Shown one piece after another: positions 1 through 64,000 of a DNA stretch of 64,000 bases. The stretch is taken from the NCBI RefSeq assembly GCF_037126465.1, contig NW_026999353.1:1426001-1490000 (forward strand), given 5' to 3'. This DNA comes from Ornithodoros turicata (lineage: Eukaryota > Arthropoda > Arachnida > Ixodida > Argasidae). Under the pieces are notes generated by a model that made no database searches, was not told the DNA's origin, and saw nothing but the letters and a program-made list of their open reading frames with translations. A program made the position numbers and the translations under genes. The stretch's first letter is position 1, and each line of letters begins with the position of its first letter.

Positions 1-149
1 TCTCAACCGACGGACGTATAGGTCCGTGGCTGTGAGAACATGTCAACGCATTGCGCTGCGTTGGGCGCTGGGGATGCGTGCCAACGGAAGGGAAGCCTGT
101 GCGTCAAAAGGCACCAGTGATGACCAACCTTAACTTCTAGGGGCGACGG

Positions 150-650
150 CGTAGCAGCCTTCAGCCAGTGGTTTAGTTGATTGGGTCCATCGCCATCTGA
201 CACTTCACACCACGACACCGCTAGTTGGACGGAAGTTATTCCTGCTGTATTCCTTGGCCTTCGCTCTGCCCTCAAATCTTACACACACTGGTCCTCTGCG
301 GAACTGGTTCACGGGACCACGCTCCGGTTGTCTGGACAGCTTATTTAAACTACTGCCCCTGCCTCCACCACAGACGTTTCAGGCACACCAGCAGTACGCT
401 CAGAGGGTTAGTGCGCCAATGAACAACCTGTGATCGACACCACTACGTGCTCCTTCTTATGTCAGAGTATTCGTGAACCAGGACCTGACAACCTCCACAC
501 ACATCTACGCCAGTCGGCATGTCAACCATAGGTCTCGTCGCCCACGCTATGATGGCGCCATGAAAGTTCTCCAATGCCTGTGTTGTCCTCAACAGTGGTC
601 ATCGTGAAGTCATTTCCATCAACAGGCTGAAGCCGGCCTACAGTTCTAAA
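150..650 (+). pseudogene. Gypsy-type LTR retrotransposon integrase, C-terminal remnant
   Basis: Three reading frames together give a recognisable Ty3/Gypsy integrase end. Around 156-195 the sequence encodes ASGLVDWVHRHL, matching the family's 'NG-VER-HR-LK' segment. At 217-345 it encodes WTEVIPAVFLGLRSALK followed by SSAELVHGTTLRLSG, the classic 'W--ALP-VLLGIRTA-K---G-SPAELVYGT-LRLPG' block. Near 600-645 GHREVISINRLKPAYS matches the GPY/F end of the protein. Frameshifts and stops between these blocks show it is dead. Gag, protease, RT and LTRs are not visible, and the window edge cuts the upstream part. In a living element this protein inserts the cDNA copy into the genome. Identification by motif reading only. 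Confidence 0.7.
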
Positions 651-659
651 GATCCTGCA

Positions 660-1235
660 ACTGGAGTGCAACCATCGACATGGTCATTGCCGTCTGCACC
701 TCCTGCTCGAATCTCAACTCTCTCCGACCTTGGGAATCGAGGACGGCAAAGTTGTGTAAACTGGCTTCACCACCTAGCCTCCTGCGCTGCCTTTCACGCG
801 CTGATTTAGACTTCGTCTGTCTAGAGGGGGACCCATCTGTAGCGACAACAGCTGTCGTGCGGCTCTCGCGCATGTTCCTACCGACCTGTCCGTCAGCACA
901 GCTACCATAATCAACCTTGTTAACCCACGGACAGGATGCACCCCAATATTCGAACCTGAATATCGGAGAGCATTCGGTGCGTGAGTTACCAAGTCTGTTA
1001 AGGTAGCTGTGCTGGTGGGGAAATCGGTACGAACTTGTGTGTGAGCCACACGACAGCTGTCGCAGCTGTCGTCGTCGTCGCTAGAAGTAAAAATGTGAAC
1101 CCACACGGAAGCACTCAACACATAATGTCCCGAGGATATTCTCGTGATCCCGTCACGCCGGATATCAAGAGATATCCCGTTACAACTTTGTGTGGGCATC
1201 CTATGGATATAAAAATGGGACTCCATCTGGAATGA
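660..1235. other. unassigned sequence
   Basis: Follows the Gypsy integrase remnant and may hold its degraded 3' end, but I see no LTR, polypurine tract or coding motif. A short GTC/GTCGTC run lies near 1055-1082. No gene supported. Confidence 0.3.
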
Positions 1236-1440
1236 AACATGAAAGTCACTGAAAAGGTTATCCAGCTGTAGGACTCGAGCCCACATCTTCTGGATTACCG
1301 GCCCAGGGCTCTACCAATTGAGCTAAGCTAACACACCTCCCCAGCAACTTCCAAGGGTGCGTCATCTGAAGAGACAAACGGGCCACTCTCTCCCTCTCTC
1401 ACCTATCCTCCTTTCACTCTTACATTTTTGCTCACTCATA
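1236..1440 (-). repeat. tRNA-derived SINE, family A, copy 1
   Basis: On the minus strand this has a tRNA-like head: an A-box (TAGCTCAATTGGTAGAG, complement of 1309-1325) and a B-box (complement of 1271-1281, GGCTCGAGTCC) at normal spacing, internal promoters for RNA polymerase III. The flank 'aagtcactgaaaaggtt' and the pyrimidine-rich 'caccactctctc...tcactcat' part recur at 17.3 kb and 18.2-18.7 kb, so it is a dispersed family rather than a tRNA gene. Ixodid ticks are known to carry abundant tRNA-derived SINEs; whether this is one of the named families needs a repeat-library search. Confidence 0.7.
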
Positions 1441-2929
1441 CCCACATTCCCGAAAACTACATGGACTGCCGTGTTTTTCGATAGCTATGGCCTTCCAGTC
1501 ATCGAAGAAAACCTCAGAAGAACCCAACTTGTGAACGAGTATAATGATAATATAAACTGTATTCAATCGCTTTTTCGAGATACGGCGACCTTTTTTATAT
1601 CTACATAGCCACACGTGTTGAAATAGTACAGCATGAAAAATTGTGTATCGATGTTTTCCTCTAACCTCGAAGAGAACAATGAAACAATGAAAAGTTTTTT
1701 CATGAGGGAACTTGCTTTGTAAACATTTACTTTCTTTTTCATGACAAACATTGTACGCTTGAGAGAAAATATTCGAACGTGCAGACCCGACACTTTTCGC
1801 CGTACCGCACTGACTTCCAGGGAAGTGCCAAGAGGCCAGTATCGACAATAGATTGGTCGGTTGAAACCCGTGTTCATTATGTAGGGGTCCACCTCCTCAC
1901 CACTTTTGTACCTTTCCAAGAGCTCGAGCTTGTAATCTACGAAGCGCTTTATTTCTTTGCAATCTGGTGGTGAACAGATGTAAGGGTATCGCCTTGAGAA
2001 TCAAGCAAAAGTCGCCCTCACAGCCACCGCCGTGAATGAATTCGTGTAATCGAGCTAAATGTCCGTACGTTCATGTTTGAACGAAGGTTGGAACCCTCTT
2101 CTCGGGCGTCATACTGAGACGGAATGAAAGTACAACATTGTTTTATTTGTCGTGAATGGCTACAAGAAGGGGGCGTGCACAAAGAGAGAAAAAGAGTTAT
2201 CATCCAGCTTTGGCTTCATAGCCAAGAAGACATCCCAAATACGGACGAAGTCTAGCCCATTATCGGAGTTTCTCGACCACTGTCCACCGCAGCGGCATGT
2301 GTGCAAATGTCCACCAATCCTCTCGGGGGCAAGAATCTCTCGGGGGCAGACATCAAGGTAAAGACCAGGGACAAATCTCTTGGCAGGAGCCATTCGTAAT
2401 CTTACAACACAAATTGCCCTGAGAAACACTTTTGAATTTTTTTTTATCTTCCGCAGGTACTGACTGACACTGCTGATCCATCTTCTCGTATTCGTCCTCC
2501 TCTTCCCTCACGAGCCGAATTCCTTTCAATGTACGTCGAACGGTACTGTTTGACAGCCAAGAAACGGCAGTATGAATCCGTCTGTCCAATGGAATTGTTC
2601 TGAAAAATTGTTCTGTTATAGAACACTTAAAACTCAAGGTGGAAACCAACGTACCTTTCACCCATAAACCATCGCAGTTGGTGCAGAAAAAGCGGGCACC
2701 GCGGGCACGTGTGGCGGAAAGAAACCGATATGACGTGCTGCAAGATTGTTGTAAACTGAAATCGAAACTCTAAAACCACAGACCTTTTTGACAACACGAA
2801 AATCACTTACTGGGATCCTCCAGGCTGAGCATCCTTTCTACACGAATAATGCAAAAACTGCCGCTTCAAAATTTATAATAGCGCTTTTCCTCTCACTCTC
2901 TCTGACGTCCTCGAACAGGTTTTAATATG
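1441..2929. other. unassigned intergenic sequence
   Basis: Several short ORFs on both strands, none with a recognisable motif, repeated structure or codon-use signal. A short direct repetition of 'ctctcgggggcaga' occurs at 2323-2350. No feature supported. Confidence 0.3.
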
Positions 2930-3010
2930 AGAGAAACTGATGTTCTGAGGCTGGAACACATAGAAGGGACAGATACAAACAAAGCCTCAAATTGCCTAAG
3001 AAATCAACGG
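2930..3010. repeat. SINE family A body fragment
   Basis: The segment 'gatgttctgaggctggaac' to 'cctaagaaatcaacgg' matches both arms of the 18.38-18.67 kb copy of SINE family A (same order, a few substitutions). It has no tRNA-like head here, so it is a partial copy. Confidence 0.6.
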
Positions 3011-5560
3011 TTTTAAAATGTTTGGAATACTGCTGTTGGAACACCGAGGTATGAAATTAAAAAAAAAAATATCCTTATAGAAGAAGCAAAGCGTGTCTTC
3101 TCGTCATAGAAGCAAAAAAAAAAGAAAAGGTGAATCAGCGTAACTTGCTGGATATGACACAACCGGATGGACGCGAGGGTGGGAACCCGCAGCTTTAAAA
3201 TGGGCATCTCGAGACTAATCTCCGGTGCTCCACCCCTGCTTGATCACAATCCAAACCTTCCAGACTACATTGGACATACGGCTTCATCTCTTCTTCCGCC
3301 CGCTCTCTGTTTTTTTTTTCTTTTCAAAATAACTCCTATCTAATACCACACGCCTTTCTGTAGGAGTCACCGTCACGCACATCGTACAGGTATTCTTCAG
3401 TTTGATTCCAGGGTCTCTCCAAATTGTGTTCTCCAAATGTTTTCGTTGCCCCAAGAAGAAGATATTGAAGCAGCGACCATAGAAATTTTAATGACATGCT
3501 ACGTCACGTAGTGGCAAGAAGTCGCCATGTACTAGTGGACTGGGGGGGGGTGCTCAATTTAAGACTCCCCTAAAGCTTACAGGGGTCAAATTCGCCATTA
3601 GAAGGCACTGCCATTCAAGTTTCTGTGCTGCGAGCACCTCCTCCACGCACCAGTGGAATAGAACTAGCGCCGAGGGCGGGAGAGAACTTGTGAAACACTG
3701 GTTCGTCAGTCAAATACCCATGAGTTTTTTATACACCTTTTTCACTGGATGTTCATCGGGTACATTACTACTAGACGGGATCCCTAAGCCCTCGCCTTAG
3801 AAGACTACGACGACGACCTGGACGAGGTTGAATTAAAAAGAGTCAACACCAATTACCATCATGTAATCCACGCAATCAAGATTGATCACTGACGTATCAC
3901 GTGATGACCTCTTCCAATAAAATAGAGGAATGGCAAATCGCAGACCCTGCCTATAAAAGCGAACGTGGGACAACCAGGAGCTAAAGACGATGATGCCTGC
4001 ATTGACTCCATCACCACCACCACCATAACGCAGGTGATTTGCCAGCCCAGAAGTGCATTTCGCCCTAAATCGATTGATGAATGAATCTCTTCTTTATTTC
4101 TTAGTTTCTAGCCTGCGGAAAATTATTCAAAATTTGGGGAAGCAAGTTTACGGGCAATACGAACTCTGACTAGGCTGACCTTTATTGTCTTGGCTCCGAA
4201 CTGCTGGAGAATTATTCCAAATTGGTATATAGAGAGAGAGTTCATGACAAACATGAAATATAATCAGGCTAATTGTGGATAATTAAGAAGACTTTACTCA
4301 GGTTAATATGCGATACAAAATCAAATTCCGTTATTCGTTCTCTCTGGAGCAATTTTAAAATGTGGATAGCAGAATTCGTACCTAACACAAAATCTCATTA
4401 TGGCAATGTTTCATTCAAAATTGTGCCGACCTTGATTCGCGTTTTGTCATACTATTCCGAATTGGGAAGAATTCGTGCTTAACGCGAATTTAATTATTGT
4501 AGCGTGGGGGGATGTCGGGGGCAAAGTTCCAACGATAACATCACAGAGCAACTAGAGGGAGAGTGGTGACGACTATAAAGGCCACCCTGTCCCTACGAGG
4601 ATTTATCGCAACCCAATAAGGTCATCAAACTGACACAACGCGACCATGGTCGTTTCGTAGAAAAAAAAAAAGTAAGTCGAACGACAATGATGATTGTTGT
4701 GTTTGTTCCATATCTGGTATTGGTTTTCCTGAAATGACAGCCGAAGTCACCGCCTCTCATCAAGTCAAAAAGCACAATTTCTACTGGACAAGGACACTGT
4801 CAGCCACTGAGCCACTGCGTCAACCTCTCCCATAACCCATATTCAACAACAACAGCCACAAGCATTCCTCAACCGCAAAGAAAAGTGAGTGTTGTTTGTT
4901 AGAGATAATCTAGTATTGATTTTGTTTGACCGCAGCCCCACGCTGTCTTGTACGGCAGTACGAGCCCCCTGGCGTCGGGGGAGGGTCGCCCCAATCGCCG
5001 GGCAGGTTTGCCGAAATAGTCCTCCCCCGCAGTTACGGTAGGGCCGCCGCGCGACAGTTGACCCCAACGTATAACTGTGCTTGGCTGTCCCGTGTCTGAG
5101 AGAGGGGGATCCTGGTGGTTGAGTAGACCCAGAAGGTTGTTTTGGACCCTTCGGGCCCCTCTGGGAAAGCAACACACCACTTTTCCCTTGCTTCCCATAG
5201 ACGGGCGATTCTGATTGGCCCGATCAGGATGATTCAGCCAGTCGCTTTGTGAGGCCGACAGCGGCGAGCTGTTTCACCACCACCACCACCACCACCACCG
5301 CAGCCGCCAGCTCCCTTTTCATTACTTTTTTTCTCTTTGTAGTCCCGCCCTCACCCTCTTTGACACCAAGGGTCAACTTTGTGCAGTACGTATACCTTTA
5401 GAAAACTGCACTCGGGTATAGTGCAGAGGCAGTGTTAACGTGTGGGCCACGTTCCCTCGTTGAGCGTGATGGTGGGTGACACACTTGCTGCACCAAATAA
5501 CTTTGATCAAATATGATAATAAAATATGATCGGCGCCACAAAAGGCACCGCACCGAAGTG
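3011..5560. other. unassigned intergenic sequence
   Basis: No coding motif found. Contents are simple: A- and T-rich runs (3058-3125), a G run at 3541-3550, two TATA-like strings (about 3952 'ctataaaag' and 4574 'ctataaag') with no supported gene downstream, and a (CAC)n tract at 5274-5301. A GC-rich patch at about 4920-5200 gives short arginine-rich ORFs that I regard as noise. Confidence 0.3.
5274..5301. repeat. (CAC)n microsatellite
   Basis: About nine uninterrupted CAC triplets, followed by a CAG/CCG-rich run. Confidence 0.9.
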
Positions 5561-5565
5561 CAAAC

Positions 5566-5874
5566 GTGACAGTTTTTCAATTCCACTTCAGAACCATGGT
5601 TCCTGAAGATCCTGATTCTAAGGCTGAAGATCAGTCAAACCCACTAGCTATTGTCTCTCCCTTTCTCGTGGCTAAAACTCTAGAACAAATCATAGATAAA
5701 TTATACAACGCAAAAAAAAAAAAAAACAGAACTGGTGACATCGACATTGAGGTCCAGAAGAGGCAGCAGAGCTCAGCACTGTTGTCAGTAAAGCAAATTG
5801 GTGATATTCCAGTTTCAGTGACTGCGCACCGCACGCTAAACAGAGTCAGACGAGATGTTATCTTTAGTCAGTAG
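5566..5874 (+). pseudogene. LINE ORF1 (gag-like) N-terminal fragment
   Basis: An open frame of 102 codons. After residue ~30 it encodes PFLVAKTLEQIIDKLYNAKK, then GDIDIEVQ, then QQSSALLSVKQIGDIPVSV and TAHRTLNRVR. This order (a 'SPFLV-KTLE' segment, a basic linker, a 'G-I-IEV----QS-ALL-----ISD-PV-V-AH--LN' segment) is the usual N-terminal half of ORF1 RNA-binding proteins in arthropod LINEs of the Jockey/CR1/I grade. It stops where the family normally runs on to zinc knuckles. An A12 run at about 5711-5724 probably marks a slippage site. The missing C-terminal half of a similar ORF1 appears at 9425-9660, so the two may be one element split by the inverted-arm element between them. Confidence 0.6.
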
Positions 5875-6092
5875 TTAGTGCAGTGCTCCGAAACAAAGAT
5901 CGAGGAGGGTGTAAAAGACTGAGGGGTGACCAGTGCCAAACGGATATCCATCCGCAGGAATAAGGGAATACCAACCAGGCGCGTCCTATTATCTTTCCAA
6001 CTGCACGCGCTCCCCGCAGAAATAAAGGCTGGGTATGTAAACTGCCACGTCTGACCTTACCCAAGCAGCAAGCCAATATTGGACCCATATCG

Positions 6093-8328
6093 GCTGTCAA
6101 GGTTACCAATATTGGTCCAATATGAGACCAATATGGGGAGTGCAACCAGGATCCATATTGGTCTAATATGGGCTGCCCATATTGGCAAGCCCAATTTTTC
6201 CATATTGCGCCAATATTTTCGTGATAACGCCAACGGGGAGTCGATGTAACAATACAGCATTATCCCGTTTAATATTCCAAGTAGGTCGGATGGATAGGGG
6301 AACGTGTACCTGCTCTGGTACTTAAGATTGTATTTGTATTGGACAGTAAAGTAGTCATAAATTGCAGTTCGTCCTGTCTTGTGTGTGCCTTTTGTCTGTG
6401 TTTAGCTCTAGACAGGGGACCTGTTATTTATTCAATCACTATCCCTAGATTATTTCCTTTATTCTGCTATAATGATTGCATTGTGAACTATTGCAGAAAA
6501 ACACCATAGATAAGAGGAGACTGTAGCATTTCATTCCCAAACTCTTACTGTACAGGAAAAATAATGGTTCAGCAAGTCATGTCCATCCCAGCCGAGAGCC
6601 GAGCAGCTAACTGAATAATGACGCTTTGTTCCTCCTGAATAAAGTCACACACCTGTACACCTGTAGCCTCAGTCAGTTGCTCGCTGGCTGTCGCGGAGAG
6701 CAGACGTGTGCTCGGTTGCTCCGCCGTTCCCGCGCTCGCTCAGTTTCTGGCTTGCTGTCGCAGAGAGCAGACGTGTGCTCGGTTGCTCTCCGCAGTCCCC
6801 GCGTCCGCTCAGTTTCTGCCTGGCTGATGAGCAGTCGCCGCGGGGGAAAAGGTGAGTGATTTGCCTCGCTCCATTTCTTGAATGTTTGCCGTGGCCCCGT
6901 GTTTAGCGGTGACCAACGAGTGATTTGCTGATGTTTGACTGTGCTCGTGTTAAGCCTTTTTGCGCATGTTTGACTTGTTCAGCAGTGACCAAGCCTTTTC
7001 TCCGTGTTGACGCGCGCTTAGCGGTTCCCGCCTTGTGTTAGCTGCATAGTGTTGTGACGCTGTGGTTAGGCCTAGTCGATTGCCTTTTCCCTGATCTGTT
7101 CTGTTTTCTGTTTAGCAATAGCGGTTAGAACTTTTCTCACGCATGCCTAGACTTGTTCAGCAGTGTTGCCATTTTTTACCTGCCGCTAGTGTCTTGTTCT
7201 GTCTTTCTCGCATAGAGCTATGATGGTGGCGCCATCTGGTGTGATGCCTTGCAACTAATTGGCCACCTGTCGTCGATCTCTGCAACTGCTGGGTGCCAAC
7301 TACCAACATGACGGGCGCTGGTCACTCGGGTGTTACGGAGCGGCTTCTTTGCCGCGGCATCGTCGATTTTCGAATAAATTGTTTCTCTCCACTCTATTTC
7401 TATATATCTATTTTATTTTCTACCTATTTTTTATTTTCTATGGACTCTCGTAGTGCACAACGCTCGGGTGGTCTGGACACGACTTAGACGCTTCCTAATT
7501 AGTGTGGTGGCTCCCTGGAGGGTGCTGATTAATGTGGGGGTCCCAATTAGCTCTAATTGCTAATTAAATGTGTCCAGATGCCTTGTAGCGATGTGCACTA
7601 TGAGAGTCCATCGCATACTACTTTTCTGAAGCCACCATCTTGATTCGCGATGCCAGTGCCTACTGAGACTGAGAGCGTGGTCGTTTGAGCGAAATTACGC
7701 GTCCTACAACTAATGCGCATGCGCAACAGTCGGATCAGACGTTTAGAAATGTGATGCGGGCAAGCTTTCGCTTGTCCCACCCTACAGTTGGCAATACAAC
7801 TACCAGGGTCCTACAGCAAGACTGGCATAACTCCTGTTCGTTTTTTCGCGGATGCAGTGTTGTTTTTCTAATGCTATGCAACGTGGATCAATAAGAAGAT
7901 CTGGAGAAACGAAAAACCAAGAAGAAGACAGAAGTAATATCGGTAGTGGATATTAAAAGGGGGTCACTGAGCGTCCGAAGTTGGGGAAGTCGGTACGTGA
8001 CTAGTTCACACCGCCGCAGCCACAAACACAGACAAAAGGCACACACAAGACAGGACGAACTGCAACTCACGACTACTTTACTGTTCAATACAAATACAAT
8101 CTTAAGTACCAGAGCAGGTACACGTTCCCCTATCCATCCGACCTACTTGGAATATTAAACGGGATAATGCTGTATTGTTACATCGACTCCCCGTTGGCGT
8201 TATCACGAAAATATTGGCGGAATATGGAAAAATTGGGCTTGCCAATATGGGCAGCCCTTGTTAGTCCAATATGGATCCTGGTTGCACTCCCCATATTGGT
8301 CTCATATTGGACCAATATTGGTAACCTT
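6093..8328. mobile_element. inverted-arm element, Penelope-related
   Basis: Two arms of about 320 bp are inverted copies of each other: 6093-6410 and 8010-8328. Their outer parts are built from repeated AATATTGG/CCATATTGG words. The inner ~150 bp, including 'cacacacaagacaggacgaac' and 'caggtacacgttcccctat', matches the arms of the GIY-YIG-bearing PLE at 53458-54380 at roughly 85-90% by eye. This suggests a PLE-related non-autonomous element or two facing partial copies. The 1.6-kb interior has no recognised ORF. It contains two imperfect copies of a ~65-bp segment with 'gagcagacgtgtgctcggttgct' (about 6690-6830) and a donor-like GGTGAGTG at about 6850. Confidence 0.55.
7483..7625. repeat. imperfect direct repeat, copy 1 (copy 2 at 8328-8470)
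   Basis: The block 'cacgacttagacgct...' to 'cactatgagagtccatc' recurs at 8328-8470 in the same orientation with scattered substitutions. It brackets the right arm of the 6.1-8.3 kb element. It could be a duplicated flank or a separate repeat family. Confidence 0.65.
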
Positions 8329-8470
8329 GGCCACGACTTAGACGCTCCCCAATTAGTGTGGTGACTCCCTGAAGGGTGCTGATTAATGTGGGGGGTCGCA
8401 ATTAGCTCTAATTGCTAATTAAACGTCTCCAGAAGCCTTGTAGCGTTGTGCACTATGAGAGTCCATCCTA
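8328..8470. repeat. imperfect direct repeat, copy 2
   Basis: Second copy of the block at 7483-7625, starting immediately after the right inverted arm. The sharp start at the arm boundary helps define the arm's edge. Confidence 0.65.
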
Positions 8471-9424
8471 TACTACTCAGAAAGTGGAAAGTTCAGTTGT
8501 CGAGTTATAGTGAATGGTACAATGAGATTGCCACATACGTTGACCGTTTCGAACAATGTGTATAATTTGCAGGAAGTTGTTCGATGTAACGACACATTGA
8601 ATTGGGCATTTCACACAATTCAACGACCAATCTTGCAGTGCTGATTGGGCATTTGTTGAACACGGGTACGTACAATTTTCTGCGTTTTCAGCGAATATGG
8701 GCTGTAAACGGGCAATATGGGGCAGGATTTCTCCGATATTGGCTCAAAGTGGGACATATGGGACCCATAATTCCCGGATTTTCCCCATGATAGCTCTTAT
8801 TATAGCTAGCTTTTATTATATAGTTTACACGCTGCGTACTATTCGTATGGAAAACCTCATTTTCTCGGTTGTTCTGGTACTACTGTGCTACTGTGCACTA
8901 AAATGTGATGTCGGCATAGATCTAATTATTTTATAAATTTCAGGTTGCTTCTGGCAGTATGCAGATCAAAAACCTTGTGCTAAAGGGAAGGACCTTGCCG
9001 ACAGACTGAACCGGGTGAGTGTATACCTGGCAGACATGCTAAAAAAATGTAGAAGTGTTTCCATGACTATGAAATGTTCAGAAAGCAAAAAGCAACTGTA
9101 TGTATTTCATTTAAATTAGGCGCTACATGCCCATTGGGGACCATTCATTTACGGACTCAATGGAAGGCCGTACAGAGAGGGGGCTGTACGGTGGCCATTC
9201 GTGTACGGTGGCCGTTCAATGCCATAGGTCATTAGGGTCCATTGGGGTCGTTCAGTTATACCGTTCAACTTTGAACGGACACTTGTATGTTTTTTCCTAG
9301 TAGGGAACTGGGCATTATGAGGCCCAGATTGCAAAGTAAAAGTCAGTATGTGGGAAATCTGGGCGAAACGGGTCGCATATTGCACCCGTATCGCTAATTA
9401 CCAGCCAATATGTGCGCAATATTC
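8471..9424. other. unassigned; CAATATGG-rich patches
   Basis: Patches at about 8690-8770 and 9345-9415 use words such as 'caatatgg' and 'gggccca/ggacccat' that resemble the outer arms at 6.1 and 8.2 kb. A patch at 9130-9260 repeats 'gtacggtggcc' and 'cattggggtc'. These look like remnants of small non-autonomous elements. No gene supported. Confidence 0.35.
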
Positions 9425-10075
9425 TTTGCCGCTTTGGTATATATCCAAACCGCGTCCATGTTTTAATATGCTAGAGATTCGACCACCATTTCCAAGTGTG
9501 CCGCGGACACCTGATCTTCCCGAAGTGCGCGGGTGACGGAAATGATCATATTCCAGAGTCGTGCAAAAACGGTTTCCGTTATGTCAAGTGCGAACGCAAC
9601 CATCCCTCCTATTCAACAAGCGACGAAAAAGAAACTAGATGCACGGGCGAAAATGTTGGAAAGGGTCCTCCTTTCGGGGTCACTCTGTCTTCTGAATACT
9701 GGGCTACCTATCTATGTAAACTCTGCAATACAAAATTTTTCTTCCATAGGTATTTCACGATGCAACTCATCCATTTTCCAGTTTCATGGCTGGACAGTTA
9801 AACAGAATCCTTGGGGAAGTGATCACTTCCCTGTAGTCTTACATTTCCGTGGCCCTATAAACAGTTTCATGACACGATCACCACGGTGGAAACTGTCGGA
9901 GGCAGACTCGAATTCATTTAGAGAAGAAGCCAACTTGGCGGCTTTGTCTTCTGAGATAATGTCGACCGAGGAAGTAAATAATGTTGTCACCCACATAATT
10001 ATAGGCGCTGCTCAACGAGCCATTCCGCAAACATCTGGATGTTCCCAAGCATCCCAAACCTTTGTGGACTGGTAA
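9425..10075 (+). pseudogene. LINE remnant: ORF1 zinc knuckles and endonuclease C-terminus
   Basis: Frame-corrected reading from about 9436 gives KPRPCFN followed by RFDHHFQVCR, then C-G-NDHIPESC and GFRYVKCERNHPSYS. These are the paired CCHC-type knuckles at the end of LINE ORF1. A different frame then gives CLLNTGLPIYVNSA and, at about 9800-9850, NPWGSDHFPVVLHF. The latter is the S-D-H motif closing the AP-like endonuclease domain of ORF2. Most of the endonuclease between knuckles and SDH is deleted and the RT is absent. The intact protein would nick target DNA for target-primed reverse transcription. Several stops make it non-functional. Confidence 0.6.
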
Positions 10076-10254
10076 ATGCTGGAAAACACCGCCATAAGTA
10101 GAATGTCAGAAAGACTTAAAAATTGATACTAAGAGGAAAAACGCGAATCTCAGGGGAACGCAGTATCTGCAGTGTTGTCTATTCTGTTGTTAAACAGAAG
10201 TCACCAGAAATCGTCTTCAGCCTCTTTGGTCGTGAAACCACATTTTGTCGATAT

Positions 10255-10640
10255 TTTCATCAAACCCGTCCCGCGGTGCTGGTTATCAGAGGAGAATGCG
10301 TGCTGAACTCTAATAATTCCCCTCCCTTTCAAGTTTCATTCCTCTTCGCATTTACACGTGCTCAAACGTACAGTCGGCTTTGCAGCATGCGGAAGTGTCG
10401 TTAGGCTAAGCCCTCTCAAAGTGTGATGTCTCACATTTTAGTCGCACTTTCATGCCCTCGGGAAGAAAGTTGGCTCGCTACAAAACCAAGACATTAGCTT
10501 TCGGTTCCAAACGTGGTCCCCCATTTTTGTGAAACTGCAGTGGAAAAGTACCTAAAGCGGATAGCTTCTGATGTATAAGACTGTGAAATCATGATGGAGC
10601 GGTATTCTACTTCCGTCCTATTGAGTACAATATGTAAGAT
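10255..10640. repeat. dispersed repeat X, copy 1 (copy 2 at 61540-61915)
   Basis: Shares long collinear similarity with 61540-61915: 'tcaaacgtaca', 'gtgtcgttaggctaagccctct', 'gaaactgcagtg', 'acctaaagcggata' and 'atggagcg' occur in the same order and spacing. Neither copy has a clear ORF. Nature unknown. Confidence 0.65.
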
Positions 10641-11239
10641 TTGAAACCCCTGGGCAACGGAAGCCTTTATAGATATACGCATTTGATATACGCATATGAT
10701 ATATAGATATTCTTGTATATGGATCTCACAGGATCCAGTGTGGAACCAGTGAAAAGTGCCGACGTCTTCCGACGTGTTGACGTTTTCCGCCTTATGCATT
10801 GCGTCTATGGGTGTAAAGCACGCTTTAAGTTTTTGTCTGCGAATCTTGGTCATGTGTAAGCAAAATAAATACGTATTATGTTGCCAATTTTTCCCACTTG
10901 CCATCATGCTTTCCTATGGTTGAGCAGCCTGATGGATGTCGAGGAAAATTGTCCATATTCTTCCTTTTCAAACTCCCGTAGTTCACCCCTCATTTTGAAA
11001 TAGCGATAAAATGTTACGGAAACAGTTGTTGTCTCCATTCAGTGCACTGCACGGGCGCAAACCATGAAACAGCATCCACAAGAGGGCAGCGTAATGCTCC
11101 TAAGCTTTTTTCGCTGTTAAATGGCGGCGCTGTGTGCCTTATGTTGTATGATACCAGTGGTTGTGAATATGTGAAGTTATGTTGTATGATACCGGTGTAC
11201 CTTATGATAATGTATACCAATGGTTGTATTCAAAAATTA

Positions 11240-11283
11240 TATCTCACACCCAATTTCCAAAGTCAAAATAAAGTTGTTGTTGT
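11240..11283 (+). repeat. LINE 3'-end fragment
   Basis: '...ccaaagtcaaaataaagttgttgttgtt' matches the 3' tail of the LINE at 13.1-16.8 kb (AATAAAGTTGTTGTTGTT on its sense strand). A polyadenylation-like hexamer followed by GTT repeats is the end signature of this family. Confidence 0.55.
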
Positions 11284-13131
11284 TCGATATCTCACGTGGG
11301 TATTTATAATCACAGCCATTCCACGAGTTCCGCCTGTCTCCAGGTTGTCCATCTTGTACCAGGAGTCCTCAAAATGTATTCCAGGTATGAGACTGCTTTC
11401 CGAGTCTGCTTCTGTCGAGTCAACCTTCACTGGAAGGAACCTGCAGAGGTACAGGCACAGAACACCATTAAAATAGACTGGCTACAAAAAAGACCGACTT
11501 TCGACTAGAGCGACTTTCTGAGCGCGAAGCTAGTTGAAAGTTATCTTTCTGAGAGCCTGGTGCGAACGGAACCCTATTTCCGAATGAAGTCCGTGTTTGA
11601 TTCTGGTCCCTAACCCTTGTTAGAAAAAGAACAAGACAGGTCCGTCCGCTTTGCTGACAGCTTGCCGAATAACCGTATCTCAGCGCGTGCGCTACTGCAG
11701 TCAGCTGTTTATGCTTTTATAAACAACAGTACAAAACAAACGATGTTGATGGTTACGAGTGTCAGCACTAGACAAGTATGGCGAGCTAAAATGACCGGTT
11801 TACCTACCGGCCTATCCAATGCATGGGAGCGCTTGGTCGCGGCCGTGGCACCAGGCCACCTGCGATTGTTTACATAGATGCACTGAGGCTCGCTGCGCGC
11901 CTTGTGGAAGGATTCTGTGGGGAACGGAGGTAGTCTTCTGTTTCGTATACCATGGCCTTTCTACGAAATGCAGAGGTTCGCACCGCGCCGGCCGAAAAAC
12001 GGAACAGTGTCGATGGATGTTTTATCAAGGGCATCACGAGCTCAGTGCAAGATCGTTGCTTGCTGAGGTTCTCTCTCACTCTCTCGCAATTGATAATATG
12101 TTGCTTACAACAATGATCATGAGCGATGCAACAGTCGGTCTGTGCATGTCGCCGTATTCTCGCTCAGCCTTGAGGGATCTCAGGGCTTCGGGGAACCCTT
12201 TCAGTAGCATTGGCAATGCGTTCTGCGTTTGTTCGCTGCGCGTGCACAATCTATAAGCAACCTGTATAACTTGTACAGCGCCGAAAAGTTGATAGCTTCC
12301 TCAGGCGGTATCGAATCCACGACCTGATGCCAAACATTTAAGGGTTTCAGGAAGGGGGTCTCGATAAATCTCTGATTGTAAAGTTTTAACATTTGGTAAA
12401 GTAAAATTTGGTTAGGCGAAGTACAATGGCTATTCCATGAAATCTTACTGTGCTTCTTATCTCGCATTCGAAATCAGCTATCGCATAAGGACCGCGACCA
12501 GGCACAAGTATGCCAGGATTATGTATCGAAGATATAGGGGAAGGGCCACTACAGGACCTCACAGTATGACCGAGACAGCACAGTTTCAATAGAGAAATCA
12601 GCAGCAAGAAAGCGTTGGATATAATATTTTCTCATTTCACGCAGTTTGGAGAAACCGTTTCTCTCAGTGACTCACAGGTACAGTCACGAGTACAGGGTCG
12701 GACTCGTGCGCAGTGCAAGAATTATCGAACCAGGGTTTGTGATGCGTATTCTTTCGCATTTTATTAGGCCGGTAAGTGGCCGGGATAAGTAGGGAAGCGT
12801 ACCATGTGTGCGGATGAACAGTTTTCGACGGTTTAATCAGGGGTCAGATAAACCCTCGCCGCTTCAGACACTGACCAGGTGACTAACGTAGGACTGCGCA
12901 CGGCTTTACAGACGGTTCCCTCATCAAATACAGCGTCATATGTACTACACCGCAATGTATTTGATGCGATATAAATTACATCTAAGTATGCCACATTATC
13001 TTCACTTGTCATCCCTTAACGATAAGCCACCCGACGTCTCCTTGCTTTTCTACTCATCCTCTACTGAACCCCTTAGCTAGTCTACGCACAAGTGCAAAGA
13101 ACTTCGGCGATATCGTGCCTGCTGTTCACAG
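11284..13131. other. unassigned intergenic sequence
   Basis: ORFs up to 145 codons occur on both strands but show no motif I recognise and overlap each other in conflicting frames. No repeat or RNA structure stands out. Confidence 0.3.
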
Positions 13132-13142
13132 TCACATCATAA
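13132..13142. repeat. target-site duplication, 3' side of LINE 1
   Basis: TCACATCATAA, identical to 16788-16798. The two copies lie exactly at the GTT tail and at the 5' truncation point. Confidence 0.85.
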
Positions 13143-16100
13143 ACAACAACAACAACTTTATTTTCGGCCTTGGAGAGTGGCGAGTTTCATCGCAACAGGC
13201 GATACTCTACCCCAGTGCTTGGTGGAATGGGGGAATAAAATAACGAGCCCCTTTACAATAACGATCGAAGTCCGATGGTGTCCAGAAATGTCAGAAGAGC
13301 TTTGAGCGCAGAGCGTTGCTGGGCTGGATTGGGCCAGGGACCAAGCAATTTCGGTAGGGAGAAAGGGCGAGAGTCCAGCTGACGAAGAGACTCGGAGAGT
13401 GTGATTCGGGAAGGTTCGTAGTGAGGGCAATGAAGAAGAATGTGCTCCAGATCCTCAAGAGCACCACAGTGGCAACAGGTGGGAGAATCAATTTGTCTCA
13501 AGCGGTAACGCCACTGAGCTGTAAAGGCCACATCGAGGCGCATGCGGTGGATTAATGCAGCATCCTGACGACATGTGTTTCGTGGCATGCGGAAAGCGAG
13601 CATGGGATCAACTCTGTTCAACATAGAGGGGGGAAGAATGTCGGTTCTCCGTTGGCGGGAAGCCAGGGGTGTCACTAGACGTCGCAGAATTGAACGGCGG
13701 TCTCCTCTGAGCAGAACAATACGGGTCTGGTTCCGAGACGAGAGTGCTGCTTCTGCGGCGCTGTCGGCCTGCACGTTCCCCACGACACCACAATGGGCTG
13801 GAACCCACTGGAGAACTAGCCTGTGGCCTGCGGCGTAGATAGTGTGGTAAGCCATTAACACGTCGGTGACTAGGGGTGCGGATGGGCCTCGTATGCCGTA
13901 TCGTTTCAATTGCTTGAAGTGCAGATTTGGAGTCTGTAAAGACTGCCCATTCCCGGGGTGGAAAATCAGCGATGTGTTGTAGAAAGAAAAGGACGGCATA
14001 GAGTTCCGCAGCTGTGAAGGAGGTTGGATGTGAAAGGCGTCTTCCGTGCACGACGCCTTCGGATGGAATGACGAAGGCTGAGGCGGACTTGTTGTTTCGG
14101 GATGCGCCATCAGTATATGCTGCCGTAAACGTAGAAAACTTCTCGTCTACCAGAGCATGAAAGTGGGCTCGGAGGACTTGAGGGGGGACCTGATCTCTTC
14201 TTTGCAGAAGGTTTGGGAGGCGTACAAACGTGGGCGGTACCGGGAGAGACCAGGGGGCTTCCGGCGGTATAGTGTCCTTAGTTATGAAGCCAGTGAGAGT
14301 CTGGCGTGTCCTCTGCGCTACTCGATAGAAGTCGCTTCCAGGGCGGTATCGAATTTTCCTGAGTAGCGGGTGGCGGGGAATGTGAGCACGCAAACGGAGG
14401 TAGTGCCGAGCCGTTTCCCGTTCACGGAGAACTTCAAGCGGGAGCTCACCAGCTTCAGCCAGTACTTGTCGTGTTTCAGCCATTCTTGGAACTCCGAGGC
14501 ATCGACGAAGGCTTCGAGCAAACAGGGACCGAAGCGTATTTAATGAAGTTGTTGATATCCTGTGCAGAATAGGAAGGCTGTAAAGCACAGTTGCTCTCAC
14601 CAATGCCGCGTGAACCGCGAGCAGGGAACGCTGATCACAGCCCCATCCTGGGCCAGAAAGATGTTGGATTGCGGGGAGCCATCGCTGCACTTTAGTTTCA
14701 AGGTGTTTAATGTGCCGAGCCCAGCGCAAGTCCGAGTCGATTACCACGCCAAGGAAGCGGTGAAAGCGTACTGGTTCTAGCTTCTTTGAGCCAAGCCAAA
14801 GTGGGAAATTGGCCATAGCTTTACGCGTGAAAGGGAGCTCGACACACTTTTCGGGTGAAAGGTCCATCCCGAGGTGCGTCAGGTACGTATGGATATTGTT
14901 TAAAGCGAGCTGCAGGCGGCGCTGGAGAGCCGGGCGTGATTTTCCTACTGTCCAAAGGGCGACGTCATCTGCATACACGGAGAACGACACTTTGCGAGGA
15001 ATTACTGATTGTAGGCCGGCCATCACCACGTTAAACAGTGTCGGGCTGAGAATGCTTCCTTGGGGGACTCCTTGGGGAACAGGATGCTGAGGGCTTTGGC
15101 CTTGGGACGTACGGACAGCGACAGTTCGGTCCGTAAGGAAGTCTTGGAGCCAGATGAAGAGCCGACCGGATACTCCAAACGAGCGCAAGGCATGTAGCAC
15201 ACAAATGTGCGAGACGGTATCATAGGCGCGCTTGATGTCGAGGAAGACCGATCGCACGATCCGTCGATGGGCTCGAGCATGTTGAACTGTAGATACTAGG
15301 TCGAGAACTGGATCCATGGAGCTTCGGTGGCGACGAAATCCAGCCATTTCGTGAGGGAACGCACGTCGTTTTTCGAGCCACCAGTCGAGGCGATGCAGAA
15401 CCATTCTCTCCATCAGTTTCCCCATACAGCTTGTCAGGCTCACCGGGCGAAAGGAGGATAGGGGATTTGGGGGCTTGCCTGGTTTCAGGATGGGAACAAC
15501 CAAGGCCTGCTTCCATGTATGTGGTAAAGATCCTTGTTGCCAAGACGTGTTATAGACATGAAGGAGAGCTTGGAGTGACCGCCCGTCAAGGTTTCGTAGG
15601 GCGGCATAGGTGATTTTATCGGGCCCAGGGGACGAGCTGGCGTTCACAAGCTTCAACGCTGCCTTTAGCTCGATTAGTGTGAAGTCGCGGTCCATAACTT
15701 CCGGGGGACGGGGCCAGTCGTGGTGAAGTTCAGCCGTCAAACTGTGGACAAAACTGCGGTGTAGGGGCGTGGTCGAGGCAGCCGCCGGAGTCGTTAGTAC
15801 CACACAGAAGTCCGTCGCAAGCGTGTTCTCGTCTACACGCTGAACGAGAGCCAAGGCCGCGAGAGGATTCTTTTGAGGGGGCGCCTCCTTCAGAGAACGG
15901 ATCGTCCGCCAGATCTTCGTGGCCGGATCGAACGATGAAAGGTGGTGGCAAAACTTACGCCAACGCTTCCTATCCTCGTTTTTAAGTTCTCGTGTTACTT
16001 TAGCTTTCATCCGGCGGTATTCCACAATGTCCGTAAGTTGCCCTGTCCGACGAGCCGTTCTTTCTGCTCGGCGACGTAATGCTCTAAGGTGATTAATAGC

Positions 16101-16787
16101 GGGGGAATGGCCGATATGGCCTGTTACCCTTTTAGACATGACCACCGCGTCCTGAATACCGCGGGTAATTGCTTGAGAGAGAGCCTCTGGGGACATACCG
16201 GTGTGCACAGATGTTCTGAGGCCCTCACGAAAACGTCTCCAGTTTGTGAAAGAAATCAGTCCAGCAGTGGCTGAGAGGGGCAGTCTGTCGTGCGAAATAT
16301 ATAGAGGAAAATGATCGCTACCTCTAGTGTCGACGTCCGTAGCGCACGACAAGTGGCGAATCATGTCGGTTGAGGACCACGAGAGGTCCAATACATCAAG
16401 TGACAGTGGGGATCGCATGTAAGTGGGCTCGCGGTTGTTCAGCAGGCACATGTTATTATTCTCCATTGCCTCTAACAACCTCCTTCCCCTACTGTCCGTC
16501 CTTCGGCTTCCCCAGGCCGAGTGATGTGCATTGAAGTCCCCTAGCACAAGCGCCGGGGCTTCCAGAGAACCAAGTAAGCGTTCAAGGTCACTCCACGGGA
16601 CCTGTACCGCGGGACGGATATAGATACTGACGACCGTTAACAGCATGGGGCCAAGGCGGATCCTGCATGTGACGTAATCATAAGAGCGATGACAAACTGA
16701 GCCGATGGGTGCAGCAACGAGGTCATTGCGAACGTATAGCGCTGCTCTACTCTCAGGGGAATCATGAGAGCGATAGATTGTGTATCC
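13143..16787 (-). mobile_element. 5'-truncated non-LTR retrotransposon (LINE 1), I/R1-like grade
   Basis: A minus-strand insertion of about 3.65 kb. It ends at 13143-13165 with AATAAAG plus GTT repeats and starts mid-endonuclease at 16787, flanked by an 11-bp TSD. The truncation point is shown by the related copy at 52.2 kb, which reads further upstream. Gene order endonuclease-RT-RNase H-CCHC-like knuckle in ORF2 is typical of the I/R1/LOA group of LINEs. 5' truncation with TSD is the standard outcome of target-primed reverse transcription. Clade assignment needs a phylogeny. Confidence 0.85.
13253..16646 (-). pseudogene. LINE 1 ORF2: endonuclease (partial), reverse transcriptase, RNase H
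   Basis: The first frame runs 1012 codons from 16646 but its first Met is internal: coding homology continues upstream to ~16785 (GYTIYRSHDS). Endonuclease remnant: LVLGDFNAHHSAWGS (~residue 34) and RGSDHFPLYIS (~109). RT: PQGSILSPTLFN and catalytic SVYADDVALWT at about 14957-14981 (~residue 557). RNase H: AAYTDGASRNN (~844), AAELYAVLFFLQH and FTDSKSALQ (~903). A frameshift at about 13895 ends the first frame. The second frame (285 codons, ending 13253) supplies the rest: LQWVPAHCGVVGNVQADSAA, then the knuckle C-CGALEDLEHILLHCPHY. One frameshift and 5' truncation in an otherwise open ORF indicate a fairly young copy. It is presumably immobile by itself but close in sequence to an active source element. 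Confidence 0.88.
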
Positions 16788-16798
16788 TCACATCATAA
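16788..16798. repeat. target-site duplication, 5' side of LINE 1
   Basis: TCACATCATAA, same as 13132-13142. Confidence 0.85.
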
Positions 16799-17295
16799 CT
16801 ACTACTTGGTGCTCGCTATTTTCCAGAAATGAGGCTCCATTCAAGAACCGAAGGAAGTGTGTTTCGGGAACCCGCTCATTGTTTTCGCCCGTACAGCCTG
16901 TATGTGTACACCTCACGCCTTTTTTATTGTGCACACTATCATGTCAGGGAAATAAAATTTCTTTATATATAACTGTCTTGTCGAATGCCAGTATTCAACA
17001 GCAAGCAATGGAAGAGCGTCGCTAAAGTTGGAAGTAAGAACGACACGATAAAATATTCAATAAAGTAACATTACAGCGTCCGTATTCCCCGAATATTCAC
17101 CAGCTGAACGCGTGAAAGGGCGGGTATCGTCAGACAAACAATACTAGTGGTCGAATTTCTGAAGAAAAAGACTATAATTTATGGAACAGCTTCGTTTGCA
17201 GGGAACACACAAAACTTTTCCTTAAAAACGAAGATGAAGAAAATAGCAGCGGTGCTCGGCGTATACCATGATACCTGATAACAACGAGACGATGA
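16799..17295. other. unassigned sequence
   Basis: No coding motif or repeat recognised; AT-rich with a few A runs. Confidence 0.3.
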
Positions 17296-17380
17296 AAGGT
17301 GGAAGTCACTGAAAAGGTTTGCCAGCTGTAGGCGTCGAACCCATATCTTCTGGATTACCGGTCCAGGGCTCTATCAATAG
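17296..17380 (-). repeat. SINE family A, copy 2 (partial)
   Basis: 'ggaagtcactgaaaaggtttgccagctgtagg' and 'catatcttctggattaccggtccagggctctatcaat' match copy 1. The tRNA-like head is cut after the A-box region and the B-box is mutated (gcgtcgaaccc). Confidence 0.6.
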
Positions 17381-17599
17381 GAGGTTTTCATAAGTCGGCG
17401 CCATCTGGTTTAAGGCGAGCCAAATACGCTCTGGCCGCGCGCGTCCGCCATATTTTGGGCAAGGATGGAAGCGTTGCCCCCGCGCGCGGATAGTATGGTT
17501 CTGTTTGAACCGCGCGTCTGGGGTAATATTTTGTCGTCAGCCGCCTGGGACTTGGTCTGCTTCCTCATCGAAGCATCGGTCTTTTCATGAATGGATCGT

Positions 17600-17790
17600 C
17601 CATCTGAATTTGTAATGTCAGTCTGTTGTTGCGTGCCCTTCTGCAGCCAGCGTGGCGTGAGAGACGCCGAAGGAAACCAGGCGTGTGCACAAACTGCTTT
17701 GCGGTTGAAGTTCACATGATACATGGCTTTCCAAGAAACTATCGCCAGAAGCGTTCTGTTGCCATTCTAAATGGACGAAATATAAATACC
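17600..17790 (+). pseudogene. possible THAP-type zinc-finger exon remnant
   Basis: The frame at ~17612-17680 reads SVCCCVPFCSQRGVRDAEGN, close to the C2-x-C start and 'RG-----G' turn of THAP DNA-binding domains. A second frame then gives VHMIHGFPRNYRQKRSVAI, which fits the 'F--FP-------W--AI' part after a frameshift. THAP domains occur in P-element-like transposases and some host proteins. The surrounding GC-rich 5' region (17.40-17.55 kb) could be an old promoter. The call rests on about 45 codons in two frames and is tentative. Confidence 0.35.
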
Positions 17791-18235
17791 TCGGAGGCGA
17801 AAGCGTTGAACATATAGTAGGATAGTAGGAAGCATCGACGAAAGCATGCAACACAGTAAGGTCCCACATTCAAAATACACGACTGGCCTTGCAATGTGCA
17901 TAGGAAACACAATACAGCATGCAAAAATATGGTGTACCGTGTCTGGAAGTCGACAAGGCGACACAGATGGAAGTAGAATCCGTACATGACACGCATAATA
18001 ACAGTTCTCGCTAGCGCGGCCACACGTGCCAGGTGCACTGTACGTTCACAAAAGGCGTCCACACGTCTTTGATAAAACCCATCTGGTATGTTCGTCAAGT
18101 CTCTCGACCACTGAATATTCTCGTTCGCCATCGCGCGTTCGCTTACCATACACGGCACCACATGTACGACGTGCCAAAGATATGGCCGAATGCCGCCTGC
18201 TAGATGGTGGCCAGACTGGCTTTTGAAAAGGGTCT

Positions 18236-18666
18236 ATTGACCGAAGCTAACACACCTCCCCAGCGACCATCTGAAGGGACAAATCAACCACTCTCTCTCT
18301 GAGTCACCCCCTTTCACTTTTACATTTATCTCACTCATACACACAATCATACGACGGGATCGACGCAAGCGGCAACTGTTGATCATGAGAGAACTGTTGT
18401 TCTGAGGCTGGAACAACATAGAAAAGACAAATACATTTACAAAGCCTCAAATTACCTAAGAAATTAACGATGAAAGATGGAAGTCACTGAAAAGGTTAGC
18501 CAGCTGTAGGAGTCGGACCCACATCTTCTGGATTACCGGTCCAGTGTTCTGGCTAACCTTTTCAGTGACTTCCATTTTCATCGTTAATTTCTTAGGTAAT
18601 TTAAGGCTTTGTATGTATTTGTCCTTTCTATGTTGTTTCAGCCTCAGAACATCAGTTCTCTCATGT
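18236..18666. repeat. SINE family A with an inverted duplication (hairpin)
   Basis: 18236-18383 carries the 'gaagctaacacacctccccagcgac' and pyrimidine-rich part of the family. 18384-18506 ('gagagaactgttgttctgaggctgg' to 'aaaggttagccag') is inverted at 18548-18666 with few mismatches, leaving a ~40-nt centre that holds the 'cccacatcttctggattaccggtcc' core. An RNA from here would form a ~120-bp hairpin. Confidence 0.75.
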
Positions 18667-18839
18667 TCAACGAGATGATGTCTTTCAAGAAGTGATAAAG
18701 ATTAGTGATCCTGAGATTAAGGGGTAACTCTGAATGCTGTATCAAAATAGGACGGTATGCACTGTCTGCGTAGCAACGTGGTGGATACTTCCGAACGATC
18801 TGCATGTCTGTCTGGCGGCACATGCTGCTCGGGCGGGGG

Positions 18840-19000
18840 CGGGCGTTGTGAACCCACTTCATAGGAAACTGTGCTGACATTTGTCTTAAAGTGTACCAGG
18901 AAAGCCCAGCCTAAGACAGCACAGCTTCTGCCGAGATTCGAACCCAGTTCACCTCCCAGTCTCGGTAATTCATTGTTAGCATAAAAGGGCACCTCATATT
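18840..19000 (-). repeat. tRNA-derived SINE, family B (probable)
   Basis: On the minus strand 'gaactgggttcgaatctcgg' contains a good RNA polymerase III B-box (GGTTCGAATCT, complement of about 18934-18944) preceded by an arm-like 'ccgagactggga'. 'gctgggctttcctggtacac' follows, as in CORE-like SINE bodies. Only one copy is in the window, so family status is inferred. Confidence 0.45.
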
Positions 19001-19004
19001 CAAA

Positions 19005-19390
19005 TATATGGTGGCCATCAGCACCAGAAGGGCCGCTGGAGATTTAGCAGCGTTCGCGGAGTGGCCCGGACTTGATCCCGTTTGGGATTGCTGGTTCTGT
19101 TAAAGCTATCTTCCAAAATTTGGACAGCATTGTTAGGAGAACATCTGCTCCTGGGCACTAAAGTTATGAAAGTTCTCCCACTCTCTCTTTTATCCGTCAT
19201 GATGTACTTTGCGAACTTGGCTCGTCTGTGGTGGCGCCAATAAAAACAAAATACAGGTCACTGCTCAGCATATGGAGCGAGCACTAAGAGCTGTTGCGCT
19301 GAGAGTGCGCCCTCGTTTTGAGAGACGCTCACTTCAGCCAGTAGGAAGAGCCTATTCTGCTCGAACTGTTTTTGCTTTCCCCTATGGCAC
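19005..19390. other. unassigned sequence upstream of the PLE/satellite cluster
   Basis: No supported gene. A weak Tc1-transposase-like string near 19060 was considered and rejected. Confidence 0.3.
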
Positions 19391-19392
19391 CC

Positions 19393-19393
<1 letters not shown>

Positions 19394-19433
<40 letters not shown>
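19394..19433. repeat. (TA)n tract at the 3' edge of PLE 1
   Basis: Uninterrupted (TA)20. Marks the left edge of the PLE/satellite cluster; every module border in the cluster has such a tract. Confidence 0.95.
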
Positions 19434-19436
<3 letters not shown>

Positions 19437-22417
19437 GTTCAAAAAAAGACGCGGAAACAGATTTTTGGGAAGTTAAAAACACTAGTTTATTACATGGGGA
19501 GACGTTAAAAAGTAAAATGGGCAAGGGGTCGACGTTTCGACAGTGGCACTGTCTTCGTCAGGACAAAAGATGCGTAGCTGATTACACATTTCTTAAATAG
19601 GTTTGCTACATGACGTCATAATCGGTACGGGCACGCCACAGGCGTTTGTCAGTGAGTCAGATTCGGGAATATTCCAGAAGGTCAAGTCCGCGTGGTGATG
19701 TCATTCGCCGTAGGTCACTGTCCGCTTTGGGGAAAATTCCGGGCAGGGTGAGCGCTGCTTCAAACTTTGCTGAAAAAGAAAAAAAAAGAAAAAAAAAAGA
19801 AAAGAAAAACAGAAGGGAAACGAAAAGGAGGAAAGTGTAGCTCATCTAGGCGGCCAAATTTCTTACCGTTGAAAGTGCTCCCAGATCTTCGTTAATGGTT
19901 GATTGGAATTTGTAAATGAGATAAGATTCGCGTTGTTCCCTGCACCGATCTGAGCTAAAATTTGACTGGAGAATAAAAAGTGACACGTTATTTAGTGAAT
20001 GACCTGGTTGTTTGAAATGGCGAGAGACCGGGAGGTTTGGCTTTTTGGTAACGTCAGATCGGTGGTTGTTGAACCTGATCCGAAATGATGTTTTAGTCTG
20101 ACCTACGTATTGTGCTTGGCACATGCCGCACTGAATGACATAAATGACGTTAGATGAATTACAGTCGAAGTCACCATTAATTTTGACGGAAAAATTGGAA
20201 TTTGTACTTTTAAGTACTTGGGTGCTTTGCATTAATTTGCATATTTGACACCTTCGACCATCGCACGGGTGACAGCTGTTTCCTGGATGCGCTGCTTTGC
20301 TAACTTTAGAGCTAACTAGATTATCGTGAAGGTTGCGCCCGCGCCTGTAGGTTACCCGCGGTGGCTGAGGGAAAATTTGTCCCATGCGCTCTGATTGGAG
20401 AAGGATACTATGATGACGGTTTAGTATATTGTTAACGCTTGGAATATTGCTGCTAAATGTTAAGATGAGGTTTACGGAACCATTATCTAACACGCGTTTG
20501 TGGTTTTCGAACAGGGATTTGCGATCTGCTTTGCGGGCTTTGTTTAGAGCGTCGTCAACTAAGCTAGGTGGAAATTGACGACCGATGAATGTTTCCCTAA
20601 GTTGAGCTAGATTTCTGTCCAAGTCATCGTCACTGGAACAGATTCGCCTGTATCGAAGTGCTTGGCTGTAAGGGATGGCAAGTTTAGTATGACGCGGGTG
20701 ACAACTGTTAAATGCTAGATACTGTTGAGAGTCCGTAGGTTTACGGAACAGGTTTGTGGACAAGGCCCCGTTGGTTAACTTTACTTGGACATCGAGAAAG
20801 TTAACAGTTAAAGGGGAATAAGAATGGGTGAACTTGATGGCCGGATGTGCTTTGTTAAAGTCGCTGATAAATGTGATTAGGTCATCTTCTGAGTGTGGCC
20901 ACACCATGAAGATGTCGTCGAGGAACCGCTTGTAAAGCGTGGGCTTCTTCAGGCGCTTAGACAGAAATTCTTCCTCTAGAGCTCCCATAAATATATTTGC
21001 ATAGTTAGGTGCCATTTTTGTACCCATAGCCGTGCCATGAACTTGCAAGTAGTGCTTACCATCAAATTCGAAGTTGTTATTTTTCAGAATAAGATTGAGA
21101 AATGTGCATAGGACACAAGGGTCGTATGAGGTATCAGAATATTTTGAAAATGCCCTTTCAGCTGCAGCAATGCCATCCTCGTGGGGGATGTTAGTATATA
21201 GAGAGGAAACGTCTAGCGTGACTAGCAAACTGGAAGAAGGAGGCTGACATTCACTTAGAACTTGAAGAAAGTGATTGGTGTCCTTAATGTAGGATGGTAG
21301 TTTAGGAGGTATATCTTTAAGAAGGTGGTCAACAAAGCTTGAAAAGTTCTCGGTAGCTGTACCGTTGCATGAAACTATTGGGCGCCCTGGATTTCCAGGT
21401 TTATGGATTTTAGGGAGCATATAAAACCTGCCCGCTGCGGGGTCTTTTGGGAGTAGATAATCGTATAGGGTGGAATCTATCTTTTTACTTCCTTTTAGAT
21501 CTTTTAGACTGCGGATAATATAAGCCGTAATTTCCTCTGTAGGGTCAGCCTCGAGGAGTTTGTAGAACGATGCGCACGATAATTGCCGGATACCTTCGTT
21601 AATGTAGTTTTCTTTGTCCATTACTACGATTGCACCACCTTTATCAGCTTTTTTAATGACTATGTCACTGCGGTCCCGAAGTTCAGAAAGGCTGCGCTGC
21701 TCAGCCGGCGTTAGATTTGGCTTAGATTTGCTGTTGTATGATTTATTGTAAGCGTTAATGATATCTTTTTGAACTGCACGGATGTACATGTCCAGAGCCT
21801 TTTCACGGTTAGCCTCTGGCGTAAAGTTGGATAGCGGTTTAAATGGGTTGGAATCTGACTTAGGTTTGTCATGAAAGTATTCCTTCAGGCGTAGACGGCG
21901 GGCGAAATTATCTAAGTCCAGATAAAGTTGGTATTCATCTAGCTTGTTGTTACTGGGGCAGAATGAGAGGCCACGGCTGAGTAGTGATATTTCCGAATCG
22001 GTAAGTTCGTGGGACGATAAGTTAACGACGTTATCGGACTTCTGAGGTAGCATCTCTGCAGATGAGGCTGCTGGGGTGGGACCTGTTTTTCTAGCAAGTG
22101 GTTGACGATTTTGCGACGGCGTATTGGTTGTACCTGCATTACTTATATGATCACAGTCCTGAGCTGACACACTGGGTTCAAGCGTAGCTGGAGTATTAAC
22201 GTTGTCCCTGACTAGCTTCCTCCGCTTAGCATTGCGAATTGCCTCCTCCCTTTCTTTTGCGTATTGTGCTAATTCTAACTGGTGGTTGTCTGTTAAAACA
22301 GATTTACAGTCGATAGTTTTCGCCTGCTGGGATGATTGGGCTATGGCGTCCTCACAATGGGATATAAGCACTTCGATTAACGCGGCCGAAGCATTGTTGA
22401 GGATCTCATTCCACTTA
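19434..22417 (-). mobile_element. Penelope-like element, PLE 1 (near full length)
   Basis: A minus-strand element bounded on both sides by (TA)n. The ORF is followed downstream (in its sense) by a pyrimidine tract ending in CAG, a 'tatttaag' TATA-like string, a hammerhead-like motif (19528-19564), 'taataaactagtg' and the end 'ctgtttccgcgtctttttttgaactt'. This downstream block corresponds to the pLTR of Penelope-like retroelements. No upstream pLTR copy is attached. Confidence 0.85.
19528..19564 (-). ncRNA. hammerhead-like motif in PLE 1 pLTR
   Basis: On the minus strand: GUC, box CUGACGA (complement of 19555-19561), one extra A, helix II GACAGU/ACUGUC with a GCC loop, GAAA (19535-19538), CGUC, GAC. 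All core boxes of a hammerhead are present in order. Helix I is only 3 bp by inspection, the self-complementary ACGU allows helix III only between two molecules, and the extra A before helix II is non-canonical. PLEs are known to carry hammerhead motifs in their pLTRs. Confidence 0.5.
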
Positions 22418-22533
22418 TTATATATATATATATATATATATACGCTAAAAAATGGAGGTTCGAACGACAAGGATGTTGTATATAGATAGAGGGGAAAAAT
22501 CAATGGCGACTTTGACTGTAACTCCAGTAACAT
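19846..22533 (-). CDS. PLE 1 protein: reverse transcriptase plus GIY-YIG endonuclease
   Basis: 895 codons uninterrupted. Residues 1-~38 derive from flank and the (TA)n tract (they read YIYIYIY), and the first internal Met (MLPQKSDN) is near 22050, so the true start is uncertain or lost. RT: KKADKGGAIVVMDKENY, GRFYMLPKIHKPGNPGRPIV, LVTLDVSSLYTNIPHEDGI (21205-21226 region), GTAMGTKMAPNYANIFMG and catalytic YKRFLDDIFMVW (~20912-20930). Then a Cys-rich CHPCDGRRCQICKLM and the GIY-YIG nuclease VIYVIQCGMCQAQYVGQTKT with RFNNHRSD and LREQ/CREQRESYLIYKF. This RT-GIY-YIG order defines canonical PLEs, which reverse-transcribe their RNA at a nicked target. The long intact frame suggests recent activity. 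Confidence 0.9.
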   Translation of the reverse strand: MLLELQSKSPLIFPLYLYTTSLSFEPPFFSVYIYIYIYNKWNEILNNASAALIEVLISHCEDAIAQSSQQAKTIDCKSVLTDNHQLELAQYAKEREEAIRNAKRRKLVRDNVNTPATLEPSVSAQDCDHISNAGTTNTPSQNRQPLARKTGPTPAASSAEMLPQKSDNVVNLSSHELTDSEISLLSRGLSFCPSNNKLDEYQLYLDLDNFARRLRLKEYFHDKPKSDSNPFKPLSNFTPEANREKALDMYIRAVQKDIINAYNKSYNSKSKPNLTPAEQRSLSELRDRSDIVIKKADKGGAIVVMDKENYINEGIRQLSCASFYKLLEADPTEEITAYIIRSLKDLKGSKKIDSTLYDYLLPKDPAAGRFYMLPKIHKPGNPGRPIVSCNGTATENFSSFVDHLLKDIPPKLPSYIKDTNHFLQVLSECQPPSSSLLVTLDVSSLYTNIPHEDGIAAAERAFSKYSDTSYDPCVLCTFLNLILKNNNFEFDGKHYLQVHGTAMGTKMAPNYANIFMGALEEEFLSKRLKKPTLYKRFLDDIFMVWPHSEDDLITFISDFNKAHPAIKFTHSYSPLTVNFLDVQVKLTNGALSTNLFRKPTDSQQYLAFNSCHPRHTKLAIPYSQALRYRRICSSDDDLDRNLAQLRETFIGRQFPPSLVDDALNKARKADRKSLFENHKRVLDNGSVNLILTFSSNIPSVNNILNRHHSILLQSERMGQIFPQPPRVTYRRGRNLHDNLVSSKVSKAAHPGNSCHPCDGRRCQICKLMQSTQVLKSTNSNFSVKINGDFDCNSSNVIYVIQCGMCQAQYVGQTKTSFRIRFNNHRSDVTKKPNLPVSRHFKQPGHSLNNVSLFILQSNFSSDRCREQRESYLIYKFQSTINEDLGALSTVRNLAA
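22418..22442. repeat. (TA)n tract between PLE 1 and PLE 2
   Basis: About 12 TA units. The open frame of PLE 1 reads through it. Confidence 0.95.
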
Positions 22534-23251
22534 TATTTACATCATTCAATGTACAACATGCTCCGCGCAATATGTAGGTCAAAGTAAAAATTTATTTACG
22601 ATTCGATTCAATAACCACCGATCAGATCTTTCGAAAAAAGGTAGCCTCCCGGTTTCCCGCCATTTTAGTCGACCCGGTCATTCCATTAGTAACGTCGCAC
22701 TTTTTATTTCAGGATCAAAGTTCACATCCGATCGCTGCAGAGAGCAACGCGAATCGTACTTGATCTACAAATTTCAATCTCTAATAATTGAGGATAAAGG
22801 AGTGCTATCAACTGTAAGAAGCATATCCGGATAACTTTTTTTCTGTGTGTCCTCAGAGTGGCCGCTGCCTCTTTTCTTCTTTTCTTTACAGCTGGACACA
22901 GTGACGCTAAGAACACCCCGGACAACAGGTTTTCAACGAGCGCGACCCCAGACCTCTCTGGAACTCCAAGGCTTTGACACGTAATCTCCCCGGCCGATGA
23001 CCCAGGAACCTTCCGGAACCTTCCAGAACATGACTCACTGACGACTGCCTCACAGTGGAATTGTACCGACTGTGACGACACTTTTGTAACCTTTTAAAAG
23101 ACCTTGTACATAGATTTTCGTCTTAGTCCCGAAGAAGGCGGAGCTTCCGCCGAAACGTAGGCTTTCCCAGACCCTTAGTTTAAATGCCAACTTAATAAAT
23201 AACTTTCCCCCACTCCCTACTTCAGTCTTTGGTGTCTTTTTTCCTCTATCT
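22443..23251 (+). mobile_element. PLE 2: GIY-YIG fragment plus pLTR
   Basis: Codons at ~22500-22834 give NGDFDC, YIIQCTTCSAQYVGQSKN, RFNNHRSD, LPVSRHFSRPGHSISN, CREQRESYLIYKF and VLSTVRSISG then stop. This is the GIY-YIG C-terminus only; the RT is missing. It is followed by 'cttttctttacag', a degenerate hammerhead-like motif (23126-23162) and 'taataaataac'. The fragment is flanked by inverted 'tatagatagagg...' (~22479) and '...cctctatctata' (~23245), and sits between PLE 1 and the inversely oriented PLE 3. Confidence 0.8.
23126..23162 (+). ncRNA. degenerate hammerhead-like motif in PLE 2
   Basis: GUC, CCGAAGA (U4C relative to CUGANGA), extra A, helix II GGCGG/CCGCC, GAAA, then CGUA instead of CGUC, so the cleavage nucleotide is changed. 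Probably inactive. Confidence 0.35.
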
Positions 23252-24498
23252 ATATTGCCATCCCTTACAGCCAAGCACTTCGATACGCGCATCTGTTCCA
23301 GTGACGATGACTTGGACAGAAATCTAGCTCAACTTAGGGAAACATTCATCGGTCGTCAATTTCCACATAGCCTAGCTGACGACGCTCTAAAAAAAGCCCG
23401 CAAAGCAGATCGCAAAGCCCTGTTCCAAGACCACAAACGGGTGTTAGATAATGGTTCCGTAAACCTCATCTTAACATTTAGCAGCAATATTCCAAGCGTT
23501 AACAATATACTAAACCGTCACCATAGTATACTTCTCCAATCGGAGCGCATGGGACAAATTTTTCCTCAGCCACCGCGGGTAACCTACAGGCGCGCGCGCA
23601 ACCTGCACGATAATGTAGTTACCTCTAAGGTTAGCAAAGCAGCGCATCCAGGGAATGGCTGTCACCCATGCGATGGTCGCAGGTGTCAAATATGCAAATT
23701 AATGCAAAGCACCCAAGTACTTAAAAGTACTAATCAAAATTTTTCCGTCAAAATTAATGGTGACTTCGACTGCAATTCATCTAACGTCATTTACGCCATT
23801 CAGTGCGGCATGTGCCAAGCACAATACGTTGGTCAGATTAAAACATCATTTCGGATCAGGTTCAACAACCACCGATCTGACGTTACAAAAAAGCCAAACC
23901 TCCCGGTGTCTCGCCATTTCAAGCAACCAGGTCATTCACTAAATAATGTGTCACTTTTTATTCTCCAGTCAAATTTTAGCTCAGATCGGTGCAGGGAACA
24001 ACGGGACTCTTATCTCATTTACAAATTCCAATCAACCATAAACGAAGATCTGGGAGCACTTTCAACGGTAAGAAATCTGGCCGCCTAGATGATCTACACT
24101 TTCTTCCTTTTCGTTTCCTTTCTGTTTTTCTTTTCCTCTTTTTTTTCAGCAAAGTTTGAAGCAGCGCTCATCCTGCCTGGAATTTTCCCCAAAGCGGACA
24201 GTGACCTACGGCGAATGACATCACCACCCGGACTTGACCTTCTGGAATATTCCCGAATCTGACTCTTTGACAAACGCCTGTGGCGTGCCCGTACCGATTA
24301 TGACGTCATATGCCAATCCTATTTAAGTAGTGTGTAACCAGCTACGCATCTTTTGTCCTGACGAAGACAGTGCCACTGTCGAAACGTCGAGTCGACCCCT
24401 TGCCCATTTTACTTTTTAACGTCTCCCTATGTAATAAACTAGTGTTTGTAATTTCCCTAAAATCTGTTTCTGCGTCTTTTTTTGAACATATACTTTTG
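23252..24498 (+). mobile_element. PLE 3: 3' half with GIY-YIG and pLTR, inverted relative to PLE 1
   Basis: 23255-24088 is open (277 codons) and near-identical to the last ~265 residues of PLE 1: SSDDDLDRNLAQLRETFIGR, CHPCDGRRCQICKLM, YVGQIKTSF and REQRDSYLIYKF. The RT palm is absent. The 3' part to 24488 matches PLE 1's pLTR including the hammerhead-like motif. PLE 1 and PLE 3 therefore form an inverted pair of about 1.23 kb (19434-20670 versus 23252-24488) around PLE 2. An in-frame Met at 23255 is probably fortuitous. Confidence 0.85.
24355..24391 (+). ncRNA. hammerhead-like motif in PLE 3 pLTR
   Basis: Same as the PLE 1 motif: box CUGACGA at 24358-24364, extra A, helix II GACAGU/ACUGUC, GAAA at 24381-24384, CGUC. 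It lies ~30 nt downstream of a 'tatttaag' TATA-like string. The helix I 3' strand reads GAG rather than GAC here. Confidence 0.45.
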
Positions 24499-24568
24499 AA
24501 TATATATATAACTATACATATATATATATATATATAACTACATATAACTTTTGAATATATATATATGT
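24499..24568. repeat. (TA)n-rich tract, PLE 3 / satellite 1 border
   Basis: Several TA runs interrupted by 'actataca', 'actacataact' and a duplicated 'cttttgaatatatat'. Confidence 0.9.
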
Positions 24569-27390
24569 TTGTAACTCAAACGCCGCCATGCCAGTACTGG
24601 ACAGCTGTTTCGGCCTTGTTGGGCCTCATCAACAGTACGCAGGCAGGCAACGTTTGAGTGGATGGCGTCAGAAGGTCACGTAACACGTGATTCCTCCCTT
24701 CAGGGTGAGATAACTCACTCACTGAAAGCCCAGTGCAAAGCCAGTGAAGTATAAAAGGAAAAAGAAATAGCTAGAGCTCATTGGCTGCACGTGTAGTATA
24801 CGTTTGTAACTCAAACGTCGCCATGCCAGTACTGGACAGCTGTTTCGGCCTTGTTGGGCCTCATCAACAGTACGCAGGCAGGCAACGTTTGAGTGGATGG
24901 CGTCAGAAGGTCACGTAACACGTGATTCCTCCCGTCAGGGTGAGATAACTCACTCACTGAAAGCCCAGTGCAAAGCCAGTGAAGTATAAAAGGAAAAAAA
25001 TAGCTAGAGCTCTTTGGCTGCACGTATAGTATACGTTTGTAACTCAAACGTCGCCATGCCAGTACTGGACAGCTGTTTCGGCCTTGTTCGGCCTCATCAA
25101 CAGTACGCAGGCAGGCAACGTTTGAGTGGATGGCGTCAGAAGGTCACGTAACACGTGATTCCTCCCGTCAGGGTGAGATAACTCACTCACTGAAAGGCCA
25201 GTGCAAAGTCAGTGAAGTATAAAAGGAAAAAAATAGCTAGAGCTCTTTGGCTGCACGTATGGTATATGTTTGTAACTCAAACGTCGCCATGCCAGTACTG
25301 GACAGCTGTTTCGGCCTTGTTGGGCCTCATCAACAGTACGCAGGCAGGCAACCTTTGAGTGGATGGTGTCAGAAGGTCACGTAACACGTGATCCCTCCCT
25401 TCAGGGTGAGATAACTCACTCACTGAAAGCCCAGTGCAAAGCCAGTGAAGTATAAAAGAAAAAAAATAACTAGAGCTCTTTGGCTGCACGTATAGTATAT
25501 GTTTGTAACTCAAACGTCGCCATGCCAGTACTGGACAGCTGTTTCGGCCTTGTTGGGCCTCATCAACAGTACGCAGGCAGGCAACGTTTGAGTGGATGGC
25601 GTCAGAAGGTCACGTAACACGTGATTCCTCCCGTCAGGGTGAGATAACTCACTCACTGAAAGCCCAGTGCAAAGCCAGTGAAGTATAAAAGGAAAAAAAA
25701 AATAGCTAGAGCTCTTTGGCTGCACGTATAGTATATGTTTGTAACTCAAACGTCGCCATGCCAGTACTGGACAGCTGTTTCGGCCTTGTTGGGCCTCATC
25801 AACAGTACGCAGGCAGGCAACGTTTGAGTGGATGGCGTCAGAAGGTCACGTAACACGAGATTCCTCCCGTCAGGATGAGATAACTCACTCACTGCAAGCC
25901 CAGTGCAAAGCCAGTGAAGTATAAAAGGAAAAAAAATAGCTAGAGCTCTTTGGCTGCACGTATAGTATATGTTTGTAACTCAAACGTCGCCATGCCACTA
26001 CTGGACAGCTGTTTCGGCCTTGTTGGGCCTCATCAACAGTACGCAGGCAGGCAACGTTTGAGTGGATGGAGTCAGAAGGTCACGTAACACGTGATTCCTC
26101 CCGCCAGGGTGAGATAACTCACTCACTGAAAGCCCAGTGCAAAGCCAGTGAGGTATCAAAGAAAAAAATAGCTAGAGCTCTTTGGCTGCACGTATAGTAT
26201 ATGTTTGTAACTCAAACCTCGCCATGCCAGTACTGAACAGCTGTTTCGGCCTTGTTGGGCCTCATCAACAGTACGCAGGCAGGCAACGTTTGAGTGGATG
26301 GCGTCAGAAGGTCACGTAACACGTGATTCATCCCGTCAGGGTGAGATAACTCACTCACTGAAAGCCCACTGCAAAGCCAGTGAAGTATAAAAGGAGAAAA
26401 AATAGCTAGAGCTCTTTGGCTGCACGAATAGTATATGTTTGTAACTCATGCGTCGCCATGCCGGTACTGGACAGCTGTTTCGGCCTTGTTGGACCTCATC
26501 AACAGTACGCAGGCAGGCAACGTTTGAGTGGATGGCGTCAGAAGGTCACGGAACACGTGATTCCTCCCGTCAGGGTGAGATAACTCACTCACTGAAAGCC
26601 CAGTGCAAAGCCAGTTACGTATACAAGGGAAAAAATAGCAGGAGCTCTTTAGCTGCACGTCACAAACATATACTATACGTGCAGCCAAAGAGCTCTAGCT
26701 ATTTTTTTCCTTTTATACTTCACTGGCATTGCACTGGGCTTTCAGTGAGTGAGTTATCTCACCCTGACGGGAGGAATCACGTGTTACGTGACCGTCTGAC
26801 GCCATCCACTCAAACGTTGCCTGCCTGCGTACTGTTGATGAGGCCCAACAAGGCCGAAACAGCTGTCCAGTACTGGCATGGCGACGTTTGAGTTACAAAC
26901 ATATACTATACGTGCAGCCAAAGAGCTCTAGCTATTTTTTTCCTTTTATACTTCACTGGCTTTGCACTGCGCTTTCAGTGAGTGAGTTATCTCACCCTGA
27001 CGGGAGGAATCACGTGTTACGTGACCTTCTGACGCCATCCACTCAAACGTTGCCTGCCTGCGTACTGTTGATGAGGCCCAACAAGGCCGAAACAGCTGTC
27101 CAGTACTGGCATGGCGACGATTGAGTTACAAACATATACTATACGTGCAGCCAAAGAGCTCTAGCTATTTTTTTCCTTTTATACTTCACTGGCTTTGCAC
27201 TGGGCTTTCCATGAGTGAGTTATCTCACCCTGACGGGAGGAATCACGTCTTACGTGGCCTTCTGACGCCTTCCACTCAAACGTTGCCTGCCTGCGTACTG
27301 TTGATGAGGCCCAACAAGGCCGAAACAGCTGTCCAGTACTGGCATGGCGACGTTTGAGTTACAAACATATACTATACGTGCAGCCAAAGA
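24569..27390. repeat. satellite 1 array A, ~233-bp monomers with hammerhead; two orientations
   Basis: Nine monomers (24569-~26655) have the hammerhead on the minus strand; three more (~26656-27390) are inverted. Period 232-235 bp, with copies differing by a few substitutions and A-run lengths. Every monomer has the 45-nt hammerhead-like segment, 'cagtgcaaagccagtgaagtata' and 'ggctgcacgtat'. Short ORFs of ~78 codons crossing each monomer are a by-product of tandem repetition. The array joins (TA)n on the left and a PLE pLTR on the right. Confidence 0.95.
24594..24638 (-). ncRNA. hammerhead ribozyme-like fold, satellite 1 (representative)
   Basis: Minus-strand reading: helix I GUACUG / CAGUAC (6 bp); box UUGAUGA (C3 replaced by U); helix II GGCC / GGCC (4 bp) closing loop CAACAA; GAAA; helix III strand ACAGCUGU, fully self-complementary; cleavage expected after GUC (24600-24602), before CAGUAC. 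The same fold recurs once per monomer, about 24 times in arrays A, B and C. C3 normally pairs with G8, so C3U should weaken catalysis. Self-complementary helix III with no loop implies cleavage as dimers or in tandem transcripts. Confidence 0.65.
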
Positions 27391-28475
27391 CGTGCCACCT
27401 GGCATTCGTCGATGAGTCACGTTCTGGAAGGTTCGTTTGTCGTGTCTGGTGTGGTGTCACTGCCCTGACGTTCCGGGATCTTCTGAAGTCAGAGCTGGGG
27501 GTCATCGTCTTTCTTCCAAAGGCTTCCAAAGTACAAATTCGAATTTTTCCATCAAAATCAACGGAGATTTTGACTGTAATTCCCCTAACATCATCTACGT
27601 CATTCAGTGTAAAGCACGTGAATGTCAGTATGTGGGACAAAGTAAAACATCCTTCAGAATCAGGTTTAATAACCACAGATCAGACGTTAGCAAGAAGCCG
27701 AAGCTTCCTGTTTCCCGCCATTTCAAACAGCCCGGTCACTCAATAAATGACGTCCTCCTTTTTTTCTTGAATCAAATTTCAATTCTGACAGATGCAGGGA
27801 ACAACGCGAGTCATATATGATTTATAAGTTTAAATCCGCAATCAATGAAGATCCCGGTGTACTGTCAGCAGTTAGAAACTTAAACAATTAGCTATCCTCC
27901 GTGTCGCCCTGTTCTTCTTCTCTTTCAGATATGGCTGGAGGACATCTCCGCACTACGGACAATGCTACGGAAAAAACCCGATAGGTTACTTGGCCTTACA
28001 TGGACTATTGATGAAGCAACAAGGCCACGAGAACAACAACGCCCCAAACAACGACTTCCCGAGAAGGCCACCTAAGGCTCCAAGATACGATGACGTAAAC
28101 CCCAGACTCCCAGATAATGATTTCACCACGGACGACGCCTTTGGAAGAAAGACGATGACCCCCAGCTCTGACTTCAGAAGATCCCGGAACGTCAGGGCAG
28201 TGACACCACACCGGACACGACAAACGAACCTTCCAGAACGTGACTCATCGACGAACGCCAGGTGGCGCGAATACACAAGATTACGTCAGCAAGCTGAAAC
28301 CATAAAGGCTTTGGACAGTCTTGTTGCCTCTTCTGTCCCGAAGAAGGAGGAGCTTCCCTCCGAAACGTCGACACTTCCCCATTTTCCTAAATAATGTTTT
28401 TATTATGTAAAATGAAACTTTGTTTGTATTCTATTAACACCTCAAGTCCGTCGCTATATCCCCTTTCCTTTCGCT
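27391..28475 (+). mobile_element. PLE 4: GIY-YIG fragment with inverted pLTR pieces
   Basis: 27394-27530 is an inverted copy of 28135-28270 in the pLTR, giving terminal inverted pieces as often seen in Penelope insertions. Codons ~27530-27891 encode STNSNFSIKINGDFDC, YVIQC, QYVGQSKTSFRIRFNNHRSD, LPVSRHFKQPGHSIND and, after a frameshift near 27770, REQRESYMIYKFKSAINED then stop. Then come 'cttctctttcag' and a hammerhead-like motif at 28335-28372. The RT is missing. Confidence 0.8.
28335..28372 (+). ncRNA. hammerhead-like motif in PLE 4 pLTR (U4C)
   Basis: GUC, box CCGAAGA (U4C), extra A, helix II GGAGG/CCUCC with AGCUUC loop, GAAA, CGUC, GAC. The U4C change is shared with the adjacent satellite 2. 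Confidence 0.4.
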
Positions 28476-28501
28476 TATATATATATATATATATATATAT
28501 G
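28476..28501. repeat. (TA)n tract, PLE 4 / satellite 2 border
   Basis: About 12 TA units leading directly into 'tatgtttactgatcg' of satellite 2. Confidence 0.95.
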
Positions 28502-31500
28502 TTTACTGATCGAGCGTGCCACAATCCCAGCTGTGGACGGCCGTTTCGAGCTTCTTGGCTCTCATCGGCACAGCGTAGGGATGTGACACGCTCTTGGGTC
28601 GGCACAAACACTGTGTCTCTGCAAGACATCAATGTTCCAGGGTGTTAGCAACACCTCTGGAGGCCGCAGTGCAAAGCCAGTAAGTACAGATACAAATATA
28701 AAAATGAGCAAATGCTCCATGGCTGCACGTGAGGCATATGTTTACTGATCGAGCGTGCCACAATCCCAGCTGTGGACGGCCGTTTCGAGCTTCTTGGCTC
28801 TCATCGGCACAGCGTAGGGATGTGACACGCTCTTGGGTCGGCACAAACACTGTGTCTCTGCAAGACATCAATGTTCCAGGGTGTTAGCAACACCTCTGGA
28901 GGCCGCAGTGCAAAGCCAGTAAGTACAGATACAAATATAAAAATGAGCAAATGCTCCATGGCTGCACGTGAGGCATATGTTTACTGATCGAGCGTGCCAC
29001 AATCCCAGCTGTGGACGGCCGTTTCGAGCTTCTTGGCTCTCATCGGCACAGCGTAGGGATGTGACACGCTCTTGGGTCGGCACAAACACTGTGTCTCTGC
29101 AAGACATCAATGTTCCAGGGTGTTAGCAACACCTCTGGAGGCCGCAGTGCAAAGCCAGTAAGTACAGATACAAATATAAAAATGAGCAAATGCTCCATGG
29201 CTGCACGTGAGGCATATGTTTACTGATCGAGCGTGCCACAATCCCAGCTGTGGACGGCCGTTTCGAGCTTCTTGGCTCTCATCGGCACAGCGTAGGGATG
29301 TGACACGCTCTTGGGTCGGCACAAACACTGTGTCTCTGCAAGACATCAATGTTCCAGGGTGTTAGCAACACCTCTGGAGGCCGCAGTGCAAAGCCAGTAA
29401 GTACAGATACAAATATAAAAATGAGCAAATGCTCCATGGCTGCACGTGAGGCATATGTTTACTGATCGAGCGTGCCACAATCCCAGCTGTGGACGGCCGT
29501 TTCGAGCTTCTTGGCTCTCATCGGCACAGCGTAGGGATGTGACACGCTCTTGGGTCGGCACAAACACTGTGTCTCTGCAAGACATCAATGTTCCAGGGTG
29601 TTAGCAACACCTCTGGAGGCCGCAGTGCAAAGCCAGTAAGTACAGATACAAATATAAAAATGAGCAAATGCTCCATGGCTGCACGTGAGGCATATGTTTA
29701 CTGATCGAGCGTGCCACAATCCCAGCTGTGGACGGCCGTTTCGAGCTTCTTGGCTCTCATCGGCACAGCGTAGGGATGTGACACGCTCTTGGGTCGGCAC
29801 AAACACTGTGTCTCTGCAAGACATCAATGTTCCAGGGTGTTAGCAACACCTCTGGAGGCCGCAGTGCAAAGCCAGTAAGTACAGATACAAATATAAAAAT
29901 GAGCAAATGCTCCATGGCTGCACGTGAGGCATATGTTTACTGATCGAGCGTGCCACAATCCCAGCTGTGGACGGCCGTTTCGAGCTTCTTGGCTCTCATC
30001 GGCACAGCGTAGGGATGTGACACGCTCTTGGGTCGGCACAAACACTGTGTCTCTGCAAGACATCAATGTTCCAGGGTGTTAGCAACACCTCTGGAGGCCG
30101 CAGTGCAAAGCCAGTAAGTACAGATACAAATATAAAAATGAGCAAATGCTCCATGGCTGCACGTGAGGCATATGTTTACTGATCGAGCGTGCCACAATCC
30201 CAGCTGTGGACGGCCGTTTCGAGCTTCTTGGCTCTCATCGGCACAGCGTAGGGATGTGACACGCTCTTGGGTCGGCACAAACACTGTGTCTCTGCAAGAC
30301 ATCAATGTTCCAGGGTGTTAGCAACACCTCTGGAGGCCGCAGTGCAAAGCCAGTAAGTACAGATACAAATATAAAAATGAGCAAATGCTCCATGGCTGCA
30401 CGTGAGGCATATGTTTACTGATCGAGCGTGCCACAATCCCATGGAGCATTTGCTCATTTTTATATTTGTATCTGTACTTACTGGCTTTGCACTGCGGCCT
30501 CCAGAGGTGTTGCTAACACCCTGGAACATTGATGTCTTGCAGAGACACAGTGTTTGTGCCGACCCAAGAGCGTGTCACATCCCTACGCTGTGCCGATGAG
30601 AGCCAAGAAGCTCGAAACGGCCGTCCACAGCTGGGATTGTGGCACGCTCGATCAGTAAACATATGCCTCACGTGCAGCCATGGAGCATTTGCTCATTTTT
30701 ATATTTGTATCTGTACTTACTGGCTTTGCACTGCGGCCTCCAGAGGTGTTGCTAACACCCTGGAACATTGATGTCTTGCAGAGACACAGTGTTTGTGCCG
30801 ACCCAAGAGCGTGTCACATCCCTACGCTGTGCCGATGAGAGCCAAGAAGCTCGAAACGGCCGTCCACAGCTGGGATTGTGGCACGCTCGATCAGTAAACA
30901 TATGCCTCACGTGCAGCCATGGAGCATTTGCTCATTTTTATATTTGTATCTGTACTTACTGGCTTTGCACTGCGGCCTCCAGAGGTGTTGCTAACACCCT
31001 GGAACATTGATGTCTTGCAGAGACACAGTGTTTGTGCCGACCCAAGAGCGTGTCACATCCCTACGCTGTGCCGATGAGAGCCAAGAAGCTCGAAACGGCC
31101 GTCCACAGCTGGGATTGTGGCACGCTCGATCAGTAAACATATGCCTCACGTGCAGCCATGGAGCATTTGCTCATTTTTATATTTGTATCTGTACTTACTG
31201 GCTTTGCACTGCGGCCTCCAGAGGTGTTGCTAACACCCTGGAACATTGATGTCTTGCAGAGACACAGTGTTTGTGCCGACCCAAGAGCGTGTCACATCCC
31301 TACGCTGTGCCGATGAGAGCCAAGAAGCTCGAAACGGCCGTCCACAGCTGGGATTGTGGCACGCTCGATCAGTAAACATATGCCTCACGTGCAGCCATGG
31401 AGCATTTGCTCATTTTTATATTTGTATCTGTACTTACTGGCTTTGCACTGCGGCCTCCAGAGGTGTTGCTAACACCCTGGAACATTGATGTCTTGCAGAG

Positions 31501-31904
31501 ACACAGTGTTTGTGCCGACCCAAGAGCGTGTCACATCCCTACGCTGTGCCGATGAGAGCCAAGAAGCTCGAAACGGCCGTCCACAGCTGGGATTGTGGCA
31601 CGCTCGATCAGTAAACATATGCCTCACGTGCAGCCATGGAGCATTTGCTCATTTTTATATTTGTATCTGTACTTACTGGCTTTGCACTGCGGCCTCCAGA
31701 GGTGTTGCTAACACCCTGGAACATTGATGTCTTGCAGAGACACAGTGTTTGTGCCGACCCAAGAGCGTGTCACATCCCTACGCTGTGCCGATGAGAGCCA
31801 AGAAGCTCGAAACGGCCGTCGACAGCTGGGATTGTGGCACGCTCGATCAGTAAACATATGCCTCACGTGCAGCCATGGAGCATTTGCTCATTTTTATATT
31901 TGTA

Positions 31905-31906
<2 letters not shown>
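28502..31906. repeat. satellite 2 array, 239-bp monomers with hammerhead; head-to-head inversion at ~30440
   Basis: Eight monomers with the hammerhead on the minus strand (28502-~30440), then six inverted (30441-31906). The period is exactly 239 bp and copies look identical base for base except at the inversion junction and the last copy (C to G at about 31819, in helix I). Shared boxes with satellite 1 are 'cagtgcaaagccagtaa' and 'ggctgcacgtg'. Repeated 80-codon ORFs are periodic artefacts. The extreme homogeneity means very recent amplification or an assembly effect. Confidence 0.95.
30587..30631 (+). ncRNA. hammerhead ribozyme-like fold, satellite 2 (representative)
   Basis: Helix I GCUGUG (30587-30592) / CACAGC (30626-30631), 6 bp; box CCGAUGA (30593-30599; U4 replaced by C); helix II GAGC / GCUC with loop CAAGAA; GAAA (30614-30617); helix III strand ACGGCCGU (30617-30624), self-complementary; cleavage after GUC at 30625. 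It is 45 nt long, the same as the satellite 1 and 3 motifs, with different helix sequences. Fourteen copies. Confidence 0.65.
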
Positions 31907-31945
<39 letters not shown>

Positions 31946-31951
31946 GTATAA
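31907..31951. repeat. (TA)n tract, satellite 2 / satellite 3 border
   Basis: About 18 TA units, ending 'gtatatgtataatgcagg' where satellite 3 begins. Confidence 0.95.
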
Positions 31952-34357
31952 TGCAGGAAAAAAGCCATTAAAGGAACAAATAAATGATACTAGACGTGTT
32001 TGTAATTCAAACTTACAGATTAATATGGCTTCTATGGCTGCACGCAGAGAAACAGATACTCATGGAACGATGCGGCAGCACCAGAGGACACGTGTTTCGC
32101 CGTGTTTGCGGCTCGTCAGCCCTGGGTAGCTGCGCATCGTTCCGAATTGGCAAACCAGGGGTCACTCAGCGAGCGATCTACACCTGGGAGGGTGACTGAG
32201 CACACCTCAATGCCACAGTGCAAGCCAGTGAATTATAATGCAGGAAAAAAGCCATTAAAAGAACAAATAAATGATACTAGACGTGTTTGTAATTCAAACT
32301 TACAGATTAATATGGCTTCTATGGCTGCACGCAGAGAAACCGATACTCATGGAACGATGCGGTAGCAGCAGAGGACACGTGTTTCGCCGTGTTTGCGGCT
32401 CGTCAGCCCTGGGTAGCTGCGCATCGTTCCAAATTGGCAAACCAGGGGTCACTCAGCGAGCGATCTACACCTGGGAGGGTGACTGAGCACACCCCAATGC
32501 CACAGTGCAAGCCAGTGAATTATAATGCAGGAAAAAAGCCATTAAAGGAACAAATAAATGATATTAGACGTGTTTGTAATCAAAATTACAGATTAATGTG
32601 GCTTCTATGGCTGCACGCAGAGAAACAGATACTCATGGAACGATGCGGCAGCACCAGAGGACACGTGTTTCGCCGTGTCTGTGGCTCGTCAGCCCTGGGT
32701 AGCTGCGCATCGTTCTGAATTGGCAAACCAGGGGTCACTCAGCGAGTGATCTACACCTGGGAGGGTGACTGAGCACACCTCAATGCCACAGTGCAAGCCA
32801 GTGAATTATAATGCAGGAAAAAAGCCATTAAAGGAACAAATAAATGATACTAGACGTGTTTGTAATTCAAACTTACAGATTAATATGGCTTCTATGGCTG
32901 CACGCAGAGAAACAGATACTCATGGAACGATGCGGCAGCACCAGAGGACACGTGTTTCGCCGTGTTTGCGGCTCGTCAGCCCTGGGTAGCTGCGCATCGT
33001 TCCGAATTGGCAAACCAGGGGTCACTCAGCGAGCGATATACACCTGGGAGGGTGACTGAGCACACCTCAATGCCACAGTGCAAGCCAGTGAATTATAATG
33101 CAGGAAAAAAAGCCAATAAAGTAACAAATAAATGATACTAGACGCGTTTGTAATTCAAACTTACAGATTAATATGGCTTCTATGGCTGCACGCAGAGAAA
33201 CAGATACTCATGGAACGATGCGGCAGCACCAGAGGACACGTGTTTCGCCGTGTTTGTGGCTCGTCAGCCCTGGGTAGCTGCGCATCGTTCTGAATTGGCA
33301 AACCAGGGGTCACTCAGCGAGTGATCTACACCTGGGAGGGTGACTGAGCACACCTCAATGCCACAGTGCAAGCCAGTGAATTATAATGCAGGAAAAAAGC
33401 CATTAAAGGAACAAATAAATGATACTAGACGTGTTTGTAATTCAAACTTACAGATTAATATGGCTTCTATGGCTGCACGCAGAGAAACAGATACTCATGG
33501 AACGATGCGGCAGCACCAGAGGACACGTGTTTCGCCGTGTTTGCGGCTCGTCAGCCCTGGGTAGCTGCGCATCGTTCCGAATTGGCAAACCAGGGGTCAC
33601 TCAGCGAGCGATCTACACCTGGGAGGGTGACTGAGCACACCTCAATGCCACAGTGCAAGCCAGTGAATTATAATGCAGGAAAAAAGCCATTAAAGTAACA
33701 AATAAATGATACTAGACGCGTTTGTAATTCAAACTTACAGATTAATATGGCTTCTATGGCTGCACGCAGAGAAACAGATACTCATGGAACGATGCGGCAG
33801 CACCAGAGGACACGTGTTTCGCCGTGTTTGCGGCTCGTCAGCCCTGCGTAGCTGCGCATCGTTCCGAATTGGCAAACCAGGGGTCACTCAGCGAGCGATC
33901 TACACCTGGGAGTGTGACTGAGCACACCTCAATGCCACAGTGCAAGCCAGTGAATTATAATGCAGGAAAAAGCCATTAAAGGAACAAATAAATGATATTA
34001 GACGTGTTTGTAATTCAAACTTACAGATTAATATGGCTTTTATGGCTGCACGCAGAGAAACAGATACTCATGGAACGATGCGGCAGCACCAGATGACACG
34101 TGTTTCAGCGTGTTTGCGGCTCGTCAGCCCTGGGTAGCTGCGCATCGTTCCGAATTGGCAAACCAGGGGTCACTCAGCGAGCGATCTACACCTCGGAGGG
34201 TGACTGAGCACACCTCAATGCCACAGTGCAAGCCAGTGAATTATAATGCAGGAAAAAAGCCATTAAAGGAACAAATAAATGATACTAGACGTGTTTGTAA
34301 TTCAAACTTACAGATTAATATGGCTTCTATGGCTGCACGCAGAGAAACAGATACTCT
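31952..34357. repeat. satellite 3 array, 287-bp monomers with canonical hammerhead
   Basis: Eight full monomers and a partial ninth, period 287 bp ('gcaggaaaaa' recurs at ~31953, 32240, 32527, 32814, 33101, 33388, 33675, 33962, 34249). Copies differ by a few substitutions and single-base indels. Boxes shared with satellites 1 and 2 are 'cagtgcaagccagtgaattata' and 'ggctgcacgca'. All copies face the same way (hammerhead on the minus strand). The array is cut at 34357 and continues into a PLE pLTR. Confidence 0.95.
32081..32125 (-). ncRNA. hammerhead ribozyme, satellite 3 (representative; canonical core)
   Basis: Minus-strand reading: helix I CCAGGG (complement of 32120-32125) / CUCUGG (32081-32086), 6 bp with one G-U; box CUGACGA (32113-32119), fully conserved; helix II GCCG / CGGC with loop CAAACA; GAAA (32095-32098); helix III strand ACACGUGU (32088-32095), self-complementary; cleavage after GUC (32087-32089). 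Every invariant nucleotide of a type I hammerhead is present. Repeats at 287-bp intervals give about eight copies, some with helix I mismatches (for example GCAGAG at ~32366). Confidence 0.8.
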
Positions 34358-34763
34358 GTTTCTGAAACAGAGTATGAGACAGAAACAGCATTCTTTTTTT
34401 TTTCAGCTATGGCGTCAGTACAGCTCACCCTGAGCTGGCTCCCCAAGAAAGATGACATCACCACCCGGACTTGACCTTGCGGAATGTTCCAGAATATGAC
34501 TCAGACAACTGCCACGTGGCATACTTGCACCGATTGTGACGTCACCCAGGAAACCTATTTAAGCAATATGCAACCCTTATACCTCTTTTGTCCTGACGAA
34601 GACAGTGCCACTGTCGAAACGTCGACCATTTTTTTAATCTATGTGTTAAATTGCCCATTAAATATATTAGTTTTTGTTAACGTTCCTGTAATCTGTAGTC
34701 CAAGTCTTATTATTTCACTTTTATTCAACTTCGTAGCCGTCTAATATATTAACCTATTTGTCC
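34358..34763 (+). mobile_element. solo PLE pLTR
   Basis: Matches the pLTR of PLE 3: 'tttttttttcagc', 'gacatcaccacccggacttgacctt', 'cctatttaagcaatatgcaaccc', hammerhead-like motif (34590-34626), then T-rich end. No coding part attached. Joined directly to a broken satellite 3 monomer on the left and a (TA)n tract on the right. Confidence 0.75.
34590..34626 (+). ncRNA. hammerhead-like motif in solo pLTR
   Basis: GUC (34590-34592), CUGACGA (34593-34599), extra A, helix II GACAGU/ACUGUC, GAAA (34616-34619), CGUC, GAC. The core boxes match satellite 3 immediately upstream. Confidence 0.5.
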
Positions 34764-34795
<32 letters not shown>

Positions 34796-34796
34796 G
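34764..34796. repeat. (TA)n tract, pLTR / PLE 5 border
   Basis: Two TA runs around 'tacata'. Confidence 0.95.
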
Positions 34797-35690
34797 GTAT
34801 TCAATAAAGATCAGAAGTGGAGACGGGAGGAACATCCAAGACAGACTTGTGAACGCCAAGTTAAACAAGCCGTCGGAACACAACGGTTGTCAACCATGCA
34901 ACGGACGCAGATGCCAGATCTGTAAATTAATGCAAACTGCTACCAGAGTAGAAAGCACAAATTCCAGCTATCGCACAAAAATTAATGGTCTATTTAACTG
35001 TAACTCTTCTAACGTCCTTTATCTCCTTCAATGTAATGAGTGCAAGGCCCAATATATCGGTCAAACAGCTACATCCTTCAGAATCCGATTCAACAAGCAC
35101 AGGTCCGACGTATCAAAGAAACCGAATCTGTCAGTGTCTCGACATTTTAGTATACCCGGCCACTCAATTAACGACATAGCCATTTTCGTTCTGCAATCGG
35201 GTTTTCCATCCCAACGCCTTAGAGAACAAAGAGATTCGTTCCTGATCTACAAATTTAAAAGCCAGATTAACGAGGACCCCGGCGTCCTCTCAACAGTTCG
35301 CAACCTAAATTCCTAATTCTCTCAAAATACATACACTCTTTCGTATCTCTTTCAGACTCCCCGGTTGGTCACCCCATGAAATCATTGCCCTCCGGCGAAG
35401 AACATGACTGCCTGTGATTCATTGTACCCTTTTACCTTTGTTTGACAAAGCACGTGTGCTGCTCTCTCCCCTTGTACATATTCCCCTCTCATTCTTTGCA
35501 ATTGTCTTGCGTCACCATAATATCCCATTCCTGTTGAAGACATCGCTGCTGTCGAAACGTCGAATACTCCCTCTTAGTTTTTAATAAAGTTCCCCTTTTA
35601 TTCCTTGTCCTGTAGAAGCACCGTCTCCACTTCTGATCTTTATTGGATACCTTTATTTTTCGTGGTCAACCGCATTCGTTTATTTCAACT

Positions 35691-35691
<1 letters not shown>
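34797..35691 (+). mobile_element. PLE 5: Zn-finger/GIY-YIG fragment plus pLTR
   Basis: From ~34820 to 35316 one frame encodes RNIQDRLVNAK, CQPCNGRRCQICKLM, YLLQCNECKAQYIGQTATS, RFNKHRSD, LREQRDSFLIYKF and VLSTVRNLNS then stop: the PLE C-terminus. Downstream are 'tctctttcag', a weakened hammerhead-like motif (about 35528-35565, box CUGUUGA) and 'aataaag'. A 33-bp segment 'aggtattcaataaagatcag...' (34795-34827) is inverted at 35621-35654, giving the insertion inverted ends. The RT is absent. Confidence 0.82.

Positions 35692-35721
<30 letters not shown>
35692..35721. repeat. (TA)n tract, PLE 5 / satellite 1 border
   Basis: About 14 TA units running into 'tatgtttgtaactcaaacg' of satellite 1. 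Confidence 0.95.
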
Positions 35722-35724
<3 letters not shown>

Positions 35725-38002
35725 TGTAACTCAAACGTCGCCATACCAGTACTGGACAGCTGTTTCGGCCTTGTTGGGCCTCATCAACAGTACGCAGGCG
35801 GGCAACGTTTGAGTGGATGGCGTCAGAAGGTCACGTAACACGTGATTCCTCCTGTCAGGGTGAGATAACTCACTCACTGAAACCCCAGTGCAAAGACAGT
35901 GAAGTATACAAGGAAAAAAAGCAGGAGCTCTTTGGCTGCACGTATAGCATATGTTTGCAACTCAAACCTGGCCATGCGAGTACTGGACAGCTGATTCGGC
36001 CTTGTTGGGCCTCATCAACAGTACGCCGGCTGGCAACGTTTGAGTGGATGGCGTCAGAAGGTCACGTAACACGTGATTCCTCCTGTCAGGGTGAGATAAC
36101 TCACTCACTGAAAGCCCAGTGCAAAGCCAGTGAAGTATACATGAAAAAAAAAGCAGGAGCTCTTTGGTTGCACGTGTAGCATATGTTTGTAACTCAAACG
36201 TCGCCATGCCAGTACCGGACAGCTGTTTCGGCCTTGTTGGGCCTCATCAACAGTACGCAGGCAGGCAACGTTTGAGTGGATGGCGTCAGAAGGTCACGGA
36301 ACACGTGATTCCTCCTCTCAGGGTGAGATAACTCACTCACTGAAAGCCCAGTGCAAAGCCAGTGAAGTATACAAGGAAAAAAAGCAGGAACACTTGGCTG
36401 CAGGTATAGCATATGTTTGTAACTCAAACGTTGCCATGCCAGTGCTGGACAGCTTCTTTCGGCCTTGTTGGGCCTCATCAACAGTACGCGGGCAGGCAAC
36501 GTTTGAGTGAATGGCGTCACAAGGTCACGTAACACGTAATTCATCCTGTCGGGGTGAGATAACTCACTCACTGAAAGGCCAGTGCAAAGCCAGTGAAGTA
36601 TACAAGGAAACAAATAGCAGGAGCTCTTTGGCTGCACGTATAGCATATGTTTGTAGCTCAAACGTCGCCATGCCAGTACTGGACAGCTGTTTCGGCCTTG
36701 TTGGGCCTCATCAACAGTACGCAGGCAGGCAACGTTTGAGTGGATGGCGTCAGAAGGTCACGTAACACGTGATTCCTCCTGTCAGGCTGAGATAACTCAC
36801 TCACTGAAACCCCAGTGCAAAGACAGTGAAGTATACAAGGAAACAAATAGCAGGAGCTCTTTGGCTGCACGTATAGCGTATGTTTGTAGCTCAAACGTCG
36901 CCATGCCAGTACTGGACAGCTGTTTCGGCCTTGTTGGGCCTCGTCAACAGTACGCAGGCAGGCAACGTTTGAGTGGATGGCGTCAGAAGGTCACGTAATA
37001 CGTGATTCCTCCTGTCAGGCTGAGATAACTCACTCACTGAAAGCCCAGTGCAAAGCCAGTGAAGTATACAAGGAAAAAAAAGTAGCAGGAGCTCTTTGGC
37101 TGCACGTATAGCATATGTTTGTAACCCGAACCTCGCCATGCCGGTACTGGACAGCTGTTTCGGCCTTGTTGAGCCTCATCAACAGTACGCCGGCTGGCAA
37201 CGTTTGAGTGGATGGCGTCAGAAGGTCACGCAGCACGTGATTCCTCCTGTCAGGGTCAGATAACTCACTCACTGAAAGCCCAGTGCAAAGCCAGTGAAGT
37301 ATATATGAAAAAAAAAGCAGGAGCTCTTTGGTTGCACGTGTAGCATATGTTTGTAACTCAAACGTCGCCATGCCAGTACTGGACATCTGTTTCGGCCTTG
37401 TTGGGCCTCATCAACACTACGCAGGCAGGCAACGTTTGAGTGGATGGCGTCAGAAGGTCACGTAACACGTCATTCCTCCTGTCGGGGTGAGATAACTCAC
37501 TCACTGAAAGGCCAGTGCAAAGCCAGTGAAGTATACAAGGAAACAAATAGCAGGAGCTCTTTGGCTGCACGTATAGCATATGTTTGTAACTCAAACATCG
37601 CCATGCCAGTACTGGACAGCTGTTTCGGCCTTGTTGGGCCTCATCAACAGTAGGCAGGCAGGCAATGGTTGAGTGGATCGCGTCAGAAGGTCACGTAACA
37701 CGTGATTCCTCCTGTCAGGGTGAGACAACTCACTCACTGAAAGCCCAGTACAAAGCCAGTGAAGTATACAAGGAAAAAAAATAGCAGCAGGTCTTTGGCT
37801 GCACGTATAGCATACGTTTGTAACTCAAACGTCGCCGCGCCGGTACTGGACAGCTCTTTCGGCCTTGTTGAGCCTCATCAACAGTACGCAGGCAGGCAAC
37901 GTTTGAGTGGATGGCGTCAGAAGGTCACCTGACACGTGACCTCCTGTTAGGGTGAGATAACTCACTCACTGAAAGCCCAGTGCAAAGCCAGTGAAGTATA
38001 CA
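35722..38002. repeat. satellite 1 array B, ~233-bp monomers
   Basis: About ten monomers, all with the hammerhead on the minus strand. They are more diverged from each other than in array A, with a 'gtataca' variant of the 'gtataaa' string and several mutated hammerheads (for example at ~36453 and ~37850). Ends in 'gaagtatacaag' joined to a PLE fragment. Confidence 0.95.
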
Positions 38003-38469
38003 AGACATTTGCGACATTTTAGTAAACCTGGTCACTCAATAAACTACATAGCCATTTTCGTTCTGCAATCGGGTTTTCCATCCCAACGCCTTAGAACAAA
38101 GAGAATCGTTTCTGATTTACAAATCTAAAATTAAAGAGGACCCCGGCGTCCTCTCAACTGTTCGCAACCTAATTTCCTAATTCCCTCTCTTACAGACTCC
38201 CCGGTTGGTCACCCCAGAAAATGATTGCCCTCTAGTGAAGAACATGACTGCCTGTGATTCATTGTACCCTTTTACATTTGTTTGACAAAGCACGTGTGCT
38301 GCCCTCTCCCCTTGTACATATTCCCCTCTCATTCTTTGGATCTGTCTTGCGTCACTATAATATCCCATTCCTGTTGAAGACTCTCCTCCCCTCTTTCCTC
38401 TTACTTTTTAATGAAGTCCCCCTTTTATATCTTTATTTTTCATGGTCAACTGCATTCATTTATTTCGAC
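38003..38469 (+). mobile_element. PLE 6: short GIY-YIG end plus pLTR
   Basis: 'RHFSKPGHSIN-IAIFVLQSGFPSQRL' is readable at 38010-38095, then a frameshift; 'cctctcttacagactccccggttgg' and the following pLTR match PLE 5 closely. The pLTR has lost the GAAA part of the hammerhead-like motif (only 'cctgttgaagactctcc' near 38370). Confidence 0.75.
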
Positions 38470-40898
38470 ATATATATATATATATTCCAAATTCCTCCAA
38501 ATTCCTCCAAAAGAAAAACATCCACCTGAAGCTCCAAAAGCAAAAGAAATTATTTAGAGACAAAATCGATTGCCCTCCAACTCATAATACTTCCACAGAT
38601 TCGGCACCCCCTAATTCCGAAGCCCGTAGCAATACTTCACAACTACGTCCAGATACCCCGTTAGACAGCAACAGCCAGTTTGCTCCCGACATCCCCACAC
38701 TAACCAAATGTAGCGTAGTTAACCTTTCTTCCCGTGACCTTGCACCCGCGGAAATCTCTCTACTGGAGAAGGGATTATCGTTTTGTCCCAATAACAGTAA
38801 AATCGATGAATATCAGCTACATCTGGATCTTGACAACTTTGCGCGGCGACTACGCCTTACGGAATACTTCTACGACAAACCGCAATCAAACCTAAATCCT
38901 TTCCGTATAAAATCCGATTTTACTCCCAACCCGAACCGAGATAAAAGTCTTGATATGTATATCAAAGCTGTTCAGAAAGATATTCTCAGTACTTATGCAA
39001 GCTCAAACAATCGGAAATTCCGGCACAATCTTACGAAAGCAGAACAGCAAAGCTTGTCCGCGCTAGAAAGCAACGAAGGTATCATCATCAAACAGGCTGA
39101 TAAAGGAGGTGCCATAGTCGTAATGGATAAGCAAGCTTACGTGGCGGAAGGACTCCGTCAACTTAATTGTGCAGACTTTTACAAACCTCTCGAATCCGAC
39201 CCCACTAATGAAATTGCCGCAGATATATGTAAAACACTAAAACGGTTAAAGACCACTAAGAAAATTGGCGATGCGCTCTATGAATACTTACTTCCTAAAG
39301 ATCCTAAACCAGGCCGATTTTACATGCTCCCTAAGATACATAAACCAGGCAATCCCGGAAGACCAATTGTGTCCAGTAACGGTACCGCTACAGAAAATAT
39401 ATCGTCCTTCGTCGATCACGTTCTCAAATCTATCCCCCCTAAATTACCTTCCTACGTCAAAGATACCAACCATTTCCTTCAAACTGTATCGCAAGTAACC
39501 GTTCCCTCAAGCTGTCTCTTGGCAACGTTAGACGTCACGTCCCTTTACACTAATATTCCCCACGCAGATGGTATAGCAGCGGCCGTTTCAGCATACAAAA
39601 ATCAACCTGACCAGCCGTATGATCCTGCTGTCCTCACCGAACTGCTAACACTGATTGTGACCTCCAATAACTTTGAATTTGATAACAAGCACTATCTGCA
39701 AGTTAACGGGACAGCTATGGGCACGAGAATGGCCCCCAACTATGCAAATATCTTCATGGCATCCCTGGAGGAAACATTTCTCGAATGTTCCGTGTTGAAA
39801 CCACTTGTGTACAAGAGATTTTTAGATGATATTTTTATCATATGGCCTCATTCTGAAAGTGACCTTCTCACGTTCATCAACCGGTTCAACCAAATTCACC
39901 CTAACATTCAATTTACCTCCCACTACTCCGCCTCCACTGTTACCTTCTTGGATGTGGAAGTCAAGTTACAAAACGGCGGCATCTCAACCAACTTATACCG
40001 GAAGCCTACAGATGCTCAGCAATACTTATCGTTCCGCAGTTGCCATCCAAGGCATACTAAGTTAGCCATACCTTATAGTCAGGCATTGCGCTACCGCAGA
40101 ATATGCACTAACGATGCCGAACTAGACAACCATCTCCAACGACTAGAACAAACCTTCATTGATCGTGAATACCCGGACAAACTTGTTAAAGACGCTATAG
40201 CCAGAGCAAGATCCACAGATCGCCAACAATTGCTCCAAAGATCTCCTCGAGCCAATGGAAATTCTGCAGTAAATCTCACTGTCACATTCAATGGCAGCGT
40301 TCCTAACATTAGCCGGATACTCAACCGCCACTACACAATTCTTTCACAATCTGATCGGATGAAGGAAATATTCTCACAGCCACCGCGCGTAAGTTATCGC
40401 CGGGCGCGGAACATCCAAGACAGACTAGTAAATGCCAAAATTAACAAACTTCCAGAAAATAACATTGGTTGCCACCCTTGTAATGCAACTAGATGCCAAA
40501 TTTGTAAATCAATGCAAGCCGCTAACTCTGCAGATAGTACCAATTCTAATTATCGGGTCAACATTAATGGCGACTTTAACTGTAATTCTTCCAATGTTGT
40601 CTATCTTCTTCAATGTAATGAATGCAACGCCCAATATATCGGACAGACAGCTACTTCATTTAGAACGCGATTCAATAACCACAAATCTGACGTCGCGAAG
40701 AAACCTAATCTGCCAGTGTCGCGCCATTTCAGTAAACCAGGACACTCAATCACCAATATATCTATTTTCATCCTGCAGTCAGGCTTTCTTTCCCAGCGGC
40801 TCAGGGAACAGCGCGAGTCTTATCTCATTCATAAATTCCAGTGTCAGATAAACGAAGATCCAGGAATCCTTTCTACTATTCGCAACCTGCATTCCTAA
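38442..40898 (+). CDS. PLE 7 protein: reverse transcriptase plus GIY-YIG endonuclease
   Basis: 818 codons uninterrupted; the first ~17 residues read through the (TA)n tract (HIYIYI), so the native start is unknown. The N-terminus begins ~60 residues later than PLE 1's by alignment. RT: IKQADKGGAIVVMDKQAY, GRFYMLPKIHKPGNPGRPIV, LLATLDVTSLYTNIPHADGI (~39523-39580), GTAMGTRMAPNYANIFMA and catalytic YKRFLDDIFIIW (~39818-39838). Then CHPCNATRCQICKSM and GIY-YIG VVYLLQCNECNAQYIGQTA with RTRFNNHKSD and LREQRESYLIHKF. All catalytic landmarks look intact. Such a protein could supply reverse transcriptase and nuclease to the hammerhead satellites, which is inference from proximity. Confidence 0.9.
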   Translation: MVNCIHLFRHIYIYIPNSSKFLQKKNIHLKLQKQKKLFRDKIDCPPTHNTSTDSAPPNSEARSNTSQLRPDTPLDSNSQFAPDIPTLTKCSVVNLSSRDLAPAEISLLEKGLSFCPNNSKIDEYQLHLDLDNFARRLRLTEYFYDKPQSNLNPFRIKSDFTPNPNRDKSLDMYIKAVQKDILSTYASSNNRKFRHNLTKAEQQSLSALESNEGIIIKQADKGGAIVVMDKQAYVAEGLRQLNCADFYKPLESDPTNEIAADICKTLKRLKTTKKIGDALYEYLLPKDPKPGRFYMLPKIHKPGNPGRPIVSSNGTATENISSFVDHVLKSIPPKLPSYVKDTNHFLQTVSQVTVPSSCLLATLDVTSLYTNIPHADGIAAAVSAYKNQPDQPYDPAVLTELLTLIVTSNNFEFDNKHYLQVNGTAMGTRMAPNYANIFMASLEETFLECSVLKPLVYKRFLDDIFIIWPHSESDLLTFINRFNQIHPNIQFTSHYSASTVTFLDVEVKLQNGGISTNLYRKPTDAQQYLSFRSCHPRHTKLAIPYSQALRYRRICTNDAELDNHLQRLEQTFIDREYPDKLVKDAIARARSTDRQQLLQRSPRANGNSAVNLTVTFNGSVPNISRILNRHYTILSQSDRMKEIFSQPPRVSYRRARNIQDRLVNAKINKLPENNIGCHPCNATRCQICKSMQAANSADSTNSNYRVNINGDFNCNSSNVVYLLQCNECNAQYIGQTATSFRTRFNNHKSDVAKKPNLPVSRHFSKPGHSITNISIFILQSGFLSQRLREQRESYLIHKFQCQINEDPGILSTIRNLHS
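38470..38485. repeat. (TA)n tract, PLE 6 / PLE 7 border
   Basis: Eight TA units; the PLE 7 frame reads through it. Confidence 0.95.
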
Positions 40899-41255
40899 TC
40901 CAGCACAATACATACACTCTTTTGTCTCTTTTTCAGGCTCACGGGTATTTCCTCAAGGTCCTGCTGCACAGACCCGGTCATTCCCCTTTCACTTAGTCAC
41001 CAACCTATGTTAGTCATGACAAAAGCGCATGCGCTGCTCTCTTTCCCTTGTACATAACCCTCTCCCATATATAAAGCTTGTTCTTGTCACCAAACCCCAG
41101 TCCCGTCGAAGGCAGCGCTGACTGCCGAAACGTCGACCCCTATCCCTATATGTGTTAATAAACTCCCCTTTGTGTTTTCCTGTAAGCTCTTTGTCGTCTT
41201 CTGATTTTTCCTGCTTATTTCATTCTCGTGGTCAACCGCCCTCCTAAGCTTCTAA

Positions 41256-41257
<2 letters not shown>
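38486..41257 (+). mobile_element. Penelope-like element, PLE 7 (near full length)
   Basis: Plus-strand element between (TA)n tracts. The ORF ends at 40898, followed by 'tctctttttcagg', 'catatataaagc' (TATA-like), a degenerate hammerhead-like motif (~41098-41136, box CCGUCGA, helix II GGCAG/CUGCC, GAAA, CGUC, GACC) and 'taataaactcccc'. Clearly a different subfamily from PLE 1, at moderate protein identity. Confidence 0.85.

Positions 41258-41292
<35 letters not shown>
41258..41292. repeat. (TA)n tract, PLE 7 / satellite 1 border
   Basis: About 17 TA units. Confidence 0.95.
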
Positions 41293-41296
<4 letters not shown>

Positions 41297-41511
41297 AACT
41301 CAAACGTCACCATGCCAGTACTGGACAGCTGTTTCAGCCTTGTTGGGCCATCATCAGCAGTACGCAGGCAGGCAACGTTTGAGTGGCTGCCTGCGTACTG
41401 CTGATGATGGCCCAACAAGGCTGAAACAGCTGTCCAGTACTGGCATGGTGACGTTTGAGTTACAAACATATGCTATACGTGCAGCCAAAGGGCTCCGGCT
41501 ACTTTTTTCAT
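41293..41511. repeat. satellite 1 array C: two facing partial monomers
   Basis: 41293-41391 and 41388-41480 are inverted copies meeting at 'gagtggctgcctgcg', forming a near-perfect ~95-bp-arm palindrome. Both carry the hammerhead segment with box CUGAUGA (C3 restored compared with arrays A and B), but with an extra U before helix II and a G-U closing helix II (GGCC/GGCU). Confidence 0.9.
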
Positions 41512-41527
41512 TATATATATATATATA
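41512..41527. repeat. (TA)n tract at the right edge of the cluster
   Basis: Eight TA units; the PLE/satellite cluster ends here. Confidence 0.9.
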
Positions 41528-42162
41528 CAGGGTGTTCTTTTTTTAAGCGATACAGATTTTTCATAAAAAAAATATATTTGCACTATACATGCTGTTTTCA
41601 CTTCTATCATCTCTGGGTCGGTGGACGTTCTTGGCCATATGTTGCTCGACCGTCAAATCACTAATTACATAAAATTTGTTAATTAACTTTTTAATTATAA
41701 AAGCTACGAACTTGTCCCAATGAGAACATCTGTTCCCTTCGGTAACCTGATATCGTAGCCGTTCTCAGAACAAAAATCCGTTCTGTAGATCGTCCGCAAA
41801 AAATCCGTGAAGGAACACCATTTTTCTTTATTTTCTTCATTGCGCATCATCCGAGACGCGTCTGTCCTTCACCCCAATGTGAGATGGTGAAGGAGCCTCA
41901 TGCGTCCAAGATGCTGCCACAGTGCTGCCTCATGCGTCGAAGATGAGCTTTAACTTGCGGAAACAAAACAAAAACACATGTATCGGGCGACGCTATCGAA
42001 ACTGCCCTTATATTGGACTGCATTTTCTGTTAATCTTTTTGCAGGACGCAAGAGGCGACAGTGTGCTCTTTCCCTCTCTCACACTGGGGGTGAAGGAAAG
42101 ACGGATCTCCGAATATGCGCCATCAACAAAATAAAGAAAAAAACGGTGTTCTTTCACGAATT
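41528..42162. mobile_element. foldback (MITE-like) element
   Basis: About 75-80 bp at 41808-41885 ('cgtgaaggaacaccattttt...ttcaccccaatgtgag') is inverted at 42085-42162 ('cacactgggggtgaag...cggtgttctttcacg') with some mismatches. The left part opens with 'cagggtgttctttttttaagcg', a start common in arthropod DNA-element termini, but I find no matching inverted right end there. No transposase. Limits approximate. Confidence 0.5.
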
Positions 42163-42908
42163 TATGTCTTAGCTTTCACCCACGTGTGGTGTCAAGCCAT
42201 GATGTATTAATTTATATGTATTAATTTAATTTATAACATGTTCATTTTAGTTGCTAGAGTGGCTGTTACACAATGAAAAACATAGCTCGTGCCCATGTGT
42301 GTTTGTCTTTTCCACCGTGCCCTTTGGTTTTCCTCCCTCATGCTACACATGTTAGGAATAGGATTCAGAACCGGTAGTTCCAGGCAACTGAGAATTGATT
42401 TTCAGGGGATTATCATGCTGGCAGATCAAACATATGGTTTAAATTATTGGGTGGGCAGGAATTGCGTAGCTTCTTACAAAAACTACTAGTACTACGAAGT
42501 AAGAATGCTTTCCAGTCTAGCTTGCTAGAAGTTACCCTTCAAAAGAACTCGTTACGACTTAAGTTACCGTTTGAAAAATGAAACTATGAGTGAGTTAATA
42601 ACGGTGTTGTTTAGCCTGAAATATAACTCGCAGTTACGGAGTGACTTAAAAAAAAGAACGAGTTACTTCCAAGTTACTACGGACAGAAAATAGCACTATA
42701 CAGGTACAGCGCGCGTGAGCAGTTGAGTTAGACCTTGACTTGCGTGCAGAGGACTTCAGCACGCTGAGATCGTTTTCGTTTATGTCCGACAGTTCGGACG
42801 CTTCGCATCTTACTCCCTGTGGGCGCACAGTAGTTCGGCTTCATTTCAATGGTACCGGTTCTTCCTTCACGGATAGAATACTGTCATTGATTGAATATTA
42901 AGTTTTAT
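42163..42908. other. unassigned sequence
   Basis: No coding or repeat signal recognised beyond AT-rich stretches. Confidence 0.3.
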
Positions 42909-42977
42909 CAATGGGGTAGATATCGCCCCCGGCGGTGAAACTCCCCACCCATCACCCTGAAATAAAGTAGTTGTTGT
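42909..42977 (+). repeat. LINE 3'-end fragment
   Basis: 'atggggtagatatcgcccccggcggtgaaactccccac' then 'aataaagtagttgttgtta' matches the 3' untranslated end of the LINEs at 13.1 kb and 57.5 kb. An extremely 5'-truncated insertion. Confidence 0.7.
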
Positions 42978-43800
42978 TATCACGTTTTATAGCATAAAAT
43001 GCCATGCAAGAACCAGAGAGAAATCAAGAAAATATGAGGACGTGAGCGAAAGGCGAATTAAAAGCAACTTAGACATATCTGCATTTGAATATATAGGAAT
43101 AGCTTTTACGTACCTTGCTTGTTGATGTTGATATTCGCACCCTGTCCCAACGTTGCTGATTGCTGGAAAATGTAAATAAAGAGGTATATTTGCTTGCCAA
43201 CAATCCCAAAATTCGCGGTCACCCCCCGTCGGCGCACTCCGTCACTATACTCAGCCGCTATGCGGGAAGCGGCCTTACAGGATGTGAATTCAATGGGAGA
43301 GAGCGTTTATGCCAATTAACAGCAAAACAGAATAAAAATTTTAAGATGTCATCGTCTAATAGAGAAGAACACCATGTAAAGAACCCCTGGAGACATGAAA
43401 GGCGCCAGCATAATATAAGCCTACTGCACCCTGGCCAAATGAATTTTAATGCATTGCGCCTATGGGGATTCCGTCGATGTTTGCACATCGCCCATGTTTA
43501 GACTACGATTTTTCGACAAAGGCAGTCAAATTCTGGAAATGTCATCGCCTAGTTTCGTTCAGTACGTCCTCCAGGCCACATATCAACCACGGCACGATGT
43601 GTGAGCGTTAATCCTGATGCACCCAGGGCGTTCAAAGTTGTGACTCAGACAGGGTTCCCCTCCGAGCGCTGCAGGTCGACGTGTAAGTGTATCATGGACT
43701 TCTTTATGCGTGCTGCACTTCGAGAAAAATTGGTTGATCACCATGAACAGTGAAATTCAAACGGCTTCGCAACGGATATGTATTTTCATCTATGATGTCT
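42978..43800. other. unassigned sequence
   Basis: Short ORFs only (largest 113 codons at 43160), with no recognised motif. Confidence 0.3.
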
Positions 43801-43805
43801 TTTCC

Positions 43806-45170
43806 TCAGACTTTAGCACCAGTGCTCGTAGGTGCCTGTTGCCATGTAAATGTTCGGACTGCCGGCGATTTGCCATTTGCCAGTAGGTCGGTTGCAGCGA
43901 GGTAACGGAGGAGCAGTCTGGTGACTACGCACTGTCGGGCGCGCTGCACGGGGCCGAGTAAGGTCCGCAGCGTGAGGTGCAGGCCAAGGTGTGTGACCTG
44001 TTGCTCAAGTGCGGCTCTGGCTGAGGAGTAAAGGCGACAGTGCAGGAGGAGGTGGGTCCGCCACCACACCACATTTCGTGCATAGTGGGGAACCTATGTT
44101 GCCCATGAGGAACTGGCGCGATGGGGTCTTAGCGACGTTGAGTCGTAGGCGGTGAAGGAGTGAGCTCTCCCTTCGAGAGAGGCTCAGTGGGATGGTGAGT
44201 TCCATCTTGGGATCGATGGAATGAAGGAAAGTGCGGGCTGGGACGGCGCTCTCAGTGAAGAGGCGAGTGTGCTGGGCGCACATGCGGCGTATGTGGAGTC
44301 GGCATGACGAGGGTGATAGCGGGACCGATAACAGTGGTGCAGAGGTGTGGGCCTGCTTCGCAGCGGCGTCGGCGGATGTGTTGCCGGGAAGGCCTGTGTG
44401 ACCGGGGACCCACTGAAGCCAAACGCTGTGGCCCGCGCGGGCGAGACGGCTGAAGCACTGAACGATGAGCGCGCCAATGTCCTGAACAAGGGGGATCGAG
44501 AATGATGACCGCACTTCTAGCGCCGCCTTGCTGTCTGTAAAGATGGTCCATGGTGCGGGAACGGATGCCGAGATGAACTTCAGGGCTTCATGAATGGCGA
44601 TCATTTCAGTTTCAGGTGGATGAAGTCTCGTACGGGAGTTTGAACCCACGGCTGCAGTGGGCGTGAGGCACGTAGAAGGCTGCTGCCGACCCACCTGGTA
44701 TCACCGAGCCATCGGTGTATATGGGTACTCGCTGGTCATGAAGCGAGTAAATGTGCCCCAACGCGTGCTGCCGCGCGATCACCGTGGGTGTGTTATGCTT
44801 GCGAGGGAGGCCGGGGATGCGTGTTATCGTTGTGGGTTGGTCGAAGGTCCACATAGGGGGTGCGAACGACCCCGCCGGTGCAGGCGGAAGGCGCCCGTTG
44901 AGTCTGCGAATGGCGTCGCCGAAGGCAGAGTCCGGGTACTTCTGCGATATCGTTCGCAGATGATGCAGGGGGTGCCGTGTGATGAAGCGCGCGTAGGTTC
45001 GGAGGGTCTCCTTGTCGCGGAAGATGTCATGCTGAAGGTATCAGCTTTTAGTCCGTTGCGCAACTCGTATCAGCAGCGAAGAGGAACGATAATTTCTTCT
45101 TTGTCATTGTTGTTGCGACTGGCACTATCATCAATGCGCATAGAAGCCAAGATGCGGTACCCGGCGTGAT
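43806..45170 (-). pseudogene. LINE ORF2 C-terminal remnant: RNase H domain (second LINE family)
   Basis: Three frames cover it. 44612-44854 gives RVPIYTDGSVIPGGSAAAFYV, the first RNase H aspartate. 44005-44694 gives ETEMIAIHEALKFI, FTDSKAALE, LQWVPGHTGLPGNTSADAAA (remaining catalytic acids) and LLHRLRLNVAKTPSRQF, then CTKCGV. 43806-44072 gives the tail including HLLLHCRLYSSARAAL. RT and endonuclease are absent: a 5'-truncated, frameshifted copy. Its sequence is clearly different from LINE 1, so it is another family of the RNase H-bearing LINE grade. Confidence 0.75.
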
Positions 45171-46389
45171 AATATGTCTGCGTGATTTCGAGTGGAGCGA
45201 ACCATAGGGTGGTATATCTATATGGATACATATCTATGGGTAGATGCATTGGTGGCTAAGCTGTATCGGGAAATCTCATGAATTACACGGGAGTGGTTGG
45301 AAAAATTCAGGGGGAGTGTATACCTCCATGTGCGGGGTGGAGGTAATGACCCTGGAAAGGACCGCAATTATAGCAAAGTACCTTAGCGTAAACAGCTGAG
45401 CGGTATAGTTATTAGGCATTCGCAAATACAATTCATCTTGAAATGAAAAACTTCACTTGACACGCCAACATAAACAAATGAGTTTCTTTTCCAAATGAAA
45501 TATTGAAAATTCGAAAGGCGTTGCAAGTTCTTCGTACATAGTTCTTCACGAACGGTTATCCCAACGTTCAGGGGCACTGAAATTGTCGGTTTACACACTG
45601 TATTGTTGATTGTGCTTGGATTTTCAACATGAAAAAGAAAAAAAAATCAGGGAAAGAGAAATAATTAAAAATTTTCACACAGTGACCCTCGCACATAACT
45701 ACTCCATCTTCTTTTTTTTTTTTTTTTCCTCTGTGCCTCTCTGTGCTAGGCATATAGTTTTTCGCCCATGATATCCGACGAGGCTGCTGCTATGCTGTAA
45801 GCCCATAAACTTAGTGTAACAATTAAGATGATGTCATTTTCTGCACTTGTTTCCACTATTACTTCTCAGTTATCATATTACTTACAGTGTAGTTTATCAA
45901 AACGTACGGTCAGACCAAATCGCTATAACTACTTGTTGAGGCTCATGAGTCACAAGAGCTGCTCGAATGTGAATGTACTTCCTAACGTTGACAGGAACAC
46001 CACTTCATCGAGCAAGGGCAGAAACAATGCCTGAAAACCTGGTTTCATTCCGAATTCTTCATTATTGGTGTGTGCGTGTGTGTGTGTGGGGGGGGGCAGC
46101 TTTATTCTATTTTGTGGTCAAGAGCCCTCGGGACACAGAATAGCTGACTGCAAGCCATGCACATGCGGCCCGCGTGAGTGAGCGCCCTGATTGCCCTGAT
46201 CTAAGCATCGCTTCATCTTAAGCGAGAAATAAAGAATGTACTCGAGGGCGCGTAGCACTTGTTTAGCGTTATCTGCAAATCTGGTATTTAGTTCTGCTCC
46301 AAGATCTCTGGTCCAACGAGGTCGCGTTTGATCAAATCATTGCCACTGGGAGACGCTACCACTCGCATCCCCACAGCACTCGCAGACGC

Positions 46390-46940
46390 CAAATTGTCCA
46401 TATCTTCCATTTCATTTAGTAATAACTCTTGATTTAAACGTGATATCGAAGATGTCATCACTTAGCTTCGTAGTCTGTATATCCACGCTTAATAGCTACG
46501 AGTCCGCGGCCCATACCTGTTTCCCTTGCTAGAGCCTGCGAAGTAGCGTTTGGTCAAATCATTCATTTTCAAGCGACCAAAGAACAAGCAGGAGACAAGA
46601 TCACACACAAGTCGCTCTGTTGTTGTTTCGTGTTTGTTCTTTGGTCGCTTGTGGATTTACACCAACCAGCCCAATCTATATACTTCAGACATTTTGCCAA
46701 ATCGTCGCCCAAATGGCACTCACGGGCGCCAGTTTGTCAATTTCCTCTATTTTAGCTCGTAATAACTCTTCATACCAATTTGATACTGACGGTATCATCA
46801 TAAAATTACGTAGTCTGTGTATCGTCTTCGGACCATAGCTGGTGTCCTTGCTGCACTCTTAGAACTCGCATTTAGTCAATTTGTCGTCCAGATGGCTATC
46901 ACAGGCGCCAACCTGCCAATTTCATCCAGCAATCTCCCGA
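46390..46940. repeat. degenerate tandem block, ~165-330 bp spacing
   Basis: 'cgccaaattgtccatatcttccattt...taataactctt...gataccgaagatgtcatca...cgtagtctgtatatc' (46390-46480) recurs as a diverged copy at 46727-46820, and its start again at 46908-46930 ('cgccaacctgccaatttcatcc'). Confidence 0.5.
46570..46651. repeat. 18-bp perfect inverted repeat (hairpin)
   Basis: CAAGCGACCAAAGAACAA at 46570-46587 is exactly inverted at 46634-46651, with a 46-nt spacer. Confidence 0.85.
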
Positions 46941-48787
46941 TATCTGGAAAGTCTCATGCTCGCTCCCACAGTTCACGCCTTATTCTTTATCTTACGCGAA
47001 TGCTCCCGGGCGTGTTATCGGTGTTGTTATCAGGTCCGGACCGAAAAGGGAATTGTTCGCCTCAGGTATGTCCTCCTGTCCCTGCCCAGATCTGTTTCTC
47101 CTCACATACTCACGCACGACCCTGTAAACCTAGCTTCCTTGCGTAGTTCTCTGCTATCAGGTCAAGCCGGGTTTCAGAGGGTGTGTCACTGAATGCTGCT
47201 CTTGACAATACACATGTGTCGTCTTTTCCAGTGATGTATTCCCTGTTCACAAGATATAAGTTGCAAGGCAACGGTTTGTAGGGACACAATGATGGTAGAG
47301 TCTAGCATTGTTTTTTGCCACTTCACATATATTCACTGTTATTCGTGTGTATCACTACGAGAGTACACCATGTGCATAAAAATAATTTCGAATGCCGCCA
47401 CATATATGATTCAGAAGATTAGATGATGCACCACGTAATAGGTGTCCAAGCATATATAATTGTACTTCATGTGCGATAGTTATGGTAAAGTATAACATCC
47501 ATGGGCCCTGTGAGACTGGCGTTGCGAATCATTTGGTAACGTGTCTCTAACTGTAAAGGTATGGAGCAGTCGAGAATGCTGCTGACATGTTTGCATCTTA
47601 CACATTGCTGCATCCAATGTCAACATCACTTCTCATTTATTTATTGTTGTTGTTGTTGTTACAAATTGCTTAGAATGTCCTACATGATAAATGTTAAATA
47701 CGAAGTGATTTGTTCAATAATTCCTGAGCACGGAATTAATTCAGAGGTTGACCAGTAATGTCACCCATGACGACAGTCACATAAATTGCCTCTAATGCTT
47801 TTACACCCCATGGGCTAAGTTGTGAGTTGAAATAGCATTCTAGAGAGGGATAAGGTGCACCCACTGATTTGATTTCTAAGACCTATGCTATGGCCTAACT
47901 CTTCACACTCCCGAAACAACATTTGTAAGTGGCAATATGTGTTCTGGTATTCTTTTTGCGTCTGCATGGTGTGCAACCGCATGGCTTCTGAAGCTTTCGT
48001 GTGTATGGTTTTGTGCCACGGTGCTCATTAGAAACAAAAATCAGATGTTAGACATAAAATGCAGTAGTTTGTAGCGTGCTACAGGACGCAGCATGACATG
48101 GGAGTGTGTGATTCAAAGAAAGCTTCTGGAAAACGCACAGAATCCCACAAAAAGTTTAAAATGTGATTGGTATTTGGTTGTACTTCGCTCATCGTTCCAT
48201 AATATCGTCGACGGTGGTACACATGAATACATCTAACGTAAAACTTGTCCCATAGTAGTAGGTGGGTTCTCAAATACATAGCACGCTTCTTTCCTGCAAA
48301 AAAATAAAACTTTCTCGACATTTTCTTGCTAAAACGGCTCTCGGAACGTCAATCAGTTTCCTAAGCTAATTGACCCCACACTACGGAAGTGTTGTAAAGG
48401 AGCTAATGCAGACTTGACTTGATAGAAATTGTTCGAGCTCACAGAAAACAAACGATGAATTCCAGCCAAAACATCGCACAGAGCCTGGTTCACCAATGAC
48501 GTCGTAGCTGCTGCACTGTTTACTCATCGCGGAACCAGCGGAACCCGGCTGTCCGCCAAGCCACGAAAAGCCGCATACACGTCAGCGTGCCCGTTCGGGT
48601 GCATCCGAAGTCATAAACATGGCTGCGTCCTTGTGTGTTTCGAAATGAATTATCTGTTTTTTGACATGGTACTGTGCCAAACTGGTACTATAGTGCTACA
48701 CCTTCTCGGATGTCAAATATAATATAGTCGCCAGCGAAATACGCCTGCTAGTCCAACAACAGGTTATACACTACCGTTTCCACCGAG

Positions 48788-49391
48788 ATGGATCTCTCTT
48801 CGTCTCCGTCCAATCTGAAGCGGCTGCCCGCAATCCTTTGTAGCTCAGTGTTTAGCTAGAATCCCTGTATCCCCTAAAGTACCTCAATCGTACGCCAGAA
48901 ATATGGGCAAGATTTATGCGGTACCTAAGGAATACTCCAATGATGATCTTGTTCTCTACCTGAAGGACGCAGGGGTTATATCGGCCAGGCGACAAGTTCG
49001 GCACTCCATGGCAGAAGATGGCGGAGATGTGTTCACCCCGTTACCCAGCATCATCCTAACTTTTAAACCCACAATCCCTCTTCCACTCCGAATTGCCCTA
49101 GGCTTTCAGATCTTCATCGTTCAAGAATACATAGAAGGCCCCTTGCAGTGCTATAATTGTCAACGCTTTGGCCATCTTGCTCGAAATTGCAGAGGTGCTA
49201 CTAGGTGTGGCGTAGGCGCTGGGCCTCACCGCCGATCTGACTTCAACAATAAGAAGAGACAAATTGTGCCAACTGTAAATCCGGCTATCCTGCATCCTTC
49301 TCTTTATGTTCCGTGAAGACCGCCGCCACAAAAGACGTCAAGACCGGATATTACACCTTCCTTCTGACGCCCCCAGGGGCGGCAATGCCAC
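48788..49391 (+). pseudogene. LINE 2 ORF1 (gag-like), N-terminal part
   Basis: Possible start MDLSSSPSNLKRLP at 48788, then a break. The 48903 frame encodes GKIYAVPKEYSNDDLVLYLK, GVISARRQ, ILTFKPTIPLPLRIALGF and the zinc knuckle CYNCQRFGHLARNC. A shifted frame continues NCANCKSGYPASFSLCS, the second knuckle. These are the RRM-like/knuckle parts of LINE ORF1, an RNA-binding protein. At 49386-49391 (TGCCAC) it is interrupted by the LTR element. Confidence 0.7.
49386..49391. repeat. 6-bp TSD, left of the LTR element
   Basis: TGCCAC, repeated at 51957-51962. Removing the insertion and one copy restores the ORF1 frame across the join (PRGGNAT then FTPRTDDHDF). Confidence 0.8.
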
Positions 49392-49489
49392 TGTCATGTT
49401 GTCAGCTCCGGGAAACAGCATTCTGCATTCCCTGCCCTGCATTCTGTGTTCTGTTCTGTTCTGTTCTGTTCCTGTTCTGCATTCTGTGG

Positions 49490-51448
49490 GCGTATCGCGA
49501 TGTGCCGCATGAGATAACAGGTTTCACACCTTTCGAGTTGATGTTCGGTCGCACATCACACGGGCCCTTGGACATTCTCCGAAAGTCATGGTCGGGAGAG
49601 TGGACAGCTCCCTGCGCACTAAATCGCTCCGCTGCTCAATACCTAGACACTCTGCGCCGCCGGATGGTAGACGCCGCTAACTCTGTTACAGAACGGAGCG
49701 GACGCATGCAGAGGGGTTACGTTGACCGATATAATTTGAGGGCTCGCGCTAAAACGTTCGGTGTGGGAGACAAGGTGCTGGTCTTAGATTCTCGGACACT
49801 GAGCAAATTACAAGCCCGATGGCAGGGGCCAGTGGAAGTTACGGAACGCAGGAGAAATAATAGTTACGTAATTGAACATGCGGACGGTAAAAAGCAGTTG
49901 GTGCATGCGAACCATTTAAGGCCCTACATGGCCCGGGTTGATCAGGTATCGGTTATCTTTGAGGCTGATGAAGAGTTCGGGCAGGTGGTGAACGTACCCG
50001 ATCTGACAGACGAGAGGGGAGGCTCGAGCCGAATTTGCTTGGAATTAGAGCAGACGCCCTCAACACTTGAGGCCGAGCAAGCAGGTCAGTTGAAGGATGT
50101 CATCCAGGAGGCAGCAGACTGCTTTTCAGAACAACCCGGCAGGTGCACGGTGGGAGAACACAAAATACATCTGATCCCCGACGCAGAGCCCCGATGGCAA
50201 CCCCCGTACAAAGTACCGATGGCCATGCGGGCCGAGGTGAAGCGTCAGATTGCGCAGTTGCTACAGTGGGATTTCATTTTTCCGACAGAAAGTATGTACG
50301 CGCATCCCATCGTATGCGTGGCGAAGAAGGATGGGTCGGTGCGCATGTGTGTTGACTATAGACAGCTGGACGCGGTAACTCAACAGGATCGGTACCCTAT
50401 GCAAACTGTCACGGAGTTACTTTATGAGGTAGCAAAGGCACGCTTTATAACCGTTCTCGACATGACTCGAGGATACTGGCAGATTTCCGTCGACCCAGAT
50501 TCCCAGAAATTCACCGCTTTCGCGGCTCCTAACGGTCTTTTTGCGTGGAAGGTTATGCCCTTCGGACTTCGTAATGTGGCAGCTACTTTCCAACGCGTTA
50601 TGAATGAGGTTCTAAGGGAACACAGAGGCTACTGCGCCGCCTACATCGATGATGTAGCGGTATACTCATTAACTTGGGAAGAACACTTAGTACACTTGCG
50701 CGGGGTATTCAAAGCTCTGCGGAAGGCAGGGTTGAAGGCGAACTTGAAAAAGTGCAGATTCGCACAGAGCAAGGTTAAATACCTAGGACACATGGTGGGA
50801 TCAGGTAGCCACTCACCGGACCCTGCTAGGATCGAATCGGTACTCCGGTTGCGCGCCCCTACGACGAAGACAGAGTTGCGTCGGGTTTTGGGGATGTTGA
50901 ATTACTATAGGAATTACATCCCACACTTTGCCGAACTTGTAGGTCCGTTGACAGACCTAACCAAAAAACAGTTTCCCAACACATTGCTCTGGAATGAACA
51001 ACTGGATAGGGCATTCGAGGAGATAAAGTCAAAACTGGCAGCAGTGACTGAGTTGGCCGTCCCCCGGCTAGATCTCGATTTTATCCTCACTACCGACGCG
51101 TCTCAGAAGGCGGTAGCTGGCTGTCTCTCACAAGAAGAGGGCGGGGCCGAAAGACCCATAGCGTTTCTGAGTAAGAAACTAACTTCCCCGCAGGTTAAGT
51201 GGGCAACGATCGAACGTGAGGCGTACGCAATTGTGTGGGCACTTGGGCAGCTGGACACTTGGGTATTCGGGAATCGGGTAAAGGTCAGGACTGACCACAA
51301 CCCGTTGACTTACCTCACGCGTGCCGCCCCCTCCAGTGCGCGGTTAACCCGGTGGGCACTCGCATTACAAAAGTATTGCGTAGAACTGGACTACATTCGG
51401 GGAAAGGACAATGTAGCTGCCGATTTCTTGTCGAGGTCGTGCACTTGA
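49490..51448 (+). CDS. pol fragment: integrase C-terminus, reverse transcriptase, RNase H
   Basis: The open frame extends from 49313 but only codons after ~49490 belong to the element. Integrase end: ITGFTPFELMFGRTSHGPLD, YVDRYNLRARAKTFGVGDKV and LQARWQGPVEV, then LVHANHLRPY (GPY/F-like module, ~49.5-49.93 kb). A linker follows, then RT: VCVAKKDGSVRMCVDYRQLD, LDMTRGYWQI, FGLRNVAATFQRVM and catalytic YIDDVAVYS (~50642). RNase H: ILTTDASQKAVAGCLSQE, TIEREAYAIVWAL, VRTDHNPLTYL and NVAADFLSR, then stop. About 650 residues with no stop, so the deletion that removed gag to integrase may be recent. Non-autonomous as it stands. Confidence 0.88.
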   Translation, partial: AYRDVPHEITGFTPFELMFGRTSHGPLDILRKSWSGEWTAPCALNRSAAQYLDTLRRRMVDAANSVTERSGRMQRGYVDRYNLRARAKTFGVGDKVLVLDSRTLSKLQARWQGPVEVTERRRNNSYVIEHADGKKQLVHANHLRPYMARVDQVSVIFEADEEFGQVVNVPDLTDERGGSSRICLELEQTPSTLEAEQAGQLKDVIQEAADCFSEQPGRCTVGEHKIHLIPDAEPRWQPPYKVPMAMRAEVKRQIAQLLQWDFIFPTESMYAHPIVCVAKKDGSVRMCVDYRQLDAVTQQDRYPMQTVTELLYEVAKARFITVLDMTRGYWQISVDPDSQKFTAFAAPNGLFAWKVMPFGLRNVAATFQRVMNEVLREHRGYCAAYIDDVAVYSLTWEEHLVHLRGVFKALRKAGLKANLKKCRFAQSKVKYLGHMVGSGSHSPDPARIESVLRLRAPTTKTELRRVLGMLNYYRNYIPHFAELVGPLTDLTKKQFPNTLLWNEQLDRAFEEIKSKLAAVTELAVPRLDLDFILTTDASQKAVAGCLSQEEGGAERPIAFLSKKLTSPQVKWATIEREAYAIVWALGQLDTWVFGNRVKVRTDHNPLTYLTRAAPSSARLTRWALALQKYCVELDYIRGKDNVAADFLSRSCT

Positions 51449-51750
51449 TCGGGCCGAGGGTTGGAGAAATGTATGCAGTGGTCGAGGGTTCAATTGTGGG
51501 AAATAACGTGTGCTCCCTGCTCGGGACGGTTGCGGGATTTTAGTATAATGTTAATGGTAACTGTGTTTTGCTGTTGCTTCTTGGGGTTTAACTTTATGTA
51601 CATTATATACTGGTCGTTCGTGGAACGTATCAGTTGAGGTGCTAACTGGTTCAGGGTCATGTCGTCTCTAAGTCCGCAGAGTCTCGTGCGCCTCATGTGT
51701 ATTCGCCAGCCTTCACCAGCACGCATGAAACGTGGACACGGTTTCATACT

Positions 51751-51764
51751 CGAAAGGAGGGAGG
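51751..51764 (+). promoter_or_regulatory. polypurine tract
   Basis: CGAAAGGAGGGAGG immediately before the 3' LTR; primes plus-strand DNA synthesis in LTR elements. Confidence 0.8.
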
Positions 51765-51956
51765 TGTCATGTTGTCAGCTCCGGGAAACAGCAACGACGA
51801 CGAGGCATTGGCATCGACGGACTGCTCGTGGCGAGGTGACGAGGAAGAGAACTGAGGAACGGACTGGCAGTTCGAGCCTGGACTCGGAACGAGGAGAATA
51901 AACCCTGAACACTCTCACGTTGTTGTCTTGTTGTAGGTCCGGGAGAGATTTAACTG
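51765..51956 (+). repeat. 3' LTR (192 bp)
   Basis: Starts TGTCATGTTG directly after the polypurine tract and ends before the TGCCAC duplication. Contains 'gaggagaataaaccctgaac', an AATAAA polyadenylation signal with a GT-rich stretch after it. The right edge is set by the TSD; it does not end in the usual CA. Confidence 0.75.
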
Positions 51957-52321
51957 CCACCTTCACGCCTCGTACGGATGACCACGACTTTCCTATACCC
52001 CCACCCCGGTCTTCGCAAGGCGAACTGAGGTTGCAGGACGCTACCGCGACGAAGCACATCAGCACCGGCTGCCCGACACACCCGGGTCCCTCAAAGCAGA
52101 TTACACGCACTTACGCCGGTGTAACAGACCCATCAGTCATGAGACGACAGTTAGCACCACCAATCACCGAAGCTGTCCCCTCTCTGACACTAATCGCTGC
52201 TGTACTCACAGCAGTCAAGGCAGTTGTCTCTGCCTTTCGTGGTGCGTCGCAACTGCCCGAGGTTCAAGCGCTTTTTACATTGGAGACATTATCATTATCT
52301 CCGCATGATGGAACTGTATAG
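51957..52321 (+). pseudogene. LINE 2 ORF1, C-terminal part
   Basis: Continues the ORF1 frame from 49391: FTPRTDDHDFPIPPPRSSQG, then TYAGVTDPSVMRR to LPEVQALFTLETLSLSP and stop at 52321. The low-complexity, proline/serine-rich C-terminus is as expected after the knuckles. The start of ORF2 overlaps its end. Confidence 0.6.
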
Positions 52322-52327
52322 AAAGGC

Positions 52328-53447
52328 CATCGCGATGCAGTGGAATGCTCGCAGCCTACGTAACAAGCTCCAATATTTTAAATCTAATATTTACCGGTAC
52401 AAGTTTCCTTTCATAGCTGTATGCGCACATGACATGGATGCAGCACATCGCGTTACTGGTTTTACAATCTATCAATCTCATCAATCCTCTGAGAGCAGAA
52501 CAGTGTTATACATTCGTAGTGACCGCGTTGCTGTTCCCATAGGGTCAGTTTGTCATCGATATTATTATTATGTCTCCTATAAGATTCGCTTTGGGCACAT
52601 GCTGTTAGCAGTTGTCAGTATCTATCTACGTCCCGCGGTACAGGTTCAGTGGACTGACCTCCACCGCTTATTCAGTTCACTGGACTCCCCAGCTCTTGTA
52701 CTGTATAACTTCAATGCTCATCATACGGCCTGGTGAAGCCATACAATAGACGGACGGGGGAGGAGGTTGTTCGAAGCAAGGGAGACTGCACACATGTGCC
52801 TCCTAAACAACTGTCAGCCAACTTATATGCCATAACCAACGTCACTCGATGTCCTGGATCTTTCCTGGTGCTCAGCAGACATAATTCGCTACATGTCGTG
52901 CGCTACCGATGTCGACATCCGAGGTAGTGACCACTTTCCCATCTATTCCCACTTCGCACGAAAGACTGCCTCTGTCACCCACTACTATAGAGATTCCTTT
53001 CACGAACTGGGTACTCTTTCGTGCTGGCCTCCGAACATCTCTGCACACCGGCATGTCCTCAGAGGCCCTCTCCCAAGGCATTCGTTTTGCCATGCAGCAC
53101 GCGGTAGTCATGTCTAAATTGGTCACATGTCACTCAGTCATTCTGAAGCAATTAACCACCTCAGAGCATTACGTCGCCGAGCCGAGAGAACGGCTCGCCG
53201 AACTGGGCAACTTCCTGACATTGTGGCGTACCGCCGGATGAAAGCTAAAGTTACACGACAACTTAAGAACGAGGACCGGAAGTGCTGCCGTAAGTTTTGT
53301 CAACACCTTTCACCATTTGACCCCGCCACAAAGATCTGGAGGACAATTCGAGCCCTGAAAGATACGCCCCCACAAAAGAAGCCGCTCGCCGCATTGGTAT
53401 AATTAAGGGTGTAGACTAAACCACGCTAGCGACAGATTTCTCCGTCG
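52328..53447 (+). pseudogene. LINE 2 ORF2: endonuclease and linker
   Basis: MQWNARSLRNKLQYFKSNIY (the W-N-R-S/L opening of AP-like endonucleases) starts near 52337, then VSIYLRPAVQVQWTDL. LVLYNFNAHHTAW follows, where LINE 1 has LVLGDFNAHHSAW: the catalytic G-D is changed to Y-N. After a stop, RGSDHFPIY (52920-52945) closes the domain. Linker residues LRALRRRAERTARRTGQLPD and FCQHLSPFDPATKIWRTIRA follow up to the PLE insertion. At least three frame changes. Non-functional. Confidence 0.75.
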
Positions 53448-53457
53448 TCCTAACGAC
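53448..53457. repeat. 10-bp TSD, left of inserted PLE
   Basis: TCCTAACGAC, repeated at 54381-54390. Confidence 0.85.
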
Positions 53458-54380
53458 AAGTTCACACCGCCGCAGCCACAAACACAGACAAAAGGCACAC
53501 ACAAAACAGGACGAACTGCAACTGACGACTACTTTACTCTTGAATACACATACACTCTTAAATACCAGAGTAGGTACCCGTTCCCCTATGTATCCGACCT
53601 ATTTTTTGAGATAGCACAATTCCTCCTGTATGAGGGCGATACAGGGAGCGCTGACACATTTTTCCCCTTTTTCCTCAATCAAAAATCCTTCAGATATCTC
53701 TCGATCCTGCTGTGATTGGAGATTAATTTCTATTGAAATTTTATCAAAGGCCAGCGAGCGTCCACATCTATCACAATGGAATGCCAAGTGACCCGACGGT
53801 GGCATCCCTTTCAACAACGTCGCCTGCTCTCGTAACCTAGTATTGATACACCTGCCCGTCTGGTCGATGTACACTCTTCCACAGGATAACGGAATACTAT
53901 AAACCACACACTGGCGGCAATCAACCCACCTGTTTTTGTGTTTGGTGTTACACACCTGTCTTTTTTGTCGCTTGTTCACCTTAGGGCAAAGACTATACAA
54001 GGGGCTGAAATCACAACAGCAACATCATGTCTAACACCTACATTCTTTATGTTATGCGCAAGTCCGTGAAAATAGGGAATTGACACCAAATATATGTGAT
54101 ATGTGATATATGAAGCATTTTTGATTGAGGAAAAAGGGGGGAAATGTGTCAGCGCTCCCTCTATCGCCCTCATATAGGAGGAATTGTGCTATCTCAAAAA
54201 ATAGGTCGGATACATAGGGGAACGGGTACCTACTCTGGTATTTAAGAGTGTATGTGTATTCAACAGTAAAGTAGTCGTGAGTTTCAATTCGTCCTGTTTT
54301 GTGTGTGCCTTTTGTCTCTGTTTGTGGCTGCGGCGGTGTGAACTTGTGATGTACCGACTTCCCCAACTTCGGACCCTCAG
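53458..54380 (-). mobile_element. PLE insertion with inverted arms
   Basis: 923 bp between 10-bp TSDs. 53459-53685 is inverted at about 54112-54336; the right side extends ~45 bp further to 'ggaccctcag'. Between the arms lies a minus-strand GIY-YIG coding fragment. Arms enclosing a 5'-truncated coding piece are the usual structure of Penelope insertions. The arms contain a TATA-like 'tatttaagagtg' and match the 6.1/8.0 kb arms. The family differs from PLEs 1-7. Confidence 0.8.
53599..54000 (-). pseudogene. PLE GIY-YIG endonuclease fragment
   Basis: 133-codon frame. CVVYSIPLSCGRVYIDQTGR holds the GIY-YIG landmarks (Y-I ... Y-I-D in place of Y-V-G), with RLREQA, HLAFHCDRCG and REISEGFLIEEKGE following. 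The Gly of 'YIG' is Asp here. No RT is attached. The start Met is arbitrary, as the piece is 5'-truncated. Confidence 0.7.
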
Positions 54381-54390
54381 TCCTAACGAC
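54381..54390. repeat. 10-bp TSD, right of inserted PLE
   Basis: TCCTAACGAC; LINE 2 coding resumes directly after. Confidence 0.85.
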
Positions 54391-56388
54391 ACCAGTGGCT
54401 GCCTCAACGTCTGCAGTACACAATAGTTTCGTTCAGAGCCTGCAGACAGAAATCCACCAAGACTGGCCCCTTCCAACGGAGGTTATGGGCCGCGACTTTA
54501 CTCTAATTGAGCTAAAGAATGCGTTGAAACTTGTGAATGTGCTGTCGTCCCCAGGACCAGATGAAATTACTTACGCTGCACTGCGAAACCTTGACGAGCC
54601 GTCACTCCAAGTTCTCCTTCGTGTTTATAATACGTCTTCGCGAGAGGAATCCGTACCATCTACTTGGAAGGACGCTTTACTTGTTCCACTCCTGAAACCA
54701 GGCAAACCCCCAAACGCCCTATCCTCCTTTCGCTCCGTAAGCCTGACAAGCTGTATGGGAAAACTGATGGAGAGAATGGTTTTGCATCGTCTCGACTGGT
54801 GGCCCGAAAAACAAGGTGCGTTCCCTCAGGAAATGGCTGGATTTCGCCACCACCACAGTTCTATGAATCCCGTTCTCGATCTCGTCTCAACAGTCCAACA
54901 TGATCGTGCTCATCGGCGGATCGTTGTATCGGTCTTCCTGGACATTAAGCGCGCCTACGATAGTTCCACGCAAGGTAGCATTCTCCGTGTATGCCCATGA
55001 CGTTGCCCGTTGGACAGTAGGCAAGTCACGACCAGCACTTCAGCGTCGTTTACAACAAGCCTTAAACAACGTTCATGTCTACCATACGCGACTTGGAATG
55101 GACCTTTCGCCCGCAAAGTGCGTCGAGCTCCCTTTCTCCCACAAGCTATGAGTAATTTCCCTCTTTGGTGCACAGAAGATCTAGCCTGTGCGTTCCCATC
55201 GCTTCCTTCCAGTCTTGTAAAGGTTTCCACAACATCGTTAAATACCCTTCCCACTCTGTTCGCACGAAGCCTTCGTCGCTGCCATGGCGTTCCAAGAATG
55301 GCTGAAACACGGCAAATCCTAACTACAGCTGGAGAACTCCCGGTGGTGGTCCTCCGGGAGCGGAATACGGCTCGACACTTCCTACGCTTGCGTGCGCACG
55401 TTCCGCGTCACCCACTCCTCAGGAAAATTCGCTACCGTCCTGAAAGTGATTTTCATCGCGTGGAGCAGAGGACACGCCACGCTCTCACCGGCTTCACACC
55501 TAGGACTCCCGCACCGCCGAACGCTTCCTGGTCCATGCCTGTGCCACCCACTGTCGCACGTCTGCCTGACCTCCAGGTCCGCAGAGCTCAGGTTCCCCCT
55601 GACGTGCTTCGACCCCATTTTTATGCTCTCGTAGACGCGAAGTTTTCCACCTCCTCCGCCGCATACACCGATGGCGCATCTCGAAATGACAAGTCCGCGT
55701 CAGCATTTGTCATCCCCGACGAAGGCGTAGTCCAAGGAGTGTCGCCTTTGACATTGTACCCCATCCACAGCTGCGGAACTCTACGCCATGCTCTTCTTTT
55801 TGCAGGACATCGTTCCTCCCCCCCCCTCCTCCGGAATGGGTGGTCTTTACTGACTCAGCATCTGCGCTACAAGCAATTGAAAATTCTGGCATACGAGGCT
55901 CCTCCGCACCGTTGGTTATGGATGTGTTAACCGTTTACAAACTTGTCTACGAAGCAGGACATAGGCTCGCTCTCCAATGGGTTCCCGCCCATTGCGTTTA
56001 TCGAAGGCAATGAACCGGCGGACAACGCCGCGAAAGGAGCTCTCTCGTCTCGGACACGGACGCGTATTGCAGTGCTGAGAGGCGATCGGCGGTCCACACT
56101 TCGAAGCCTTGTGACTCTACCCGACAACGGACCTCTGACATACTACCCCCCCCCCCCCCGCCATGCTGAGCAGAGTTGACCCAGCGCTCGCTTTCCGCGT
56201 GACAGCCCATATCTCTCTTCAAGACGCCGCATTAGTTCATCGAATGCGCGTCCACGTGACCTTCACAGCACAGTGGCGCTACCGCTTGAGACACGTTAAC
56301 TCCCCCCACTGCAGTCACTGCGGTGCTGTTGATGACCTCGAGCACATTCTTCTCCATTGCCGACACTACCACCCTTCCCGCTCCGTAC
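54391..56388 (+). pseudogene. LINE 2 ORF2: reverse transcriptase and RNase H
   Basis: 54395-54960 follows LINE 1 closely: GRDFTLIELKNALKLVN, SSPGPDEITYAALRNL, FRSVSLTSCMGKLMERMVLH and VFLDIKRAYD. A deletion then removes ~95 codons and the sequence resumes at IVPRKVAFSVYAHDVARWTV: the catalytic YADD is YAHD. A second deletion (near 55170) removes the thumb. STTSLNTLPTLFARSLRRCH, AAYTDGASRNDKSASAFVIP (RNase H start) and VHRMRVHVTFTAQWRYRL to HCGAVDDLEHILLHCRHY follow in other frames. Dead copy. Confidence 0.8.
56381..56388. repeat. 8-bp TSD, left of hAT-like element
   Basis: CTCCGTAC, repeated at 57322-57329. Confidence 0.85.
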
Positions 56389-57321
56389 CAGGCCCCCACA
56401 GCTCCCCCTCTTCGCGGCTCTAAAAAAATGTTTGCACGTCATAAGCACGTGGTATTACTCCGTCAGGCATCATAGTTGATACCCATTGGCCGAAGGACAT
56501 TGCGCGCTCCGCTATTGGTTGGCAACGTTTCAAAAGAGCATTCTTTCGCGGGCTGCCTGTCTGGCGGGCAGTTACGAGAAGGGAAGCGAGAGAAGTGGCA
56601 GCGGCGTCTCGCGTCTCGACGATGTCAGTTGACACCACGGTATGATGGCATTGTTCAAAGAGAAGTCCCAGATTTGTTTGTTTGCCAAAGTGACTCAGCG
56701 CGTGTTGTGATGTTTCCCCGACACAAGTATCCTACGTACGAACATTCTCTCGAGTTCAGAACTGGAATTGAGTGCTGAGCTGACGCCTGAGGAACACTTG
56801 TGAGCGCCGTCGCATTTTCAAATTCAGTCACAACGGAGACAGGATTCGGTGTCGGTGCGACAAGTATTGCCCGCTTCGTTGAAACCTTCGCACTGCAACT
56901 AACGAAAGGAGATGCTCACCGTGAAATCGTGTGACCGTCGCTCACTTCTGGGACTAGAGTGTGTGTGTGTTTTTCGAGTTCGAACTTGGTCAACGAGCGC
57001 AACGATTTGGACTCTGTAGGCACGGTGAATATTTGTGTCAAACTATTGAATCAGTACGATGTTTCAAATAAATGTGTATTTTGTCAAACATTTGCCTAGT
57101 TGTTCTGGAATACGGTATAACAAGCGTCGGGAATGAAAACCAGTAAAAGTAAAAGCCGATGGTAGCCAGTACTGGCCAGTACCGGGCCGAAAGGCGAGCC
57201 AAACTGGGAGACTCCTGATTGGCCGAAAGGTAGGCATCATAGTTAATTTTCATTGGTTGCATGTCCAATGTTGCCTGAATTATCTCAAACTATGGGCTCT
57301 ATGGGGAGCTGTGGGAGCCTG
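56389..57321. mobile_element. non-autonomous hAT-like DNA transposon
   Basis: 933 bp with 19-bp terminal inverted repeats matching at 18 positions (CAGGCCCCCACAGCTCCCC at 56389; complement of the right end CAGGCTCCCACAGCTCCCC) and an 8-bp TSD, the hAT superfamily signature. Near both ends occur 'ggcatcatagtt' (56467, 57232) and 'cattggccgaa', sub-terminal repeats. No transposase ORF, so it depends on an autonomous hAT. Its removal restores the LINE reading (HYHPSRSV then LSASLNELDSRP). Confidence 0.8.
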
Positions 57322-57329
57322 CTCCGTAC

Positions 57330-57540
57330 TCTCCGCCTCCCTCAACGAGCTAGACTCGCGCCCCCTCTCCCTCACAAAATTGCTTGACCCCTGGTCGCAT
57401 CCAGCTCACCAACGCTCTGCCCTCAAGGCTCTCTTTGCCTTTTTGGACGCCACAGGACTCCGATCCTCATTTTAACGGGGCCCCTTACGTCATTCCAGGT
57501 TTCACCTCCAGTAATGGGGTAGAGTATCGCCCCCGGCGAT
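57330..57540 (+). pseudogene. LINE 2 ORF2 C-terminal tail and 3' UTR
   Basis: LNELDSRPLSLTKLLDPWSH and QRSALKALFAFLDATGLRSS match the end of LINE 1 ORF2 (LDSRPFSLPKLLGPWPN; QRSALKALLTFLDTIGLRSL), stop at 57474. The 3' UTR 'taatggggtagagtatcgcccccggcgatg' follows, then the copy ends without its tail. Confidence 0.8.
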
Positions 57541-57891
57541 GTCGTGCCTTCCGTGAAAAAGAAGCTCAAAGTGGGGGATAAAGTGAGACTTCTACTACAC
57601 AGAAAAGGTTTTAAAAAGAGCTTGGAAGGGAGTTGGTCGCCTCAGATTTTCACCGTCCTAAGAGACACCTCCCCTCCCGTCGTTCATATTGAAGATTATC
57701 GGGGCAAAGAACTGGACGGATCTTTCTACCTGGTGAAGGTACTCGTCGTAACCCGAGACATTAATTAGCCTTGGCCAGTACCGAAAGTGCTGAGAAAGAA
57801 GAAAGCGAATGGTCAGCGCTTCTCTTTGGTTCGCTGGTTCGGTTACGACAAAGAACATGACAGGTGGGTTCTGAGCAGCGACGTAATCTAG
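57541..57891 (+). pseudogene. Polinton/Maverick integrase C-terminus (SH3-like and chromodomain-like)
   Basis: First frame to 57768: KKLKVGDKVRLLLHRKGFKK, WSPQIFTVLRD and VVHIEDYRGKELDGSFYLVK. This is the 'FKVGD-VRI--K--F-KGY--NW--EIFTV ... Y-L-DY-GE-I-GSFYE-EL' module of Polinton-type integrases. A second frame gives KVLRKKKANGQRFSLVRWFG followed by RWVLSSDVI and stop at 57891, a chromodomain-like end as in these integrases. The catalytic core is absent. It follows the broken LINE 2 end directly. Single-copy transposon integrases of other groups carry similar modules, so the family call is moderate. Confidence 0.6.
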
Positions 57892-57899
57892 ATTGGGAA

Positions 57900-58883
57900 A
57901 TGACATCAGACATCTACGTCCACCTCCTCTCGAACACCAGCATGGATAAATTGCGGCAAATAAACTCAACGCCTTCACGGTAGCTTTCGACAGCCCGAAT
58001 CACTATAAAGTCGGTCTGATGGATCTCAGCATAAGAAACGATTTTTTAAATATCGGATATGAAAGGCAAGATGCAAAAATCGAGGTTTCTTTCGAGGACA
58101 CGGTCGGAGCCGGGAGAACATTTTGCGTTACCTCTGATCTCGAGAGGGATCTCGGAAAAGCCCCTTCAGAATTTAACGTTTCTTTCGCATACAATAAATC
58201 GCGATACGACTTCGCCTTACCTGTAGACGTGAAACCTGTGAAATTAGACCCTCGACTCGCACAGGCACTCGACGCGTCGCTGGCATCGCGCGAAGCAGGT
58301 CGTGCGGTGAAGCCTCCAAAACTGAGCGAATGCAAAGCCACCTCCGACTTTATGTAGCACGACGCACACATCGCTTTCGGCGACATCATTTTCAATTCGG
58401 AAACCACGTCCCTACGTAACACAGTCAACAAGTATTTCCAGTCGCACAAGCTAAACGCCTCGCTAGAATTCACGGATAACGTCTGCTCTCCGAGAACGCC
58501 GAAAGAGATGCTCGTACCGGGACCCTTTTTAAAGCGGCTACAATTCACATCTGTCCAGGGACATAAAGAAACTCTACACGTCTCTGTCGAAGTAGGGCGC
58601 CAATTTCCTTTCACGATCAAGACGAAAATCTCTCGATCTTGGCAAGTACATCTGCCCCCGACTATTATGCTACACCCCAATCCCGGATGCGATAAACCAG
58701 CGCGTAAGCGAACGCGCGCGCTTCAGCTTCGACGGAACCAAACAGAAATGTAAAATTCGGCTGTCTGAGGGCACAACCACCTTAAGACATTCTGAGTACG
58801 TTGCCGTGCTTCTGAGTTTCGAATCGCGCACCGTGTTCATGGAAAATGATGCCACGAGATTCGTCAAGGTAGTCCTGGAACCC
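57900..58883 (+). pseudogene. Polinton virion-type protein remnant, part 1
   Basis: A start at 57900 gives MTSDIYVHLLSNTSMDK. After a frameshift it runs AANKLNAFTVAFD, HYKVGLMDLSIRNDF and VTSDLERDL to a stop near 58357. Further frames give FGDIIFNSETTSLRNT, LVPGPFLKRLQFTS and RHSEYVAVLLSFES. The opening 'FYV-L-SN-S---FP-N----F---L--PI-L-G-(Y/W)-VGL' is typical of Polinton structural proteins (minor-capsid/penton-like). It sits just downstream of an integrase fragment, as in Polinton gene clusters. Frameshifts and stops throughout. Family call by eye. Confidence 0.45.
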
Positions 58884-59392
58884 CGGTTTCACAATATTTA
58901 TTTATCAATCATACCTTACTGCTCCACATAAGTAGAATTACGAAGGGGAGAGTGCAGTACACGACAAGCAGTAATAACGAAATACAATAACACGTAGTAC
59001 GCATTGACCCAAAAGAATGTATAGCATGATAACACATCAGTGACACGGATTTGGTAAGTACAAAATCTAACCAAAGTGTGAGCGGTTACTCCGAAAAGAA
59101 AGAAACCAGTTTTTGTGAAAACAGAGCACCCGAGTTTGAGAGGACAAGGTCACGTGAAGGCTGTTGCAATGTGGTATTGATCGAACAAAAATTGAATTTT
59201 GTTACACACAGGTGCGAAAACGATATGGTTCAATTTTACATTCGCGATCTAGTCGATCGGAAATGAAGTTGGGGGTAACAAAAAAGATCACGCGAAATAG
59301 CGATGGTGCGATAATAAATGTCATAAAAGAATCTGAGATTTCCTATACAATATAATAATATATAATAAGTAATATAATCTTGTACACGGATA
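58884..59392. mobile_element. 509-bp insertion of unknown type with 11-bp TSD
   Basis: TCCTGGAACCC occurs at 58873-58883 and again at 59393-59403, flanking an AT-rich segment with no ORF of note. No clear terminal inverted repeats or poly(A) tail; the right part is TATAATA-rich. TSD length suggests a LINE-mobilised (SINE-like) or other retro-insertion. It splits the Polinton protein remnant. Confidence 0.55.
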
Positions 59393-59920
59393 TCCTGGAA
59401 CCCACGTACGTGGGGAGAAGAAAAAACTGATATTACAAAAACAGCCATTTTATTACGAGAAAGACAAGCACGTCGTCACCTACACGTTAGATAACATCTA
59501 GTATTTTAACCTGTCACCATTCGAAATTCCCTCAGTCACGATTGTTCTCGCGGACGAAACGGGAAGATGTTTACTGTTGCGGTCCAAATGTAGAACCAAA
59601 TTAACGTTGCATTTCAAATATGTACAGTAATTCCCCCAAAATAATTCCTGTGTACACGGGACCCTTTTACAACAGGAGCAGCACATCCAAGTTTATCGTT
59701 GCCATCTGGCAACAAATAAAACAAATCGCCAAGAAAACGTTGAAGAGAACGTTGGACACTTGGCGTGGAATTTGGCCGACTGTGAAGGCATATCGGGCGC
59801 AGGAAAAAAGACAGCCATAGCAACGGAGAGACGTGCTGGATTCCATAGAGGGCTCTGGAAGGATCAATGGAAAGAAACGTCGCAAAAGACAACAAAAGGC
59901 GCTGACACACGACGCACCTG
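59393..59920 (+). pseudogene. Polinton virion-type protein remnants, part 2
   Basis: The coding-like text resumes: QPFYYEKDKHVVTYTLDNI, then LSPFEIPSVTIVLADETGR. A new short frame is SNSPKIIPVYTGPFYNRSST, resembling the 'P-Y-G---QRG-GIG' start of a small Polinton structural protein, ending with a basic tail GKKRRKRQQKA (59858-59890). Assignment rests on position and weak similarity. Confidence 0.35.
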
Positions 59921-61539
59921 TAGATACCTCTGGTTCGCAGTGAGGGTCACACATCCGCTGCGCTCCGGCCATCAAGAGCCGTGGTATAACCTACTGTTGC
60001 GCCTCCCACTTCAAGCTATTGTGTTGCAATATTACACTGCACAGAAGTGGAAGCGTCCGCCAGTCGCCAGCGGCATAGTCAGTCTCTTATGTCAGTCGTT
60101 GAAGTGTGAGGATGGCAGTCGCGCACCTGCATCAATTTGCCCTTTATCTTTATGTTTTTTGCCGTTTACCCCGTTTTGCCGTTTGCCGCCTTTACCCCTG
60201 CAGGCATTATGAGCGCTGACTGAACGATAGCAAGACGAAGTGGAGTTGCTTTAGTGACTGTTACTAACCGCTGTGTGAAACGGTATGTAATATGCTTTGT
60301 TGCCTTCTGACATTATGGCGACGTCACTTGAAATGGTATTTGAAATACTATATGCAGTGTATCTGAAATGGTATTTCGTGCAGGTTGAGCCTGTTCGAGG
60401 CAGCAAGCAAGGGAGCGTTTGTCGCGATGTGACTATCACCACGTCGTCGGAACGCAGTCTCGCCTAAGTTCGATATGCGTTAATTCTCGCTCAAGAACGG
60501 CAGACTAGACCGTAAATCGTGAGGCGCCAGGTGTACAAGACAGTGAAGAACATGGTCGTCGAAAAACTCAGTGCTTTAAGAAATTTTTCCCCATGGCGTT
60601 GTGCGCTGCTCGTTGTTTGGACGTTGAAAAAACAATCCTCCATGAATTACGGTACGGTTGTTGATGAACGATACGCCTTCAAAGACACGTAAGTGCTGAA
60701 TTGAGTAAGTGTTCCTGATATTTATTGTTTCGTGTGGTTTCTCAGTTCCATGAATACTCACACATGTGCAAGTCATTTTCGTTTTTGTGTCTTGCTATTT
60801 GTCATTTTTTCACACCTACTGTATTGTTATGCGAACAATAAATTTTCACGAAGTAACCACACAGAGTGTATTTCTTTCGGCAGTCCCCACAACTTCTTTC
60901 ATTCTTCAACGTAACTTTCATTAGGAGCAACGATATTGAATGTTACTACTCATTAAAAAAGTGCATTGGCAGGGAGAATATCAGGGTTACTTCAGTGGGA
61001 AATTCCTTAGTGGAGTGCGCTGGCTCAATAGGGCACAAGACTGACGTCGAATGAGTTTGTATGGGTGCTATTCGACGTGTCTCGAATTGGACCCCATTGA
61101 CTTCTAGAGAGAATTCTCATTGAGACCAATTAAAACACCAGTTGTGGCCAATACAATATTTGTTCCAAATCATCTATTGGGAATTGGAATTTCATTGGGT
61201 TTTTAATGGTGTTTCTCTGAAAGACGTCCAATTGACTTCAATGGGTTTTTCGGGAAATCTTCATGGGACCATTTCTAGCAGGGTTTGCGTACGTGAGGGA
61301 TAGCATTGTGGATTCTGCGCACAGCGCAAAGCTCTCTTTATAGTTCGCGCGTGCAGAGAACCACTAACGCTATCGCTACATACGCTAGGGCCGTAATTTA
61401 CGATGAACTAAAACTCGCTAATAAATCTACGATCGACCTACGTTTTTGTATTTGTGTTCTTTTTTTAAAGCAGAGGTAACCAAAAATGTTCTTCGGTATC
61501 TTTGGTTATAACAGCACACCCTTATTTTGTAGATTTATC
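59921..61539. other. unassigned sequence; one weak exon candidate
   Basis: A 47-codon frame at 60551-60690 begins MVVEKLSALRNFSPWRCALL and ends exactly in a donor-like 'cacgtaagtg'. With no homology or partner exon I do not call it a gene. 61070-61270 repeats words such as 'cccattgacttc', 'caattgacttcaatggg' and 'aaaacacca/tggtgttt' as an imperfect palindrome, probably a small non-autonomous element. Confidence 0.3.
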
Positions 61540-61999
61540 AGTCCTCTCTTCCCGTCCTCGTTATCAGATGGGAATGAGCGCTGAACTTTGATAATCCCCC
61601 TCCCCTTCGAGTTCCATTCCTCCTCTCATTCAGACGTGCTCAAACGTACACTTTGCTTTCCTACATGCGACAGTGTCGTTAGGCTAAGCCCTCTTTAAGT
61701 GTGATGTCTAACAATTTATTCCGACTTCCATGCCTTCGGGAACAAAATCTGCTCGCTACATTACCAAGTCATTCACGTTAGGTTCTAGACATGGTCCCCG
61801 TTATTGTGAAACTGCAGTGACAAATTACCTAAAGCGGATAACTTTTGATGTAAAAGACTATGGAATCACGATGGAGCGCGAATTCTACTTCTGCCCCATT
61901 GACTACGATGTAAGCGTAAGATCTCAAACGCGGGGAGAACAAAAGCGTTTCTGTAGTCCGAAAAAAATCAAATTAAACCTGTCAGAAGGTACACAATAA
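61540..61999. repeat. dispersed repeat X, copy 2
   Basis: Collinear with 10255-10640. This copy has an open frame of 89 codons (61730-61999; TAVTNYLKRITFDVKDYGIT), but the first copy is interrupted in the matching frame. Whether it was ever coding is unclear. Confidence 0.6.
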
Positions 62000-62859
62000 G
62001 CAAGGAAGTTGTGTTGTGGTTGAACCTTTCAGCCTGGCGGCCAGGTGGGAAAAGATACGTTCTGTAATCGATAACGAGACGGTTAGTACAAATTTGGTAA
62101 AAAAATATTCAAAGTGTGTATTTTTCTTCAGACCTGCCATGACGCTAGCTGTGCCCGTTGGAACAATGCTCAAACGGAGTCTGAGTATTTGTACTTGGAA
62201 TGAATGAATCTAGCGGATAATCTTTTCAGCCCTTTCAAACCCTTGTCAACAACGTAAGTTTCGAATTTATAGTGACATGCTCGCGACTTACTGTACGCTT
62301 TGTGACTGTCGCCTTCTAAAAATGACAGCACATGTGAGAATATCTTCGCACACCAGAAAATAGAAAGATTTTCTCTCCTGCATTTAAACATAAGCTAATA
62401 TGAAATAAATTTGGAACGTTAGAGGAAGCTCATTGTGTGTTTGTCACAGAATATGTGTTCCGCAAAAGCTGTGTAGGTGTGAGCGCTGACCTACACATTG
62501 TGCAGCCATCCGAATAAGGCGAAGTGCAAATATCGCAAGAAGGTGAACTGAAGCAGTCTTCCAAAATAGCACCGAGGGTTTAAATCACCCAACAAGTGAT
62601 TCGATCATTACTAAGCGTCTCATGGACATGGCGACCATTAGTAAGAAAGTAGTTTCTTCTCTTTCTTTCTGTCTTTCTATTCTTCATTCCTTTCACCATT
62701 GAGTGTCTGTGCCGTCTCGCGAATCTAATCACAGCTCAAGCTGCATGGATGAACCAATCCAAAAGCAGGCTCGTTGAGTGGCAAAAACTGCTTATCGTGG
62801 CAAGAAAATGTTAAAATACGCGATATATGTTAAAATATGCGTTTTCATGTACCCAGTGG
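62000..62859. other. unassigned sequence
   Basis: No supported coding or RNA feature; a (TTTC)n-like run at about 62655-62690. Confidence 0.3.
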
Positions 62860-63065
62860 AACTCCAGTAGGCTGAATATTCTGCATACACTGGTTTCGAG
62901 TGCATCCAGTGAAACTCCAGTACTGCCAGTAACCAGTGTACACTGGCATCCAGTGCCCCGTGAAAGTCCAGTATATCCAGTGCCCAGCATTAACTGGTTT
63001 CCAGTGTTGCCAGACTGATCTCCAGTCTTTTCCAGTCATACCAGTGGAATTTCGACTCTGGCCAG
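62860..63065. repeat. CCAGT/ACTGG-rich patch
   Basis: About 20 CCAGT or ACTGG words in 205 bp at irregular spacing, e.g. 'ccagtgaaactccagtactgccagtaaccagtg'. Both orientations occur, so local foldback is possible. Confidence 0.75.
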
Positions 63066-63189
63066 TGCCATTCGCAGTTTAAACGTTACTGCTTTGTTTT
63101 TTTTTTCAACATGGCTGTTTCCGTACTGATAGCTGAGTAGTGAACAGGATCGATACACTTGGGCGTGGAAGGTCGAGCGGCCCCATAGA

Positions 63190-63925
63190 TGACTAGAGGC
63201 GAGTGCGGGTAGGCAAACTTGGACCCGCAACCGCACAGTACCCGCGCGTGTGTGACCCGCACCCGCAAGAATTTAATCTGGGCGATCCGCACCCGCAGTG
63301 CTGTCTGTATACCGCATTGGGACCCGCAGAGGGAAGTGAGCGTTATACACGCGCTCGGTCGCCAGCTCGAACCCCCGTTTTCTTGTGCACCCTCTGGGTG
63401 ATGAAGATGACAATGCGGGCAGTATACACTAGCCTTATCCCAAATCAGTGGATGCGTTCAGTATTCGCTATCTGTTCACTATTGACCGTCCATTCGTCCC
63501 CTTGTCCGGCCACTTTACCGCTGTTTGTATTTTAAAACAATGGAAATTCTGAGAGTTGGCTACAAGTCTCGGACGGCTTCAATCATATGCCAGTAAAACT
63601 GCAATTCAACATGGAGCCATATATGTCTGCATTACTAATTGAACTCGCCCGCCAGCACTTGCCTGCTGCAGTCTAGCACATCGATTTATACGGCCAACAA
63701 CATAGGGCACTGCTGAGCTCGCGTGTGACAGAGAGGGATCACCTAGTTGGCCGTGGAGCGTGGGTAATGCGGGTATACCAGCACTACCCGGTCGCATTGC
63801 GGGTACTCCCGCATTTTACCCGCTACCCGCAGTTATCGCGAATTCCTACCCCTAAATCGTGACGATGTGCGGGTAACTGCGGGTACTCGCGGGTATAGCC
63901 GCACCCGCGCTCAGCTCTATACATG
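63190..63925. mobile_element. CGGGTA-rich foldback element
   Basis: Left end 'gaggcgagtgcgggtagg' and right end (complement) 'gagctgagcgcgggtgcgg' are similar inverted ends. CGGGTA/TACCCG words cluster at both ends (63205-63300 and 63755-63905) around an ordinary 450-bp centre. No ORF of note. Looks like a MITE or foldback element. Confidence 0.5.
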
Positions 63926-64000
63926 ACGCTTCCTTAACCTATCTTGATCGGCATACGCATAGTAAGCATGCTCTAACAGTACCCCATGCTTTGTGACAAA

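Follow-up and report, generated by a model that had tools for sequence, protein, structure and literature searches.

Animal retrozymes give rise to abundant circular RNAs, and the agent that copies them into genomes is, in the account of PMC7229834, so far a proposal. A stretch of 64,000 nucleotides from the soft tick Ornithodoros turicata (the window, numbered here from its first letter) raises the question of how its hammerhead-bearing tandem repeats came to be where they are. Open reading frames (ORFs) of Penelope-like elements (PLEs), with reverse transcriptase and GIY-YIG matches, are located between the repeat arrays, and the arrays' genomic placement points to a different mobile element, a Penelope-like retrotransposon, as what copied them. 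If true, this would answer how such ribozyme elements spread in animals.

The tandem monomers of families A, B and C measure 233, 239 and 287 bp, and each carries a 45-nt hammerhead motif, at 24594-24638 (minus strand), 30587-30631 (plus) and 32081-32125 (minus), respectively. With the Rfam models, 22 hammerhead matches in the whole window exceed the cut-off. The motifs of A and C match the type I model RF00163 over its full length at 40.6 bits each (E ~7e-7, cut-off 34 bits), as the sequence-only reading had anticipated for all three families; family B falls short, 13 of its 14 copies matching Hammerhead_HH9 at a relaxed threshold only (31.9 bits over 30576-30646, E 1.7e-4, cut-off 52 bits) and the remaining copy Hammerhead_1 (25.3 bits, relaxed threshold). 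At E≤1 the arrays hold 46 hammerhead matches (53 Rfam rows minus seven miRNA rows), in agreement with the earlier count of about 46 copies: 44 lie in 24.5-38.0 kb, and an inverted pair near 41.3 kb supplies the other two. Viral contigs were also searched with a hammerhead pattern, and one contig matched.

In five hammerheads compared (A1, A2, A3, B and C), 10 of 14 helix pairs are changed on both sides and all 70 cells pair, a covariation level reached by 0 of 500 shuffles. The helix sequences quoted in the sequence-only reading are correct and the covariation it described is real; all helices of family B are paired despite its sub-cut-off score. Helix I is not limited to 6 bp, as had been stated: in folds it extends past an internal loop. 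The 7-nt catalytic box has its canonical form, within the window, in C and A3 alone; family A reads UUGANGA (C3U) and family B CCGAUGA (U4C). For U4C, PMC3088659 reports lower activity in vitro, with viroid infectivity still possible; for C3U, nothing was found among the literature matches listed. With such unusual cores the predicted self-cleavage of families A and B is therefore not assured, and less sure than first stated.

Three monomer sizes do not make three independent satellites. Judged by their units, the families are related, because similarity extends outside the hammerhead, between A and B (76% over 80 nt, E 8e-11) as well as between A and C (E 2e-6). Coding capacity is small: the longest ATG ORF on a unit circle is 31-79 aa and none is endless. 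Circular folds of the three families have minimum free energy z-scores of -5.4, -5.0 and -2.5 against 100 shuffles, and the antisense strands also fold stably (-4.1, -4.7 and -3.5). Altogether, type I hammerheads, tandem units of 233-287 bp, covariation, ORFs of at most 79 aa and folds stabler than shuffles bear out the retrozyme-like character proposed earlier, and by these sequence traits the arrays belong with the non-LTR retrozymes already described from animals.

The arrays end at recurrent places on the unit circle: site 1, ~33-38 nt past the cleavage site, and site 2, ~45-107 nt beyond site 1. Array A1(-) (24558..26660, ~9 copies) has its 3' end at site 1, at a TA-rich tract (~24500-24565), and meets A1(+) (26659..27390, ~3 copies) head-to-head at 26659-26662; the 3' end of the latter is at unit position 57 and not at TA. 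B(-) (28497..30441, 3' end at site 1), each of whose units matches the reference unit at 100% identity in blastn, and B(+) (30439..31910, site 2) are likewise head-to-head, with a 3-bp overlap (30439-30441), and both have their 3' ends at (TA)n. So do the minus-strand C array (31947..34356, site 2), A2(-) (35718..38004, site 1) and the head-to-head pieces A3(-) (41293..41389, site 1, one hammerhead with a canonical box) and A3(+) (41384..41517, site 2).

PLE copies lie beside and between the arrays. The long element P1a (19434..22418, minus) has its 3' end at a (TA)20 tract (19394..19433), an ORF matching RVT_1, a GIY-YIG match of 21.3 bits (cut-off 22.6) and a minimal hammerhead motif at 19531-19561. 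Head-to-head to its side stand PLEx (22496 to ~23228) and P1b (~23229-24499, 93% identical to P1a, minimal motif at 24358-24388), which follow each other on the plus strand (22496..24499) without TA between them. PLE7 (27391..28475) is itself a head-to-head pair: an inverted piece (27391-27526, minus), 97% identical to 28269-28134, and a plus arm (27528-28475) ending 3' at (TA)n. The 5' end of C adjoins the region of PLE8 (34452..34763, plus), the 3' part of an element with a minimal motif at 34593-34623, 80% identical to P1b over 177 bp from ~34452; the stretch 34357-34451, next to the array, falls outside this homology. PLE3 (34829..35692, plus, minimal motif at 35534-35561) is 5'-truncated, with a GIY-YIG match of 20.4 bits, again below 22.6. 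The 5' end of A2(-) is joined 5'-5' (~38004-38014) to the 5'-truncated PLE5 (38012..38469, plus, 82% identical to PLE3), followed by the long PLE4 (38486..41257, plus), whose ORF (38415-40898) matches RVT_1 and GIY-YIG. The window contains 11 tracts of at least 7 TA (or AT), every one of them within 19394-41527 and placed at, or between, ends of PLEs and retrozymes.

We considered that PLE5 and PLE4 had merely inserted into array A2, and rejected this: A2 stops near unit position 76, whereas A3(-) resumes at ~37 on the far side, after a 35-bp TA tract, and carries a different hammerhead. The sequence-only reading had passed over the most informative features of the locus, namely array ends, head-to-head pairing and PLE joints.

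In the window and ~30 further loci, 60 of 73 hand-curated 3' ends fall at the two sites, which were delimited after all data had been seen, against 8 of 70 5' ends; the other 13 3' ends lie off both. By set, the counts are 7/8 in the window, 29/35 in sample 1 (loci chosen by hammerhead score) and 24/30 in sample 2 (selected for identity to unit A), which favoured short arrays and left out long ones such as C1:51.33 Mb, C115, C124 and C326. Narrower limits set before sample 2 give 23/30 there with ends that run on into TA set to 38, and 14/30 with them left at 43.

Ends were curated from BLAST placements. Eleven loci with a 190-220-bp piece of family D, the fourth unit family, inside a dispersed repeat were dropped (L012-L019, L021, L026, L036). 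So were ends that coincide with a locus border, the N gaps and internal BLAST splits of the long arrays at C206 and C1:191.38 Mb, locus L054, which one array fills, and the complex L066, whose three small pieces (3' positions 227, 58 and 187) are all off-site. Four more 5' ends (positions 6, 286, 25 and 1) were left out, and at C1:38.2 Mb a D piece interrupted by an insert was counted as one arm. Corrections by hand concerned window ends where BLAST ran on into TA, two 5' ends and L050(-), moved from 91 to ~77 as read by eye at its border repeat. With these undone, 59/73 3' ends are on-site; adding the three unscored pieces of L066 gives 59/76, against 8/74 5' ends (Fisher 1.6e-17).

By hand count there are 22 head-to-head retrozyme pairs; many arrays are unpaired. 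Sixteen pairs have both arms on-site, and in 15 of them each arm uses a different site (p 2.6e-4; 14/15 without the hand-corrected L050, p 4.9e-4); the six pairs with an off-site arm stand outside this count. Retrozyme arrays also join PLEs, head-to-head or within one arm, at three places: 38004 (A2(-) with PLE5), 34356 (C with the PLE8 region) and a C-to-P1 joint in L024. Among six sites examined, border repeats of 12, 12 and 16 bp were found at L045, L050 and L058 and one of 6 bp at L048, with none at L029 or L059. PLE pairs themselves show a short tail on one arm in two of seven compared, P3 at C1:69.88 Mb and PLE3 in the window, where the inverted arm (34791-34826, matching 35656-35621) ends ~36 nt earlier, without the tail. 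At least four pairs have like ends (C206 P3, L047 PX, L055 PX and C1:162 Mb P1), and the PLE7 arms differ by ~206 nt, which is not tail-like.

New here is this manner of retrozyme insertion, with its ends, pairing and PLE joints. Published PLE insertions share the features that we observe, with border repeats at some sites, and so retrozyme RNA is probably copied in trans by an enzyme of a PLE. We consider it likely that the arrays are non-LTR retrozymes reverse-transcribed in this way at DNA breaks, and we infer the circles, the enzyme and the order of steps as follows. As in published relatives, tandem transcripts would be cut to unit length by the type I hammerhead and closed to circles. 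At a break, often in a (TA)n tract, the PLE protein would start cDNA at site 1 or site 2 and run round the circle, making tandem units until it stopped at a variable point. Often the two broken strands would both be extended, each from a different site, and 5'-to-5' joining of their cDNAs would give a head-to-head pair; sometimes one strand would copy the retrozyme and the other a PLE. If true, this would suggest that a circular template can serve for PLE reverse transcription, with a tandem array produced in one event.

Most on-site ends adjoin (TA)n, and families A, B and D have UAUA-like runs (ATAT/TATA) in both sites, so annealing to (TA)n could choose the sites without a PLE protein: any reverse transcriptase might extend a broken (TA)n end annealed to such runs in the circle. 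We find this unlikely. Site 1 of family C (GAGTATCT) matches TA poorly, and the same 3' sites are used on non-TA targets at L050, L059, L029 and the C3 array, which speaks against annealing alone; (TA)n was rejected on these same targets as a constant companion of array ends. In addition, PLE ends reading ACTTG or TAATC stand beside (TA)n without any match to it.

Unlikely as well, in our view, is that a LINE-type (non-LTR) reverse transcriptase moved the retrozymes, with twin priming as the source of head-to-head joints. Twin priming does yield inversions, border repeats of 9-16 bp are also compatible with LINEs, and Jockey-like ORFs were seen by eye in the window. However, LINE copies usually begin at the RNA 3' end, whereas two internal start sites, one per arm, are seen here, as described for PLEs. 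The three identified fused partners are also PLEs, in a search against a library of PLE pieces only, which favours PLE over LINE partners.

Ordinary satellite DNA, in which chromosomal DNA underwent unequal crossing-over and inverted duplication and the hammerhead was a passenger, is very unlikely: it would suit the very long single-orientation arrays elsewhere in the genome (the two longest among those seen being ~54 D units on C3, without TA, and C units over ~19.8 kb at C1:191.38 Mb) and the unit variants repeated within arrays (A2m_2 with A2m_7, Cm_3 with Cm_5, Cm_4 with Cm_6), by which some copies in A2 and C probably arose through DNA-level exchange, but not the contrast between 3' and 5' ends, the direct PLE joints, the 12-16-bp repeats at both borders of three loci, or the A1 arms, whose units are 3.25% apart between arms against 3.44% within the minus arm, as expected of one event.

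Within the reading that a PLE copies retrozyme RNA, the start sites are followed by a conserved element with two mutually complementary sequences, GUGCAGCC and GGCUU(U)GCAC, present in 4/4 unit families; this stretch is a putative place for the enzyme to bind. It is possible, and we suggest it only tentatively, that one PLE protein dimer holds the circle at this element, past both start sites, and makes a copy on each strand of the break, using a different site for each and running round the circle. On this view a retrozyme is a PLE recognition element reduced to essentials, plus a circularising ribozyme.

By eye, CGTGG is present near the 3' ends of PLE families P1, P3 and P4 (CGTAG in PLE8, CATGG in PLE5), and the tail-less PLE end, known for P1 and P3, lies ~9-10 nt before such a box; in retrozymes, (C/T)GTGCAGCC lies ~7-11 nt after site 1. 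The resemblance is a lead only. P7 and PLEx have no CGTGG-like box near their ends. With 3 mismatches or fewer, the 16-nt box CACTGGCTTTGCACTG occurs 43 times in the window, of which 40 are in arrays and the others at 27605 (inside PLE7, antisense strand), 5419 and 17881; the box is therefore not common to PLEs.

Among known systems, the closest are the metazoan non-LTR retrozymes (Cervera and de la Pena 2020, PMC7229834), described there as tandem units of 170-400 nt with type I hammerheads, several families per genome, and occurring alongside PLEs with minimal hammerheads, as is the case here. The present families differ in two unusual cores, and their unit GC lies on either side of the published limit of <50% (A 0.485, C 0.477, B 0.515, D 0.562); we did not find head-to-head pairing, PLE joints or defined insertion ends described there. 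The same source names PLEs a strong candidate for retrozyme copying, on the grounds of shared type I hammerheads, tandem occurrence and coexistence, a proposal repeated in PMC7761336, PMC8969392 and PMC11722881. Because the insertions themselves have PLE-type ends, and some are fused to PLE copies, a direct test of it would need only one protein and one RNA. Another soft tick, Argas monolakensis, has a retrozyme RNA whose predicted fold is mentioned in PMC4918200.

Endonuclease-containing Penelope elements of Adineta vaga, as presented in PMC3846280, resemble our insertions in their head-to-head arms and short tail on one arm (31 bp), and in that they too seem to have mobilised other sequence in trans, in their case an NRPS gene; their short target duplications (8-10 bp) may correspond to the border repeats at some of our sites. 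Here the inserted body is instead a ribozyme array, and the tail-like interval between sites (45-107 nt) is wider than the 30-40-bp PLE tail; that study favours self-priming on antisense RNA as the source of the arms. The protein of the Anolis PLE Poseidon, according to PMC11167929, has a preference for AT-rich DNA, both strands of which it cuts and extends, and begins reverse transcription internally at two adjacent sites, a behaviour that our insertions appear to share. The start sites of Poseidon belong to its own RNA and lack homology to the target, whereas those proposed here lie on the RNA of another element, 45-107 nt apart, and are often UAUA-like.

The hammerhead segments recognised in the sequence-only reading are real. 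Those at 24594-24638 (-) and 32081-32125 (-) match RF00163 (Hammerhead type I) at 40.6 bits each, and the RF00163 cut-off of 34 bits is exceeded at 22 places in the window (Rfam search). The covariance model recovers families A (233 bp) and C (287 bp) but not the 239-bp family B, which stays below the cut-off: its hammerheads emerge at relaxed thresholds only, where Hammerhead_HH9 picks up 13 of the 14 copies with 31.9 bits vs a cut-off of 52. Tandem Repeats Finder returns the same periods of 233, 239 and 287. At E ≤ 1 there are 46 hammerhead matches, 44 in 24.5-38.0 kb plus an inverted pair at 41.3 kb. Helix covariation was likewise borne out: across five hammerheads (those of the family A arrays A1, A2 and A3, of B and of C), 70 of 70 cells pair and both sides have changed in 10 of 14 pairs. 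None of 500 shuffles reached this level, and slid structures pair in 20-36%.

Two details of the proposed layout need revision. Helix I is not confined to 6 bp, as in folds it extends beyond an internal loop. The catalytic box, described as nearly fixed, is canonical CUGANGA in C and the A3 pair, but family A carries UUGANGA (C3 to U) and family B CCGAUGA (U4 to C). We took a census of cores with a flank-anchored pattern in the window and fetched loci, where a fourth family, D (233 bp, absent from the window), also occurs. Family A has TTGATGA or TTGACGA 73 times, CTGATGA four times and TTTATGA twice; B has CCGATGA 14 times; C has CTGACGA eight times and CCGACGA four times; D has CTGANGA 34 times. 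Because of these counts, the A and B variants look like family states and not the decay of single copies. U4C lowers activity in vitro and still allows viroid infectivity, according to the part of PMC3088659 consulted; no mention of C3U was found in the literature searched. In viral contigs, a degenerate pattern for type I hammerheads has its sole match at L001 3268-3299 (+).

By self-BLAST and junction reading, 19.39-41.53 kb is largely made of retrozyme arrays and copies of Penelope-like elements (PLEs); its division into elements is our own segmentation. The elements form divergent pairs, beginning leftmost with P1a(-) and PLEx/P1b(+), followed by A1(-) with A1(+), PLE7(-) with PLE7(+), B(-) with B(+), C(-) with PLE8(+), a short PLE3(-) arm with PLE3(+), A2(-) with PLE5 and PLE4(+), and rightmost A3(-) with A3(+). 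The ORF of PLE4 matches RVT_1 and GIY-YIG, and its protein is closest (63%) to an Ornithodoros turicata protein; P1a matches RVT_1, with GIY-YIG just under the cut-off. Four PLE copies contain a minimal hammerhead under a strict pattern (19531, 24358, 34593 and 35534). Outer 3' ends adjoin TA-rich tracts, and all 11 tracts of at least 7 TA in the 64-kb window lie inside the stack, at or between element ends. The exception is 27390/27391, where A1(+) breaks off at unit position 57 and meets an inverted piece of PLE7; this junction shows no TA and no site that could be recognised. The PLEx-P1b junction is direct, without TA. Since unit variants recur within A2 (35718-38004) and C (31947-34356), for example Cm_3/Cm_5 and Cm_4/Cm_6, later DNA-level exchange appears to have acted there as well. 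At 41512-41560, (TA)8 is followed by CAGGGTGTTC, which by eye resembles the terminus of a DNA transposon that targets TA. Long ORFs at 13608-16787, 49253-51448 and 52194-55930 read, by eye from translations, like Jockey-type and Gypsy-type retroelements, and a tRNA match is found at 1264-1329.

Most retrozyme arrays have their 3' end at one of two places on the unit. Beyond the window we scored ends at about 30 loci: sample 1 was drawn from the loci scoring highest for hammerheads, some flanks included, and sample 2 comprised 20 loci highly identical to unit A, with priority given to shorter arrays; end structure was no criterion for choosing either. Counting from the base after the cleavage site, the windows for sites 1 and 2 were 32-43 and 73-86 (A), 32-43 and 82-93 (B), 28-38 and 124-145 (C), and 31-41 and 80-90 (D). 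Within them fall 60 of 73 3' ends (32 at site 1, 28 at site 2), namely 7/8 in the window, 29/35 in sample 1 and 24/30 in sample 2. The 5' ends do so in 8 of 70 cases, about the chance expectation of 11% (Fisher p 1.7e-18); without hand corrections and with the unscored L066 pieces added, the contrast is 59/76 vs 8/74 (p 1.6e-17). These site windows were chosen after the data were seen. Narrower ones, which predate sample 2, capture 23/30 of its 3' ends with TA run-on ends set to 38, or 14/30 at raw 43, and 2/30 of its 5' ends. In family D, 15 of 19 3' ends lie at most 5 nt from 36 or 85; these two values correspond to B's sites in the alignment but were written down after D's ends were seen. 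Overall, 13 3' ends are off-site. Two 3' ends of D near 173-178, at C206 (L030) and C1:69.88 Mb (L027), possibly mark a minor third start site. The longest arrays seen, one of C units at C1:191.38 Mb and one of ~54 D units at C3:106.824-106.837 Mb (L010/L011), have a single orientation; the latter lacks TA at either end and a partner arm, and its 3' end, at 31, is still site 1. A dispersed repeat, rich in TATATAGTG where read (L012-L019, L021, L026, L036), contains a similar 190-220-bp stretch of family D each time, so that part of a retrozyme has been captured by a different repeat.

We collected 22 head-to-head retrozyme pairs (three in the window, 11 in sample 1, eight in sample 2), with inter-arm gaps of up to ~120 bp. 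Both arms are on-site in 16, and in 15 of these the arms divide the sites between them, one ending at site 1 and its partner at site 2 (binomial p 2.6e-4; 14/15, p 4.9e-4 excluding locus L050), the A pair at C1:105.13 Mb being the sole departure. One arm is off-site in the remaining six: A1 in the window, D at C206, C at C1:205, L048, L053 and L068.

Among six sites examined for border repeats, three are clean insertions. At L050, A(-)/A(+) arms ending at ~77 (by eye) and 34 lie in TA-free DNA, flanked on both sides by GTAGAATAC; the shared stretch comes to 12 bp once unit-matching bases are counted. The borders of a single arm at L045 share 12 bp, and those of a single array within a PLE8-type copy at L058 share 16 bp. 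No repeat was found at L029 and L059, and L048 has 6 bp of TA type. Arrays also join PLEs, in a search with PLE probes only. In the window, A2(-) joins PLE5(+) at 38004-38014; C(-) stops at 34356, and beyond it homology to PLE8 is certain only from 34452 onward. At L024 a C(-) array continues into a head-to-head P1(-)/P1(+) piece. Some elements also touch tail-to-tail across (TA)n, as at L046 and L049; these contacts could be successive insertions.

The economical reading, and on our analysis a rather probable one, is that a PLE protein copies retrozyme RNA in trans. Rolling round the circle, it would produce a tandem array. Two candidate boxes labelled GUGCAGCC and GGCUUUGCAC, kept in all four families after the two sites as GUGCAGCC and GGCUU(U)GCAC, are complementary and pair in the circular fold with probability 0.14 to 1.0; conjecturally, they may be the enzyme-binding place. 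Alternatively, priming at sites 1 and 2, which are UAUA-like in A, B and D, could be guided by annealing to (TA)n; C, through its site 1, and the insertions at targets without TA speak against annealing as the whole cause. Against copying by a PLE protein stands the rarity of tail asymmetry in PLEs here: a tail-like difference of 35-36 nt occurs in two of seven PLE pairs, compared without the P1a/PLEx pair of the window (PLE3 in the window; P3 at C1:69.88 Mb, 828 vs 863). Four have like ends (P3 at C206, PX at L047 and L055, P1 at C1:162 Mb), and the arms of PLE7 in the window differ by ~206 nt. The recurring unit variants of A2 and C and the single orientation of the longest arrays count against this reading as well.

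Animal retrozymes with type I hammerheads were already known (PMC7229834), a tick retrozyme was drawn in 2016 (PMC4918200), and mobilisation by PLEs is stated as a proposal in PMC7229834 and later in PMC7761336, PMC8969392 and PMC11722881, in the portions of these sources consulted. In the literature searched, mostly open-access journal articles, no description was found of retrozymes with PLE-type ends or joined to PLEs, which is no proof of absence. For PLEs themselves, the consulted text of PMC3846280 describes head-to-head inverted arms, for which self-priming on antisense RNA is suggested, a 31-bp tail that one arm may carry, 8-10-bp duplications and mobilisation of other sequence in trans. 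In the consulted text of PMC11167929, a purified PLE protein favours AT-rich targets, cleaves and extends the two DNA strands, and initiates within the RNA, at a pair of adjacent sites that bound the tail. A similar combination of features is seen in the retrozyme insertions, on a different RNA.
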